Source of the DNA: Chloroflexota bacterium
GTDB taxonomy: Bacteria > Chloroflexota > Dehalococcoidia > SHYD01 > JACQUQ01
DNA: 38,261 bases
Assembly (NCBI GenBank): GCA_016210175.1
Contig: JACQUQ010000142.1
Span: 1 to 38,261, forward strand
Reading direction: 5' to 3'
Shown here one piece after another: positions 1 to 38,261 of the stretch. The notes below the pieces were generated by a model, which was not told where the DNA came from, searched no databases, and saw only the letters and a list, made by a program, of their open reading frames with translations. Position numbers and translations under genes: made by a program. Every line of letters starts with the position of its first letter. Position 1 is the stretch's first letter.

Positions 1-132
1 ATCATGATCGAGGTGGATGATCTCGCCAGCTTGCAGCACATTCTCGACTCCCGGGAGCGCCATGAGCTCCGCAGGGAGTTTCTGAACTATGCGACGGACG
101 TCCGCAGTCAGATTCAGGACAGGGTTATCTAG
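1..132 (+). CDS. 3' end of an unidentified protein (partial)
   Basis: Frame 1 is open from the first base to a TAG at 130-132, giving 43 residues. An in-frame ATG lies at position 4, but nothing upstream is visible to judge a ribosome site, so this is most simply the C-terminus of a gene that begins before the window. The peptide is charged and predicted helical (LASLQHILDSRERHELRREF segment), without a motif I recognise. A strong hairpin 25 bases after the stop (158-190) fits a transcription terminator and supports a real gene ending here. No function is proposed. Confidence 0.5.
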   Translation: MMIEVDDLASLQHILDSRERHELRREFLNYATDVRSQIQDRVI

Positions 133-157
133 GCAGCGCGGCTACGGCGGCCCTTGG

Positions 158-190
158 TGCGAAGGGGGCCTTGATCAGGCCTCCTTCGCA
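158..190 (+). terminator. Intrinsic terminator hairpin
   Basis: Two 14-nt arms (158-171 and 177-190) pair fully apart from one G-T wobble, closing a 5-nt loop TGATC, and GTTTC follows. It lies just after the stop at 132, and on the other strand about 100 bases beyond the end of the methyltransferase gene at 290. It may stop transcription from the plus strand and perhaps from both sides. Confidence 0.6.
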
Positions 191-289
191 GTTTCGACTC
201 CCGCACGCCGTCCGCTCCGTCCGGTGATGGCGCGGCCGGATGTATGGCGCTCCTTCCCCTGGGACGTTCTCTCCCCTCCCGCCTATTCC

Positions 290-1222
290 TTATGGAGACC
301 GCGACGGCTCCGGCTTTTCCAGGACGACCAGCGCGAGCACGCCTCCGGCGAAGCGGTCAACCGCTACTCGCCCCGGAAAGCGGCGGTACACCTCCTCGGG
401 GACGAAGCGCGCGCTGCCGAAGTGGAACAGCGGTCGCAACAGCCGGTTGGTCCAGGAGCCGGTCTCCGTCTCGAAGAGCAGGAGCATATGGCCGCCGGGA
501 TGCAGTCGCTCCCAGGCTTTCTGGACCACCGCGCCCGGGTCCGGCAGGTGCTCGAAGACGTAGGTGGAGACGATGAGGTAGAAGGAACCTTCTGGCAGGG
601 CGTCCGTCAACAGATCGCGTTGCTGGAAGCTGGCGCTCGTCACGTGGCCGAACTTGCGGCGGGCGCGGGCCAGCATGTCCTCCGAGAAGTCAACCCCGGT
701 GTAGGAGCCAAAAGGCAGCCCCAGCGCCCGGAGCCGCTCCAGGTTGGCGCCGGTGCCGCAGCCCAGGTCGAGCACCCGGCCGCCGGGCGGCAGGTACGTT
801 GTCAGCGCCCGGTCCAAGGCAGCGTGGGCGTCGGGGAAGAGCCAGTCCCGCCAGAGGAAGCTCAGCGGATCGTACACCGGGGCGGCCAGGCGATAGAGCG
901 ACCGCACCTCCAGCGGCGCTTGCGCCAGGACCACCAGCCCCAGGCCGGCCTCTGCCGCCCCACCCAGCCGGAGCTGCCAGGCCGGGCGCGCCGCCAGCCA
1001 GTCCATGGCGCGCCGCCAGGGGTTGGTGGGCTTGCCGACCTGCCACAGGCGCACGTAGCCGGGGCCGAAGGCGAGCAGGAAGGCTCCATCTGCCAGGAGG
1101 GCTCCCCCAAGCACACGGAGCAGGGCTGGGTTCGCTCCACGCGGCCGTATTTGCCCTGCGGAGACCGCCACGGGCTCCTGCGGAACCGGGGTCGGTCCCG
1201 TGCTCGCTGGAGGAAACGACAT
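290..1222 (-). CDS. Class I SAM-dependent methyltransferase with hydrophobic N-terminal region
   Basis: The 310-residue product has a C-terminal Rossmann-type methyltransferase domain (about residues 145-260). Motif I is VLDLGCGTGAN, the acidic motif II region is YTGVDFSEDMLARAR, and a later motif is HLPDPGAVVQKAWERLHPGG, all typical of the UbiE/Methyltransf_11 group. The first 110 residues hold two hydrophobic stretches (about 36-58 and 86-103), so the enzyme is probably held at the membrane. The ATG at 1222 follows GGGAGG at a 7-nt spacing. A second methyltransferase with a hydrophobic N-terminus is encoded at 12164, so the lineage seems to use this arrangement repeatedly. The substrate cannot be deduced; a lipid or quinone is plausible given the membrane anchor. 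The domain call is firm, the substrate unknown. Confidence 0.85.
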   Translation of the reverse strand: MSFPPASTGPTPVPQEPVAVSAGQIRPRGANPALLRVLGGALLADGAFLLAFGPGYVRLWQVGKPTNPWRRAMDWLAARPAWQLRLGGAAEAGLGLVVLAQAPLEVRSLYRLAAPVYDPLSFLWRDWLFPDAHAALDRALTTYLPPGGRVLDLGCGTGANLERLRALGLPFGSYTGVDFSEDMLARARRKFGHVTSASFQQRDLLTDALPEGSFYLIVSTYVFEHLPDPGAVVQKAWERLHPGGHMLLLFETETGSWTNRLLRPLFHFGSARFVPEEVYRRFPGRVAVDRFAGGVLALVVLEKPEPSRSP

Positions 1223-1223
1223 G

Positions 1224-1714
1224 TCACGCCTCCCTCACTCCCCACCGCGTCCGGGCCGGGATCGCCAGGTCCGGAGATCGGCACCGGTAGAGCACCCCGG
1301 CAGGGAGTTCCTGCCAGTGATCATTGGTTGCTGCCACCACATCCCAAGGGTAGCCGTCCCCGATGAGGCGGTCCTGAAACGCTGCTGAGCGTTCCCTGAG
1401 GATGTGCGCCGATCGCTCGGCCCGCTGCCCAACTCGGCGCACCGGCTCCAGGACAGGGCAACCTCGGATACCGAGGTGGGGTCTTCGCGATGGCGCCGGA
1501 GGAACGCGCTCGTCCCAGCGGCAGCCCGCCTATCGGAGAGAAAACGCCCGGCGATGGGGAGGGCAAGGGGGCTGCTGCCCGCCGCACCCCAAACCAGGGG
1601 AAACTCACAGAGCATTGCCAGGAGTGTGACCAGGCGGATGCCAGGGACCAGCCGGGTGCCGGTACGGTAGACGTGCCCACCAGCCGAAAGCAGGAGCGGA
1701 CAGCTCCCCGGTGT
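1224..1714 (-). pseudogene. Possible frame-disrupted gene upstream of the methyltransferase
   Basis: This 570-base gap between two minus-strand genes has no single convincing reading frame. One frame, open from 1714 after a TAA, gives a plausible hydrophobic stretch (GIRLVTLLAMLCEFPLVWGA) followed by FLRRHREDP. A second frame, with a GTG at 1442, gives ERSAAFQDRLIGDGYPWDVV and ends in a TGA one base before the methyltransferase ATG, an operon-like junction. A frameshift near 1440 would join the two into one 160-residue protein. I recognise no family. It may be a decayed gene, a sequencing error in a live gene, or two chance frames; I cannot separate these from one sequence. Confidence 0.25.
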
Positions 1715-1794
1715 TTATGCGGAAAGCCGTCCGCCGCTCCCTCAGAGACTGTACGGTGAAGACGTTCGCCTCCGACCCGCCGGGGTGCTTGGCC

Positions 1795-2364
1795 CTAGCC
1801 GCCGTGGGCCGCGCTGACGGTGAGCTTCCCCACCATACCCGCCTCCTTGTGCCCTTTGAGCGTGCAGACGAACTGGTAGGTACCGGACGCTGCCGGTGTG
1901 AACTCGACCACACCGGCCTCACCAGGCTCGGCGTTGACGTGGACCTGAGCATCGCCGATATCGTGCATGGCGTCCCCCGCGTGCTCACCTTCGGCCTTCA
2001 CTTCTTGCATGCCGTGCGGGTCTTGACCGTGCTCGCCTGCCATCGCCTCATGCACGTCCGCCTCAAGTCCCAGCACCGCGACATCGTGGAGGAGCTTCCC
2101 TTCGTTCTGGAAGACCAGGCGCACCGGCTGTCCGGCCGTGAGTTGGAATGCAGCAGGAGCGAAACCCCACTCGTTGGCAGTGATGACGACCTCGAACGGT
2201 TCTGCCGGGGCGGTGGCTGCCAGATCTTGCTGGGCAGCCTCTGGGGTCTCCGGGCCGCGGTCCGCTGCTGGCGGACTGGTTACGGTCCTGGCACACCCCG
2301 CCAGGGTCAGGCTGAGCACCAGCAACGCAACGCCCATCCATGCTTGCCGAATCCACCGGTTCAT
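1795..2364 (-). CDS. Cupredoxin-domain lipoprotein
   Basis: The 189-residue protein has a lipoprotein signal (lipobox LAGC, Cys24) and a Ser/Pro/Ala-rich spacer, then a cupredoxin fold (about residues 57-187). The type 1 copper ligands can be read directly: His93 (KLLHDVAV) and the C-terminal loop FVCTLKGHKEAGM with Cys167, His172 and Met177. Between the first His and the loop lies an insert (about 104-142) rich in His, Met, Asp and Glu that could bind extra metal. I chose the ATG at 2364 because GGAAAGGGGGA lies just upstream; an earlier in-frame ATG at 2424 would precede the signal peptide with 20 charged residues. It is likely an extracytoplasmic copper carrier or electron-transfer protein. 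The next gene upstream, also on this strand, is a two-component pair, separated by a terminator. Confidence 0.85.
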   Translation of the reverse strand: MNRWIRQAWMGVALLVLSLTLAGCARTVTSPPAADRGPETPEAAQQDLAATAPAEPFEVVITANEWGFAPAAFQLTAGQPVRLVFQNEGKLLHDVAVLGLEADVHEAMAGEHGQDPHGMQEVKAEGEHAGDAMHDIGDAQVHVNAEPGEAGVVEFTPAASGTYQFVCTLKGHKEAGMVGKLTVSAAHGG

Positions 2365-2456
2365 GGCTATCCCCCTTTCCTTTCCCTCTCCCCTATCTTC
2401 GGCCATCCAGGCAGGGACCACCACCTGAAGATAGCTAGGATCAGGGCACCAAAACC

Positions 2457-2485
2457 GGTAGCCCGCTGACTGCCAGCAGGCTACC
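2457..2485 (-). terminator. Terminator of the two-component operon
   Basis: The arms GGTAGCC/GGCTACC with an inner GCTG/CAGC pair form an 11-bp stem (single-nucleotide bulges facing each other) around a short loop. Read on the minus strand the hairpin is followed by GGTTTTGG. It sits about 55 bases beyond the stop of the response regulator gene at 2540, as expected for its intrinsic terminator. Confidence 0.6.
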
Positions 2486-2539
2486 GAGGCTCGCGGGATA
2501 GGGGGTGCCGCACCCTACCGATTCTGAGAGGCGCGGCGG

Positions 2540-3202
2540 CTACGGAGAGCCACCCGGTTCTACGAGACCTTCGTGGATCGCCCGTGCGGCGGCCTCTGCT
2601 CGGCTGTGGGCGTGGAGCTTCTCCAGGATGTTCTTCATGTGGTAGTTGACCGTGTTGACGCTGATGGCCAGCCGCTGCGCCACTTCCTTGCTGGTCGCTC
2701 CGCGGGCGACGTGCTGGAGCACTTCCTTCTCCCGGTCGGTAAGCTCCGTGGCGACTTTGGCCACCGGCTCGCTACGTACCTGCCGCCCAAACTCCCGCAG
2801 GAGCTTACCCGCCAGCGAGCGTGAGATGGTCGGCTCACCCCGCGCCAGCGCCGCGAGCATCTCGCCGAATTCGGCGCCCGCCATGTTCTTGAGCAGGTAG
2901 CCCTCGGCCCCGGCCTTGATCGCCTCCAGCAGGTCGCGCTCTTCGTCCGAGACCGTCAGCATGGCGATCTTCGTCTCGGGGAGCACGGCCTTGATGCGGC
3001 GGGTGGCCTCGAGCCCGCCCAGCCGTGGCATGCGGATGTCCATGAGCACGAGGTCCGGCCGGAGGGCCAGCGCCTGCTCCACCGCCTCGAGGCCATCGCT
3101 GGCCTGACCCACGACTTCCACGTCCCAGGCTTGCAGCAAGCTGGCCAGACCATCGCGAAAAAGGGCATGGTCATCGGCTAGGAGGACGCGCATCGGCGAC
3201 AT
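2540..3202 (-). CDS. NarL/FixJ-family response regulator
   Basis: The 220-residue protein has an N-terminal receiver domain (about 4-120) with acidic residues Asp10/Asp11, phospho-acceptor Asp55 (LVLMDIRMP) and conserved Lys105 (GYLLKN). A LuxR-type helix-turn-helix follows at about 150-212 (ELTDREKEVLQHVARG and KEVAQRLAISVNTVNYHM). It should be phosphorylated by the histidine kinase encoded immediately upstream; the two genes overlap by 32 bases, which implies translational coupling. Two ATGs are possible (3202 and 3193); I kept the first, which has GGGGGTG close before it. Its targets are not evident. The six TCAG arrays described elsewhere are of the OmpR type and more likely belong to the other regulator at 16021. 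Confidence 0.92.
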   Translation of the reverse strand: MSPMRVLLADDHALFRDGLASLLQAWDVEVVGQASDGLEAVEQALALRPDLVLMDIRMPRLGGLEATRRIKAVLPETKIAMLTVSDEERDLLEAIKAGAEGYLLKNMAGAEFGEMLAALARGEPTISRSLAGKLLREFGRQVRSEPVAKVATELTDREKEVLQHVARGATSKEVAQRLAISVNTVNYHMKNILEKLHAHSRAEAAARAIHEGLVEPGGSP

Positions 3203-4568
3203 CGGACACCCCCTCGTGTTGCTGTTGCGGGACCGTGACGATCACCCGCGTGCCTCCTCCGGGCCGGGACACGATGGTGAAGGTCCCGCCGATGGCCTCC
3301 GCCCGCTCCCGCATGGTCTGGAGACCGAAGCGGGGCCAGCCCCCGTGGTTCAGTCGCATGGGGTCAAAGCCTCGACCGTCGTCCTCGACCACCAGCCGTA
3401 GCTCCCCCAGAGCCGGCGTAATTCGGACGGTGGCCCGCGTCGCCCGTGCGTGCTTGCGGACATTGGCGAGGGCCTCTTGCACCACCCGCAGCAGTTGGAT
3501 CTCGGCCGCGAAGGGGAGCGCAAGGTCCGACGCCGCGGCGGGCGCTTCCAACTCCACGGGAAGGCCGCTCTGCTGCTCGAAGCCTTCGAGATAGTCCCCT
3601 AGGGCCGCGAGGAAGCTCCGCCCGGGGGTCAGCGTGGTCCGGAGCCCGAGGATAACTTCCCGGACGTCGGCGTAGACGTCCTTGGCCGCCGCCTCCAGTT
3701 GGACCACCTGGGCCTGCGCCTCCTGTACCTTGCCCACCTCAAGCAGCCGCGCCACCGCAAGGGTCTTGGTATTGACATAGCCGAGGACCTGGCCCAGGCC
3801 GTCGTGCATCTCTCGGGCAATGCGCTCTCGCTCTTCCAGGACGGCCAAGTTCTGGGTCTTGATGTAGAGGCGGGCATTCTCCAGGGCCACCGCGGCCTGG
3901 TTGCCCAGGCTGGAGAGGAGCACGACCTGGTCCTGACTGAACGCGGTGGGCGTGCGGTTGGCGACCATGAGGACACCAAAAGTGCGGCCCCCACTGCGGA
4001 GTGGTACAGCCAGTACCGCCGCGAGGCGCTCCAGGGTAACGATGGGAACGGTCGCCGGCCCGGCGGTCGAGGAGCGGCGCTGCCAGTCCGGGACCACCAG
4101 CGGCTGGCCGGTCTGCACGACGTACCCGGCAATGCCCTCGCCCGGCTGGAGGCGGACCGAGCGATAGCGATCGCTGCCGCCCACCAGAAGCCGCCAGGTC
4201 AGCTCTCCGCTACTCTCGTCGACCAGGCTCAGGCCGGCGACCTCCGTGCCCAGGAGTTCCCGGGCTTGCCGGGTGGTCAGGGCGACAACGCGGTCGAGGT
4301 CAAGCAGCGCCGTAAGCTCGGTCCCGGCATGGTAGAGGGCTGCGAGATGCTCGTTACGCCGGACCAGGTCCTCCTGAAGGCGGGCGATGATGCCGAAGAC
4401 GAACCGGGAAAAGACGTACGAAAAGACGAGCACCACGAGGACCACGAAGACGCTCCCGACCCAGACCGTGAATACGGAGTCGAACAAGGAGTGGCGCGCG
4501 TATTCGAACAGGCCGAGGAACAGGGCCGGTGCCACCGCCGTGATCCAGCGAAGTTGAAAGTATCCCAT
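3171..4568 (-). CDS. Membrane GAF-domain histidine kinase (NarX/DesK class)
   Basis: The 465-residue sensor begins with two transmembrane helices (about 8-25 and 33-60). A GAF domain (about 85-235) follows, then a HisKA_3 dimerisation segment with the phospho-acceptor His in EREREIAREMHDGLGQ-like context (read as ERERIAREMHDGLGQV), and a HATPase domain with NVRKHARAT (N box), VEDDGRGFD (G1) and FGLQTMRERAEAIGG (G2). This order is standard for kinases that pair with NarL-type regulators such as the one at 2540. No periplasmic sensor domain is present, so the signal is probably sensed in the cytoplasm by the GAF domain (a ligand, heme or redox cofactor is possible, none provable here). Start at 4568; GGAG lies about 10 bases upstream. 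Confidence 0.92.
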   Translation of the reverse strand: MGYFQLRWITAVAPALFLGLFEYARHSLFDSVFTVWVGSVFVVLVVLVFSYVFSRFVFGIIARLQEDLVRRNEHLAALYHAGTELTALLDLDRVVALTTRQARELLGTEVAGLSLVDESSGELTWRLLVGGSDRYRSVRLQPGEGIAGYVVQTGQPLVVPDWQRRSSTAGPATVPIVTLERLAAVLAVPLRSGGRTFGVLMVANRTPTAFSQDQVVLLSSLGNQAAVALENARLYIKTQNLAVLEERERIAREMHDGLGQVLGYVNTKTLAVARLLEVGKVQEAQAQVVQLEAAAKDVYADVREVILGLRTTLTPGRSFLAALGDYLEGFEQQSGLPVELEAPAAASDLALPFAAEIQLLRVVQEALANVRKHARATRATVRITPALGELRLVVEDDGRGFDPMRLNHGGWPRFGLQTMRERAEAIGGTFTIVSRPGGGTRVIVTVPQQQHEGVSDVADARPPSR

Positions 4569-4653
4569 ATTTCACCGCTCCGACCTAAGTTTACCAGAGT
4601 CTGCCACCTTGGGCATCCGAAGGAGGTGAGGCGGCAAGGGTCCGGTGAGGCTT

Positions 4654-4708
4654 TTTCAGCCAATACTCAGCATCATCTCAGCACGTCTTCAGGACGATCG
4701 CCTACCCT
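4654..4708 (+). promoter_or_regulatory. TCAG 11-bp repeat operator with -10 box, upstream of the lipoprotein gene
   Basis: Four TCAG cores start at 4656, 4667, 4678 and 4689, each preceded by a pyrimidine and most followed by C, at exact 11-bp pitch. The hexamer TACCCT (4703-4708) begins 14 nt after the start of the last core. The ATG it would serve is at 4767. It belongs to a set of six identical arrangements in the window. Direct 11-bp repeats overlapping the -35 region are the known layout for OmpR/PhoB-family activators. Confidence 0.8.
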
Positions 4709-4766
4709 GGCGGTAGCAGTGGCGGTACCGCAGCTCCATGGGGCGCAGGACGAGGAGGACGAGGGT

Positions 4767-5339
4767 ATGGTCAGGCAGGTCCAGGGTGGTACGTCGCTTT
4801 GGTCCGCAGGTGTGGTCGTTGCGCTCGGACTCCTGCTCGGAGGCGTGCTGCTCTCGGGGTGCAGCATCCCAGGGGACGGCGCAGATCTCGCGAGCGGTCC
4901 CACGACGTCCGCTGCCACCGGCGCCGCAGCGCCGGACGGCGATACGTCTGGCCCGGCGTCCGGCTCCCAGCCGAGCGCCGCCACGCAGACCAGCGAAGGC
5001 GGCCAGGTGACCGTAGAGGTAACCTGGAAAGGACCGAACGCCGGGCCGGCTTTCACGGTGGTGATGGACACCCACGCCGTGGACCTGGACGGCTACGACC
5101 TCCGGCAGCTCGCGGTGCTGCGCACCGACCAGGGAGCGCAAGCGCAGCCCACGGACTGGGATGCGCCCAAGGGCGGCCACCACCGCAGCGGCACCCTCAC
5201 TTTCCCAGCGACGGCTCCCGATGGCAGCGCCCTGCTCGGGCCGAACACCCGCAGCATCGAGCTTATCATCCGTAATGTGGCCGGGGTAGCGGAAAGGACC
5301 TTCCGATGGACGCTCTCGCCCTTGGTACCGGGCAGGTGA
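4767..5339 (+). CDS. Conserved-looking lipoprotein with an extracytoplasmic beta-rich domain
   Basis: The 190-residue product starts at an ATG preceded by AGGAGG (4753-4758) at good spacing. A lipoprotein signal ends at LLSGC (Cys32); a low-complexity Ala/Ser/Gly/Pro linker runs to about residue 78, and a folded domain fills the rest (TVEVTWKGPNAGPAFTVVMD, then LDGYDLRQLAVLRT). The folded part looks like a small beta sandwich; I do not recognise a named family. Its last 34 bases overlap the HMA membrane gene at 5306, so the two are probably translated together. The 11-bp TCAG array directly upstream places it in the putative metal/envelope-stress regulon. A periplasmic ligand- or metal-binding partner of the membrane protein is a reasonable guess only. 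Confidence 0.75.
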   Translation: MVRQVQGGTSLWSAGVVVALGLLLGGVLLSGCSIPGDGADLASGPTTSAATGAAAPDGDTSGPASGSQPSAATQTSEGGQVTVEVTWKGPNAGPAFTVVMDTHAVDLDGYDLRQLAVLRTDQGAQAQPTDWDAPKGGHHRSGTLTFPATAPDGSALLGPNTRSIELIIRNVAGVAERTFRWTLSPLVPGR

Positions 5340-6037
5340 CGGAGCGCTTCGCCGTGCGCGGCATGACCTGCGGCTCCTGCGTGCAGCACGTGGAGGCCGC
5401 CATCGCCGGGGTGCCCGGCGTGCGCTCGGTCCGGGTGGACCTGGCAAGCGCCACGGCCACCGTCGGGCGGGACCCTACCGCTAGTATCGCCGCGGCGCTC
5501 CACCAGGCCGTGGCCGAAGCAGGGTACGCCCTGGACACCCCAGCAGCGCCGGAACGGGCGGCCCCGCCCCGCCTGGCCCTGCGTCCCCTGGCCTTGGGAC
5601 TGCTGGGCGTCCTGGGGCTGCTGGCCTTCTACCTGGGCGCCATCACCCTGGCCCAGGGCTGGGCCCACGCGCTCCAGCAGCTCGCCGAGGACCGCTGGTT
5701 CGTAGGCGCCATCGTCGCCGGCTTCGGCACCCAGGTGGGGCTGTTCAGCTATCTGCGGGGGCTGCACGCCCAGACAACGGCCGGAGGCGTGGCGGCCAGC
5801 ACCGGCACCAGCACCGCGGCCATGCTCGCGTGCTGCGCCCACCACCTCACCGAAGTGTTCGCCGTCATCGGGCTGTCGGGAGCCGCCGTCTTCCTGAACG
5901 TGTACAAGACGCCGCTGTTGTGGCTCGGCATCCTCATGAACCTCGTCGGGGTGCTCTACCTGCTGTGGCAGATCCGCCAGCAGCGCACCATGGCCTGCGA
6001 GGTCCATCACCATAGTACGGCGTCACAGCTCAGCTGA
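5306..6037 (+). CDS. HMA domain fused to a four-helix membrane protein
   Basis: The 243-residue protein has an N-terminal heavy-metal-associated domain (about 12-78) with the intact metal motif GMTCGSC (Cys22, Cys25). About four transmembrane helices follow (roughly 92-118, 130-152, 168-195, 203-223). The third helix region carries LACCAHHLTEV (Cys176, Cys177, His179, His180), a second potential metal site inside or at the edge of the membrane, and the C-terminus ends in a CEVHHH motif. The layout suggests uptake or hand-over of a soft metal such as copper across the membrane, reminiscent of small mercury/copper transporters, but I cannot name the family. It overlaps the preceding lipoprotein gene by 34 bases and has GGAAAGGA before its ATG. 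Confidence 0.8.
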   Translation: MDALALGTGQVTERFAVRGMTCGSCVQHVEAAIAGVPGVRSVRVDLASATATVGRDPTASIAAALHQAVAEAGYALDTPAAPERAAPPRLALRPLALGLLGVLGLLAFYLGAITLAQGWAHALQQLAEDRWFVGAIVAGFGTQVGLFSYLRGLHAQTTAGGVAASTGTSTAAMLACCAHHLTEVFAVIGLSGAAVFLNVYKTPLLWLGILMNLVGVLYLLWQIRQQRTMACEVHHHSTASQLS

Positions 6038-6068
6038 GGGAGACGGATGTTTCCATCGTCCGGTTGAG

Positions 6069-6113
6069 CGAAGTGAAGCATCCGTACCCTGGAGCTACGG
6101 ATGCTTCACTTCG
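6069..6113 (+). terminator. Perfect 18-bp inverted repeat, probable terminator
   Basis: The arms at 6069-6086 and 6096-6113 (CGAAGTGAAGCATCCGTA and its complement) pair perfectly around a 9-nt loop. No clear T-tract follows. It lies 31 bases after the HMA membrane gene and 68 before the multicopper oxidase, so it probably ends the first operon or shields the oxidase from read-through. Confidence 0.55.
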
Positions 6114-6180
6114 TTGAAGATGAAAGAGGCAGCCCGTTCGCCTGTGATAGAACGCTAAGGAAAAGGAGTCGCCCTCAGCT

Positions 6181-7308
6181 ATGGGTATCCCCCTCTCGTT
6201 GCGGACGATCTGGTTAGGAATGCTCTTCGGCCTCGCCCTGGCCTTCGTCGCGGCCGTGGCCTGGGGCGCGGGCCGCGCGTCGGCGCCAGTGGCCGGCACC
6301 CGGGCCGCGCTCACCACCGGGTTCGATCTCGGCGTCGCCAGGGCGAAGCCAGCGCCGACAGGCACGGTGCAGGAGTTCCAGCTCACGGCGCAGGAGGCCC
6401 CATGGGAGATCGCGCCGGGAGTCCGGGTCCCTGCCATCACCTACAACGGGCAGGTGCCGGGACCGCTGATCCGGGTGACCGAAGGGGACACCCTGCGGGT
6501 GACCCTGAAAAACGAGCTCCCCCAGGCCACCAGCATCCACTGGCACGGCCTGCACGTCCCCAATGCCATGGACGGCGTGCCGCCTTTCACCCAGGCGCCT
6601 ATCGAGCCGGGACAGAGCTTTACCTACGAGTTCCCGGCCAGCCACGCCGGCACCTTCATGTATCACTCGCACTTCAACTCGGTCGAGCAGATCGATCGCG
6701 GGCTGTACGGGCCGCTCATCATCGACCCGGCCACGCCGCCCCCGGCCCGCTTCGATAAAGAGTTTACCATGGTGCTCTCGGCCTGGAACACCAGCGCCAT
6801 GCCGGGCGACCAGCACGGCATGGCTGATGGCAGCTCCATGCCGGGGCCGGCCGCGAGCATGGGCGGCATGAACATGGATTACAACTACTTCACCATCAAC
6901 GGGAAAGCCTTCCCGTCCGCCGCGCCGTGGACGGTCCGGGAAGGGGACCTGGTGCGGGTGCGGCTGATCAACATCTCCAACCTGGCCCACCCCATGCACC
7001 TCCACGGCCACGACTTCACCGTGGTCGCCAAGGACGGCGAGCCGATCCGCCCCGACCTCCAGCAGACGGTGAACACGCTGTCCATAGACGCGGGGGAGAC
7101 CTACGATATCGTGTTCCGGGCAGACAACCCCGGCAGTTGGGTGTTCCACTGCCACGAGCTGCACCACACGGAGAACGACGGGGTGGAGCCCGGCGGGCTG
7201 ATCCAGGTGATCCAGTACGAGGGCGTTCCCCCCCGGACCACCGGCGAGAGCGCGCCCCCGGCCACACCGACCCCTATGCCGGCCACCATGCCGGGCATGG
7301 GACACTAA
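6181..7308 (+). CDS. Two-domain multicopper oxidase
   Basis: The 375-residue secreted enzyme starts with a signal sequence (hydrophobic 10-33). All copper motifs are present: HWHG (120-123), YHSH (161-164), HPMHLHGH (270-277) and HCHELHH (323-329), which supply the trinuclear cluster and the type 1 site. The length and two cupredoxin domains match small (two-domain) laccases and related copper-resistance oxidases, which usually act as trimers. A Met/His-rich stretch at about 207-232 (MPGDQHGMADG and MGGMNMD) resembles the methionine-rich inserts of cuprous oxidases. The likely role is periplasmic oxidation of Cu(I) or phenolic electron donors. The C-terminal 25 residues are Pro/Thr-rich and end in MPGMGH. 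AAGGAG lies 12 bases before the ATG; a hairpin separates it from the upstream genes. Confidence 0.92.
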   Translation: MGIPLSLRTIWLGMLFGLALAFVAAVAWGAGRASAPVAGTRAALTTGFDLGVARAKPAPTGTVQEFQLTAQEAPWEIAPGVRVPAITYNGQVPGPLIRVTEGDTLRVTLKNELPQATSIHWHGLHVPNAMDGVPPFTQAPIEPGQSFTYEFPASHAGTFMYHSHFNSVEQIDRGLYGPLIIDPATPPPARFDKEFTMVLSAWNTSAMPGDQHGMADGSSMPGPAASMGGMNMDYNYFTINGKAFPSAAPWTVREGDLVRVRLINISNLAHPMHLHGHDFTVVAKDGEPIRPDLQQTVNTLSIDAGETYDIVFRADNPGSWVFHCHELHHTENDGVEPGGLIQVIQYEGVPPRTTGESAPPATPTPMPATMPGMGH

Positions 7309-7581
7309 CGAACAGGAGGGAAGGCAACCACACGCGGAGGCGGGGCCTCGGTTCCCGTATCAGGCCTGGTGCGCCAGACGGAGGAGGTGGTCGTGCGGAG
7401 GCGATTCAGGAACAGGCTGGCCACCTAGGGACAGAACTTGGCCGAGTTCGGGCGGAGATCGGAGCAGTCAAGCGGCACACATCGCAGTGGCGCTGAGCAA
7501 CGGGCCGCCCCGCGACGACCACCCGGCATGGTCTCAGGGAAAGCTCAGCGGCGTACACTCGGGGGAACGAGGAGGTGGACG

Positions 7582-8724
7582 ATGGCAGTGTCGGTCCCAT
7601 CCCCCAAAGTGGGACGCCATCCCGTTCAGACCCCACCACCGGTAGCAGCGGACCAGGCCCCAACAGCCCCAGCCAGCCTGTGGGGCTGGCTGGACGACCG
7701 TTTGGGTCTCTCCGCGCTGCGCTATCACATCCCGGCCCACGCCAACACCATCTGGTACACCCTGGGCGGGATCACGTTCATGGGGATCGTGGTCCTGGTC
7801 GTGACCGGCGCGTGGCTCTCCCAGTACTACAACCCCGACCCCATCGCGGCGCGCGAAAGCGTCCTCTACATCCAGAACGTTGCGCCCCTGGGGGACATCC
7901 TGCGGGGGATCCACGTCTGGACGGCCTATCTGGTCGTCATCACGGCCGCACTCCACCTGATCCGGGTGTTCGTGACCGCCTCCTACAAGGTCCCCCGGGA
8001 GGTCAACTGGCTGGTGGGGGCGGCGCTGCTGGGGATGCTGTACTTCGGCGCCGTGTTCAGCGGCACCATGCTGCGCTGGGACCAGGAAGCCTACGAGGCC
8101 ATGGCCCATAACATGGAGCTGGCCTCCTTCCTGGGCGCCGTCGGCGGCTTTTTCTCCCACACCTTCACCACCAGCGTCTCCATGCTGCCCCGCCTGTATG
8201 GCCTGCACGTGAGCATCGTGCCCCTGCTGCTGGTGCTGCTGCTCATCGCGCACTTCTTCCTCATCAAGCACCACGGCATCTCCCCGACCCCGGCCCAAGC
8301 GGAGCGCGGCGAGGCCCCCGGCGGACGGCTGCCGCGAGCCAAGGAGACGGGGCACTACCCGACCCACCTGCGGATGATGGTCGGCTATGGGCTGGCTCTG
8401 CTGGGGCTGGCCGGGATGCTGAGCGTGGTGTTCCCCCAGGAGATTGGGCCGGCGGCGGACCCGACGATGGAAGTGACCAAGCCGCCCTTCGTCTTCTACT
8501 GGGTCTACCCCTTCGAGGACTGGTTCGGGGTGCGCGGGATGCTCTACGCCATCCTTGGGCTGTGGGCGTTCCTGGCGGCCCTGCCCTTCGTGGACCGCAC
8601 GCCGTACCGCGGCCTCCGGCAGCGGCCCGTGGTGGTGGCAGTGGGGCTGGCGCTGCTGGTCGCGGTGCTGGCGCTCTCCGTCATGACTGCCGTGAAGCCA
8701 CCGGTCGCGCACATCGGGGGCTAG
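7582..8724 (+). CDS. Cytochrome b of a bc-type complex (b6/subunit IV fused)
   Basis: The 380-residue membrane protein contains both heme pairs of cytochrome b. His111 and His125 are separated by 13 residues, and His209 and His224 by 14, which is the spacing of the b6 type. The N-terminal part is WLDDRLGLSALRYHIPAHAN and the C-terminal half continues into the subunit IV region, where the usual PEWY quinol-site motif is replaced by a PPFVFYWVYPFEDWF segment. It should carry electrons from quinol across the membrane. No Rieske protein or cytochrome c gene lies next to it; instead a membrane-anchored periplasmic protein and a helical-repeat lipoprotein follow. The start is the ATG at 7582, with GGAGG 6 bases upstream; upstream in-frame sequence back to 7438 is low in coding character. 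Confidence 0.92.
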   Translation: MAVSVPSPKVGRHPVQTPPPVAADQAPTAPASLWGWLDDRLGLSALRYHIPAHANTIWYTLGGITFMGIVVLVVTGAWLSQYYNPDPIAARESVLYIQNVAPLGDILRGIHVWTAYLVVITAALHLIRVFVTASYKVPREVNWLVGAALLGMLYFGAVFSGTMLRWDQEAYEAMAHNMELASFLGAVGGFFSHTFTTSVSMLPRLYGLHVSIVPLLLVLLLIAHFFLIKHHGISPTPAQAERGEAPGGRLPRAKETGHYPTHLRMMVGYGLALLGLAGMLSVVFPQEIGPAADPTMEVTKPPFVFYWVYPFEDWFGVRGMLYAILGLWAFLAALPFVDRTPYRGLRQRPVVVAVGLALLVAVLALSVMTAVKPPVAHIGG

Positions 8725-8743
8725 CGCAGAAAGGTAGATGACT

Positions 8744-9295
8744 ATGAACCGCAGAACCTTGCTCGCGATGGTGCTGGTCCTGGGCGCGCTCGCCGTGAGC
8801 GCCCGCCTATCGCTGGCCCACGGTGAAAGCGTGGTTGTCCAACCAGAGACGCCCCTACCCGGCGACGTGATCACGGTGAAGGGCGCGGGGCTGGGCGCCA
8901 ACCGGACCGTGGAGCTTCACCTTATCGGTCCCGGTGGTGTGGATATCGATTTCAACCCGGCCAAAACGGACGCTGAGGGTGGCTTCACCGTGGAGCTTCG
9001 TCTGCCCACCAACCTCGCGCCCGGCGCCTACCAACTCCGGGCCGTCGGGGAGGAGATAGCGACGGCAGACCTCCGGGTGCTCGCCCCTGGCGGCACGGGC
9101 AGCCCCGCCCCGGCCGCCGTGGTGATGCCGGTACGGGAGCGCTCCCTGGGCGAGACCATTGGCCTGGTCGCGCTGTTTGGCGTGCTGGCCGGGCTGGGAC
9201 TGTTCCTGGCGCGCACCGTCCGGGGGCCTGCGGTTTCCCACGAAGCCGAGGCCGACGCGGTCCGCCCGGTGGCGCAGACGCAGTCCGCCGGCTAA
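8744..9295 (+). CDS. Exported membrane-anchored protein with Ig-like domain
   Basis: The 183-residue product has an N-terminal signal peptide (MNRRTLLAMVLVLGALAV) cut near SLAHG, and an extracytoplasmic beta-sandwich of about 100 residues (VVVQPETPLPGDVITVKGAG, GGFTVELRLPTNLAPGAYQL), similar in style to Ig-like or copper-resistance CopC-like folds. One C-terminal transmembrane helix (about 135-155) precedes a short cytoplasmic tail. The ATG at 8744 was preferred to the one at 8738 because AAGG (8731-8734) is 9 bases before it. It starts 19 bases after the cytochrome b stop and is almost certainly in its operon. A processed N-terminus beginning with His could ligate copper, as in CopC-type proteins, but this is inference. 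Confidence 0.75.
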   Translation: MNRRTLLAMVLVLGALAVSARLSLAHGESVVVQPETPLPGDVITVKGAGLGANRTVELHLIGPGGVDIDFNPAKTDAEGGFTVELRLPTNLAPGAYQLRAVGEEIATADLRVLAPGGTGSPAPAAVVMPVRERSLGETIGLVALFGVLAGLGLFLARTVRGPAVSHEAEADAVRPVAQTQSAG

Positions 9296-9392
9296 TGTAA
9301 CGGCAACTGGTGGACCCGGTTTGCCGGGTGGTCTTGTCGAGCAGCGAGGCCACCTCTTCCCGGCGACGTGCTCCTGACAAAGGGGATATGCC

Positions 9393-10643
9393 ATGCAACC
9401 CGCAGTGACACCGCGCACCATGCAGCGGGCCGGGATAGCGAGCGTCACGCTCACGGTGCTGTTCCTGGCGGCCGCCTGTAGCCAACCGGCGCAGACCAGT
9501 CAGCCCGCTCGGACGGGCCAACCTGTCCAGACGGACCAGACACAGGCGGGAGGGGCTGCTGCCCAGGCCCCACAAACAGCAGCCCCTCCACGCACCATGA
9601 TGTCTCCTATGGCCTCCCTGGAGGTCGTCCACGCTACCTACGTTGACGTGGCGGGAAACCTGGCCGACCTGCGCTCCCGGGTCGCCCGGTGGGAACAGGG
9701 CGATGCAGGGAGTCTCAACATCGCCAAGGAAAAGGCGGAGCGGCTCAGGGCGCTGCTGCGCCATGCGACGTGGCCGCCGGCCATGACCGGCCCGGTCACC
9801 AAGATCGCCACCGCGTTGGAGCCGGTCGAGCAAGCCCTGAAGGCCCAGGACCTGGCGGCCGCGCAGCAGCAGCTTGACGCTATCCAGGAGTACACCGAAG
9901 ACCTGGAGCACGATTTTTATGACACGTGGGTGCCTGCGCACAAAGGCGCGCCGTTGAGTCCGATGACGGTACACGCCGGCTACCTTGACCTCTCAGCCAA
10001 CCTCAGCGGTCTGCGCTCCCACATCGCCGCCTGGGAGCAGGGCGACCAGGAAAGCCTGGGCATTGCCAGCGAGAAGGCCGAGCGCATCGAGGCGCTGCTG
10101 CACAACATGCCCTGGCCGGGGCCCCTGGCGGAGCCCATCGAGCAGATCGAGACAGGGCTTCCCGCAGTCGTGAAGGGGCTCAAGGCCAAGGACATGGCGG
10201 CGACGAAGCAGGCCCTGGCCCCCGTCAGTGAGGCCGCCCACGACCTCACCCATGACTTCTATGGGAAGTGGATGGCCCAGGCCAAGGGCATGACCAGCGA
10301 TGCCGCCTGCGTCCAGATGGCCTACCTGGACCTCTCGGCCAATGTGAGTGACCTCCGTGCGCGTATCGGCCAGTGGGAGCAAGGGGATGAGGCGAGCCTC
10401 AATACGGCCAAAGAGAAGATCGAGCGGGTCAATGCCGTGCTCACCCACACCGACTGGCCGGAAGGGATGACCGCTGCGACGACCACGATCGCAGCAGTAG
10501 TGCAGCCGGTCGAGCAAGCCCTCAAGGCTAAAGACGTGGCCGCGGCCAAGCAGGCGCTCACGACCATGGGAGAGGCCCCCCACGACCTCACCCATGTCTT
10601 CTACGACAAGTGGCTCATGGGCCCGATGATGCAGACCCCGTGA
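9393..10643 (+). CDS. Lipoprotein with three tandem 114-residue helical repeats
   Basis: The 416-residue lipoprotein (lipobox AAAC, Cys29; Gln/Thr/Ala-rich linker to about residue 70) consists of three copies of one domain. Equivalent residues recur exactly every 114 positions: WEQGD at 100, 214 and 328, and the first helix at 80, 194 and 308. Each copy has four predicted helices: YxDxxxNxxxLRxxxxxWEQGD; SLxxAxEKxERxxALLxxxxWP; a third with VEQALKAKDxAAAKQAL; and a fourth ending L(T/E)HxFYxxW. This suggests an up-and-down four-helix bundle. A His opens copies 1 and 2 and another is conserved in the final LxHxFY motif of all three, so a metal or heme site is possible. I know no named family. 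It follows the cytochrome b genes and may serve that complex or store metal. ATG at 9393 has AAAGGGGA upstream. Confidence 0.8.
   Translation: MQPAVTPRTMQRAGIASVTLTVLFLAAACSQPAQTSQPARTGQPVQTDQTQAGGAAAQAPQTAAPPRTMMSPMASLEVVHATYVDVAGNLADLRSRVARWEQGDAGSLNIAKEKAERLRALLRHATWPPAMTGPVTKIATALEPVEQALKAQDLAAAQQQLDAIQEYTEDLEHDFYDTWVPAHKGAPLSPMTVHAGYLDLSANLSGLRSHIAAWEQGDQESLGIASEKAERIEALLHNMPWPGPLAEPIEQIETGLPAVVKGLKAKDMAATKQALAPVSEAAHDLTHDFYGKWMAQAKGMTSDAACVQMAYLDLSANVSDLRARIGQWEQGDEASLNTAKEKIERVNAVLTHTDWPEGMTAATTTIAAVVQPVEQALKAKDVAAAKQALTTMGEAPHDLTHVFYDKWLMGPMMQTP
9630..10625 (+). repeat. Three tandem 342-bp coding repeats
   Basis: Copies begin at about 9630, 9972 and 10314 (codons for residues 80, 194 and 308). 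The pitch is 342 bp without any length change, although the nucleotide sequences have diverged. This indicates old intragenic triplication with selection against indels. Confidence 0.75.
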
Positions 10644-10706
10644 CGGTCACCGCGGCACGAAAGGAGGTGGGCCGCCCGCCGCGCGCTGCGGAGCCAGAGC
10701 GCTTTC

Positions 10707-10765
10707 CCACCGGGACACCCAGGGCCACGTACCCGCGCGGCAGGTGGCCCTGGGTGTCCCGGTGG
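10707..10765 (+). terminator. Perfect 22-bp inverted repeat, probable terminator
   Basis: Arms at 10707-10728 and 10744-10765 pair perfectly around a 15-nt loop. It stands 64 bases after the helical-repeat lipoprotein. There is no T-run, so it may be a Rho-type stop, an RNA-stabilising 3' end or, less likely, a protein-binding palindrome. Confidence 0.5.
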
Positions 10766-10802
10766 CAACCTGCTCCGGAATGACGCTCGGAGGGTCACGA
10801 CT

Positions 10803-10925
10803 ATGAAGAGGAGAACCCATCGGAACAGGACCGCTCGGGGCACTGGGAGGGATGCGCGCCCCCTTACCATCTCCGGTACCCGGTCGTTCTACCTCGATCG
10901 CCGGTCCTCGCCGGCTCATGCTTGA
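10803..10925 (+). CDS. Possible 40-residue leader ORF
   Basis: An ATG at 10803 is preceded by GGAGGG (10789-10794) with an ideal 8-nt spacer. The 40-residue frame ends at a TGA at 10923-10925, right beside the AGGAGG of the next gene. The peptide is very basic (MKRRTHRNRT start) and resembles no family I know. The ribosome site is the only evidence; it may be a small protein, a leader peptide coupled to the next gene, or chance. Confidence 0.3.
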   Translation: MKRRTHRNRTARGTGRDARPLTISGTRSFYLDRRSSPAHA

Positions 10926-10937
10926 GGAGGTGACTTC

Positions 10938-11372
10938 GTGGCTGACGCTAACGAGACTATCGTCCGCCGTGCCGTGGAGGAGATCCTGGGCAAGGGGAAC
11001 CTGGCCCTGGTGGATGAACTCATCGCCCCGAACTACGTGGGCCATGTTACCTTCATCCCGGAGACCATGCGCGGCCCGGAGGCGGCCCGCAAGGTGGTGC
11101 AAACCTTCCGTACCGCCTTCCCGGACTTGACCTTCACCATCGAGGACTTGTTCACCGCCGGTGACAAGGTCGCCTGCCGCTTTACTGCCCAGGGCACGCA
11201 CCAGGGGGAACTCATGGGCATCCGCCCGACCGGGAGACGGGGCGCCGTGTCGGGGATCGCGCTCTTCCGCGTCGTGAATGGGAAGATTGTGGAAGAGTGG
11301 GCCAACTGGGACGCGCTGAGCATGTTGCAGCAACTCGGCGTGCGCTCGATTGAGGAGCTACGGGCCGCGTAA
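10938..11372 (+). CDS. SnoaL-like / ester cyclase-family protein
   Basis: The 144-residue protein has the cone-shaped NTF2-like fold signature of the SnoaL-like polyketide cyclase family. Visible pieces are IVRRAVEEILGKGNLALVDE, MRGPEAARKVVQTFRTAFPD and a C-terminal FRVVNGKIVEEWANWD. Such proteins are common in bacteria and mostly of unknown substrate; a cyclase, isomerase or hydrolase role is possible. It begins with GTG at 10938 after AGGAGGTGA and ends before a good terminator (11404-11437). Its link to the metal genes on either side is unclear. Confidence 0.88.
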   Translation: MADANETIVRRAVEEILGKGNLALVDELIAPNYVGHVTFIPETMRGPEAARKVVQTFRTAFPDLTFTIEDLFTAGDKVACRFTAQGTHQGELMGIRPTGRRGAVSGIALFRVVNGKIVEEWANWDALSMLQQLGVRSIEELRAA

Positions 11373-11403
11373 CCACAGACGCAGGAGCGCCGCGGCCAGA
11401 GGC

Positions 11404-11437
11404 GGGGGCATACTAGTGTATGCCCCCGTGCTATTTT
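11404..11437 (+). terminator. Intrinsic terminator
   Basis: A 10-bp GC-rich stem GGGGGCATAC/GTATGCCCCC closes the 4-nt loop TAGT (11404-11427), with CTATTTT just after. It ends the SnoaL-like gene and insulates the TCAG array that starts at 11507. Confidence 0.8.
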
Positions 11438-11506
11438 CCGGGCGGCCCCGCAGGGTGGCGCCCGTCGGCACGGGTCGGGGAGGCGCACGGCGCCTGCGGC
11501 CGCGAT

Positions 11507-11561
11507 CCTCAGCCTGCCCTCAGCTACTCCTCAGCTTGAGTTCAGGCGCGACGCCTACGCT
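11507..11561 (+). promoter_or_regulatory. TCAG 11-bp repeat operator with -10 box, upstream of the DUF5676 operon
   Basis: TCAG cores start at 11509, 11520, 11531 and 11542 at exact 11-bp pitch; three of the four are CTCAGC. TACGCT (11556-11561) starts 14 nt after the last core, as in the other arrays. The stretch TTCAGG-N7-CCTAC is shared with the array at 4654. It would drive the four-gene operon from 11613. Confidence 0.82.
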
Positions 11562-11612
11562 AGAGAGAGAGGTCATGGGGAAGGGAAGTAGGTGGGGAGG
11601 AGGCAAGACATC

Positions 11613-12164
11613 ATGAGCGCGCAACCCCAGCCGCGCCAGTTTCCCAGCGGCCAGGTCCAGGCGATGCCGGCCGCGGGACTCCAGGTCGTGCCGCTCGCCA
11701 ACGCGGTGACGGCGGTGGCCCTGGTCTTCTATGTCGCCTGCGCTGCGCTCGCGATCGTGGCGCCGGAGGCCTTGATCGGGTTGTTCCAACCCTGGCTCCA
11801 CGGCTTGACCCTGGAGCCCCTGCGTCCGACGGGACCGTGGTTCCGTCCCGGTGAGTTCGCCATCGGGCTGCTCACCTTCAGCGCCACGTTCTGGCTGGGG
11901 ACCGCTGCCGTCGCCTGGCTGTACAACGCCTGGTCCCGGCGGCAGCCTCGCTACCGGAGCGCGTGGGGAGCGGCGGCATCTCGCGGGGATGCCGCCGCCC
12001 TGAGTTATGAAGGCGACCAGCACGACGCCTGCGCCCGCCGCTCCATGCACTTTTCCGGCGGTGTTCAGGGTGTCCTCGCCGCATCGCCCCGTACCATGGG
12101 GAGGAGACGCGGCACGCCGGGGCACCGCCCTGACCGTTCACACCATGGGCAGAGGAGGGCGTGA
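11613..12164 (+). CDS. DUF5676-like membrane protein with an abnormal C-terminal tail
   Basis: The 183-residue reading frame contains a short two-helix membrane core at about residues 28-107 (LANAVTAVALVFYVACAALA and the closing AWLYNAW). It resembles the small DUF5676 proteins, which normally end just after the WLYN motif. Here about 75 further residues follow, rich in Arg, His, Ala and Gly and unlike a folded domain, and the DNA for that tail holds an 11-bp hairpin (11970-11998). A lost stop codon or a frameshift near 11934 is likely. ATG at 11613 follows GGGGAGGAGG. The frame ends at a TGA that overlaps the next gene's ATG. The role of DUF5676 is unknown; it recurs near metal-resistance genes. 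Confidence 0.6.
   Translation: MSAQPQPRQFPSGQVQAMPAAGLQVVPLANAVTAVALVFYVACAALAIVAPEALIGLFQPWLHGLTLEPLRPTGPWFRPGEFAIGLLTFSATFWLGTAAVAWLYNAWSRRQPRYRSAWGAAASRGDAAALSYEGDQHDACARRSMHFSGGVQGVLAASPRTMGRRRGTPGHRPDRSHHGQRRA
11970..11998 (+). terminator. Hairpin inside the DUF5676 tail, terminator-like
   Basis: Eleven-base arms GCGGCGGCATC and its complement enclose the 7-nt loop TCGCGGG. No T-run follows. It lies about 35 bases after the expected end of the DUF5676 core, where an attenuating hairpin would be normal if the gene once ended there. Confidence 0.35.
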
Positions 12165-12853
12165 TGGCCAAGCGATGGTGGGTGCTTCCCCTGGTGGCCC
12201 TGGGCGGGGTGCTCCTCTCCCAGAAGCTGCGGCCCGGCGTCCTTGAGCGCCTCACCGCCAACGTGCGCGCCTTCGACCTGCCCAGCGCAGGGCTGTACGA
12301 TGCCGTCGTCACGCCGGTGATGGACGGGCTGTACCGGCGGGCCGCCAGGGAAGTCGCCGTGGCCTTCCCCGCGGGGGCGGTGCTGGAGGTCGGGAGCGGG
12401 CCGGGCCAGCTCGCGGTCTACCTGGCGCGGCAGGCGCCCCGGACCAGGGTGGTGGGTCTCGACCTCTCGCCGGACATGGTGGAGCGGGCGCGGCGCAAAG
12501 CGGCGGATGCAGGGCTCGCCGCGCGGGTGCAGTTCGAGGTGGGCGACGTGGCCGCGCTGCCCTTCCTGGACGGCACCTACGATGGAGTGGTGAGTACCTT
12601 CTCGCTCCACCACTGGCAGGACGCCGCTCGCGGGCTGGCCGAGATCCACCGCGTGCTCAAGCCCGGAGGGGAAGCCTGGATCTACGACTTCTCCGACTGG
12701 CTGCGGCAGTGGGCGCACGAAGGCACCGAGTTGGCCCGACTGGCCGCGGCCAGCCCCTTCCGAGGCGGGTCGGTGGAGGTGGTCCGCTGGCCGGGGCCGG
12801 TCCCCCTGGTCCGCCGCCTGCGCCTGCGGCGCAGCGAGCAGGGTGGGCCATAA
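12164..12853 (+). CDS. Membrane-anchored SAM-dependent methyltransferase
   Basis: The 229-residue enzyme has one N-terminal hydrophobic helix (WWVLPLVALGGVLLS, about 5-20) and a class I methyltransferase domain with motif I VLEVGSGPGQLA, the acidic-loop VVGLDLSPDMVERAR and post-I motifs DVAALPFLDGTYDGV and RVLKPGGEAWIYDF. This is the UbiE/Methyltransf_11 pattern; the substrate is unknown and could be a membrane lipid or quinone. The ATG shares one base with the TGA of the preceding gene; an in-frame GTG one codon earlier is also possible. It belongs to the operon behind the 11507 array, with cupredoxin and CcdA-like genes following. Confidence 0.85.
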   Translation: MAKRWWVLPLVALGGVLLSQKLRPGVLERLTANVRAFDLPSAGLYDAVVTPVMDGLYRRAAREVAVAFPAGAVLEVGSGPGQLAVYLARQAPRTRVVGLDLSPDMVERARRKAADAGLAARVQFEVGDVAALPFLDGTYDGVVSTFSLHHWQDAARGLAEIHRVLKPGGEAWIYDFSDWLRQWAHEGTELARLAAASPFRGGSVEVVRWPGPVPLVRRLRLRRSEQGGP

Positions 12854-12901
12854 GGCTGGCAGCCGTGGTCCGGCGTATGCGCCCCGAAAGGAGGAAGCGC
12901 C

Positions 12902-13339
12902 ATGCCTGCCAAGCGTCCCCACCACCGCGCCCGGAGCAGAGAACCGCACTTCGGGTTGCGCCTCGGGGTCTTCCTTGCGGTCGTTGTCCTGGTCGTCGGG
13001 GTCGCGTTCTGGCTGCTCCGCCCTCCCCCATCGTCGCAAAGCGCCGATCTCACGGTCACGATGACGATGGCCGGCTTTCAGCCGGGGAGGCTGACCATCC
13101 CGGCGGGCCAGCCTATTGCCGTGCGGCTGGTCAACCCGGATAGCCGGTTCCACACCGACGGCGGGGGCGTCCACCAGTTCGCGATCCCGGACCTGGGCAT
13201 TGATGTGCGGGTCCAGCCCGAGAGTGCGATGGTGGTGCAGCTGCCCGCGGCCCAGCCGGGGACGTATGCCTTCTACTGCGACGTCTGCTGCGGCGGCAAG
13301 GAGAGCCCGACCATGCAGGGCGCCATCGTGGTTGGCTAG
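12902..13339 (+). CDS. Membrane-anchored cupredoxin with a Cys-rich metal loop
   Basis: The 145-residue protein has one N-terminal transmembrane helix (about 18-39) and an extracytoplasmic cupredoxin domain. Candidate ligands are His84 and His91 (GGGVHQFAI) and the loop YCDVCCGGKESPTMQG with Cys126, Cys129, Cys130 and Met138. Two or more Cys in the ligand loop are more like the binuclear CuA sites of cytochrome oxidase subunit II and N2O reductase than a mononuclear blue-copper site, but the usual C-x3-C-x3-H spacing is not reproduced. It may be a copper carrier or an electron-transfer protein. AAAGGAGG precedes the ATG. The CcdA-like gene follows 18 bases later, which would suit a protein whose cysteines must be kept reduced for metal loading. 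Confidence 0.85.
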   Translation: MPAKRPHHRARSREPHFGLRLGVFLAVVVLVVGVAFWLLRPPPSSQSADLTVTMTMAGFQPGRLTIPAGQPIAVRLVNPDSRFHTDGGGVHQFAIPDLGIDVRVQPESAMVVQLPAAQPGTYAFYCDVCCGGKESPTMQGAIVVG

Positions 13340-13357
13340 CCAGTCTGGAGGGCTACT

Positions 13358-14080
13358 ATGGGAGAACCGGCGCTCCAGCTCACGCTCCCGGCGGTCCTGG
13401 GCGCGGCCCTCATTGACAGTCTGAACCCCTGCGCCTTCGCCCTGCTGCTGGTCTTCGTCGCCACCACCCTCGCCCTGGTACAGCAGCGGGTCGGGAGCGC
13501 GGGCGCCGCGCACGCCCAGTACTGGCTGCTCTCCCGGGGCGGCGTGTACATCCTGGGCATCTTCCTGACCTATCTCGCGCTGGGGTTCGGACTCCTGGGC
13601 ACCCTTGAGCTTGCGCAATCCCTCAGCAGCACGCACCTGGCGAGCCGGGCGGCCGCGCTGTTCGCCCTCGGTCTCGGCCTGCTGACACTCCAGGAGGTGC
13701 TGCTCCCGGAGCTCGGCACCCGGCTCAGCGCCCAGGTGGACATGGCACGCTTGCGCGAGCTGGTGGGGCGGCTGAACGTGCCGGGGCTATTTGGCGCCGG
13801 CGTCCTGGTGGGGCTCTGCACCGTCCCATGCGCAGGCGCGGTCTACCTGGCGGTGCTGGCCTTGCTCTCGGCCCAGACCACGGCCCTGGCGGGCGCGGGC
13901 TACCTGGTGCTCTACAACCTGGTGTTCGTGTCCCCGCTGGTCGTGCTCCTGGCCCTGTCCAGCAGTCCGCCGGTCTACCGGCAACTGGCGCGCTGGCAGG
14001 TACACCACCGGGTGTTCCTCAAGCTGGGGACCAGCGTGGCGGCCATCGCCGTCGGCCTGCTGACGCTGCTGGTGGTCTGA
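13358..14080 (+). CDS. CcdA/DsbD-type thiol-redox transmembrane protein
   Basis: The 240-residue membrane protein has six predicted helices and the two conserved cysteine sites of the CcdA/DsbD-beta family: NPCAFALLL in the first helix and CTVPCAGAVYLAV in the fourth. Such proteins carry reducing equivalents from cytoplasmic thioredoxin to periplasmic thiols, often for cytochrome c maturation or for reducing copper-binding cysteines. Here the immediate upstream partner is the Cys-rich cupredoxin at 12902, a natural client. The ATG at 13358 has TGGAGGG upstream. It is the last gene of the operon; the UbiB gene is convergent 51 bases on. Confidence 0.88.
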   Translation: MGEPALQLTLPAVLGAALIDSLNPCAFALLLVFVATTLALVQQRVGSAGAAHAQYWLLSRGGVYILGIFLTYLALGFGLLGTLELAQSLSSTHLASRAAALFALGLGLLTLQEVLLPELGTRLSAQVDMARLRELVGRLNVPGLFGAGVLVGLCTVPCAGAVYLAVLALLSAQTTALAGAGYLVLYNLVFVSPLVVLLALSSSPPVYRQLARWQVHHRVFLKLGTSVAAIAVGLLTLLVV

Positions 14081-14131
14081 GCCTGCTGGTCGGCCGCGCG
14101 GGGAGCGCCGGGCGCGAGCCGGCCGGCGCGC

Positions 14132-15808
<1,677 letters not shown>

Positions 15809-15835
15809 GTGATCTCCCTGGCGACCGGTGTTGCC

Positions 15836-15890
15836 AGGCTACCACGGCTGGCTGAGCCATGCCTGAGGCGGCCCTGAAGGATGGCTGAAA
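15836..15890 (-). promoter_or_regulatory. TCAG 11-bp repeat operator with -10 box, upstream of the UbiB gene
   Basis: On the minus strand four TCAG cores (plus-strand CTGA at 15852, 15863, 15874 and 15885) have exact 11-bp pitch. The minus-strand hexamer TAGCCT (15841 down to 15836) begins 14 nt after the last core. Predicted transcription would start close to the ATG at 15808. The array lies in the divergent region shared with the regulator gene at 16021, so it could also affect that gene. Confidence 0.82.
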
Positions 15891-15933
15891 GCTGCCGGGG
15901 CAGCGGCATGGATGGAGCGCCCACTTGATACAA

Positions 15934-15939
15934 TATACT
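15934..15939 (+). promoter_or_regulatory. Possible -10 box for the OmpR-type regulator gene
   Basis: TATACT stands in a short AT-rich patch (TTGATACAATATACTATAGG, 15925-15944) within GC-rich DNA, about 80 bases before the regulator ATG. No good -35 element lies 17 bases upstream, so an activator may be needed, or another element of the patch is used. Confidence 0.35.
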
Positions 15940-16020
15940 ATAGGATGGCGATCTCGCCCTCCTGGTGGGAACCTCACACGTCGCCGCCTGAAGCAGGCGG
16001 GCGAGAGGAGCAGCGCGACC

Positions 16021-16695
16021 ATGCAGCGTATCCTGGTGATCGACGACGATCCCGCAGTGACCAGCGTCCTCAAGCGCGGTCTCTCGTATGAGGGGTTTGC
16101 GGTCAGCACGGCCAACTCCGGCACGGAAGGGCTGACCCTGGCACGCGACCAGTCGCCGGACCTGGTGATCCTCGACATCATGATGCCCGGCATCGATGGC
16201 CTGGAAGTGCTCCAGCGCTTGCGCGCCGCGGACCCGCAGCTTCCCGTCATGATGCTCACCGCGAAGGACGCCACGGCCGACCAGGTCCAGGGGCTGGAGC
16301 GCGGGGCCGACGACTACGTGACCAAGCCCTTCACCTTCGAGGTCTTGCTGGCGCGGCTGCGGGCGCTCCTGCGCCGGCGCGATGTGGAACGGCCGGAGGT
16401 GCTGCGCTTCGCCGACCTCAGCCTGAATACCGGGACCCGGCGCGCCCAGCGAGGACCGCGGGAGATCGACCTGACCACTACCGAGTATGACGTGCTCCGG
16501 CAGTTCCTGGAGCACCCGCGCCGGGTCCTGCCCAAGGACTTCCTGATGGACCGGGTGTGGGGCTACGACTTCGGGGGTAATTCCAACGTCCTGGAGGTGT
16601 ATGTGAAGCAGCTCCGCCAGAAGCTCGAAGCGGCGGGCGAGCCGCGGCTGATCCACACCGTGCGCGGCGCCGGCTACCTCCTGCGGGAGGACTAA
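16021..16695 (+). CDS. OmpR/PhoB-family response regulator
   Basis: The 224-residue regulator has a receiver domain (about 2-115) with acidic residues in VIDDD, phospho-acceptor Asp52 (LVILDIMMPG), Thr80 and Lys102 (TKPF). A winged-helix DNA-binding domain follows (about 130-222) with TTTEYDVLRQFLEHPRRVL, a recognition-helix region NVLEVYVKQLRQKL and the wing HTVRGAGYLL. It is followed two bases later by its histidine kinase. OmpR-family proteins bind direct repeats of about 11 bp as head-to-tail dimers. The six four-unit TCAG arrays around it are therefore the likely targets. The ATG at 16021 has GAGAGGAG about 11 bases upstream; upstream in-frame residues are not receiver-like. Confidence 0.93.
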   Translation: MQRILVIDDDPAVTSVLKRGLSYEGFAVSTANSGTEGLTLARDQSPDLVILDIMMPGIDGLEVLQRLRAADPQLPVMMLTAKDATADQVQGLERGADDYVTKPFTFEVLLARLRALLRRRDVERPEVLRFADLSLNTGTRRAQRGPREIDLTTTEYDVLRQFLEHPRRVLPKDFLMDRVWGYDFGGNSNVLEVYVKQLRQKLEAAGEPRLIHTVRGAGYLLRED

Positions 16696-16697
16696 GG

Positions 16698-18131
16698 ATG
16701 TCCCTGCGCCTGCGCCTGGCCCTCTGGTATGGCGGGCTGACCGGCCTGGTGGTCTTCCTGGTCAGCATGCTGTCTTACGCCGCCCATAGCCGCGCCCAGT
16801 ACGATGACCTGGACCGGCAGCTAGAGAGTGCGGCGCACCACGTCGCCGGGGTCCACGCGACCGCCGGGACCTCCGATGAGCTGGCCGCCATGCTGGCGGT
16901 GCCCCTGGCGCCCAACCTGGCGGTACGGGTGTATGGGCCGGCCGGGGCGGTGCTGGTGGCCTCGCCCAACGCCGCCGCAGTCCCGGAGGCGGACCCCGCG
17001 GCCGTGCTGGCCCGTCCGTCGCAGCCGGCCTTTGACGCGCTGGCCGGACTCGCACCGCCGTTCGCGGCGGTCGATGCGGGTCGCGGCGCGTTTGGCCTGG
17101 CGGCCGGCCCCGACGGCAGCCGCTGGCGCCTCTACGTGCTTCCCGGGAACGGCGCGGTGCAGCACCTCCTCGCGGCCGCGCCCCTCGGCAGTATCGATGC
17201 ATCCGTGCTGGCGTTCCGCCGGCTCATCCCGCTGCTGACCCTGGTGGGCATCGTGGTCAGCTTCGTGGGCGGCGGGCTGGTGGCCGGTCGGGCGCTGCGG
17301 CCCGTGGCGTTGCTGACCGCAACCGCGCGGGCCATTGCGCGCTCGCGCAGCTTCCGCCAGCGGGTCCCGGTTGAAGGCGGCCGCGATGAGCTGAGCCAGC
17401 TCGCCGCCACCTTCAACGAGATGCTGGCCAGCCTGGAGCAGGCCTATCAGTCCCAGCAGCGCTTCGTGGCCGATGCCAGCCACGAGCTGCGGGCGCCGCT
17501 CACGGCCATCCAGGGCAACCTGGAGCTCCTGGAGCGCCAGCCCACGATGCCGACCGAGGAGCAACGGGAGGCGATCAGCGAAGCTATCCGGGAAGCGCGC
17601 CGGCTGGCGCGGCTGGTGGCCGACTTGCTGGCGCTGGCCCGCGCCGATGCGGGCGTGGCGCTCCGCCGCGAGCGGGTGGAGTTGGACCGGGTGCTGATGG
17701 ACGCGCTGAGCGAGGCCCGCCACCTGGCGCGCGGCCACCGGCTTGAGGTCACGACGATCGAGCCGGTCGTGATCGCAGGCGACCAGGACTACCTGAAGCA
17801 GCTCCTCCTCATCCTGCTGGACAACGCCCTCAGGTACACGCCCCCTCCAGGCACGGTTGCGCTGAGCCTGCGGCGCAACGGAACCCAGGCCGAGCTTGCG
17901 GTGCGCGATACCGGGGTGGGCATTGCCGCCGCCGATCTCGCCCTGGTGTTCGAGCGCTTCTACCGCGCTGACCCGGCGCATACCCGCAACCCCGGCGGCA
18001 CCGGCCTGGGCCTCCCCATCGCCCGCTGGATCGTCCAGCAGCATGGCGGCGACCTCGTGCTCACCAGCGCGCCCCAGCAGGGCACCACCGCGACCGTCCG
18101 TCTGCCGCTCCGCACCCAGCCAGACCGGTAG
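16698..18131 (+). CDS. Sensor histidine kinase, partner of the OmpR-type regulator
   Basis: The 477-residue kinase has a first transmembrane helix (about 8-28), an extracytoplasmic domain of about 140 residues, a second helix (about 177-197, LLTLVGIVVSFVGGGLVAGRAL) and a HAMP linker. HisKA follows with the phospho-acceptor His in DASHELRAPLTAIQGNLELL, then HATPase with LLDNALRYTPP (N box), VRDTGVGIAAADL (G1) and GGTGLGLPIARWIV (G2). It senses something outside the membrane; the extracytoplasmic part is Ala/Pro-rich with no obvious His/Met metal site, so the signal may be envelope stress rather than free copper. It starts 2 bases after the regulator stop. A TCAG array begins 6 bases after its own stop, serving the next gene. 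Confidence 0.92.
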   Translation: MSLRLRLALWYGGLTGLVVFLVSMLSYAAHSRAQYDDLDRQLESAAHHVAGVHATAGTSDELAAMLAVPLAPNLAVRVYGPAGAVLVASPNAAAVPEADPAAVLARPSQPAFDALAGLAPPFAAVDAGRGAFGLAAGPDGSRWRLYVLPGNGAVQHLLAAAPLGSIDASVLAFRRLIPLLTLVGIVVSFVGGGLVAGRALRPVALLTATARAIARSRSFRQRVPVEGGRDELSQLAATFNEMLASLEQAYQSQQRFVADASHELRAPLTAIQGNLELLERQPTMPTEEQREAISEAIREARRLARLVADLLALARADAGVALRRERVELDRVLMDALSEARHLARGHRLEVTTIEPVVIAGDQDYLKQLLLILLDNALRYTPPPGTVALSLRRNGTQAELAVRDTGVGIAAADLALVFERFYRADPAHTRNPGGTGLGLPIARWIVQQHGGDLVLTSAPQQGTTATVRLPLRTQPDR

Positions 18132-18136
18132 CCGGC

Positions 18137-18191
18137 ATTCAGAGAACCATAAGCTGCGCTTCAGCCTGGCCTCAGGAACCGGCGCGATGGT
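18137..18191 (+). promoter_or_regulatory. TCAG 11-bp repeat operator with -10-like hexamer, upstream of the SPW gene
   Basis: Cores start at 18139, 18150 (imperfect: TAAG), 18161 and 18172, at exact 11-bp pitch. GATGGT (18186-18191) begins 14 nt after the last core. The second unit is the only imperfect core among the 24 in the window. The segment CTCAGGAACC is nearly identical to the end of the array at 19206. Confidence 0.72.
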
Positions 18192-18316
18192 GGCGTTGTG
18201 AGGTTGTGCGTTGCCTGGCCGCGTGGATTGCGCGGAAAACCGTGGGCAACCAGGCAGGCATCTCCTCCCTTCAGCATGGCTGCCCGCAAGCTCACCGAGG
18301 AGGGGAGGTGAGGTGG

Positions 18317-18658
18317 ATGTATTGGGTGACGGGGATTCTCGGCCTGGCGCTGCTGGTGGCGCCGTTTGTGCTGGGCTTCAGCGACCATACCGCGGCGCTG
18401 TGGGCCAGCCTTCTCCTGGGCGGAGCGATCACCCTGGTGTCCGTCGTCAAAGCCCTCGCCCAGGATGCAATGGCGACCTGGGAGTACTGGATAGCGGCGA
18501 TCGCGGGCGTGGTCGCCGTGGTGGCGCCCTTCCTCCTGGGCTTCAGTGACCACGCCGCAGCGCTGTGGACCAGCCTTCTCCTGGGCACGGCAGTGGCGGC
18601 GCTGGCTGGCTATCAGGTGTTCTTTGCCGAGGCAGAGACGCATCCGACGCATGCCTAG
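18317..18658 (+). CDS. SPW-repeat membrane protein
   Basis: The 113-residue protein has four hydrophobic helices arranged as two copies of an SPW-like repeat. The segment PFVLGFSDHTAALWASLLLG (16-35) recurs as PFLLGFSDHAAALWTSLLLG (71-90), a 55-residue (165-bp) pitch, and the DNA of the two copies is still very similar, so the duplication is fairly recent or kept alike. The function of SPW proteins is unknown; they are small integral membrane proteins often induced in stress. ATG at 18317 is preceded by GGGGAGGTGAGG; a GTG three codons earlier is an alternative. The TCAG array at 18137 puts it under the putative regulator. Confidence 0.8.
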   Translation: MYWVTGILGLALLVAPFVLGFSDHTAALWASLLLGGAITLVSVVKALAQDAMATWEYWIAAIAGVVAVVAPFLLGFSDHAAALWTSLLLGTAVAALAGYQVFFAEAETHPTHA

Positions 18659-18696
18659 CGTTAGGCACCGGCACGGCGCGGGGTACGGTCAGATCA

Positions 18697-18730
18697 GGCG
18701 GGCTGCGCAGCAGGGCAGCCTCAGCCCGCC
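18697..18730 (+). terminator. Possible terminator hairpin after the SPW gene
   Basis: Nine-base arms GGCGGGCTG and CAGCCCGCC enclose a 16-nt loop, 39 bases after the SPW stop. There is no T-tract, so confidence is low. Confidence 0.35.
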
Positions 18731-18838
18731 ACGGTCCACCGGCCCCGCGCCACAGTTTTCCACCCGTTTCCTGCGCAGCCACCCACCGCGATCCCACCCG
18801 CGTGCGTCCCTGGGGACGTCTCCTCTGTCCTGGTGAAA

Positions 18839-18893
18839 AGTCAGCGTCTCCTCAGCCCGCCTTCAGCTAGCGCTCAGCAAGCCATGTGATGCT
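18839..18893 (+). promoter_or_regulatory. TCAG 11-bp repeat operator with -10-like hexamer, upstream of the His-rich peptide gene
   Basis: Cores start at 18841, 18852, 18863 and 18874 with exact 11-bp pitch, all followed by C. GATGCT (18888-18893) begins 14 nt after the last core. The GTG start it would serve is at 18925. Confidence 0.8.
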
Positions 18894-18924
18894 CATGAAG
18901 GAAAGCAGGGGAAGGAGGTCAACT

Positions 18925-19128
18925 GTGGAGGAGTTCCTGCAAACCTACGGCACCTGGATCGTTGCCGGTCTTTTCTTCCTGTTCATGCTGTTCATGCACG
19001 GCGGTCACGGGATGGACCACGGGCAGCACGGCGGGCAGCGGCCGCCGCGGTCGGCAGGAACAGATGACGAGACCGACGAGAGGACCGCAGGCGGGTCGCG
19101 GTCACGCGGCTCTGGCGGCTGCCACTGA
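18925..19128 (+). CDS. Small membrane protein with His/Gly/Met-rich tail
   Basis: The 67-residue product has one transmembrane helix (about 10-29, TWIVAGLFFLFMLFM) directly followed by HGGHGMDHGQHGGQ, a strong candidate metal-binding stretch, then a polar Arg/Gly/Ser tail. The GTG at 18925 was chosen because AAGGAGGTC (18912-18920) is ideally placed; an ATG 13 codons earlier is in frame but has no ribosome site. It resembles the small His-tailed membrane proteins found in copper clusters, including the DUF2933-like one at 24707, and is likely a membrane-tethered copper binder. It has its own TCAG operator. Confidence 0.65.
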   Translation: MEEFLQTYGTWIVAGLFFLFMLFMHGGHGMDHGQHGGQRPPRSAGTDDETDERTAGGSRSRGSGGCH

Positions 19129-19205
19129 CCGCCGACAGGTCGTCTGCGGTGCCCTCGACGGTGCGATGAGGAGGGCCGCACCGGCGCTCACGCGGCGGAC
19201 GCACT

Positions 19206-19260
19206 CATCAGCACGCACTCAGTCGTGCTTCAGCTTATCTTCAGGAACCAGTGGCACGAT
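19206..19260 (+). promoter_or_regulatory. TCAG 11-bp repeat operator with -10-like hexamer, upstream of the copper ATPase operon
   Basis: Cores start at 19208, 19219, 19230 and 19241 at exact 11-bp pitch. CACGAT (19255-19260) begins 14 nt after the last core and fits NANNNT. A further AT-containing element, TACAGT at about 19271, is an alternative -10. The operon begins at the ATG at 19322. Confidence 0.78.
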
Positions 19261-19321
19261 GGCCGCAAGATACAGTAGAATGATGATGCACCGCATCCTT
19301 TGGCAATAGGAGGAAGCGTCC

Positions 19322-19522
19322 ATGAGCACCGGCCAGGGTTCCGATCCCTTCCGGCGGCGCAGGCTGCGGGAGCGCCTGCGCCGGTTGCGCCCGGCAGGGC
19401 TGCTCCCGCAGGAAACACAGGCACACCTGTGGTATGCGGGCCGTGAACAGCTCCTGGCGGTGCGGAGCCTGCTCGACACGCTGATCGCCCGTCTGGAGCC
19501 AGAGAAAGAGGAACGGCCGTGA
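19322..19522 (+). CDS. Small basic protein of the copper ATPase operon
   Basis: The 66-residue soluble protein begins with an Arg-rich segment (FRRRRLRERLRRLRP) and ends in a helix LLAVRSLLDTLIARLEPEKE that could form a coiled coil. There are no cysteines. I do not recognise a family. ATG at 19322 has AGGAGG 12 bases upstream, and the stop overlaps the GTG of the HMA-like gene by 4 bases, so it is a genuine operon member. A regulatory or scaffold role beside the metal chaperone is conceivable but unproved. Confidence 0.65.
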   Translation: MSTGQGSDPFRRRRLRERLRRLRPAGLLPQETQAHLWYAGREQLLAVRSLLDTLIARLEPEKEERP

Positions 19523-19749
19523 CCACCCAACGCATCACGCTGCCCATCTTGAACCTGTCCTGTGGCGGCGGCGGCTCGCTCACGGTGGAGCGCGCCCTGG
19601 CGAGGGTATCCGGCGTCGTGCGGGTCTCCGTCAACCCGGCGACCGAAATGGCCTATATCGAGTACGACCCGGCGCGGACCAGCCCAGCCCAGTTGGTCGC
19701 GGCGGTCGAGCGCGTGGGGTTTCAGGCCGGCGAGCCCAGCGTGCGCTGA
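19519..19749 (+). CDS. HMA-like metallochaperone with a degenerate metal motif
   Basis: The 76-residue protein has the beta-alpha-beta-beta-alpha-beta length and pattern of heavy-metal-associated proteins: SLTVERALARVSGVVRVSV, YIEYDPARTSPAQLVAAVERVGF. The metal loop, however, reads NLSCGGGGSLTVE, where CxxC proteins such as CopZ have two cysteines, so only one Cys remains. It may bind Cu(I) through one thiol plus another ligand, pair with the ATPase's degenerate domain, or have lost metal binding. It starts at GTG 19519, overlapping the previous gene, and the ATPase follows 27 bases after the stop. Confidence 0.8.
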   Translation: MTTQRITLPILNLSCGGGGSLTVERALARVSGVVRVSVNPATEMAYIEYDPARTSPAQLVAAVERVGFQAGEPSVR

Positions 19750-19776
19750 GCAGTGACAGGGGGAGGAGTCTGGAGC

Positions 19777-22509
19777 ATGGCACGAATGACCGCACAACCG
19801 CCACCGACGACCGTGCGCGACCCGGTCTGCGGCATGCAGATCGCGGCGGCGAGCGCCTACGCGACGCGCCAGGTGGACGGCGTGGACATCCACTTCTGTT
19901 CACCGAGCTGCGTGGAGCAGTTTGACGCCGCGCCGGAGCGGTACCTGGCCCCGGCAGCGAAAAGCGCTGGAGCGGTGCCCGCGCTGGTGCCCTCGGCGAC
20001 CACCGGCGTTCCGGAAACCATCAGTGGGCCGGTGCGCATCGAGCTGCCCCTGACCGGCGTCGGTCGCTCCGGCGGGCGTGCCCTGGAGCAGGTCCTGCGC
20101 ACCACACCGGGCGTGACGAAGGTCACGGTGAACCTCCAGGACGGCCGGGCCGAGGTCCGCGGCCGGGTCTACCTGGAGTACGATCCGGCCCAGGTCGGCG
20201 TCGGGCAACTGGTGCAGGCCATCCGTGCCGCGGGCGGCGACACCGGCAGCGCCTCCCTGGTCTGGAAGGTGCGCGGCCTGTACTGCGCCGAGTGCGTGAC
20301 CCGCATCGAGGACGCCCTCAAGGCCACGCCGGGCGTTCTGGACGCCGCCATGAACGCGGCCACCGAGGAGGTACAGGTGGAGTACCTGCCCAGCGCCGTG
20401 CGCCTGGAGGCGCTGCGGCAGGCGGTGGAGACCGCGGGACCGTACCAGGCCGTCCCGGCTGCCGCCCCCAGCGAGTCGGCCCTGGACAAGGAGGCTGCGG
20501 GGCAGGAGCGGGAGTACCGCAGCCTGATGCGCAAGTGGTGGTTCGGCTTCGCGGTGGGCGCGCCGACCATGGTCCTCTCCTATCCCTATCTCATCCCAGG
20601 CCTGCGGGACCTCTTTCCGCGGGGCAGCACGCAGCTCTGGGTCATGTGGATGCTGATGGGGGTTGCCAGCCTGGCAGTCATGGCCTACAGCGGCAGCCAG
20701 TTCTTTACCGGCATGTGGCAGGGCCTCAAGCACCGTCAGGCCACCATGCACACTCTCATCGCGGTGGGCACGGGCATCGCCTGGCTGTACTCTACCGTGG
20801 CGCTGCTGTTCCCGCAGATCTTTCCGTCCGAGGAGTTCACCGACGTCTACTACGACGTGACGGTGGTGGTCACCGCGCTGGTCGTCCTCGGGCTGGCTTT
20901 GGAGGTCAAGGCCAAGGGGCGCACCTCCGAAGCCATTCGCAAGCTCATCGGCCTCCAGGCCCGGACCGCCCGCGTGGTGCGGGATGGGGCGGAGCTCGAT
21001 ATCCCCGTCGAGGAAGTCCTGGTGGGCGACGTCGTGATCGTCCGGCCCGGTGAGAAGATCCCGGTGGACGGTCTGGTACTGGAGGGCGGCTCCGCGGTAG
21101 ACGAGAGCATGATCACCGGGGAGTCCATCCCCGTGGCCAAGGGCCCCGGCAACGAAGTGATCGGCGCCACCCTGAACACCACGGGCAGCTTCCGCTTCCA
21201 GGCCACCAAGGTCGGGAAGGATACCGCCCTGGCCAACATCATCCGCATGGTGCAGGACGCCCAGGGGTCGAAGGTGCCCATCCAGCGGGTGGTGGACAGC
21301 GTTTCGGCCTACTTCACGCCGGGGGTCATGATCCTGGCGGTGGTCGGCTTCGTGATCTGGTACGATTTCGGACCGCAGCCGGCCCTGGCCTTTGCCCTCA
21401 TTGTGGGGGTCACCACCCTGATCATCGCCTGCCCCTGCGCGCTGGGGATGGCCACGCCCATGAGCCTGACCACCGGCGTGGGCCTGGGGGCGCAGAACGG
21501 CATCCTGATCCGTTCTGGAAACGCGCTCCAGACCGCCGCGCGCTTGCAGACCATCATCCTGGACAAGACCGGCACCATCACCAAGGGCAAGCCGGAGCTG
21601 ACCAACGTGGTGGCGGACAACGGCTTCGAGGAGGATGAGGTGCTGCGGCTCACGGCCGCGGTGGAGCGGAGCTCCGAGCACCCCTTGGCGGGCGCCATCC
21701 TGGAGGGGGCGCTGGCCCAGGGGCTGGCGCTGCCCGCGGTGGCGAACTTCAGCGCCATCCCCGGCCACGGGGTGGAGGCCGATGTCGCAGGGCGGCACGT
21801 GCTGCTGGGCAACGCCAAGCTCATGGCCGACCGGGGCATCCCCCTGGGCCGCCTGGAGGCCGAGTCCCAGCGCCTGGCCGACGACGGCAAGACGCCCATG
21901 TTTGTGGCCATTGACGGCCGGGCGGCCGGCATCATCGCCGCCGCCGATACGGTCAAGGAGGACTCGGTGGCGGCCATCGCCGCCCTCAAGCGCGAGGGGC
22001 TGGAAGTGGTGATGATCACCGGCGACAACCGGCGCACCGCGGCGGCCATCGGGCGGCAGGTGGGGGTGGACCGGGTCTTGGCGGAGGTGCTGCCCCAGGA
22101 CAAGGCCCACAACGTCCAGAAGCTGCAGCTGGAGGGCAAGAAGGTGGGGATGGTGGGCGATGGCATCAACGACGCCCCGGCCCTGGCCCAGGCCGACGTG
22201 GGTTTCGCCATCGGCACCGGCACCGATGTCGCCATCGAGTCGTCCGACATCACCCTGATCAGCGGGAGTCTGCGGGGCGTGGCGGCCGCCATCGCCATCT
22301 CCCAGGCCACCATGCGCAACGTGTACCAGAACCTGTTCGGCGCCTTCGTCTACAACAGCCTGGGCATCCCGGTGGCCCTGGGGCTGCTCTACCCCTTCAC
22401 CGGACTGCTGCTGTCCCCGCTGATGGCGGCCCTGGCCATGAGCTTCAGTTCGGTCACGGTCATCGCCAACGCCAACCGGCTGAAGCGGTGGAAGTTGAGT
22501 GGTGAGTAA
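19777..22509 (+). CDS. copA: Copper-translocating P1B-type ATPase with N-terminal YHS domain
   Basis: The 910-residue pump has an N-terminal YHS domain (about 13-58, DPVCGMQI then HFCSPSC), a degenerate HMA domain without cysteines ([18 protein letters not shown]), a normal HMA domain with GLYCAEC (Cys170 and Cys173), eight predicted membrane helices and the copper motif [12 protein letters not shown]. The catalytic set is complete: [13 protein letters not shown] with the phospho-acceptor Asp, [23 protein letters not shown]. The CPC motif and YN/MxxSS-type C-terminal helices indicate Cu(I)/Ag(I) export. I chose the ATG at 19777 since GGGGGAGGAG ends 8 bases before it; a GTG at 19753 is poorer. 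It is followed by a cupredoxin gene after an inverted repeat. Confidence 0.95.
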
Positions 22510-22571
22510 TGAGTGCTGAGTGCTGAGTGGGGTGGCGGGGACTGATTCCTCATTGCTCAGCACTCAACACT
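22510..22571. repeat. REP-like inverted repeat
   Basis: TGAGTGCTGAG at 22510-22520 (and a further TGCTGAG copy just after) pairs with CTCAGCACTCA at 22556-22566. It fills the gap between the ATPase and cupredoxin genes. Similar 'GAGTGCTGAG' intergenic repeats are, from memory, scattered in some Thermomicrobia genomes; only one instance is seen here. It could attenuate or stabilise the operon mRNA. Confidence 0.5.
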
Positions 22572-22588
22572 TCGGAGGAGGGAGTGCC

Positions 22589-22966
22589 ATGACTACTGAC
22601 CAGATTATCGTCACCCTGGGCGGGATCCTTGCCATTGCCGCCATCGCTTGGTTCTTCTGGGGGCCGCGCAGGGGTGGCTACCGGGCGGCGGTCACCTCCG
22701 GCGGCTACCAGGAGGCCATGGTCCTGGTGAAGGGCGGCTACACCCCGGATGTCATCGTGGTGCAGCACGGCAAGCCCGTCCGCTTGAACTTCCGTCGCGA
22801 GGAGACCGCGGCCTGCTCCGAGATGGTGGTCTTCGGCGACTTCGGCAAGTCGGCCAGGCTCCCGGAGGGGGAAACGGTGCCGGTGGAGTTCCTGCCGGAG
22901 AAAGCCGGAGAGTACGAGTTCACCTGCCAGATGGGGATGCTGCGGGGCAAGCTGGTGGTGGAGTGA
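22589..22966 (+). CDS. Membrane-anchored cupredoxin of copper ATPase operons
   Basis: The 125-residue protein has an N-terminal transmembrane helix (about 6-25) and a cupredoxin_1-type domain. Visible elements are YTPDVIVVQHGKPVRLNF, the Cys76 segment ETAACSEMVVFGDFGKSA and the C-terminal metal loop FTCQMGMLRGKLVV with Cys113, Met115 and Met117. Proteins of this form are regularly encoded next to copper ATPases and probably carry or buffer copper outside the membrane. ATG at 22589 has GGAGGAGGGAG upstream. The in-frame extension back to 22520 is made of the REP-like repeat and is not protein. Confidence 0.85.
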   Translation: MTTDQIIVTLGGILAIAAIAWFFWGPRRGGYRAAVTSGGYQEAMVLVKGGYTPDVIVVQHGKPVRLNFRREETAACSEMVVFGDFGKSARLPEGETVPVEFLPEKAGEYEFTCQMGMLRGKLVVE

Positions 22967-23228
22967 GGAGTTGCGCTGGCTGGCGCGAGCGCCCGGACCG
23001 GTCTCTTCGGTCACTGGATCGGTGGCGTTGCACGGAGTGTCGCGTCGTATGACAAATCCTTGGAAATAATGCCATCTCATAGCCAGGAACCTGGGTGCTT
23101 TGCGTTCTAAAAAACGGCAGCGCAGCGCCGGGAAGAGAGAACGTGGCCCATCCTCGACCGCGCAGCCAGTCCATAGCGATCGCCGCGCACGGTCGCCGGA
23201 TCGAGGAAGTTGGGGAGGAGGAAGCAGC

Positions 23229-24641
23229 ATGGCATATCCGCAGATGCGAGACCCGCGGGAGATGGAGGGCCCCGCGGTGCGACTGGTCCCGGCGCCTACC
23301 ATCCAGATTGCCGGCGAAATTCTCGTAGACCTGTTCGGCCCTCCGGAAGGGCGCTCGTTCGCAGTACGCTACTGGGACGGCTCCATCGCAGGCCCGGCGC
23401 CGGGACCGATGCCCCCCTTTACCCTGGCGCTGCGGCGACCGGGCGCCCTGCGGCGCATGCTCTTGCCCCCGTCGGAGCTGGCATTGGCCGAGGCCTACCT
23501 GCGCGACGACTTCGATATCGAAGGGGACATCGAAGCAGCGGCCGGCCTGGCCCACGGCCTCGCGCAGCGGCTCCTCTCGCCCCGTACCCTGGCGCGCCTG
23601 GTCCCCCGGCTGCGCGCTTTGCCGGCCAATGACCTGCCCCGTGAGGACGGGAACAGTCTCCGCGGGCCGGCGCGCTTCCGGCTGGGGTTCCGCCATTCCC
23701 GGCGCCGGGATGCCGCGGCCGTGCGCTACCACTACGACGTGGGGAACGACTTCTATGCGCTCTGGCTGGACCGCCGCATGGTATACTCCTGCGCCTACTT
23801 TCCCACGGGTGCAGAAAACATCCATGCCGCGCAGGAGGCCAAACTGGAGTACATTTGCCGCAAGCTGCGGCTCCAACCTGGGGAGCGCCTGCTGGACATC
23901 GGTTGCGGCTGGGGCGGCCTGGTGCAGTACGCCGCCGAGCGCTACGGGGTCCGGGCGCTGGGCATCACGCTGAGCGAGCCGCAGGCGGCGCTGGCGCGGG
24001 AGCGGATCGCCGCGGCCGGACTGGGCGACCGCTGCCGCATCGAGGTGCGGGACTACCGGGACCTGCCCGGAGAGGCCCGCTTCGACAAGCTGGTCAGCGT
24101 GGGGATGGTGGAGCATGTAGGCGCGGCCAAGCTGCCGACCTACTTCGCCCAGGCGCACCGGCTCCTCCGGCCAGGCGGCCTGTTCCTGAATCACGGCATC
24201 GTGGTCACGACCCCTTATCCGCCGGTGGGTGTTGTCGGGCGGTTCATGCGCTGGCTGTGGCAGCCGGGCAGCTTTATCGAGCGGTACGTGTTCCCCGACG
24301 GAGAACTGGTCTTCCCCGGGGAGATGGCCCAGCGCGCGGAAGCGGCGGGGTTTGAGACCCGTGATGTGGAGAGCCTGCGGGAGCACTATGCCCTGACCCT
24401 GCGCCGCTGGGTACGACGTCTGGAAGCCCGGCGCGACCAGGCCGTGCAACTGGTGGGAGAAGCGACCTACCGGGTCTGGCGGCTGTACCTGGGGGCCATG
24501 GCGCGGGAGTTTGCCGCCGGCAACATCGGGGTCATCCAGGCGCTCTTGAGCAAGCCGGACGAGCGTGGCCGCAGCCATCTGCCACTCACGCGGGACGATC
24601 TGTACCTTCAGGGCGCAGAGCAGGAAGCGCAAGCAGCGTGA
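23229..24641 (+). CDS. cfa: Cyclopropane-fatty-acid-phospholipid synthase family protein
   Basis: The 470-residue SAM-dependent enzyme shows the family signature: HYDVGNDFYALWLD, YSCAYF, motif I LLDIGCGWGGL, GITLSEPQ, and VSVGMVEHVG. It has an N-terminal helical domain of about 160 residues, and the full length slightly exceeds the common 380-430. Such enzymes add a methylene bridge (or a methyl group) to unsaturated fatty-acid chains of membrane phospholipids, an adaptation to acid, solvent or oxidative stress. ATG at 23229 follows GGGGAGGAGG. The 262-base gap before it has no TCAG array and no gene I can support. Whether it makes cyclopropane rings or branched methyl groups cannot be read from sequence. 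Confidence 0.9.
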   Translation: MAYPQMRDPREMEGPAVRLVPAPTIQIAGEILVDLFGPPEGRSFAVRYWDGSIAGPAPGPMPPFTLALRRPGALRRMLLPPSELALAEAYLRDDFDIEGDIEAAAGLAHGLAQRLLSPRTLARLVPRLRALPANDLPREDGNSLRGPARFRLGFRHSRRRDAAAVRYHYDVGNDFYALWLDRRMVYSCAYFPTGAENIHAAQEAKLEYICRKLRLQPGERLLDIGCGWGGLVQYAAERYGVRALGITLSEPQAALARERIAAAGLGDRCRIEVRDYRDLPGEARFDKLVSVGMVEHVGAAKLPTYFAQAHRLLRPGGLFLNHGIVVTTPYPPVGVVGRFMRWLWQPGSFIERYVFPDGELVFPGEMAQRAEAAGFETRDVESLREHYALTLRRWVRRLEARRDQAVQLVGEATYRVWRLYLGAMAREFAAGNIGVIQALLSKPDERGRSHLPLTRDDLYLQGAEQEAQAA

Positions 24642-24706
24642 CGTGGAGCGGCCGTGACTGGAGCAAGAAGCCGAAGAACTATTGAGTGAGGTGGAAGGGC
24701 AGTGCC

Positions 24707-24946
24707 ATGGCGACTGCATCACGCTCAGAGGTGGGCAGCTTCCTCCGCTCCCGGACCGGCCTGGTCCTGGCCGCCTTCCTGGGGATCGCCGGCTTCTTGC
24801 TGGTGATGGAGCATACCGCCCACCGGTTCGGGGCGCTGCCCTACCTCCTGCTGCTGGCGTGTCCCCTGCTGCACCTGTTCCTCCACGGCGGACACGCTGA
24901 CCACGGCGACGGACACCACCAGGGTGCCGGGGGAGTGAGGCAATGA
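24707..24946 (+). CDS. DUF2933-like small membrane protein
   Basis: The 79-residue protein has two transmembrane helices (about 18-35 and 45-62) followed by LHGGHADHGDGHHQG, a His-rich cytoplasmic or periplasmic tail. This matches the DUF2933 pattern, small proteins found beside copper and silver resistance genes. It probably binds metal at the membrane. Its stop overlaps the ATG of the next gene by 4 bases (ATGA), so the two are coupled. The start ATG at 24707 has GGAAGGGC about 6 bases upstream; an in-frame ATT/ATG region earlier is less likely. Confidence 0.75.
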   Translation: MATASRSEVGSFLRSRTGLVLAAFLGIAGFLLVMEHTAHRFGALPYLLLLACPLLHLFLHGGHADHGDGHHQGAGGVRQ

Positions 24947-25728
24947 GCAACGAGACACCGGCGTACGGCCTCTGGCCGCTGGTCGTCATCAACGCGGCGG
25001 TGTTCATCATCTTCGCCTTCAGCTTCGCGCGTCCCCGGACGGGGCGGGACTGGCGCTCCTTCGGCGCCTTCTCCGCCTTCCTGGTGGCGCTCTTCACCGA
25101 GATGTACGGGTTCCCGCTCACCATCTATCTGCTGTCGGGCTGGCTGGGCAGCCGCTACCCCGGACTGGACCCGTTTTCCCACAACGCCGGCCACCTGTGG
25201 GAGACCTTACTGGGCTGGGAGGGCGACCCCCACCTCAACCCACTGCACCTCCTGAGCAATGTCGTCATCGGTGGTGGCTTCATCCTGCTGGCCGCGGCCT
25301 GGAGGGTGCTGTATGAGGCCCAGCGGAGCCACCGGCTGGCTACCACCGGCCCCTACGCCCAGGTGCGCCACCCGCAGTACCTCGGTTTCGCCCTCATTAT
25401 GATCGGGTTCTTGCTCCAGTGGCCGACGGTCCTGACCCTCATCATGTTCCCGGTCCTGATGACGATGTACGTCCGCCTGGCCCGGCGTGAGGAGGTCGAG
25501 GTGCTGGCAGCATTCGGTGAAGTGTACGCCCGTTACGCCGCGGCGACGCCTGCCTTGCTTCCTCGGTTCAGGGGAGGACGCCCGAAAGGGCTGGCGGCCA
25601 CGCAACGCCGACCGGAAGGGGACCATGACAGGACGTCGTGGCCTCCCGACGACGGCGGTCCTCCTGGTGGGGCCGGTGCCGTCGGCCGGGAGCAGCCGGA
25701 AGATGTGAAGGAGGTGGTGCGACCATAA
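24943..25728 (+). CDS. Isoprenylcysteine carboxyl methyltransferase-like membrane protein
   Basis: The 261-residue protein has about five membrane helices and the ICMT/PEMT signature LATTGPYAQVRHPQYLGF, with an acidic RREEVEVLAAFGEVYARYAA segment after it. Bacterial members methylate small or lipid substrates; the true substrate is unknown. They are often found beside copper ATPases and DUF2933, as here. The last 55 residues (from about 206) are Arg/Gly/Pro-rich and not part of the family core, so the natural stop may have been lost. It overlaps the DUF2933-like gene by 4 bases. Confidence 0.82.
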   Translation: MSNETPAYGLWPLVVINAAVFIIFAFSFARPRTGRDWRSFGAFSAFLVALFTEMYGFPLTIYLLSGWLGSRYPGLDPFSHNAGHLWETLLGWEGDPHLNPLHLLSNVVIGGGFILLAAAWRVLYEAQRSHRLATTGPYAQVRHPQYLGFALIMIGFLLQWPTVLTLIMFPVLMTMYVRLARREEVEVLAAFGEVYARYAAATPALLPRFRGGRPKGLAATQRRPEGDHDRTSWPPDDGGPPGGAGAVGREQPEDVKEVVRP

Positions 25729-25805
25729 GACGCTACGTACGCGTCCTGGGAGACGGCAGGCGTCCCGCTCCCGGCGGCGTGCTGGTGGTTGGTAGGGGGA
25801 GGACC

Positions 25806-26207
25806 ATGACGGCAATATCTTTGGGGAACCAGGCTGGGAGGGGGAATGCTCCGACCGGAGGGCGTGTACTCATTATCTCGGAGATGCTGTACCAAGCCCG
25901 CGGCCTCCAGCGCCTCCTGGAGGAGATGGGCAGGGAGGCCACGCTTGCGACCAGTGAAGACGTGGGGCTGGCCTATCTCAGCCTGAGCCACTACGATACC
26001 GTGGTGATTGACGTGGATATGGGCTACCGGGCCGTGGACGACCTGGCGACACGCCTGCGGCGGGACCATCCCGGCAGCGAGGTCGCCATCCTGGTGGGGT
26101 GGTGGGATGCGCGCGCCGTGGACATGCGGCCCTACTGCGACACGCTCATTTGTAAGCCCGTTGATCCGCGCCAGATCCGGGAGGCGCTGGAGCGGCGCGC
26201 GGGATGA
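25806..26207 (+). CDS. Single-domain receiver-like protein with incomplete acidic pocket
   Basis: The 133-residue protein folds like a CheY receiver: GRVLIISEMLYQARGLQRLL, the phospho-site strand TVVIDVDMGYRAVDDL, and CDTLICKPVDPRQIREAL with the conserved Lys-Pro. The acidic pair usually found after the first strand (DD) is replaced by Ser-Glu, and the 'DxDM' strand still offers an Asp. It may thus be a weakly phosphorylatable or phosphorylation-independent receiver. No output domain is attached. ATG at 25806 follows GGGGGAGG. It sits between membrane copper genes and the YHS protein; its partner kinase is not evident. Confidence 0.75.
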   Translation: MTAISLGNQAGRGNAPTGGRVLIISEMLYQARGLQRLLEEMGREATLATSEDVGLAYLSLSHYDTVVIDVDMGYRAVDDLATRLRRDHPGSEVAILVGWWDARAVDMRPYCDTLICKPVDPRQIREALERRAG

Positions 26208-26352
26208 CCCGCTTGCCACAGCGCAGGGGTGCGGCCCGCTGACGGCAGCGACCACACCGCGCCGCCATGCTCTTCGGCCAAGCGCCAGCAGGCGGAGACG
26301 TTCGGCTCGAGCCAAACGCGACAGACGGATGATCACGGAGGAGGGAGCGACG

Positions 26353-26526
26353 ATGGCGAAAGACCCGGTGTGTGGGATGGAGGTCAACGAGCGGCAGGCA
26401 GCCGGACAGCGGCAGCACGCCGGCCAGACGTACTACTTCTGTAGCCAGGGCTGCCTGACGGCGTTCGAGAAGGAGCCGGGGAAATACGCGGCGCCGCACG
26501 GCGGCCACGGGCACCACGGCCACTAA
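26353..26526 (+). CDS. YHS-domain protein with His-rich tail
   Basis: The 57-residue protein is a YHS domain: KDPVCGMEVNE at the start, TYYFCSQGCLTAFEKEPGKY, then a tail GGHGHHGH. The Cys residues of DPVCGM and FCSQGC are the presumed metal ligands. YHS domains occur at the N-terminus of copper ATPases, as in the pump at 19777, or as small separate metal-binding proteins. ATG at 26353 follows GGAGGGAGC. It is likely a copper-binding accessory protein of this region. Confidence 0.85.
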   Translation: MAKDPVCGMEVNERQAAGQRQHAGQTYYFCSQGCLTAFEKEPGKYAAPHGGHGHHGH

Positions 26527-27086
26527 TGGTCGGTCAATGAAGGATTGGTGGGTTCTGTCATTGTTCTGAACATGGGGGGCAGCCTCGTAGCGCGGGCCCT
26601 GGTGGCCCGTCGGGGTGGAGCGGGGGACCAGCCCCCGCGCTACGGCCGGTGCCCCTTTTCTTAGGGCCTCGACCCTGGCACCCAGCTCGAATGCTTACGC
26701 TCTTACTCTCGTAGTCCGCCCCGCGGCAACCGCGCTCCATCCGGACAGCACCCCGCCACCCCCCGTCCCTTTTTGGCCCCAGGCAACGTTCCACACGACA
26801 ATACGGGGATACTGCCAGCAGGTCTCTGCATGGACCTGTCGTGGTTGGCATCCGGCCTTCACTGGTTGCGATCGCTGACCTCGTATCCACGTGCCCCTCA
26901 GCGTTCCTTTATTCCTACCTTCCGGAACCGCGCTCTCTGGGAAAGGCGAAGGAACGCGGGTCAAGCAACCCAACGTCAAAGCCCGTGCTCCACCAGGATG
27001 CTTCCACGAGACCATGCCGGGCTCGCGCAACACTCGCCCGAAGGAAGACCACCCTATCCGGCGCAATCTTCCGTAGAGGAACAACA
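26527..27086. other. Intergenic stretch with an inverted repeat
   Basis: I see no gene in these 560 bases. An inverted repeat CGTAGCGCGGG (26586-26596) with its perfect 11-base complement (26634-26644) flanks a 37-base GC-rich interior; similar 'GTAGCGCGGG' intergenic repeats are, from memory, common in GC-rich Chloroflexota. A T-rich CCCCTTTTCTTAGGG element follows. The rest, up to the subtilase start, has lower GC than the surrounding genes and may hold the subtilase promoter, which I cannot point to. Confidence 0.45.
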
Positions 27087-28766
27087 ATGCGCTCCCAGAG
27101 CAGACGCACCGACAGGATGTGCTCCACGCTGGTCGCGGCCGTCGCCCTAGTCGTGATGGCCGCGACGCTCCTCGCGCCTCCGGCGCTCTCCCAAGCGGGC
27201 GGCAACGGTGGGCCGATGGAGGGCGGGGCTCCGGTTGGTCGGGAGGCCCCGCGCCGGCCCGGAGGTACGTGGGAGGAGGGGGTGTTTCTGGTGAAGTTCC
27301 AGCCCGGCACCCCCGCCGAGGCGATCCGCCGCGCCCACGCGCAGAGCGGGGCAGTAGAGCTCGACAGCATTCCCCAGATCGGCGTGCGCCGCATGCGCGT
27401 GCCCCCGGGCGCCAGTACCGCCGAGATGGTGGCCCTTTACCAGCAACACCCCAACGTGGTGTACGCAGAATCGAACTTCCTGATGGGGGAACAGGATGCC
27501 CCCAACGACCCCGACTTTGTTGCGGGCCTGCAATGGAACCTTGAGATTATCGGGGCGCCCCTGGCCTGGGACATCGCCACGGGCAGCGCTGCGGTGGTGG
27601 TGGCCGTGGCCGACTCGGGGGTCTACGCCGCCCATGAAGACCTCGCCGCGAAGCTCACCGCCGGATACAACTTCGTGGATGGGACTACCGACACGGCAGA
27701 CGTCACCGGACACGGTACCAGGGTTGCCGGCATCGCCGGCGCCGCTACCAATAACGCCACGGGTATGGCCGGTCTGGCGCGCCTGAACCCGGTGATGCCG
27801 TTGCGGGTGGTCAACACCAGCGGGTACTCTTCCTACTACCTGGTGAGCCAGGCCATCGTCTACGCCGCGGACCACGGGGCCAAAGCCATCAACATCAGCC
27901 TGGGGGGGACGGACCCCAGCGCCTCCCTCCAGGACGCGGTGAACTACGGCTGGAACCAGGGCATGGTCCTGGCGGCGGCCGCCGGCAATTACGGCGCTCG
28001 CGGCGTGCTGTACCCGGCCGCGTGCGACAACGTCCTCGGCGTCGGCGCTTCCACCGCGGACGATCTCAAGGCCGGCTTTTCCAACTATGGACCAGGACTG
28101 GACGTGCTCGCCCCGGGGCAAGGGGTCGAGGCCACCGAGGCCAGCGGGGGGTACGGCGCGGTGTTTGGCACGTCCTTCGCTTCCCCGCACGTCGCAGCCC
28201 TGGCCGCGCTCCTCGCATCCGCCAACCCTGCACTGACCAACTGGCAGGTCGTGGACCTCATCACCGGCACCGCCAGGGACCTGGGGACGCCCGGCTGGGA
28301 CGAGTACACCGGCTACGGCCGCATCGACGCCGCCGCAGCCGTGCAGCAGGCCGTGCGTACTGCTCCCGACCCGACGGCCACGCCGACCCCGACGCCTTCC
28401 CCAACGGCGACGGCGACCCCGACACCCACGCCCACCGCCACGGCGACACCCACACCCACGGCCACGGCCGGTACCAAGACCGAGACCTTCAGCGGGCGCG
28501 TCGACCTGCGCAAGGGGCCAGCACTGGCCGACCACACCATGGCGGTAATGGCCGGGGGGAAGGTCTCCGCGCGCCTGGAATGGCGCGGCGGTGGGAACCT
28601 GGACCTATATCTGCTGGGTCCCTCGGGCAGCCCAGTGGCCGCGGCGAGCGGGAAGAATAAACCAGAGCAGATCGATGCCGCGGTCTCGGACCTCGGAACA
28701 TACACGCTGCGGGTGGTGGCGGTCGCCAACGCCGGGGACTATACGCTGACGGCTACCCATCCGTAG
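27087..28766 (+). CDS. Secreted subtilisin-family serine protease (S8)
   Basis: The 559-residue protein has a signal peptide (LVAAVALVVMAATLLAPPAL), an I9-type propeptide (about 63-130, EEGVFLVKFQPGTPAEAI to YQQHPNVVYAESNF) and an S8 catalytic domain. The triad is Asp176 (VAVADSG), His209 (GHGTRVAG) and Ser363 (GTSFASPHVA), with oxyanion Asn301 (AAGNYG). A Thr-Pro-rich linker (about 425-460, TPTPTPSPTATATPTP style) leads to a C-terminal beta domain of the type often found in secreted proteases (NLDLYLLGPSG). It is likely an extracellular or cell-surface protease. ATG at 27087 follows TAGAGGAACAACA; upstream in-frame sequence from 26841 is not coding-like. A terminator follows at 28786. Confidence 0.93.
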   Translation: MRSQSRRTDRMCSTLVAAVALVVMAATLLAPPALSQAGGNGGPMEGGAPVGREAPRRPGGTWEEGVFLVKFQPGTPAEAIRRAHAQSGAVELDSIPQIGVRRMRVPPGASTAEMVALYQQHPNVVYAESNFLMGEQDAPNDPDFVAGLQWNLEIIGAPLAWDIATGSAAVVVAVADSGVYAAHEDLAAKLTAGYNFVDGTTDTADVTGHGTRVAGIAGAATNNATGMAGLARLNPVMPLRVVNTSGYSSYYLVSQAIVYAADHGAKAINISLGGTDPSASLQDAVNYGWNQGMVLAAAAGNYGARGVLYPAACDNVLGVGASTADDLKAGFSNYGPGLDVLAPGQGVEATEASGGYGAVFGTSFASPHVAALAALLASANPALTNWQVVDLITGTARDLGTPGWDEYTGYGRIDAAAAVQQAVRTAPDPTATPTPTPSPTATATPTPTPTATATPTPTATAGTKTETFSGRVDLRKGPALADHTMAVMAGGKVSARLEWRGGGNLDLYLLGPSGSPVAAASGKNKPEQIDAAVSDLGTYTLRVVAVANAGDYTLTATHP

Positions 28767-28785
28767 GGCCACGCCCGGACGGCGC

Positions 28786-28818
28786 GAGGGGCCTACCCTA
28801 CGCCAGGGTGGGCCCCTC
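28786..28818 (+). terminator. Intrinsic terminator after the subtilase
   Basis: Fourteen-base arms (28786-28799 and 28805-28818) pair with one G-T wobble around ACGCC, and CTTCTT follows. It lies 19 bases after the subtilase stop. The surface-protein gene ends nearby on the other strand and could also use it. Confidence 0.75.
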
Positions 28819-28883
28819 CTTCTTGCACCTGGTCTGTTACGTGGCGCTCCTGCCTTCTTGCCTGCTCCCTCCCTTATCTCACC

Positions 28884-31241
28884 TTAGGGTGCCGGCGGAG
28901 ACGGCAGGTCCACATTGGCGTCCCACGGGTCGGGGGCGTTGACGACGGTAGTCCCACCCACGATGACGTCCGCATCCAGATTGCCGAAACTCGCCCCGGA
29001 GGTGAGGCCGCACAGGGCCGATTCGCTGATACCGCCCGGCAGTCCCAGTGCCGTCAGGGTGGTCCCGCTCTGGCCGTCGAGGGTGACGGATGCCGGCACC
29101 AGCACGTCGCTGATGTCGTTGCAGGCGAAGATGATGATGCGGAACTTCTGGACGTTGCCGAAGTTCACGGCCCCGGTAGCCGCCCCGGCGCCGACCGTGA
29201 CCTTCCACTTCCCGGTGGCCACGAAAGCGACGTTGGTCCGGTTGTCCCCGGCGCCGTCCGGGAAGGTCTGGTTCCAACCGGTCTGGACGGTCTCGATGGC
29301 GCAGTAGTCCCCGCTCGGGACATTCACCGTGCTCCAGGCCCCGTTGCTATCGGTGACCAGGACGTTGCTCACGCCGTTTGCAGAGTTGCCATCCAGGTCG
29401 ATGGGGTTGCCAAGGGCGTCCCGGGGGACGTCGTTCCCGGGGTCGCAGTCACCATCGAACACCACCACGGTGATCTGCCAGCCGCTCAGGCCGGGCTCCG
29501 GGGAGGAGGTGGCGGTGTGGATGAAGGTCCCGATGTCCTCAGCGCCCTCGGTGCCGCCGTCGTAGAACTTGAAGCCGCCCAGGGTACCCTGCTGCGGGAT
29601 ATGGTCGTTGGTGAAGGTGCAGACCACGTCGTCGCCTGCGGCCATGGCAGGCGTCATCACGAGGTCGAGGGCGCCGGCGACGTTGCCGGCGGTGGCCGAC
29701 TGGCTGCCCCTGCTGCCGGCCGCGCCGCCCCGGTCGCGACACTCGATGCTCACGTTGTAGCTCGCCAGGTTCGGAGAGCCTGCGCCCGCGGTTTCGCTCA
29801 CGTCGTTGGTCCCGACGTCCACGGAGAGCTGGCCGGTGGTGTCGCCGTTGCCGGCGTCCGCCTTCTGGATAACGCCCTCGACTAGCAGGTTGAAGCGGTC
29901 GTCGGCGCTGCTATCGAACGCCGTGGCGTTCAGGATGACCTTGATGACCTCCAGCAGGGGCTGCCGGGTGTTGGTGAAGACGCAGGTGATCTGGTCACCC
30001 GCTTCCACGGTGAAGGTCCCCGTCCTGGTGGTCGCGTCGGTGACGTTGCTGGCAGTCAGCACGTTGGCGAGGGCAGCGTCCACGCAGGTGACGCTGGTCA
30101 CGTAGGCGGAGAGGCCCGGGCTGGGCGTGCCGGCCTGCTCCTTCGCCGTGTGGCTGCCGATGGAGGTCGCGAGCTCGCCCGTGGTGCCACCGTCCCCCAC
30201 GTCGTCGCCCGTGCCGGCGGGGATGACGGCGTCCACGCCCAGGTCGAACCTGCCGGTGTCGCTGCTGGGGACCAGCACCTTGTTGACCACTACGGTGGGG
30301 ATGATGGCGCTGGTCTTCAGGGACCGGTCCTGGTTGCCCAGGGTGAAGGTCGTGCCGCCGGTCGCCATCTCGATGAGCCGCATGTGGTAGGGCGACCCGT
30401 CGATGGCGCTGGCCGACTGGTCGCCCCCCCAGTCCCCCTGGAAGGCGATGTGGCCGGCCCAGGCCAGCACCGCGGTGGCGCTCGTGGCGGTAAACTCGAT
30501 CTTCGCGGTGGTGACGCACCGGTCGCCGTCTTTGACGTTCTGGGAGACGTAGCTGACCGAGAGCGACGAGACGCCCCACCCCTTCACGAACTGCCCGGCG
30601 GTGGGAGGCGTGGCGAAACTGGTGAGACCGCTCGCGCCGCACTGGGCGTTCGGGAAGGAACCGCCGGGGGATCCGAGGTTCGGGGCGGGGATGGCGCCCG
30701 TTGCGTCGGGGCTGGCCGGGTTGCAGCCCGAGACGATGTCGCTACAGGGGTCGTTGTTGTTGGCGTGGAAGGCCGTTGCCGTCGCCGACGTGGTCTCGGT
30801 CACGTCGAAGCTCCCGATCAGGTCCAGGGCGTGCAGACCGCCTTTGGTCACGTCCCACTGGATGGTCACGGAGCTGGTCCCGGTGGTGTCGAGGTTATCC
30901 AGCCTGACCCGGTAGGGGAGGAACTCATCCTCGCGCCAGTGGGCGTTGGTATGGCCCGCGTTGCCGTTGACGTACCCCGTGCTGCCGTTGGCCTTGCACT
31001 CCACGAACGGGCCCGCCACCCCGCCGTTGCGGCACCGGTCCAGGTCCGCGGACGGCCGGCTGGCCGAAAGCTGTGTGACGTGGGTGTCCGGCTGGATGGG
31101 GGCCGCCTGGGTCAGGGCGGAGGGCGCCAGGGCTCCCAGGACCAGCCCTCCCACCAGGGTGAAGGCGCTGACCGGGGCCAGGGCCAGCCACCATCGCTTC
31201 AGTTTTCTCGAAGTATGCACCACTGTCAGATTTCCTCCCAT
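28884..31241 (-). CDS. Large secreted surface protein with prealbumin/SdrD-type repeats
   Basis: The 785-residue protein has a long signal peptide (KRWWLALAPVSAFTLVGGLV), a beta-rich N-terminal region of about 290 residues with several Cys, and then two similar domains of about 110 residues. Each of these begins VVNKVLVPSSDTGRFDLGV or VIKVILNATAFDSSADDRFN and ends TCVFTN. A Cna-B/SdrD-like domain follows (GGFKFYDGGTEGAEDIG, LSGWQITVVVFDGDCD, VPSGDYCAIETVQTGW), then a C-terminal Ig-like part. Such domains build stalks of surface adhesins and extracellular matrix proteins. The C-terminus ends DLPSPPAP, without LPXTG, transmembrane helix or obvious anchor, so attachment or release is unclear. 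Start ATG at 31241 has GGGAG further upstream. Function is not predictable beyond surface structure. Confidence 0.8.
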   Translation of the reverse strand: MGGNLTVVHTSRKLKRWWLALAPVSAFTLVGGLVLGALAPSALTQAAPIQPDTHVTQLSASRPSADLDRCRNGGVAGPFVECKANGSTGYVNGNAGHTNAHWREDEFLPYRVRLDNLDTTGTSSVTIQWDVTKGGLHALDLIGSFDVTETTSATATAFHANNNDPCSDIVSGCNPASPDATGAIPAPNLGSPGGSFPNAQCGASGLTSFATPPTAGQFVKGWGVSSLSVSYVSQNVKDGDRCVTTAKIEFTATSATAVLAWAGHIAFQGDWGGDQSASAIDGSPYHMRLIEMATGGTTFTLGNQDRSLKTSAIIPTVVVNKVLVPSSDTGRFDLGVDAVIPAGTGDDVGDGGTTGELATSIGSHTAKEQAGTPSPGLSAYVTSVTCVDAALANVLTASNVTDATTRTGTFTVEAGDQITCVFTNTRQPLLEVIKVILNATAFDSSADDRFNLLVEGVIQKADAGNGDTTGQLSVDVGTNDVSETAGAGSPNLASYNVSIECRDRGGAAGSRGSQSATAGNVAGALDLVMTPAMAAGDDVVCTFTNDHIPQQGTLGGFKFYDGGTEGAEDIGTFIHTATSSPEPGLSGWQITVVVFDGDCDPGNDVPRDALGNPIDLDGNSANGVSNVLVTDSNGAWSTVNVPSGDYCAIETVQTGWNQTFPDGAGDNRTNVAFVATGKWKVTVGAGAATGAVNFGNVQKFRIIIFACNDISDVLVPASVTLDGQSGTTLTALGLPGGISESALCGLTSGASFGNLDADVIVGGTTVVNAPDPWDANVDLPSPPAP

Positions 31242-31439
31242 GCTGCTCTGGTTCTCCCGTGGTACCGGTCGGCGCCCGGCGCGGCGTGACGTGTCGTCGG
31301 CAGGTGCGGTGGTAGCGGTGGGCCATCACTTCCTTTCTATTACGCCTCTCCTCTGCGGCGCCGCATGCCCGGCGCCAGCGATAGCGCCCGGCGACGCTTC
31401 CGGTTGCCGCGTCGGGCGAGCGACAGGTGCCCGCGACGC

Positions 31440-31523
31440 TCAGGGCGAGAAGAGCCGCCAGACGGCCAGGATCATGAACGACACCAGGACGATCACTCCC
31501 CACCCGTACAGCGTGGCTCGCAT
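31440..31523 (-). CDS. 27-residue single-span membrane peptide
   Basis: The ATG at 31521-31523 (minus strand) is preceded by AGAGGAGGTCGACG, a strong ribosome site at good spacing. The frame ends in TGA at 31440-31442. The product is almost entirely one transmembrane helix: MRATLYGWGVIVLVSFM, then ILAVWRLFSP. Small peptides like this are often subunits or regulators of larger membrane complexes. There is no neighbour on the same strand except the surface protein, which starts about 200 bases further on. I cannot name it; it is too short for most gene finders. Confidence 0.55.
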   Translation of the reverse strand: MRATLYGWGVIVLVSFMILAVWRLFSP

Positions 31524-32136
31524 CGTCGACCTCCTCTTTTCGGCTGCCATGCACCATCATTCGGGCCTGACTACGTGGCCTGCCTCCTTGTTGCTGGCGT
31601 TCCCCTCAGCACGACGTGCTCCTTGGGGTACGTCCCTTCAGGGGAGCGTATAGCGGGGTAGGCGTCGCCCCCGGCCACCTCCTACCGCCCGACTTCAGGG
31701 ATCTCCCTTCTTGCTCCTCGCCTAGCAGTGTTCTGTTATCAAAGAGTTTAACTTAAGTAAAAGGTTAGTAGTAAATGAATACAATGTTGCAACTCGGTCG
31801 GCAGCACACGGCGCGACGGAGGTCGCCGTGCGCGGGACCGAGAGCTTCAGCAAAGCGAGGGCCAGCGGGCCAGGAGGAGTTTGGGCGGGCGATGGTGCAC
31901 AGCTCTCGCGGAGGAGCGGCGGGGAAGGGGGAGCACTCCTTCCCCAGGAGCCGACAATCGGTGGACCTGCACCACCGCAGGCAGATCGGGTTCGTTCAGG
32001 CGCTCATAGGGAACGGAATGGGCGAGGCAGCCTACCGAGATGGGGTCATGTTACGAAAACTTGTAGTCTATACATCGGTAATGATTACATGCTAACTAAT
32101 TTCTCATCAGTATGGAGGAAGGGTTAGCCTTATCTC
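31524..32136. other. Mostly non-coding region with AT-rich islands
   Basis: No gene is supported. The DNA changes from GC-rich to strongly AT-rich at about 31735-31780 (TTTAACTTAAGTAAAAGG) and again from about 32050, against a GC-rich background. An ATG at 31775 heads a 106-codon frame with weak coding character, rejected. The first AT-rich patch may be the minus-strand promoter region of the 27-residue peptide and surface protein; the second leads into the promoter at 32137. Confidence 0.4.
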
Positions 32137-32186
32137 TTGACAAATCTAATTTATAAGTATACCATCTAAATCATCTGAGTATACCA
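32137..32186 (+). promoter_or_regulatory. Sigma-70-type promoter with a 22-bp-spaced direct repeat, for the ABC importer operon
   Basis: TTGACA (32137-32142) is a consensus -35; TACCAT (32160-32165) lies 17 bases on, and TATACC overlaps it. The nine-base AGTATACCA occurs at 32156 and again at 32178, exactly 22 bases (two helical turns) apart, covering the -10 and start region, so it looks like a repressor operator. An iron- or metal-responsive repressor would fit the importer downstream. The promoter is inferred from sequence alone. Confidence 0.6.
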
Positions 32187-32461
32187 GAAGCACAAGGCAA
32201 TGTATGGACATAGTGCAAAATTCAGGGCGGACACTCCGGCGGTACTCCAGAAGGGGATGGTGACGACCTGCTTCCCTGTACCTGGCCGCCTGATGGTCGT
32301 CCGGACTTCGCCTTAGCCACGCAGATAGAGGGCAGAGCCGGGGATAGGCTCTCGCCCGCTACCCGGTGGGGAACACCACCGATGCACCGGAATCCCAGGC
32401 ACGGAGCGGACCCTGCGCTACCAGGCTCGTAGCTCGCCCAGAGAAGAAAGGAGCGATGGCG
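32187..32461 (+). promoter_or_regulatory. Long structured 5' leader of the ABC importer operon
   Basis: About 275-290 bases separate the predicted start from the ATG. The leader can fold: GGCGG (32238-32242) pairs with CCGCC (32286-32290), CCAG with CTGG inside it, and AGGG with CCCT. A second helix GAGCC/GGCTC lies at about 32335-32351, and CGGTG with CACCG occurs at about 32363-32386. I could not match known riboswitch cores (the cobalamin, TPP, SAM and fluoride consensus elements are absent). The length and folding make an RNA sensor plausible. AAAGGAG is close to the start codon. Confidence 0.4.
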
Positions 32462-33670
32462 ATGGCTCATGGGATATCAGTGGGACAGTTTCGGCGGCAC
32501 GTACTGCACGTGGCAACGCTCTTGCTCGTGGCGTTCATGCTGGCATGCACCTCGGCACAGGCGCCCAAGCCCGTCGAGCAGCAGCAACCGCAGCAGCCGG
32601 CCCCCAAAACGTCGGAAGTCACCGTGACGGATGTCGTCGGCAGGGCGGTGACGGTCAAGCAGCCGGTCGAGCGGATGATCCTCACGGAAGGCCGCATGCT
32701 CTACGTCATCGCGGCGCTGGAGAAAGAGGACCCCTTCAAGCGGATCGTCGGCTGGGTGGAGGACCTCAAGACCACGGACCTCGACGCCTATGAGAAATAC
32801 CTGGCCAAGTTCCCGAAGATGGCCGACATCAAAGTCTTTGGCAGCCCAGCACGGGGCGAGTTCAGCGCCGAGCAGGCCATCGCGCTCAAGCCGGATCTCG
32901 TTATCGTCAACTACGATTCCTATCCCCGGGCGGTGGAAACGGGCCTTCTGGACCAGCTCGCCAAGCTGGGCGTGCCCTCGGTGGTGACCGACTTCCGGCA
33001 GTACCCTCTGGAGAACACGGTCCCCAGCACGCTGCTCCTGGGCAAGGTGCTGGGCCAGGAGGAACGCGCCCAGGCGGTCGTGGACTACTACCTCCAGCAG
33101 GTGAACCTGGTCTACTCCCGGCTCGACAAGATCACGGCGGAGAAACCGCTCGCCTTCATGCTCCGCGCCGCCGGACTCCTCGACTGCTGTGGGACCTTCG
33201 GCAGCGGCAACCTTGGCCTCCTCGTGGAGCGGGCAGGCGGCAAGAATCTCGGCTCTGCGCTGCTGCCGGGCTGGTCAGGCACCATCAACCCGGAGAAGGT
33301 GCTGGCGGCCGATCCGGGCGTCATCATCGCCACTGGCTCGAACTGGACGCACTCCGCGAACAAGAAGGGCACCTACGTCAGCCTGGGCTACAAGGCCAGC
33401 GCAGACTCGGCCGCGACCGACCTGCAACAGCTCATCAAGGAGCAGCCCGGCTTCGAGAACCTGAGCGCAGCCAAGCACGGACGGTTCCATGCCATCTGGC
33501 ACCAGTTCTACAACTCGCCCTACCACTTCGCGGCCTTGCAGCAGTTCGCCAAGTGGCTCTACCCCGAAGAGTTCCAGGACCTCGATCCGGAGCGCGCGCT
33601 CCGGGAGTTCCACCAGAAGTTCCTGCCCATCGAGTATACCGGGGCCTTCTGGGGATCCCTCCGCAAGTAG
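32462..33670 (+). CDS. Iron-siderophore/corrinoid-type ABC substrate-binding lipoprotein
   Basis: The 402-residue lipoprotein has a signal peptide with lipobox LAC (Cys29), a Gln/Pro-rich linker and a class III (FepB/BtuF-like) binding domain: VTVTDVVGRAVTVKQPVERM, SAEQAIALKPDLVIVNYDSY, and ILEARGDPGVIIATGSN-like segments (here VLAADPGVIIATGSNWTHSA). The 'ILTEGRMLYVIAAL' segment is typical of iron-siderophore binding proteins. It should deliver an iron complex or similar large cofactor to the FecCD permease. The ATG at 32462 was preferred to 32456 because AAAGGAG (32447-32453) is 8 bases before it. A hairpin follows the stop and precedes the permease, suggesting stoichiometric control. Confidence 0.85.
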   Translation: MAHGISVGQFRRHVLHVATLLLVAFMLACTSAQAPKPVEQQQPQQPAPKTSEVTVTDVVGRAVTVKQPVERMILTEGRMLYVIAALEKEDPFKRIVGWVEDLKTTDLDAYEKYLAKFPKMADIKVFGSPARGEFSAEQAIALKPDLVIVNYDSYPRAVETGLLDQLAKLGVPSVVTDFRQYPLENTVPSTLLLGKVLGQEERAQAVVDYYLQQVNLVYSRLDKITAEKPLAFMLRAAGLLDCCGTFGSGNLGLLVERAGGKNLGSALLPGWSGTINPEKVLAADPGVIIATGSNWTHSANKKGTYVSLGYKASADSAATDLQQLIKEQPGFENLSAAKHGRFHAIWHQFYNSPYHFAALQQFAKWLYPEEFQDLDPERALREFHQKFLPIEYTGAFWGSLRK

Positions 33671-33696
33671 TCGCTCGTTGATGGCGTCGCCGCGGC

Positions 33697-33723
33697 TGGG
33701 GACCACCACACTGCTGGTCCCCA
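33697..33723 (+). terminator. Intercistronic hairpin between binding protein and permease
   Basis: TGGGGACCA (33697-33705) and its complement TGGTCCCCA (33715-33723) pair perfectly around a 9-nt loop, with no T-run. Such hairpins often limit read-through or protect the upstream message so that the binding protein is made in excess. Confidence 0.5.
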
Positions 33724-33748
33724 ACCGCCGACCTGGGAAGGACACGGT

Positions 33749-34834
33749 ATGGCAGGGACCACAACCATCACCACCTGGACGCGCGAGCTTCAGCAGTTGC
33801 ACGCCAAGCGCGCCTACGGCCAGATCACGCGGCGGAAATACCTGGTCCTGGTGGGCTTCGCCGCCGCGCTCCTGGGTTCTGTCGCGGTGGACATCTCGTC
33901 CGGGCCGGCGGGGTTGACGCTGGCGCACGTCCTCACAACGCTCCTCTGGCCCACCAGCGTGGACCCGACGATGCAGGTCATCGTCTGGGACATCCGGATG
34001 CCGATGGCGCTGATGGCCGCCGTCGTGGGAGCGTCGCTGGCGGTCGCCGGGGCCGAGATGCAGACCATCCTCAACAACCCCCTCGCCAGCCCCTTCACGC
34101 TGGGGATTTCCGCCGCGGCGGGCTTCGGCGCGGCGCTGGCCTTCGTCCTGGGCGTCAGCGTCATCCCCTTCGCCGGCATCTTCTTCGTCTCGGCGAATGC
34201 CTTTGTCTTTGCGCTGCTGGCGTCGCTGTTCATCTATGTCTTCAGCAAGATGCGCGGGGTCAGCACGGAGACCATGGTGCTCCTGGGGATCGCCCTGGTC
34301 TTCCTCTTCAGCGCCCTCATGGCCCTCATGGAGTATTTGGCCTCGGAGCAGGCCCTCCAACAGGTCGTCTTCTGGACCCTGGGCAGCCTGGCCAAGTCCT
34401 CCTGGCCCAAGATCGGTATTGCCCTGGCGGTGCTGCTGGCCACCATGCCCTACTTTATGACCCAGGTCTGGCGGCTGACGGCGCTCCGCTTGGGCGATGA
34501 CAAAGCCAGGAGCCTGGGGGTGAACGTGGAACGCCTCCGGCTGAACGTACTCATTGCGGTGTCGCTCCTCGCGGCGACCTCCGTCTCCTTCGTCGGCACC
34601 ATTGGCTTCGTCGGCCTGGTCGGCCCCCACGTCGCCCGGATGCTGGTGGGCGAGGACCAGCGCTACTTCCTCCCGACATCTGCCCTGGCCGGCGCGGTGC
34701 TGCTGTCCACGACCTCCGTGGTCAGCAAGTCCATTGTCCCCGGCGTGCTGGTGCCCATCGGCATCATCACTTCGCTCATCGGCGTACCTTTCTTCCTGAG
34801 CCTCATCATGGTCCGCAGGAGGCAGCTCTGGTAA
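33749..34834 (+). CDS. FecCD-family ABC permease
   Basis: The 361-residue membrane protein has about nine to ten helices and the family hallmarks: IRMPMALMAAVVGASLAVAGAEMQ, LNNPLASPFTLGISAAAGFGA, LGDDKARSLGVNVERLR and GTIGFVGLVGPHVARMLVGED. It forms the translocation channel for iron-siderophore, heme or cobalamin complexes. The N-terminal 25 residues form a hydrophilic extension before the first helix. GGAAGG precedes the ATG. Its stop shares a base with the ATPase ATG, so the two are translationally coupled. Confidence 0.93.
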   Translation: MAGTTTITTWTRELQQLHAKRAYGQITRRKYLVLVGFAAALLGSVAVDISSGPAGLTLAHVLTTLLWPTSVDPTMQVIVWDIRMPMALMAAVVGASLAVAGAEMQTILNNPLASPFTLGISAAAGFGAALAFVLGVSVIPFAGIFFVSANAFVFALLASLFIYVFSKMRGVSTETMVLLGIALVFLFSALMALMEYLASEQALQQVVFWTLGSLAKSSWPKIGIALAVLLATMPYFMTQVWRLTALRLGDDKARSLGVNVERLRLNVLIAVSLLAATSVSFVGTIGFVGLVGPHVARMLVGEDQRYFLPTSALAGAVLLSTTSVVSKSIVPGVLVPIGIITSLIGVPFFLSLIMVRRRQLW

Positions 34835-35637
34835 TGAAGCTCATTGTGGAAGACCTCTCCTTCAATTATGGTCCGAAGCTGGTTCTCAAGGGTGTGACCA
34901 TGGATAGGGCAGAACCGGGCATGGTCACCGCGGCCATCGGCCCCAACGCGGCGGGCAAGAGCACGCTGCTCAAGTGCATCGCCGGGTTGCTCAGAGGACG
35001 GGGCCGGGTGCTCCTGGACGGCCGGGACGCCAAGACCTTCGGCAAGGACCTCATCCGGTACGTGACCTACCTGCCCCAGGAGAACCCCGTGAACGCCGTA
35101 CTGACGGTCTTCGAGGCCGTGCTCCTGGCCCGGCAGCACGCTGGCTCGTGGCAGGTGAGCGACGACGACCTGAATGCGGTCAGCGAGGTGCTGCACGACC
35201 TGGAGATCGACGACCTGGCGCTGCGGTACCTGAACGAGCTGAGCGGCGGCCAGAAGCAGATGGTCTCTATCGCGCAAGCGCTGGTCCGCAACCCCAGGGT
35301 GCTGCTGATGGATGAGCCGACCAGCAGCCTCGACCTCCAGCGGCAGCTCGAAGTGCTGGAGCTGATGCAGCGGGTGACGGCGGAACGCAACATGACCACG
35401 ATCATCGCGCTGCACGACCTGAACCTAGCAGCACGGTATGCCGACCACTTCGTGGTGATGCGGGAAGGGGCGGTGTACGCCGCAGGCGCGGGCCACGAGG
35501 TGCTCACGCCGGAGATGCTGCGGGATGTCTACGGGGTCCATGGTACGGTGTTGCTGGACCAAGGAGGGGTGCCTCAGGTCACCGCGCTGGGATCCCTCAA
35601 GAGAGGCAGGCTGGTGCCGCAGGAAACGATGATCTGA
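34834..35637 (+). CDS. FecE/BtuD-type ABC transporter ATPase
   Basis: The 267-residue ATPase has Walker A GPNAAGKST (36-44), a Q-loop at YLPQENP, signature LSGGQKQM, Walker B VLLMDEPTSSLD and the switch His in IALHDLNLAARY. It powers the FecCD permease encoded immediately upstream with a one-base overlap. Membership of the iron-chelate/cobalamin importer family is clear; the cargo is not. A methyltransferase gene follows 25 bases later and may be co-transcribed. Confidence 0.95.
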   Translation: MKLIVEDLSFNYGPKLVLKGVTMDRAEPGMVTAAIGPNAAGKSTLLKCIAGLLRGRGRVLLDGRDAKTFGKDLIRYVTYLPQENPVNAVLTVFEAVLLARQHAGSWQVSDDDLNAVSEVLHDLEIDDLALRYLNELSGGQKQMVSIAQALVRNPRVLLMDEPTSSLDLQRQLEVLELMQRVTAERNMTTIIALHDLNLAARYADHFVVMREGAVYAAGAGHEVLTPEMLRDVYGVHGTVLLDQGGVPQVTALGSLKRGRLVPQETMI

Positions 35638-35662
35638 AAAGATAGTAAGGAGCGACCACGCG

Positions 35663-36379
35663 ATGGCGAACACGATGACCAATGCCGAGGTAAAGCGCCT
35701 GGTTATCCAGCACTGGGAGCGCCGCGCCGCCGATTTCGACGAGCGGCCGAATCACGGTCTGCACAGTGACGCCCAGCACCAGGCATGGCGGGAGGTGCTG
35801 GGCCGCCTCGCCGGGCCGGATCCCCTGCGGATGCTGGACGTGGGCTGTGGCACTGGGTTCCTCGCGCTCTTGCTGGCCGAGCTGGGTCACCAGGTTGATG
35901 GCATTGACCTGGCAACCGAGATGCTGGAGCGGGCGCGGGCGAAGGCAGCAGCGGCCGGGTTAACCGTGTACTTTCAGACGGGCGATGCCGAAGCACCCGA
36001 CGCGCCGGATGGCACCTACGACCTGGTGGTCGAGCGCCACGTCATCTGGACGTTGCCGGATCCGCCACGGGCCGTACGCTCCTGGTTGCGGGTGCTGAGG
36101 CCGGGCGGTCGGATGGTCCTGATTGAGGGGAGCGGGGGCATCCGGCAGGGGCAGGAGATGCCGGCGGAGTATGCGGAGATCTACGGGCAACTCCCGTTCT
36201 CGACGGACCGCTCCAGCGAACGGCTCACCGCTTTCCTCCAAGATCAGGGCGTGGTGGATCTGGTGGTGGAGCCGCTCATGGATCCGGTGCTCTGGGGGAG
36301 TGCGAACACCGGGCAGCGCTATGCCATCATCGGCCGCAAGCCACGGTACCGCGACGCACTCCCCATGCGGTCAGCGTGA
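35663..36379 (+). CDS. SAM-dependent methyltransferase linked to the ABC importer
   Basis: The 238-residue class I methyltransferase has motif I MLDVGCGTGFLALLLAELG, the acidic loop VDGIDLATEMLERAR, VERHVIWTLPDPPRAV and LRVLRPGGRMVLIEG. Its N-terminus, KRLVIQHWERRAADFDE, recalls methyltransferases placed next to iron-complex ABC importers in other bacteria and archaea, so it may modify or help process the imported molecule. AAGGAG lies 11 bases before the ATG. It starts 25 bases after the ATPase stop and is probably in the same operon. The substrate is unknown. Confidence 0.88.
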   Translation: MANTMTNAEVKRLVIQHWERRAADFDERPNHGLHSDAQHQAWREVLGRLAGPDPLRMLDVGCGTGFLALLLAELGHQVDGIDLATEMLERARAKAAAAGLTVYFQTGDAEAPDAPDGTYDLVVERHVIWTLPDPPRAVRSWLRVLRPGGRMVLIEGSGGIRQGQEMPAEYAEIYGQLPFSTDRSSERLTAFLQDQGVVDLVVEPLMDPVLWGSANTGQRYAIIGRKPRYRDALPMRSA

Positions 36380-36394
36380 CGGTAGCCGGCCCGG

Positions 36395-36625
36395 AACTGG
36401 GCGGGGATGCGACGCATGGCCCTGTACTGCTTGCTTCGTGTGATGCCCTGGGGTGAAGACCACCGTACCGTCACGGACTGGCCGTTGTCCACAGTTTGGA
36501 GGTGGACTTTGGTCGAGTAGTCGCCTTGGCTCCGTCCCAGGGCTTGGGCGGCCGGGTCCCCTTTTTGCCCCGACCGCATGCCGGTGAGCACGAACCACGG
36601 TGCCAGCGAGACGTGCGCGGTCCAA
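36395..36625 (-). pseudogene. IS5-family (IS427-like) transposase remnant, frameshifted
   Basis: Three neighbouring minus-strand reading frames together spell pieces of an IS5/IS427-type transposase: LAGTVVRAHRHAVGAKRG, then (shifted frame) AQALGRSQGDYSTKVHLQT and VDNGQSVTV, then (frame of the first) VVFTPGHHTKQAVQ. The order and content match the conserved 'DGTVVRAHxHAAGA / QALGRSRGGxSTKxHL' stretch of these enzymes. Only about 75 codons remain, without a full start or end, and I see no intact terminal inverted repeats. It is a dead fragment lying between the importer operon and the tRNA scar. Confidence 0.65.
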
Positions 36626-36719
36626 GAATCGGATCAGTCAGGGCAGCACAGACGTTGCACACGCCCTAGCCAGTGACATCGGGTTGGCATCAACGCACCA
36701 AGGAAACCACAAAGCACAA

Positions 36720-36749
36720 GGCCGGAACCCCAATATCGAGGTCCCGGCC
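36720..36749 (-). terminator. Native terminator of the tRNA-Leu
   Basis: On the minus strand GGCCGGGACC pairs with GGTTCCGGCC (one G-T wobble) and TTGTGCTTT follows. It lies 22 bases downstream of the tRNA-Leu 3' end. Its presence indicates that this side of the tRNA fragment is original chromosome. Confidence 0.65.
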
Positions 36750-36771
36750 TCCGTGTCGTTCCCATATGTAG

Positions 36772-36826
36772 TACCGAGGGTGGGACTCGAACCCACACGC
36801 CCCTTCCGGGGTCAGCGGATTTTAAG
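36772..36826 (-). other. 3' half of tRNA-Leu(UAA), probable attachment-site scar
   Basis: Read on the minus strand: the 3' part of the anticodon loop and its arm CTTAAAATCCGC, a long variable arm with CCCC/GGGG, the T arm GTGGG-TTCGAGT-CCCAC, the acceptor strand CCTCGGT and discriminator A, as in leucine tRNAs. The 5' half (acceptor ACCGAGG or GCCGAGG, D arm and GCGGA anticodon strand) does not occur where it should, upstream of the anticodon loop. Breakpoints in the anticodon loop are typical of tyrosine-recombinase integration. Thus the fragment is likely the displaced 3' end left by an element lying toward higher coordinates. The intact tRNA would be at the other end, outside the window. 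Confidence 0.7.
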
Positions 36827-36909
36827 GGAGCCGCGCCCCCCTTCACTCCTCCGGTTTTCTTCCTCGATAGCCTCCAAAATGTTCCGCCATTTGCCAGCGT
36901 AAGACAGGC

Positions 36910-36930
36910 CGTTGGCTTATCGTTGGCTTA
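36910..36930 (+). repeat. Short tandem repeat near the element end
   Basis: CGTTGGCTTA occurs at 36910-36919 and 36921-36930, an 11-base pitch. It lies about 85 bases inside the presumed element boundary, where integrase or excisionase binding sites are often found. Two copies only; could be chance. Confidence 0.3.
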
Positions 36931-37016
36931 CCACCACGAGGGCAGGCTCTCAGGCGGGGCCTGCTCTTTCGCGCGCTTTTAGGCTCCCAGTGGGACAGCA
37001 TGGAGACCGCATACCG

Positions 37017-37865
37017 ATGCCTCTCGATCTCACCCTCGCCGATGTGCAGGTGCTTCAAGGGGACTGCCGCGAGCTGTCGCGGGAACTCCCGGACGACTGC
37101 GCGCAGCTTGTCCTGACCGACCCACCCTACAACCTGGGCATCCCCTACCCGGACTACGAGGACCGGCTGCCGTGGGAACGCTACTGGGACATGGCGCACC
37201 AGGTCCTCACGGAGTGCAAGCGCATTCTGCGGCCGGGGGGCGTCCTCGCCGCGCTGCTGCCCTTCACCGCCCAAGAGATGGCTGACGGACCGCCCGGCCA
37301 CAACCGGAAGCGGGTAGAACGCCGGCGCGTCGGACCGCCAGTCCCCATGCTGGCCTACTGGATCGCGCTGACCCAGGACGCGGGTCTGCTCTACGAGGAT
37401 GTCATCGCGGTCATCCATGCGTGGAACGGGGAGGGCGAAGGAACTGCCATCGGGACCGCCATCGGCGGCTCGTCCCGTCCGCGCATGAGGACGGTGGCCC
37501 GTGCCCTGTTGGTGTGCTTTAACGAGAGCGCTGCCGTCCCTGGCCGGAGCGGGAAGTGGGGCTGGGGTGCGGGCGACCTCCCGATCCTGGAGGCGTGCAA
37601 GAACGCCTGGTACGTCCGACCTGCGTGGGGCAGCGGGGTGGGCCACCCGACGCCCATGCCGGCGTTGGCCGCGGCGCGGGCGATCCGGCTCTGGAGCAAC
37701 GAGGGGGACCTCGTGGTCGATCCGTTCTGCGGCTCAGGAGTAGTGTTGCAGGAGGCTCGCAACGCCGGCCGCCGGGCGGTGGGGATAGACATCAGTAGGA
37801 CGTCCTGCGGGATTAGTGAGCGGCGACTGAGCCAGCAGGTAATGTGCTTCACCGGTGACGCATGA
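37017..37865 (+). CDS. DNA methyltransferase (N4-cytosine/N6-adenine, beta-type order)
   Basis: The 282-residue enzyme has catalytic motif IV TDPPYNLGIPYPDYEDRL (DPPY) near the N-terminus and the SAM-binding motif I VVDPFCGSGVVLQEARNAG near the C-terminus, the order of beta-class DNA methyltransferases. DPPY is used by N6-adenine methyltransferases, while SPPY is usual for N4-cytosine; adenine is therefore favoured. No restriction endonuclease partner is visible. In an integrated element it probably protects element DNA or marks it for replication control. ATG at 37017 was chosen because residues upstream of it are unlike the family; GGAGA is about 10 bases before. It overlaps the next gene by 4 bases. 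Confidence 0.88.
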   Translation: MPLDLTLADVQVLQGDCRELSRELPDDCAQLVLTDPPYNLGIPYPDYEDRLPWERYWDMAHQVLTECKRILRPGGVLAALLPFTAQEMADGPPGHNRKRVERRRVGPPVPMLAYWIALTQDAGLLYEDVIAVIHAWNGEGEGTAIGTAIGGSSRPRMRTVARALLVCFNESAAVPGRSGKWGWGAGDLPILEACKNAWYVRPAWGSGVGHPTPMPALAAARAIRLWSNEGDLVVDPFCGSGVVLQEARNAGRRAVGIDISRTSCGISERRLSQQVMCFTGDA

Positions 37866-38261
37866 GCATCTACGTCTCTGATGCCGTTTGGGAGCACTCG
37901 CAGCAGAGCGGCAGCGCGCTTACCGTGCTGCTGGCCTTGGCGCGCCATGCCAATGACCAGGGCTACTGCTTTCCCTCCCTCGCGAAACTCATGGCTGAAA
38001 CACGCCTGAGCGAGCGTGCCGTGCGGATGCACCTGCGAGGCCTGGAGGAGGCAGGGGAGATAAAAACGGAGCAGGGGCGCGGGAGGGGCAACGTCAACGT
38101 CTACTGGATTATAGTCGGTCCCTACGCCCAGCGCGGAGAAAAGGGGCAAAATCCGGCAGAAAAGGGGCAACCTGCTGCAACAAAAGGGGCAATCCAGCGC
38201 GGAGAAAAGGGGCAAAATCCGGCAGAAAAGGGGCAACCTGCTGCAACAAAAGGGGCAATCC
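37862..38261 (+). CDS. Helix-turn-helix replication-initiator-like protein (partial, runs off the window)
   Basis: The frame opens with ATG at 37862, overlapping the methyltransferase stop, and has no stop before the window end (133 codons seen). Residues 1-85 form a winged-helix type domain: MSIYVSDAVWEHSQQSG, LTVLLALARHANDQGYCFPS, LAKLMAETRLSERAVRMHL, EEAGEIKTEQGRG. This is the HTH_36-like domain seen at the N-terminus of phage and plasmid replication proteins. After residue 89 it enters a tandem 22-residue repeat rich in KGQ and EKG. It is probably the replication initiator or replisome organiser of the integrated element. The repeats end exactly at the window edge, which may be a contig break. 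Confidence 0.75.
   Translation, partial: MSIYVSDAVWEHSQQSGSALTVLLALARHANDQGYCFPSLAKLMAETRLSERAVRMHLRGLEEAGEIKTEQGRGRGNVNVYWIIVGPYAQRGEKGQNPAEKGQPAATKGAIQRGEKGQNPAEKGQPAATKGAI
38129..38261 (+). repeat. 66-bp tandem direct repeat inside the HTH gene
   Basis: Two copies of a 66-bp unit (38129-38194 and 38195-38260) appear identical, and base 38261 matches the first base of a third. Each unit contains three AAAAGGGGCAA-like motifs. The length is 22 codons, so the reading frame is kept. Iterons inside the initiator gene are known from lambdoid phages (the O gene), and this could be an origin of the same design. Confidence 0.85.

What the first reader, a model, noticed from the sequence alone, without database searches (positions are those of the whole stretch)
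4654..19260. Six TCAG-repeat operator arrays define a regulon around an OmpR-type regulator
Seen: four direct repeats of a TCAG core at exactly 11-bp pitch occur at 4654, 11507, 15847 (minus strand), 18137, 18839 and 19206, each oriented toward the following gene. In total 23 of 24 cores are perfect TCAG. Known: OmpR/PhoB-family regulators bind tandem 11-bp direct repeats. Inferred: the regulator at 16021 with its kinase at 16698 controls the lipoprotein/HMA-membrane pair, the DUF5676-cupredoxin-CcdA operon, UbiB, the SPW protein, the His-rich peptide and the copper ATPase operon. Four consecutive units suggest two dimers per promoter.
Basis: partly seen in the sequence, partly recalled or inferred. 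Interest (0 to 1): 0.9.

Follow-up and report, generated by a model that had tools for sequence, protein, structure and literature searches.

The report
TCAG-array promoters of a copper regulon
Nine promoters in this Chloroflexota genome share four TCAG repeats exactly 11 bases apart at a fixed distance from the start signal, and comparison across hundreds of genomes ties them to one two-component regulator that probably switches on copper-handling genes.

Summary
All six arrays exist (23 of 24 cores perfect; true starts 2 bases right of those given). A seventh lies at 1399-1363 (minus), and two more lie on other contigs. The 3.47-Mb genome holds exactly nine sites, all intergenic and each facing a gene. 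Across 40 arrays chosen on TCAG alone, the second -10 base is A in 40/40 and the sixth T in 38/40. No -35 box is left. The four 11-bp units and 14-nt spacing match E. coli pstS (PhoB).

Comparative tests link the arrays to the 16021 regulator. In 400 Chloroflexota genomes all 13 with an ortholog of at least ~70% identity have phased arrays (p=2e-10). Array clusters found blind to the regulator contain it plus CopA, UbiB, DUF5676, cupredoxin, CcdA and multicopper oxidase genes. Genomes without it have few, mostly unphased arrays. The same array and phase occur in Bacillota before distant regulators and YkcB-type transferases.

Most likely a class II activator of a copper regulon. Binding, the direction of regulation and the copper signal are inferred. 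New variant of a known kind, unlike the CopR-type inverted-repeat box.

The parts
1347..1399 (-).
290..1222 (-). Methyltransferase-domain protein (310 aa), target of array 7
   Evidence: Pfam Methyltransf_12/23/25
4656..4708 (+). Array 1 (4 perfect cores) + N10 + -10 TACCCT
4719..5339 (+). Lipoprotein-like gene, first gene after array 1; homologs follow arrays in G026, G058, G404, G451, G570
   Evidence: no Pfam hit
5306..6037 (+). HMA-domain membrane protein
   Evidence: Pfam HMA 1e-15
6181..7308 (+). Two-domain multicopper oxidase, probably same operon
   Evidence: homologs follow arrays in G047, G008 and others
11509..11561 (+). Array 2 + N10 + -10 TACGCT
11592..14080 (+). DUF5676 - methyltransferase - cupredoxin - CcdA/DsbD-like operon
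   Evidence: Pfam
15836..15888 (-). Array 3 + N10 + -10 TAGCCT, directed at UbiB
14132..15808 (-). UbiB/ABC1 atypical kinase; preceded by an array also in G047 and G008
   Evidence: Pfam ABC1 2e-81
16021..16695 (+). OmpR/PhoB-type response regulator, proposed array-binding protein
   Evidence: Response_reg + Trans_reg_C; co-occurrence
16698..18131 (+). Cognate sensor histidine kinase (HAMP, HisKA, HATPase_c)
   Evidence: adjacent to the regulator in relatives
18139..18191 (+). Array 4 (second core TAAG) + N10 + -10 GATGGT
18206..18658 (+). SPW-repeat membrane protein
   Evidence: Pfam SPW 1e-17
18841..18893 (+). Array 5 + N10 + -10 GATGCT
18925..19128 (+). His-rich small membrane peptide; start corrected from 18886 (upstream of the predicted transcript) to GTG 18925 behind AAGGAGG
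   Evidence: similar small His-rich membrane peptides near arrays in G058, G047, G248
19208..19260 (+). Array 6 + N10 + -10 CACGAT
19322..22966 (+). Small ORF - HMA peptide - CopA (YHS, HMA, CPC, YN, MxxSS) - cupredoxin operon

Best explanation
Each array is the operator of an activator-dependent promoter for the OmpR/PhoB-type regulator at 16021. Four TCAG units at 11-bp pitch (TCAG at about -59, -48, -37 and -26 if the invariant A is -11) take two head-to-tail dimers on one DNA face. The downstream dimer covers the -35 region and the spacer and stands in for the missing -35 box by contacting sigma-70 region 4, as PhoB does at pstS. The kinase at 16698 phosphorylates the regulator on an envelope signal, most likely copper, and nine promoters turn on: CopA export with cupredoxin and HMA chaperones, the lipoprotein/HMA/multicopper-oxidase operon, the DUF5676-cupredoxin-CcdA operon, UbiB, SPW, a His-rich peptide, a methyltransferase, a cupredoxin on C232 and a PEP-synthase-like gene on C164. 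Shown: arrays, phase, rarity, co-occurrence with the regulator, conserved targets. Inferred: binding, dimer count, activation, copper as signal.
For: Nine sites genome-wide, all intergenic and directed. Invariant phase to TANNNT: 40/40 A and 38/40 T in arrays selected on TCAG only. Control: of 15-16 arrays in class genomes without the ortholog about one is phased, whereas four of four off-contig arrays in ortholog genomes are. Class: perfect arrays in 8/12 ortholog genomes against 5/381 others, p=5e-11. Phylum: 13/13 genomes with an ortholog of about 70% or more have phased arrays against 63/387 others, p=2e-10. Blind converse: array clusters found by pattern in G504, G404, G451, G570, G673 contain the regulator at 69-81% identity, its kinase and copper genes. 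Array-bearing regulators cluster on the tree, 99/94 support, 12 of 13 rows. pstS has four 11-bp units and the same 14-nt spacing. CopA carries Cu(I)-ATPase signatures.
Against: No binding or expression data. Orthologs at 62-68% identity often lack arrays (G035, G212, G381, G612, G543, G642, G714, G478). The recognition helix does not cleanly separate array-bearing from array-less relatives. The own regulator gene has no array of its own. The sensor domain has one invariant His and one mostly conserved His but no conserved Cys or Met, so copper sensing is not supported by ligands. PEP synthase is an odd copper target. The genome is a fragmented assembly with 6.6% contamination.
Confidence: 0.8

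Rival explanations
1. The regulator binds the arrays and activates, but the signal is not copper itself: the kinase senses redox, quinone or envelope stress and copper proteins are part of that output.
For: Sensor lacks conserved Cys/Met. Targets include UbiB, methyltransferases, PEP synthase and CcdA. A PpiC-type foldase gene lies near an array in G011. Bacillota use the same array with a cell-envelope glycosyltransferase.
Against: CopA, HMA chaperones, cupredoxins and multicopper oxidase recur as targets in many genera.
Confidence: 0.25
2. A different response regulator of the cell binds these arrays, for instance the 62% paralog on C254.
For: Own genome has 45 regulator matches; related regulators at 57-58% also sit beside arrays in G558, G467, G667.
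Against: The C254-type paralogs have no arrays within the 5-6 kb examined. Arrays track the 16021 orthologs on the same contig in 9/12 class genomes and in clusters found blind.
Confidence: 0.08
3. The arrays are repressor operators: unphosphorylated regulator blocks RNA polymerase and signal releases it.
For: The array overlaps the -35 region and spacer.
Against: No -35 hexamer remains in any array promoter, and the -10 varies outside TANNNT, as in activator-dependent promoters; the geometry equals pstS.
Confidence: 0.08
4. The repeats are sequence noise or simple tandem repeats without regulatory role.
For: A few genomes without the regulator have TCAG arrays inside unit repeats (G057, G116, G131, G377).
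Against: Spacers differ between units, phase to -10 is invariant, sites are rare and directed, and orthologous genes carry them across families.
Confidence: 0.01

Closest known systems
PhoB pho-box promoter of E. coli pstS
   Same: Four direct repeats at 11-bp pitch; TCA of the last unit 14 nt before the -10 hexamer; no -35 box.
   Different: Core TCAG instead of (C)TGTCA; the regulator is not PhoB by the NCBIfam cut-off; targets are copper genes.
CzcR/SilR/CopR/CusR heavy-metal regulators (TIGR01387) with cop box; AgrR
   Same: Same task, OmpR-type regulator with heavy-metal-type kinase as best family match; class II position is reported for AgrR (PMC7380067).
   Different: Below the family cut-off (221.5 vs 279.2; kinase 215.9 vs 292.6). 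AgrR box is an inverted repeat ATTACA-N4 (PMC7380067), here direct repeats.
Mycobacterium tuberculosis PhoP
   Same: Best solved-structure sequence match; tandem dimer on direct repeats, 7-bp motif + 4-bp spacer = 11 bp (PMC4832192); recognition-helix N, V, E, Y shared.
   Different: Core TCACAGC; helix positions S216 and Y220 are V193 and Q197 here; different regulon.
Bacillus YrkP/YclJ-type regulators (ykcBC regulon)
   Same: Bacillota relatives (43-45%) have the same TCAG array and -10 phase before their own gene and before YkcB-like genes; B. subtilis ykcBC is in the YclJ and YrkP regulon (PMC5836110).
   Different: Target physiology is glycosyltransfer, not copper; the published YrkP consensus could not be read here.

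Membership tests
OmpR/PhoB response regulators | Response_reg receiver plus Trans_reg_C winged helix | tested here: met
   8e-34 and 1e-26
OmpR/PhoB response regulators | Regular direct-repeat operator at 10-11 bp | tested here: met
   11-bp pitch in all arrays; that this protein binds it is inferred
Heavy-metal regulators TIGR01387 (CzcR/SilR/CopR) | Score above the curated cut-off | tested here: not met
   221.5 bits vs 279.2
Heavy-metal regulators TIGR01387 (CzcR/SilR/CopR) | Inverted-repeat cop/AgrR box | tested here: not met
   Operators are direct repeats; box definition from PMC7380067
PhoB (TIGR02154) | Score above the curated cut-off | tested here: not met
   213.2 bits vs 296.2
pho-box-type class II promoter (architecture) | 11-bp direct repeats ending 14 nt before -10, no -35 hexamer | tested here: met
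pho-box-type class II promoter (architecture) | Activation through sigma-70 region 4 | not testable with these tools
   Needs in vitro transcription or structure
YrkP/YclJ-type regulators | Published binding consensus | not testable with these tools
   Ogura 2008/2010 not in the library; only the regulon membership of ykcBC was read (PMC5836110)

The most novel reading that the evidence does not exclude
The phased TCAG array is one promoter grammar kept, or reinvented, across at least two phyla by a set of OmpR-type regulators that drive different outputs. In Chloroflexota it defines a copper regulon that places uncharacterised proteins (DUF5676, a UbiB-type kinase, the lipoprotein/HMA pair, His-rich membrane peptides, SPW, ICMT-like methyltransferases) in copper handling under a regulator lineage outside CopR/CusR/CueR/CsoR.
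Probability: 0.5. Interest if true: 0.65.

Novelty: new variant of a known kind. Interest (0 to 1): 0.52.

Why it matters
The array plus phased -10 is specific enough to read a regulon directly from sequence in a phylum with almost no genetics. It assigns a probable copper role to several uncharacterised families and gives a cheap search pattern that works across phyla. It also shows copper control built on a pho-box-type promoter instead of the inverted-repeat cop box, and a case for studying how regulator relatives keep an operator while changing what they control.

Tried and rejected
MprA (CTCAG box recalled from memory): the C. glutamicum MprA consensus is TKTTAAGAAM, and the M. tuberculosis box could not be read; dropped. 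CutR: motif TAWATAAA; dropped. Chance repeats: rejected by shuffles, reversed-pattern controls and phase. Recognition helix as discriminator: does not separate the groups. Metal ligands in the sensor: only His47 (12/12) and His29 (9/12) conserved (alignment columns). Literature on Chloroflexota copper two-component systems: nothing relevant among six papers found. Degenerate arrays before the cytochrome b or ICMT-like gene in the window: none found.

Full report
Observation. The six arrays are present. Each is TCAG repeated four times at exactly 11 bp; 23 of 24 cores are perfect, and only 18150 reads TAAG. Chance expectation for a looser three-unit pattern is 0.18 in the window; 14 were found. 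Positions are two bases to the right of those given on the + strand. A seventh array lies at 1399-1363 on the minus strand, before a methyltransferase gene (290-1222). Across the 3.47-Mb genome there are nine arrays at <=1 mismatch; the two outside the window are before a PEP-synthase-like gene on C164, next to the 3' end of another copper ATPase gene, and before a cupredoxin lipoprotein on C232. The window is a whole contig.

I lined up 40 arrays chosen only for TCAG: nine from this genome and 31 from relatives. The bases 15 and 19 nt after the start of the last TCAG are A in 40/40 and T in 38/40. They are the second and sixth bases of a -10 hexamer TANNNT that begins exactly 10 nt after the last TCAG. 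The -35 position is occupied by the third unit and carries no TTGACA. Requiring three units plus the phased A and T gives exactly nine hits at <=1 mismatch in the genome; the reversed control gives one at <=2. Control arrays from class genomes without the regulator are almost never phased, while four of four further arrays on other contigs of regulator-bearing genomes are.

Which protein. The gene at 16021 encodes an OmpR/PhoB-type regulator with its kinase at 16698. In 393 genomes of the same class, 12 have an ortholog above 300 bits. Arrays occur in nine of the 12, on the regulator's own contig; perfect arrays are in 8/12 against 5/381 other genomes, p=5e-11. In a 400-genome sample of the phylum all 13 genomes with an ortholog of about 70% identity or more have phased arrays, against 63 of 387 others, p=2e-10. 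The converse also holds: array clusters found by pattern alone in G504, G404, G451, G570 and G673 contain the regulator at 69-81% identity, its kinase and the copper genes. On a tree of 53 regulators, 12 of the 13 members of one well-supported clade (99/94) have arrays; the 60-62% paralogs, the own C254 copy included, have none in the stretches examined. In several samples arrays also lie beside regulators of 57-58% identity, so the operator is not exclusive to this ortholog group.

Targets. Array-directed genes recur between genera: CopA with cupredoxin, HMA peptides, the lipoprotein/HMA-membrane pair with multicopper oxidase, DUF5676, cupredoxin with CcdA, UbiB, methyltransferases, small His-rich membrane peptides, and an ICMT-like gene. 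The window's CopA has CPC, YN and MxxSS signatures, and the oxidase is nearest to two-domain laccases. The His-rich peptide should start at GTG 18925, not 18886, which would lie upstream of the transcript. The regulator gene has no array in this genome; in L107 and in Bacillota an array does precede it.

Mechanism. The E. coli pstS promoter, checked in a public genome, has four units at the same pitch and its last TCA is 14 nt from the -10, exactly as here. By analogy two tandem dimers bind, and the downstream one replaces the -35 box. M. tuberculosis PhoP, the best structural match by sequence, binds 11-bp direct repeats as a tandem dimer (PMC4832192). Activation is therefore the best reading. 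The signal is less certain: the sensor domain has no conserved Cys or Met.

Relation to known systems. The pair scores best against the CzcR/SilR/CopR and matching kinase families but falls below both cut-offs. AgrR of that group binds an inverted repeat (PMC7380067), so filing this as CopR would be wrong, though it probably does a similar job. In Bacillota, relatives at 43-45% identity have the same array and the same -10 phase before their own genes and before YkcB-like transferase genes. B. subtilis ykcBC belongs to the YclJ and YrkP regulon (PMC5836110). Whether this reflects shared descent or convergence is open, because the tree is weak there.

Limits. Genomes in the search set are unnamed and many are draft assemblies; closely related genomes are not independent, so p-values are indicative. 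Several orthologs at 62-68% identity lack arrays, so the linkage is tight only in the close clade. The library searched holds open-access papers only, so a description of this operator elsewhere cannot be excluded.

Noticed in passing
G000:C164 near 18914, minus strand (L044 about 10760-10915): The 3' end of a second copper ATPase gene reads GYNVIAFPIA*GVFYPVFG, with an in-frame TGA: a broken copy or an assembly error at the contig end.
   Followed up: no
G261, G324, G339, G349, G359, G391 and others of family f15 (L234-L237): A different 11-bp array, TCAG-N4-CTGTCAG-N4-CTGTCAG ending in GTCAA, recurs in one family and is mostly not phased to the -10 position used here; probably another regulator's operator.
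   Followed up: partly
L203, L205, L206, L207, L208, L214, L219 upstream of the regulator gene: Array-less 60-62% paralogs share a conserved upstream element TTTGACCTGGATA...TTATCATT, apparently an ordinary -35/-10 promoter.
   Followed up: no
L107 (Gemmatimonadota MAG REEB316): Its regulator sits inside the Chloroflexota array clade and is preceded by an array: horizontal transfer or a misbinned contig.
   Followed up: no
window 2540-4568 (-): A LuxR-type response regulator and a GAF-domain kinase are encoded divergently from the lipoprotein operon, sharing the intergenic region that holds array 1.
   Followed up: no
L320 (Desulfosporosinus G741:C792) 7143-7165: The array runs on to six TCAG units at 11 bp, more than the usual four.
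   Followed up: no

Follow-up and report, generated by a model that had tools for sequence, protein, structure and literature searches.

Prophages and genomic islands whose integration sites lie in the anticodon loop of a tRNA gene have been described previously (Williams 2002; Islander, PMC4383910), and among the 3919 islands of the Islander collection, 2083 have anticodon-centred sites and 3760 have a 3′ fragment. Mycobacteriophages with tRNA-dependent lysogeny (PMC10865867) have a core of about 10 bp, which does not rebuild the tRNA, and need to bring a replacement tRNA of their own. The locus described here lies at the right end of a 38,261-bp stretch of DNA from a Chloroflexota bacterium (the window, by which we mean that whole stretch), and resembles the first group in having a displaced 3′ tRNA fragment at one end and an integrase beside the other, with a core that starts at the anticodon loop and reaches the tRNA 3′ end; we found no difference in kind. 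It shares with the mycobacteriophages a tyrosine integrase using an attB that overlaps a tRNA gene, but differs in that its 59-bp core is not a short one and spans the whole 3′ part, from loop to discriminator. No phage-encoded tRNA was seen in the window or in C263, the contig that continues it. We conclude, with a probability of about 0.94, that the fragment is the attL of an integrated temperate tailed phage, which agrees with the preliminary description of this DNA, in which the fragment was taken for the left end of an integrated element.

The features at the host junction are as follows.

36718–36751, minus strand: hairpin on the host side, likely the native terminator of the tRNA gene (terminator-like scan match; fold z = −6.3)
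36768–36826, minus strand: 59-bp att core at attL (identical copy at C33:19964–20022; alignment to intact tRNA-Leu(UAA) genes)

The minus-strand sequence of 36768–36826, CTTAAAATCCGCTGACCCCGGAAGGGGCGTGTGGGTTCGAGTCCCACCCTCGGTACTAC, corresponds to the 3′ part of a tRNA-Leu(UAA) gene, beginning with the first base of the anticodon loop and extending 4 bases beyond the discriminator. When the fragment is aligned with intact tRNA-Leu(UAA) genes from genomes of this class, the loop (CTTAAAA), the variable arm, the T arm, and the 3′ strand of the acceptor stem all match, and the alignment breaks exactly upstream of the anticodon loop. The fragment had been described as starting within the anticodon loop without a 5′ half, and the alignment bears this out, with the refinement that the whole 7-base loop is included. 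ARAGORN called no tRNA in the window, and the 5′ stem and loop of the tRNA (GCGGATTTTAAGTCCGC) are absent from the entire assembly with up to 2 mismatches allowed. The displaced 3′ fragment is correctly oriented, with the element extending from it in the direction where the 5′ half would be, the arrangement of the Islander criterion. The hairpin at 36718–36751 is on the low-coordinate side, where a native terminator had been proposed, and its T-tract is weak.

The genome searched is the window's own assembly, which consists of 274 contigs totalling 3.47 Mb with an estimated contamination of 6.6%, and in which the window contig is C105. The core has exactly one more copy in the 3.47-Mb genome, at C33:19964–20022 (100% identical, E 4.3e-24, and so not a chance match), constituting the final 59 bases of C33, which stops on the last core base. 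A second copy had been predicted in the preliminary description, with its absence named as speaking against an integrated element; the copy is present and identical over 59 bp, although the core is somewhat longer than the 55 or so bases estimated. The integrase that had also been predicted is located beside this copy. Genes in C33 are ordered toward the core as a Rad52-type recombinase, an HTH_17 excisionase-like gene, and a tyrosine integrase of 398 aa (PF00589, E 2e-17; phrog_1, E 2e-46) whose end is 74 bp short of the core; deeper in the contig are the genes for tape measure, connector, and repressor.

Between the core and the first phage gene of the window there is an intergenic segment with repeats that also occur in the corresponding segment of C33.

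36827–37016, no strand assigned: phage arm of attP kept at attL, between the core and the methyltransferase gene (inverted and direct repeats in common with the C33 arm and not with the host side)
36851–36865, no strand assigned: CCGGTTTTCTTCCTC, a perfect inverted copy of GAGGAAGAAAACCGG in the C33 arm (C33 about 19914–19928); the longest inverted match, at 15 bp
36909–36932, no strand assigned: two tandem CGTTGGCTTA repeats with a period of 11 (12-bp direct match between the arms)

The C33 arm contains a single CGTTGGCTTACC, a further copy of the CGTTGGCTTA repeat of the window arm. Neither the length of the 15-bp inverted match nor that of the 12-bp direct match was reached in any of 2000 shuffles, and there are no matching arm repeats on the host side of the window. 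Because these repeats are common to both phage flanks, we assign both junctions to a single element. The 15-bp inverted repeat looks like a putative arm-type or accessory site of attP, and the tandem CGTTGGCTTA repeats look like putative arm sites for the integrase or the excisionase.

To the right of the arm, the window contains two phage genes and the beginning of a repeat array.

37017–37865, plus strand: phage DNA methyltransferase of the N6/N4 type (PF01555, E 4e-25; phrog_67, E 3e-40; profile scores taken on a 317-aa frame from 36912)
37862–38261, plus strand: 5′ part of an O-like replication initiator with an HTH_36 domain (phrog_1032, E 4e-19; PF13730), continuing into C263 to base 501
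38128–38261, no strand assigned: iteron array within the initiator gene, two 66-bp units with AAAAGGGGCAA motifs (tandem repeats; the array resumes at the start of C263, 1–110)

The 4-base overlap of the methyltransferase and initiator genes, noted in the preliminary description, is present in the sequence. C105 and C263 share a 37-bp exact overlap in the iteron array, and the initiator frame is open across the join, giving a protein of 287 aa in total. The array is the probable phage origin and the place where the assembly breaks. We also note that the AAAAGGGGCAA iterons inside the O-like initiator gene resemble the arrangement in lambda, where the origin lies within gene O.

The interior of the prophage is found on C263 and C33. 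C263 encodes a Mu Gam-like protein, a RuvC-like resolvase, the large terminase, the portal, a head morphogenesis protein, a scaffold protein, and the major head protein, and with C33 it provides the gene set of a temperate tailed phage (terminase, portal, major head, tape measure, integrase, and repressor, all from PHROGs matches). At its far end C263 runs into the left end of an IS3-like element (17059–17177), and the right end of such an element opens C33 (1–111). This element is multicopy; its ends recur identically on several other contigs, and it breaks many contigs of this genome. The C263 and C33 flanks have in common a 3-bp GAT duplication and an open frame (MPARTLAATRQRTFLPTD before the element and IAGCRLWVAADN after it), and because of these two features we take the contigs to be neighbours. 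GAT is also present at one other right end of the element, on C58, but we favour C33 as the partner of C263 from its reading frame and phage content. In this arrangement the insertion splits an unassigned prophage gene at its codon 18, in the interval that separates the head genes from those for head closure and the tail. The assembled parts (the right end of C105, C263, and C33) sum to about 38.5 kb, and IS3 elements have sizes that put the unassembled interior of the insertion at about 1 kb; the tailed prophage is thus about 39.5 kb in length with the interior of the element included. All of these contig links are made from sequence overlaps and not from reads, and they illustrate how att cores, iterons, and insertion sequences can serve as joining points for a fragmented assembly. 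The stretch of C263 from the head genes to the IS3-like insertion (10680–15054) encodes a B12-binding radical SAM protein along with two proteins that resemble glycosyltransferases, an unusual cargo for a phage late region.

These observations are consistent with a simple model of integration. The phage tyrosine integrase would have recombined attP with an attB in the anticodon loop of the host tRNA-Leu(UAA) gene, with the crossover predicted to fall within the 7-base loop. Since the 3′ part of the tRNA is contained in the phage core, the original 3′ piece would have been displaced to the window junction, and at the opposite end its phage counterpart should be joined to the 5′ half, restoring the tRNA at attR. 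The core includes the loop, the variable arm, the T arm, the acceptor strand, and the discriminator, so a complete tRNA-Leu(UAA) should result from integration. No intact or rebuilt tRNA-Leu(UAA) gene, the third item predicted in the preliminary description, was found in the assembly, in which C33 terminates at the last core base and the junction of core and 5′ half is absent.

The prophage may well be able to excise, and its integrase, excisionase-like, initiator, terminase, portal, head, and tape measure genes are all open frames and its two cores are still identical. These features argue against a decayed remnant, a defective prophage that no longer excises or forms virions, although the interruption of a gene at codon 18 by the IS3-like element points in that direction; such decay is possible but unlikely, and since it concerns present activity it is compatible with the attL reading. 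A second explanation is that there is no lysogen, and that a host contig was wrongly joined at the 59-bp repeat to a free phage genome (its attP) from another cell or organism. In favour of a chimeric contig, the junction falls precisely on the repeat, C33 finishes with the last base of that repeat, and the assembly is fragmented, with contamination of 6.6% estimated for the bin. However, the phage contigs carry IS ends that are 100% identical to those on other contigs of the bin, the GC content of the host part (0.68) is similar to that of the phage parts (0.65–0.66), and the phage core matches 59 bp of this host's own tRNA-Leu at 100% identity whereas the tRNAs of its relatives are only 75–85% identical there, and we regard a chimera as very improbable. 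Finally, the tRNA-Leu(UAA) genes of some bacteria are interrupted in the anticodon loop by group I introns, but the chance that the fragment is part of a split or intron-containing gene, which the preliminary description had named as an objection to its own reading, is negligible, with no intron family scored in 35600–38261, phage proteins encoded in the DNA to the right, and a second copy of the core adjoining an integrase gene; the second core and the integrase exclude such a gene in practice.

Returning to the integrated prophage, C30 is a candidate for its right host flank. C30 contains tRNA-Leu(GAG) followed by tRNA-Gly(GCC) (5716–5929) and ends exactly at the 3′ end of tRNA-Gly(GCC), and in several relatives a tRNA-Leu(GAG)-Gly pair precedes Cys-Leu(UAA). 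No tRNA-Cys was found in this genome, protein-gene synteny gave no confirmation of C30 as the right host flank, and its assignment to that position is a guess. Two other loci in the genome have a similar appearance. In C182 (3098–5479), a 3′ fragment of tRNA-Leu(CAA) that starts in the anticodon loop (about 4231–4291) is located between a broken and an intact integrase gene, and is another anticodon-loop integration site. In C41 (about 1501–1561), a 3′ fragment of tRNA-Arg(UCU) is found 104 bp from the end of the contig with no 5′ anticodon stem to match it, and is possibly a third. We also note that the host part of the window (6181–22509) contains copper-handling genes, encoding a multicopper-oxidase-like protein, a heavy-metal-type sensor kinase, and a CopA-type P-type ATPase.

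The phage has no close relative in the collections searched. No close relatives of the integrase were found in the GTDB-contig and IMG/VR collections, and the collections searched contained no close relatives of the terminase; the tape measure and portal proteins have only distant relatives in the viral contigs searched, and the methyltransferase has none there. A terminase search of 393 same-class genomes identified three relatives, and in the two of these that were examined there was no match to the early replication genes or to the genes of the attachment ends, apart from one weak integrase match. The neighbourhoods of related Rad52 genes contain no match to the other phage proteins. The mode of integration is an ordinary, textbook one, and it is the phage itself that is new to the collections searched. 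With both ends of this new prophage fixed, an integrase with a defined target, the anticodon loop of tRNA-Leu(UAA), has been obtained together with both arms of its attP.

A further point emerges from the order of the genes around the attachment site. In the circular phage the genes run in one direction from those on the repressor/cro side to Rad52, Xis, Int, attP, the methyltransferase, and the initiator, and in the prophage the replication genes are at the far end, adjoining a host gene cluster. The predictions gave no plus-strand terminator from int to the initiator and no sigma-70-like promoter from attL to the methyltransferase gene, with a sigma-70 model that may not be that of this host. 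There is a GC-rich hairpin at about 36938–36971, which folds no better than shuffled sequences. Judging from gene order, the att site might lie inside an early transcription unit, such that integration would cut the replication genes from the early promoter and excision would reconnect them; we offer this tentatively and consider it rather doubtful. The closest parallel is the excision-coupled expression of the Tn916 type (PMC11658703), in which xis and int likewise run toward att and the replication genes lie beyond it in the same direction, a topology in which one transcript could span att only in the circle. The likeness to Tn916 drawn here is one of gene order, and the element is a phage and not a conjugative element. 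If the early operon is indeed split in this way, it would be a prophage version of Tn916 excision-coupled expression, and would be the only aspect of this locus to raise a fresh question.
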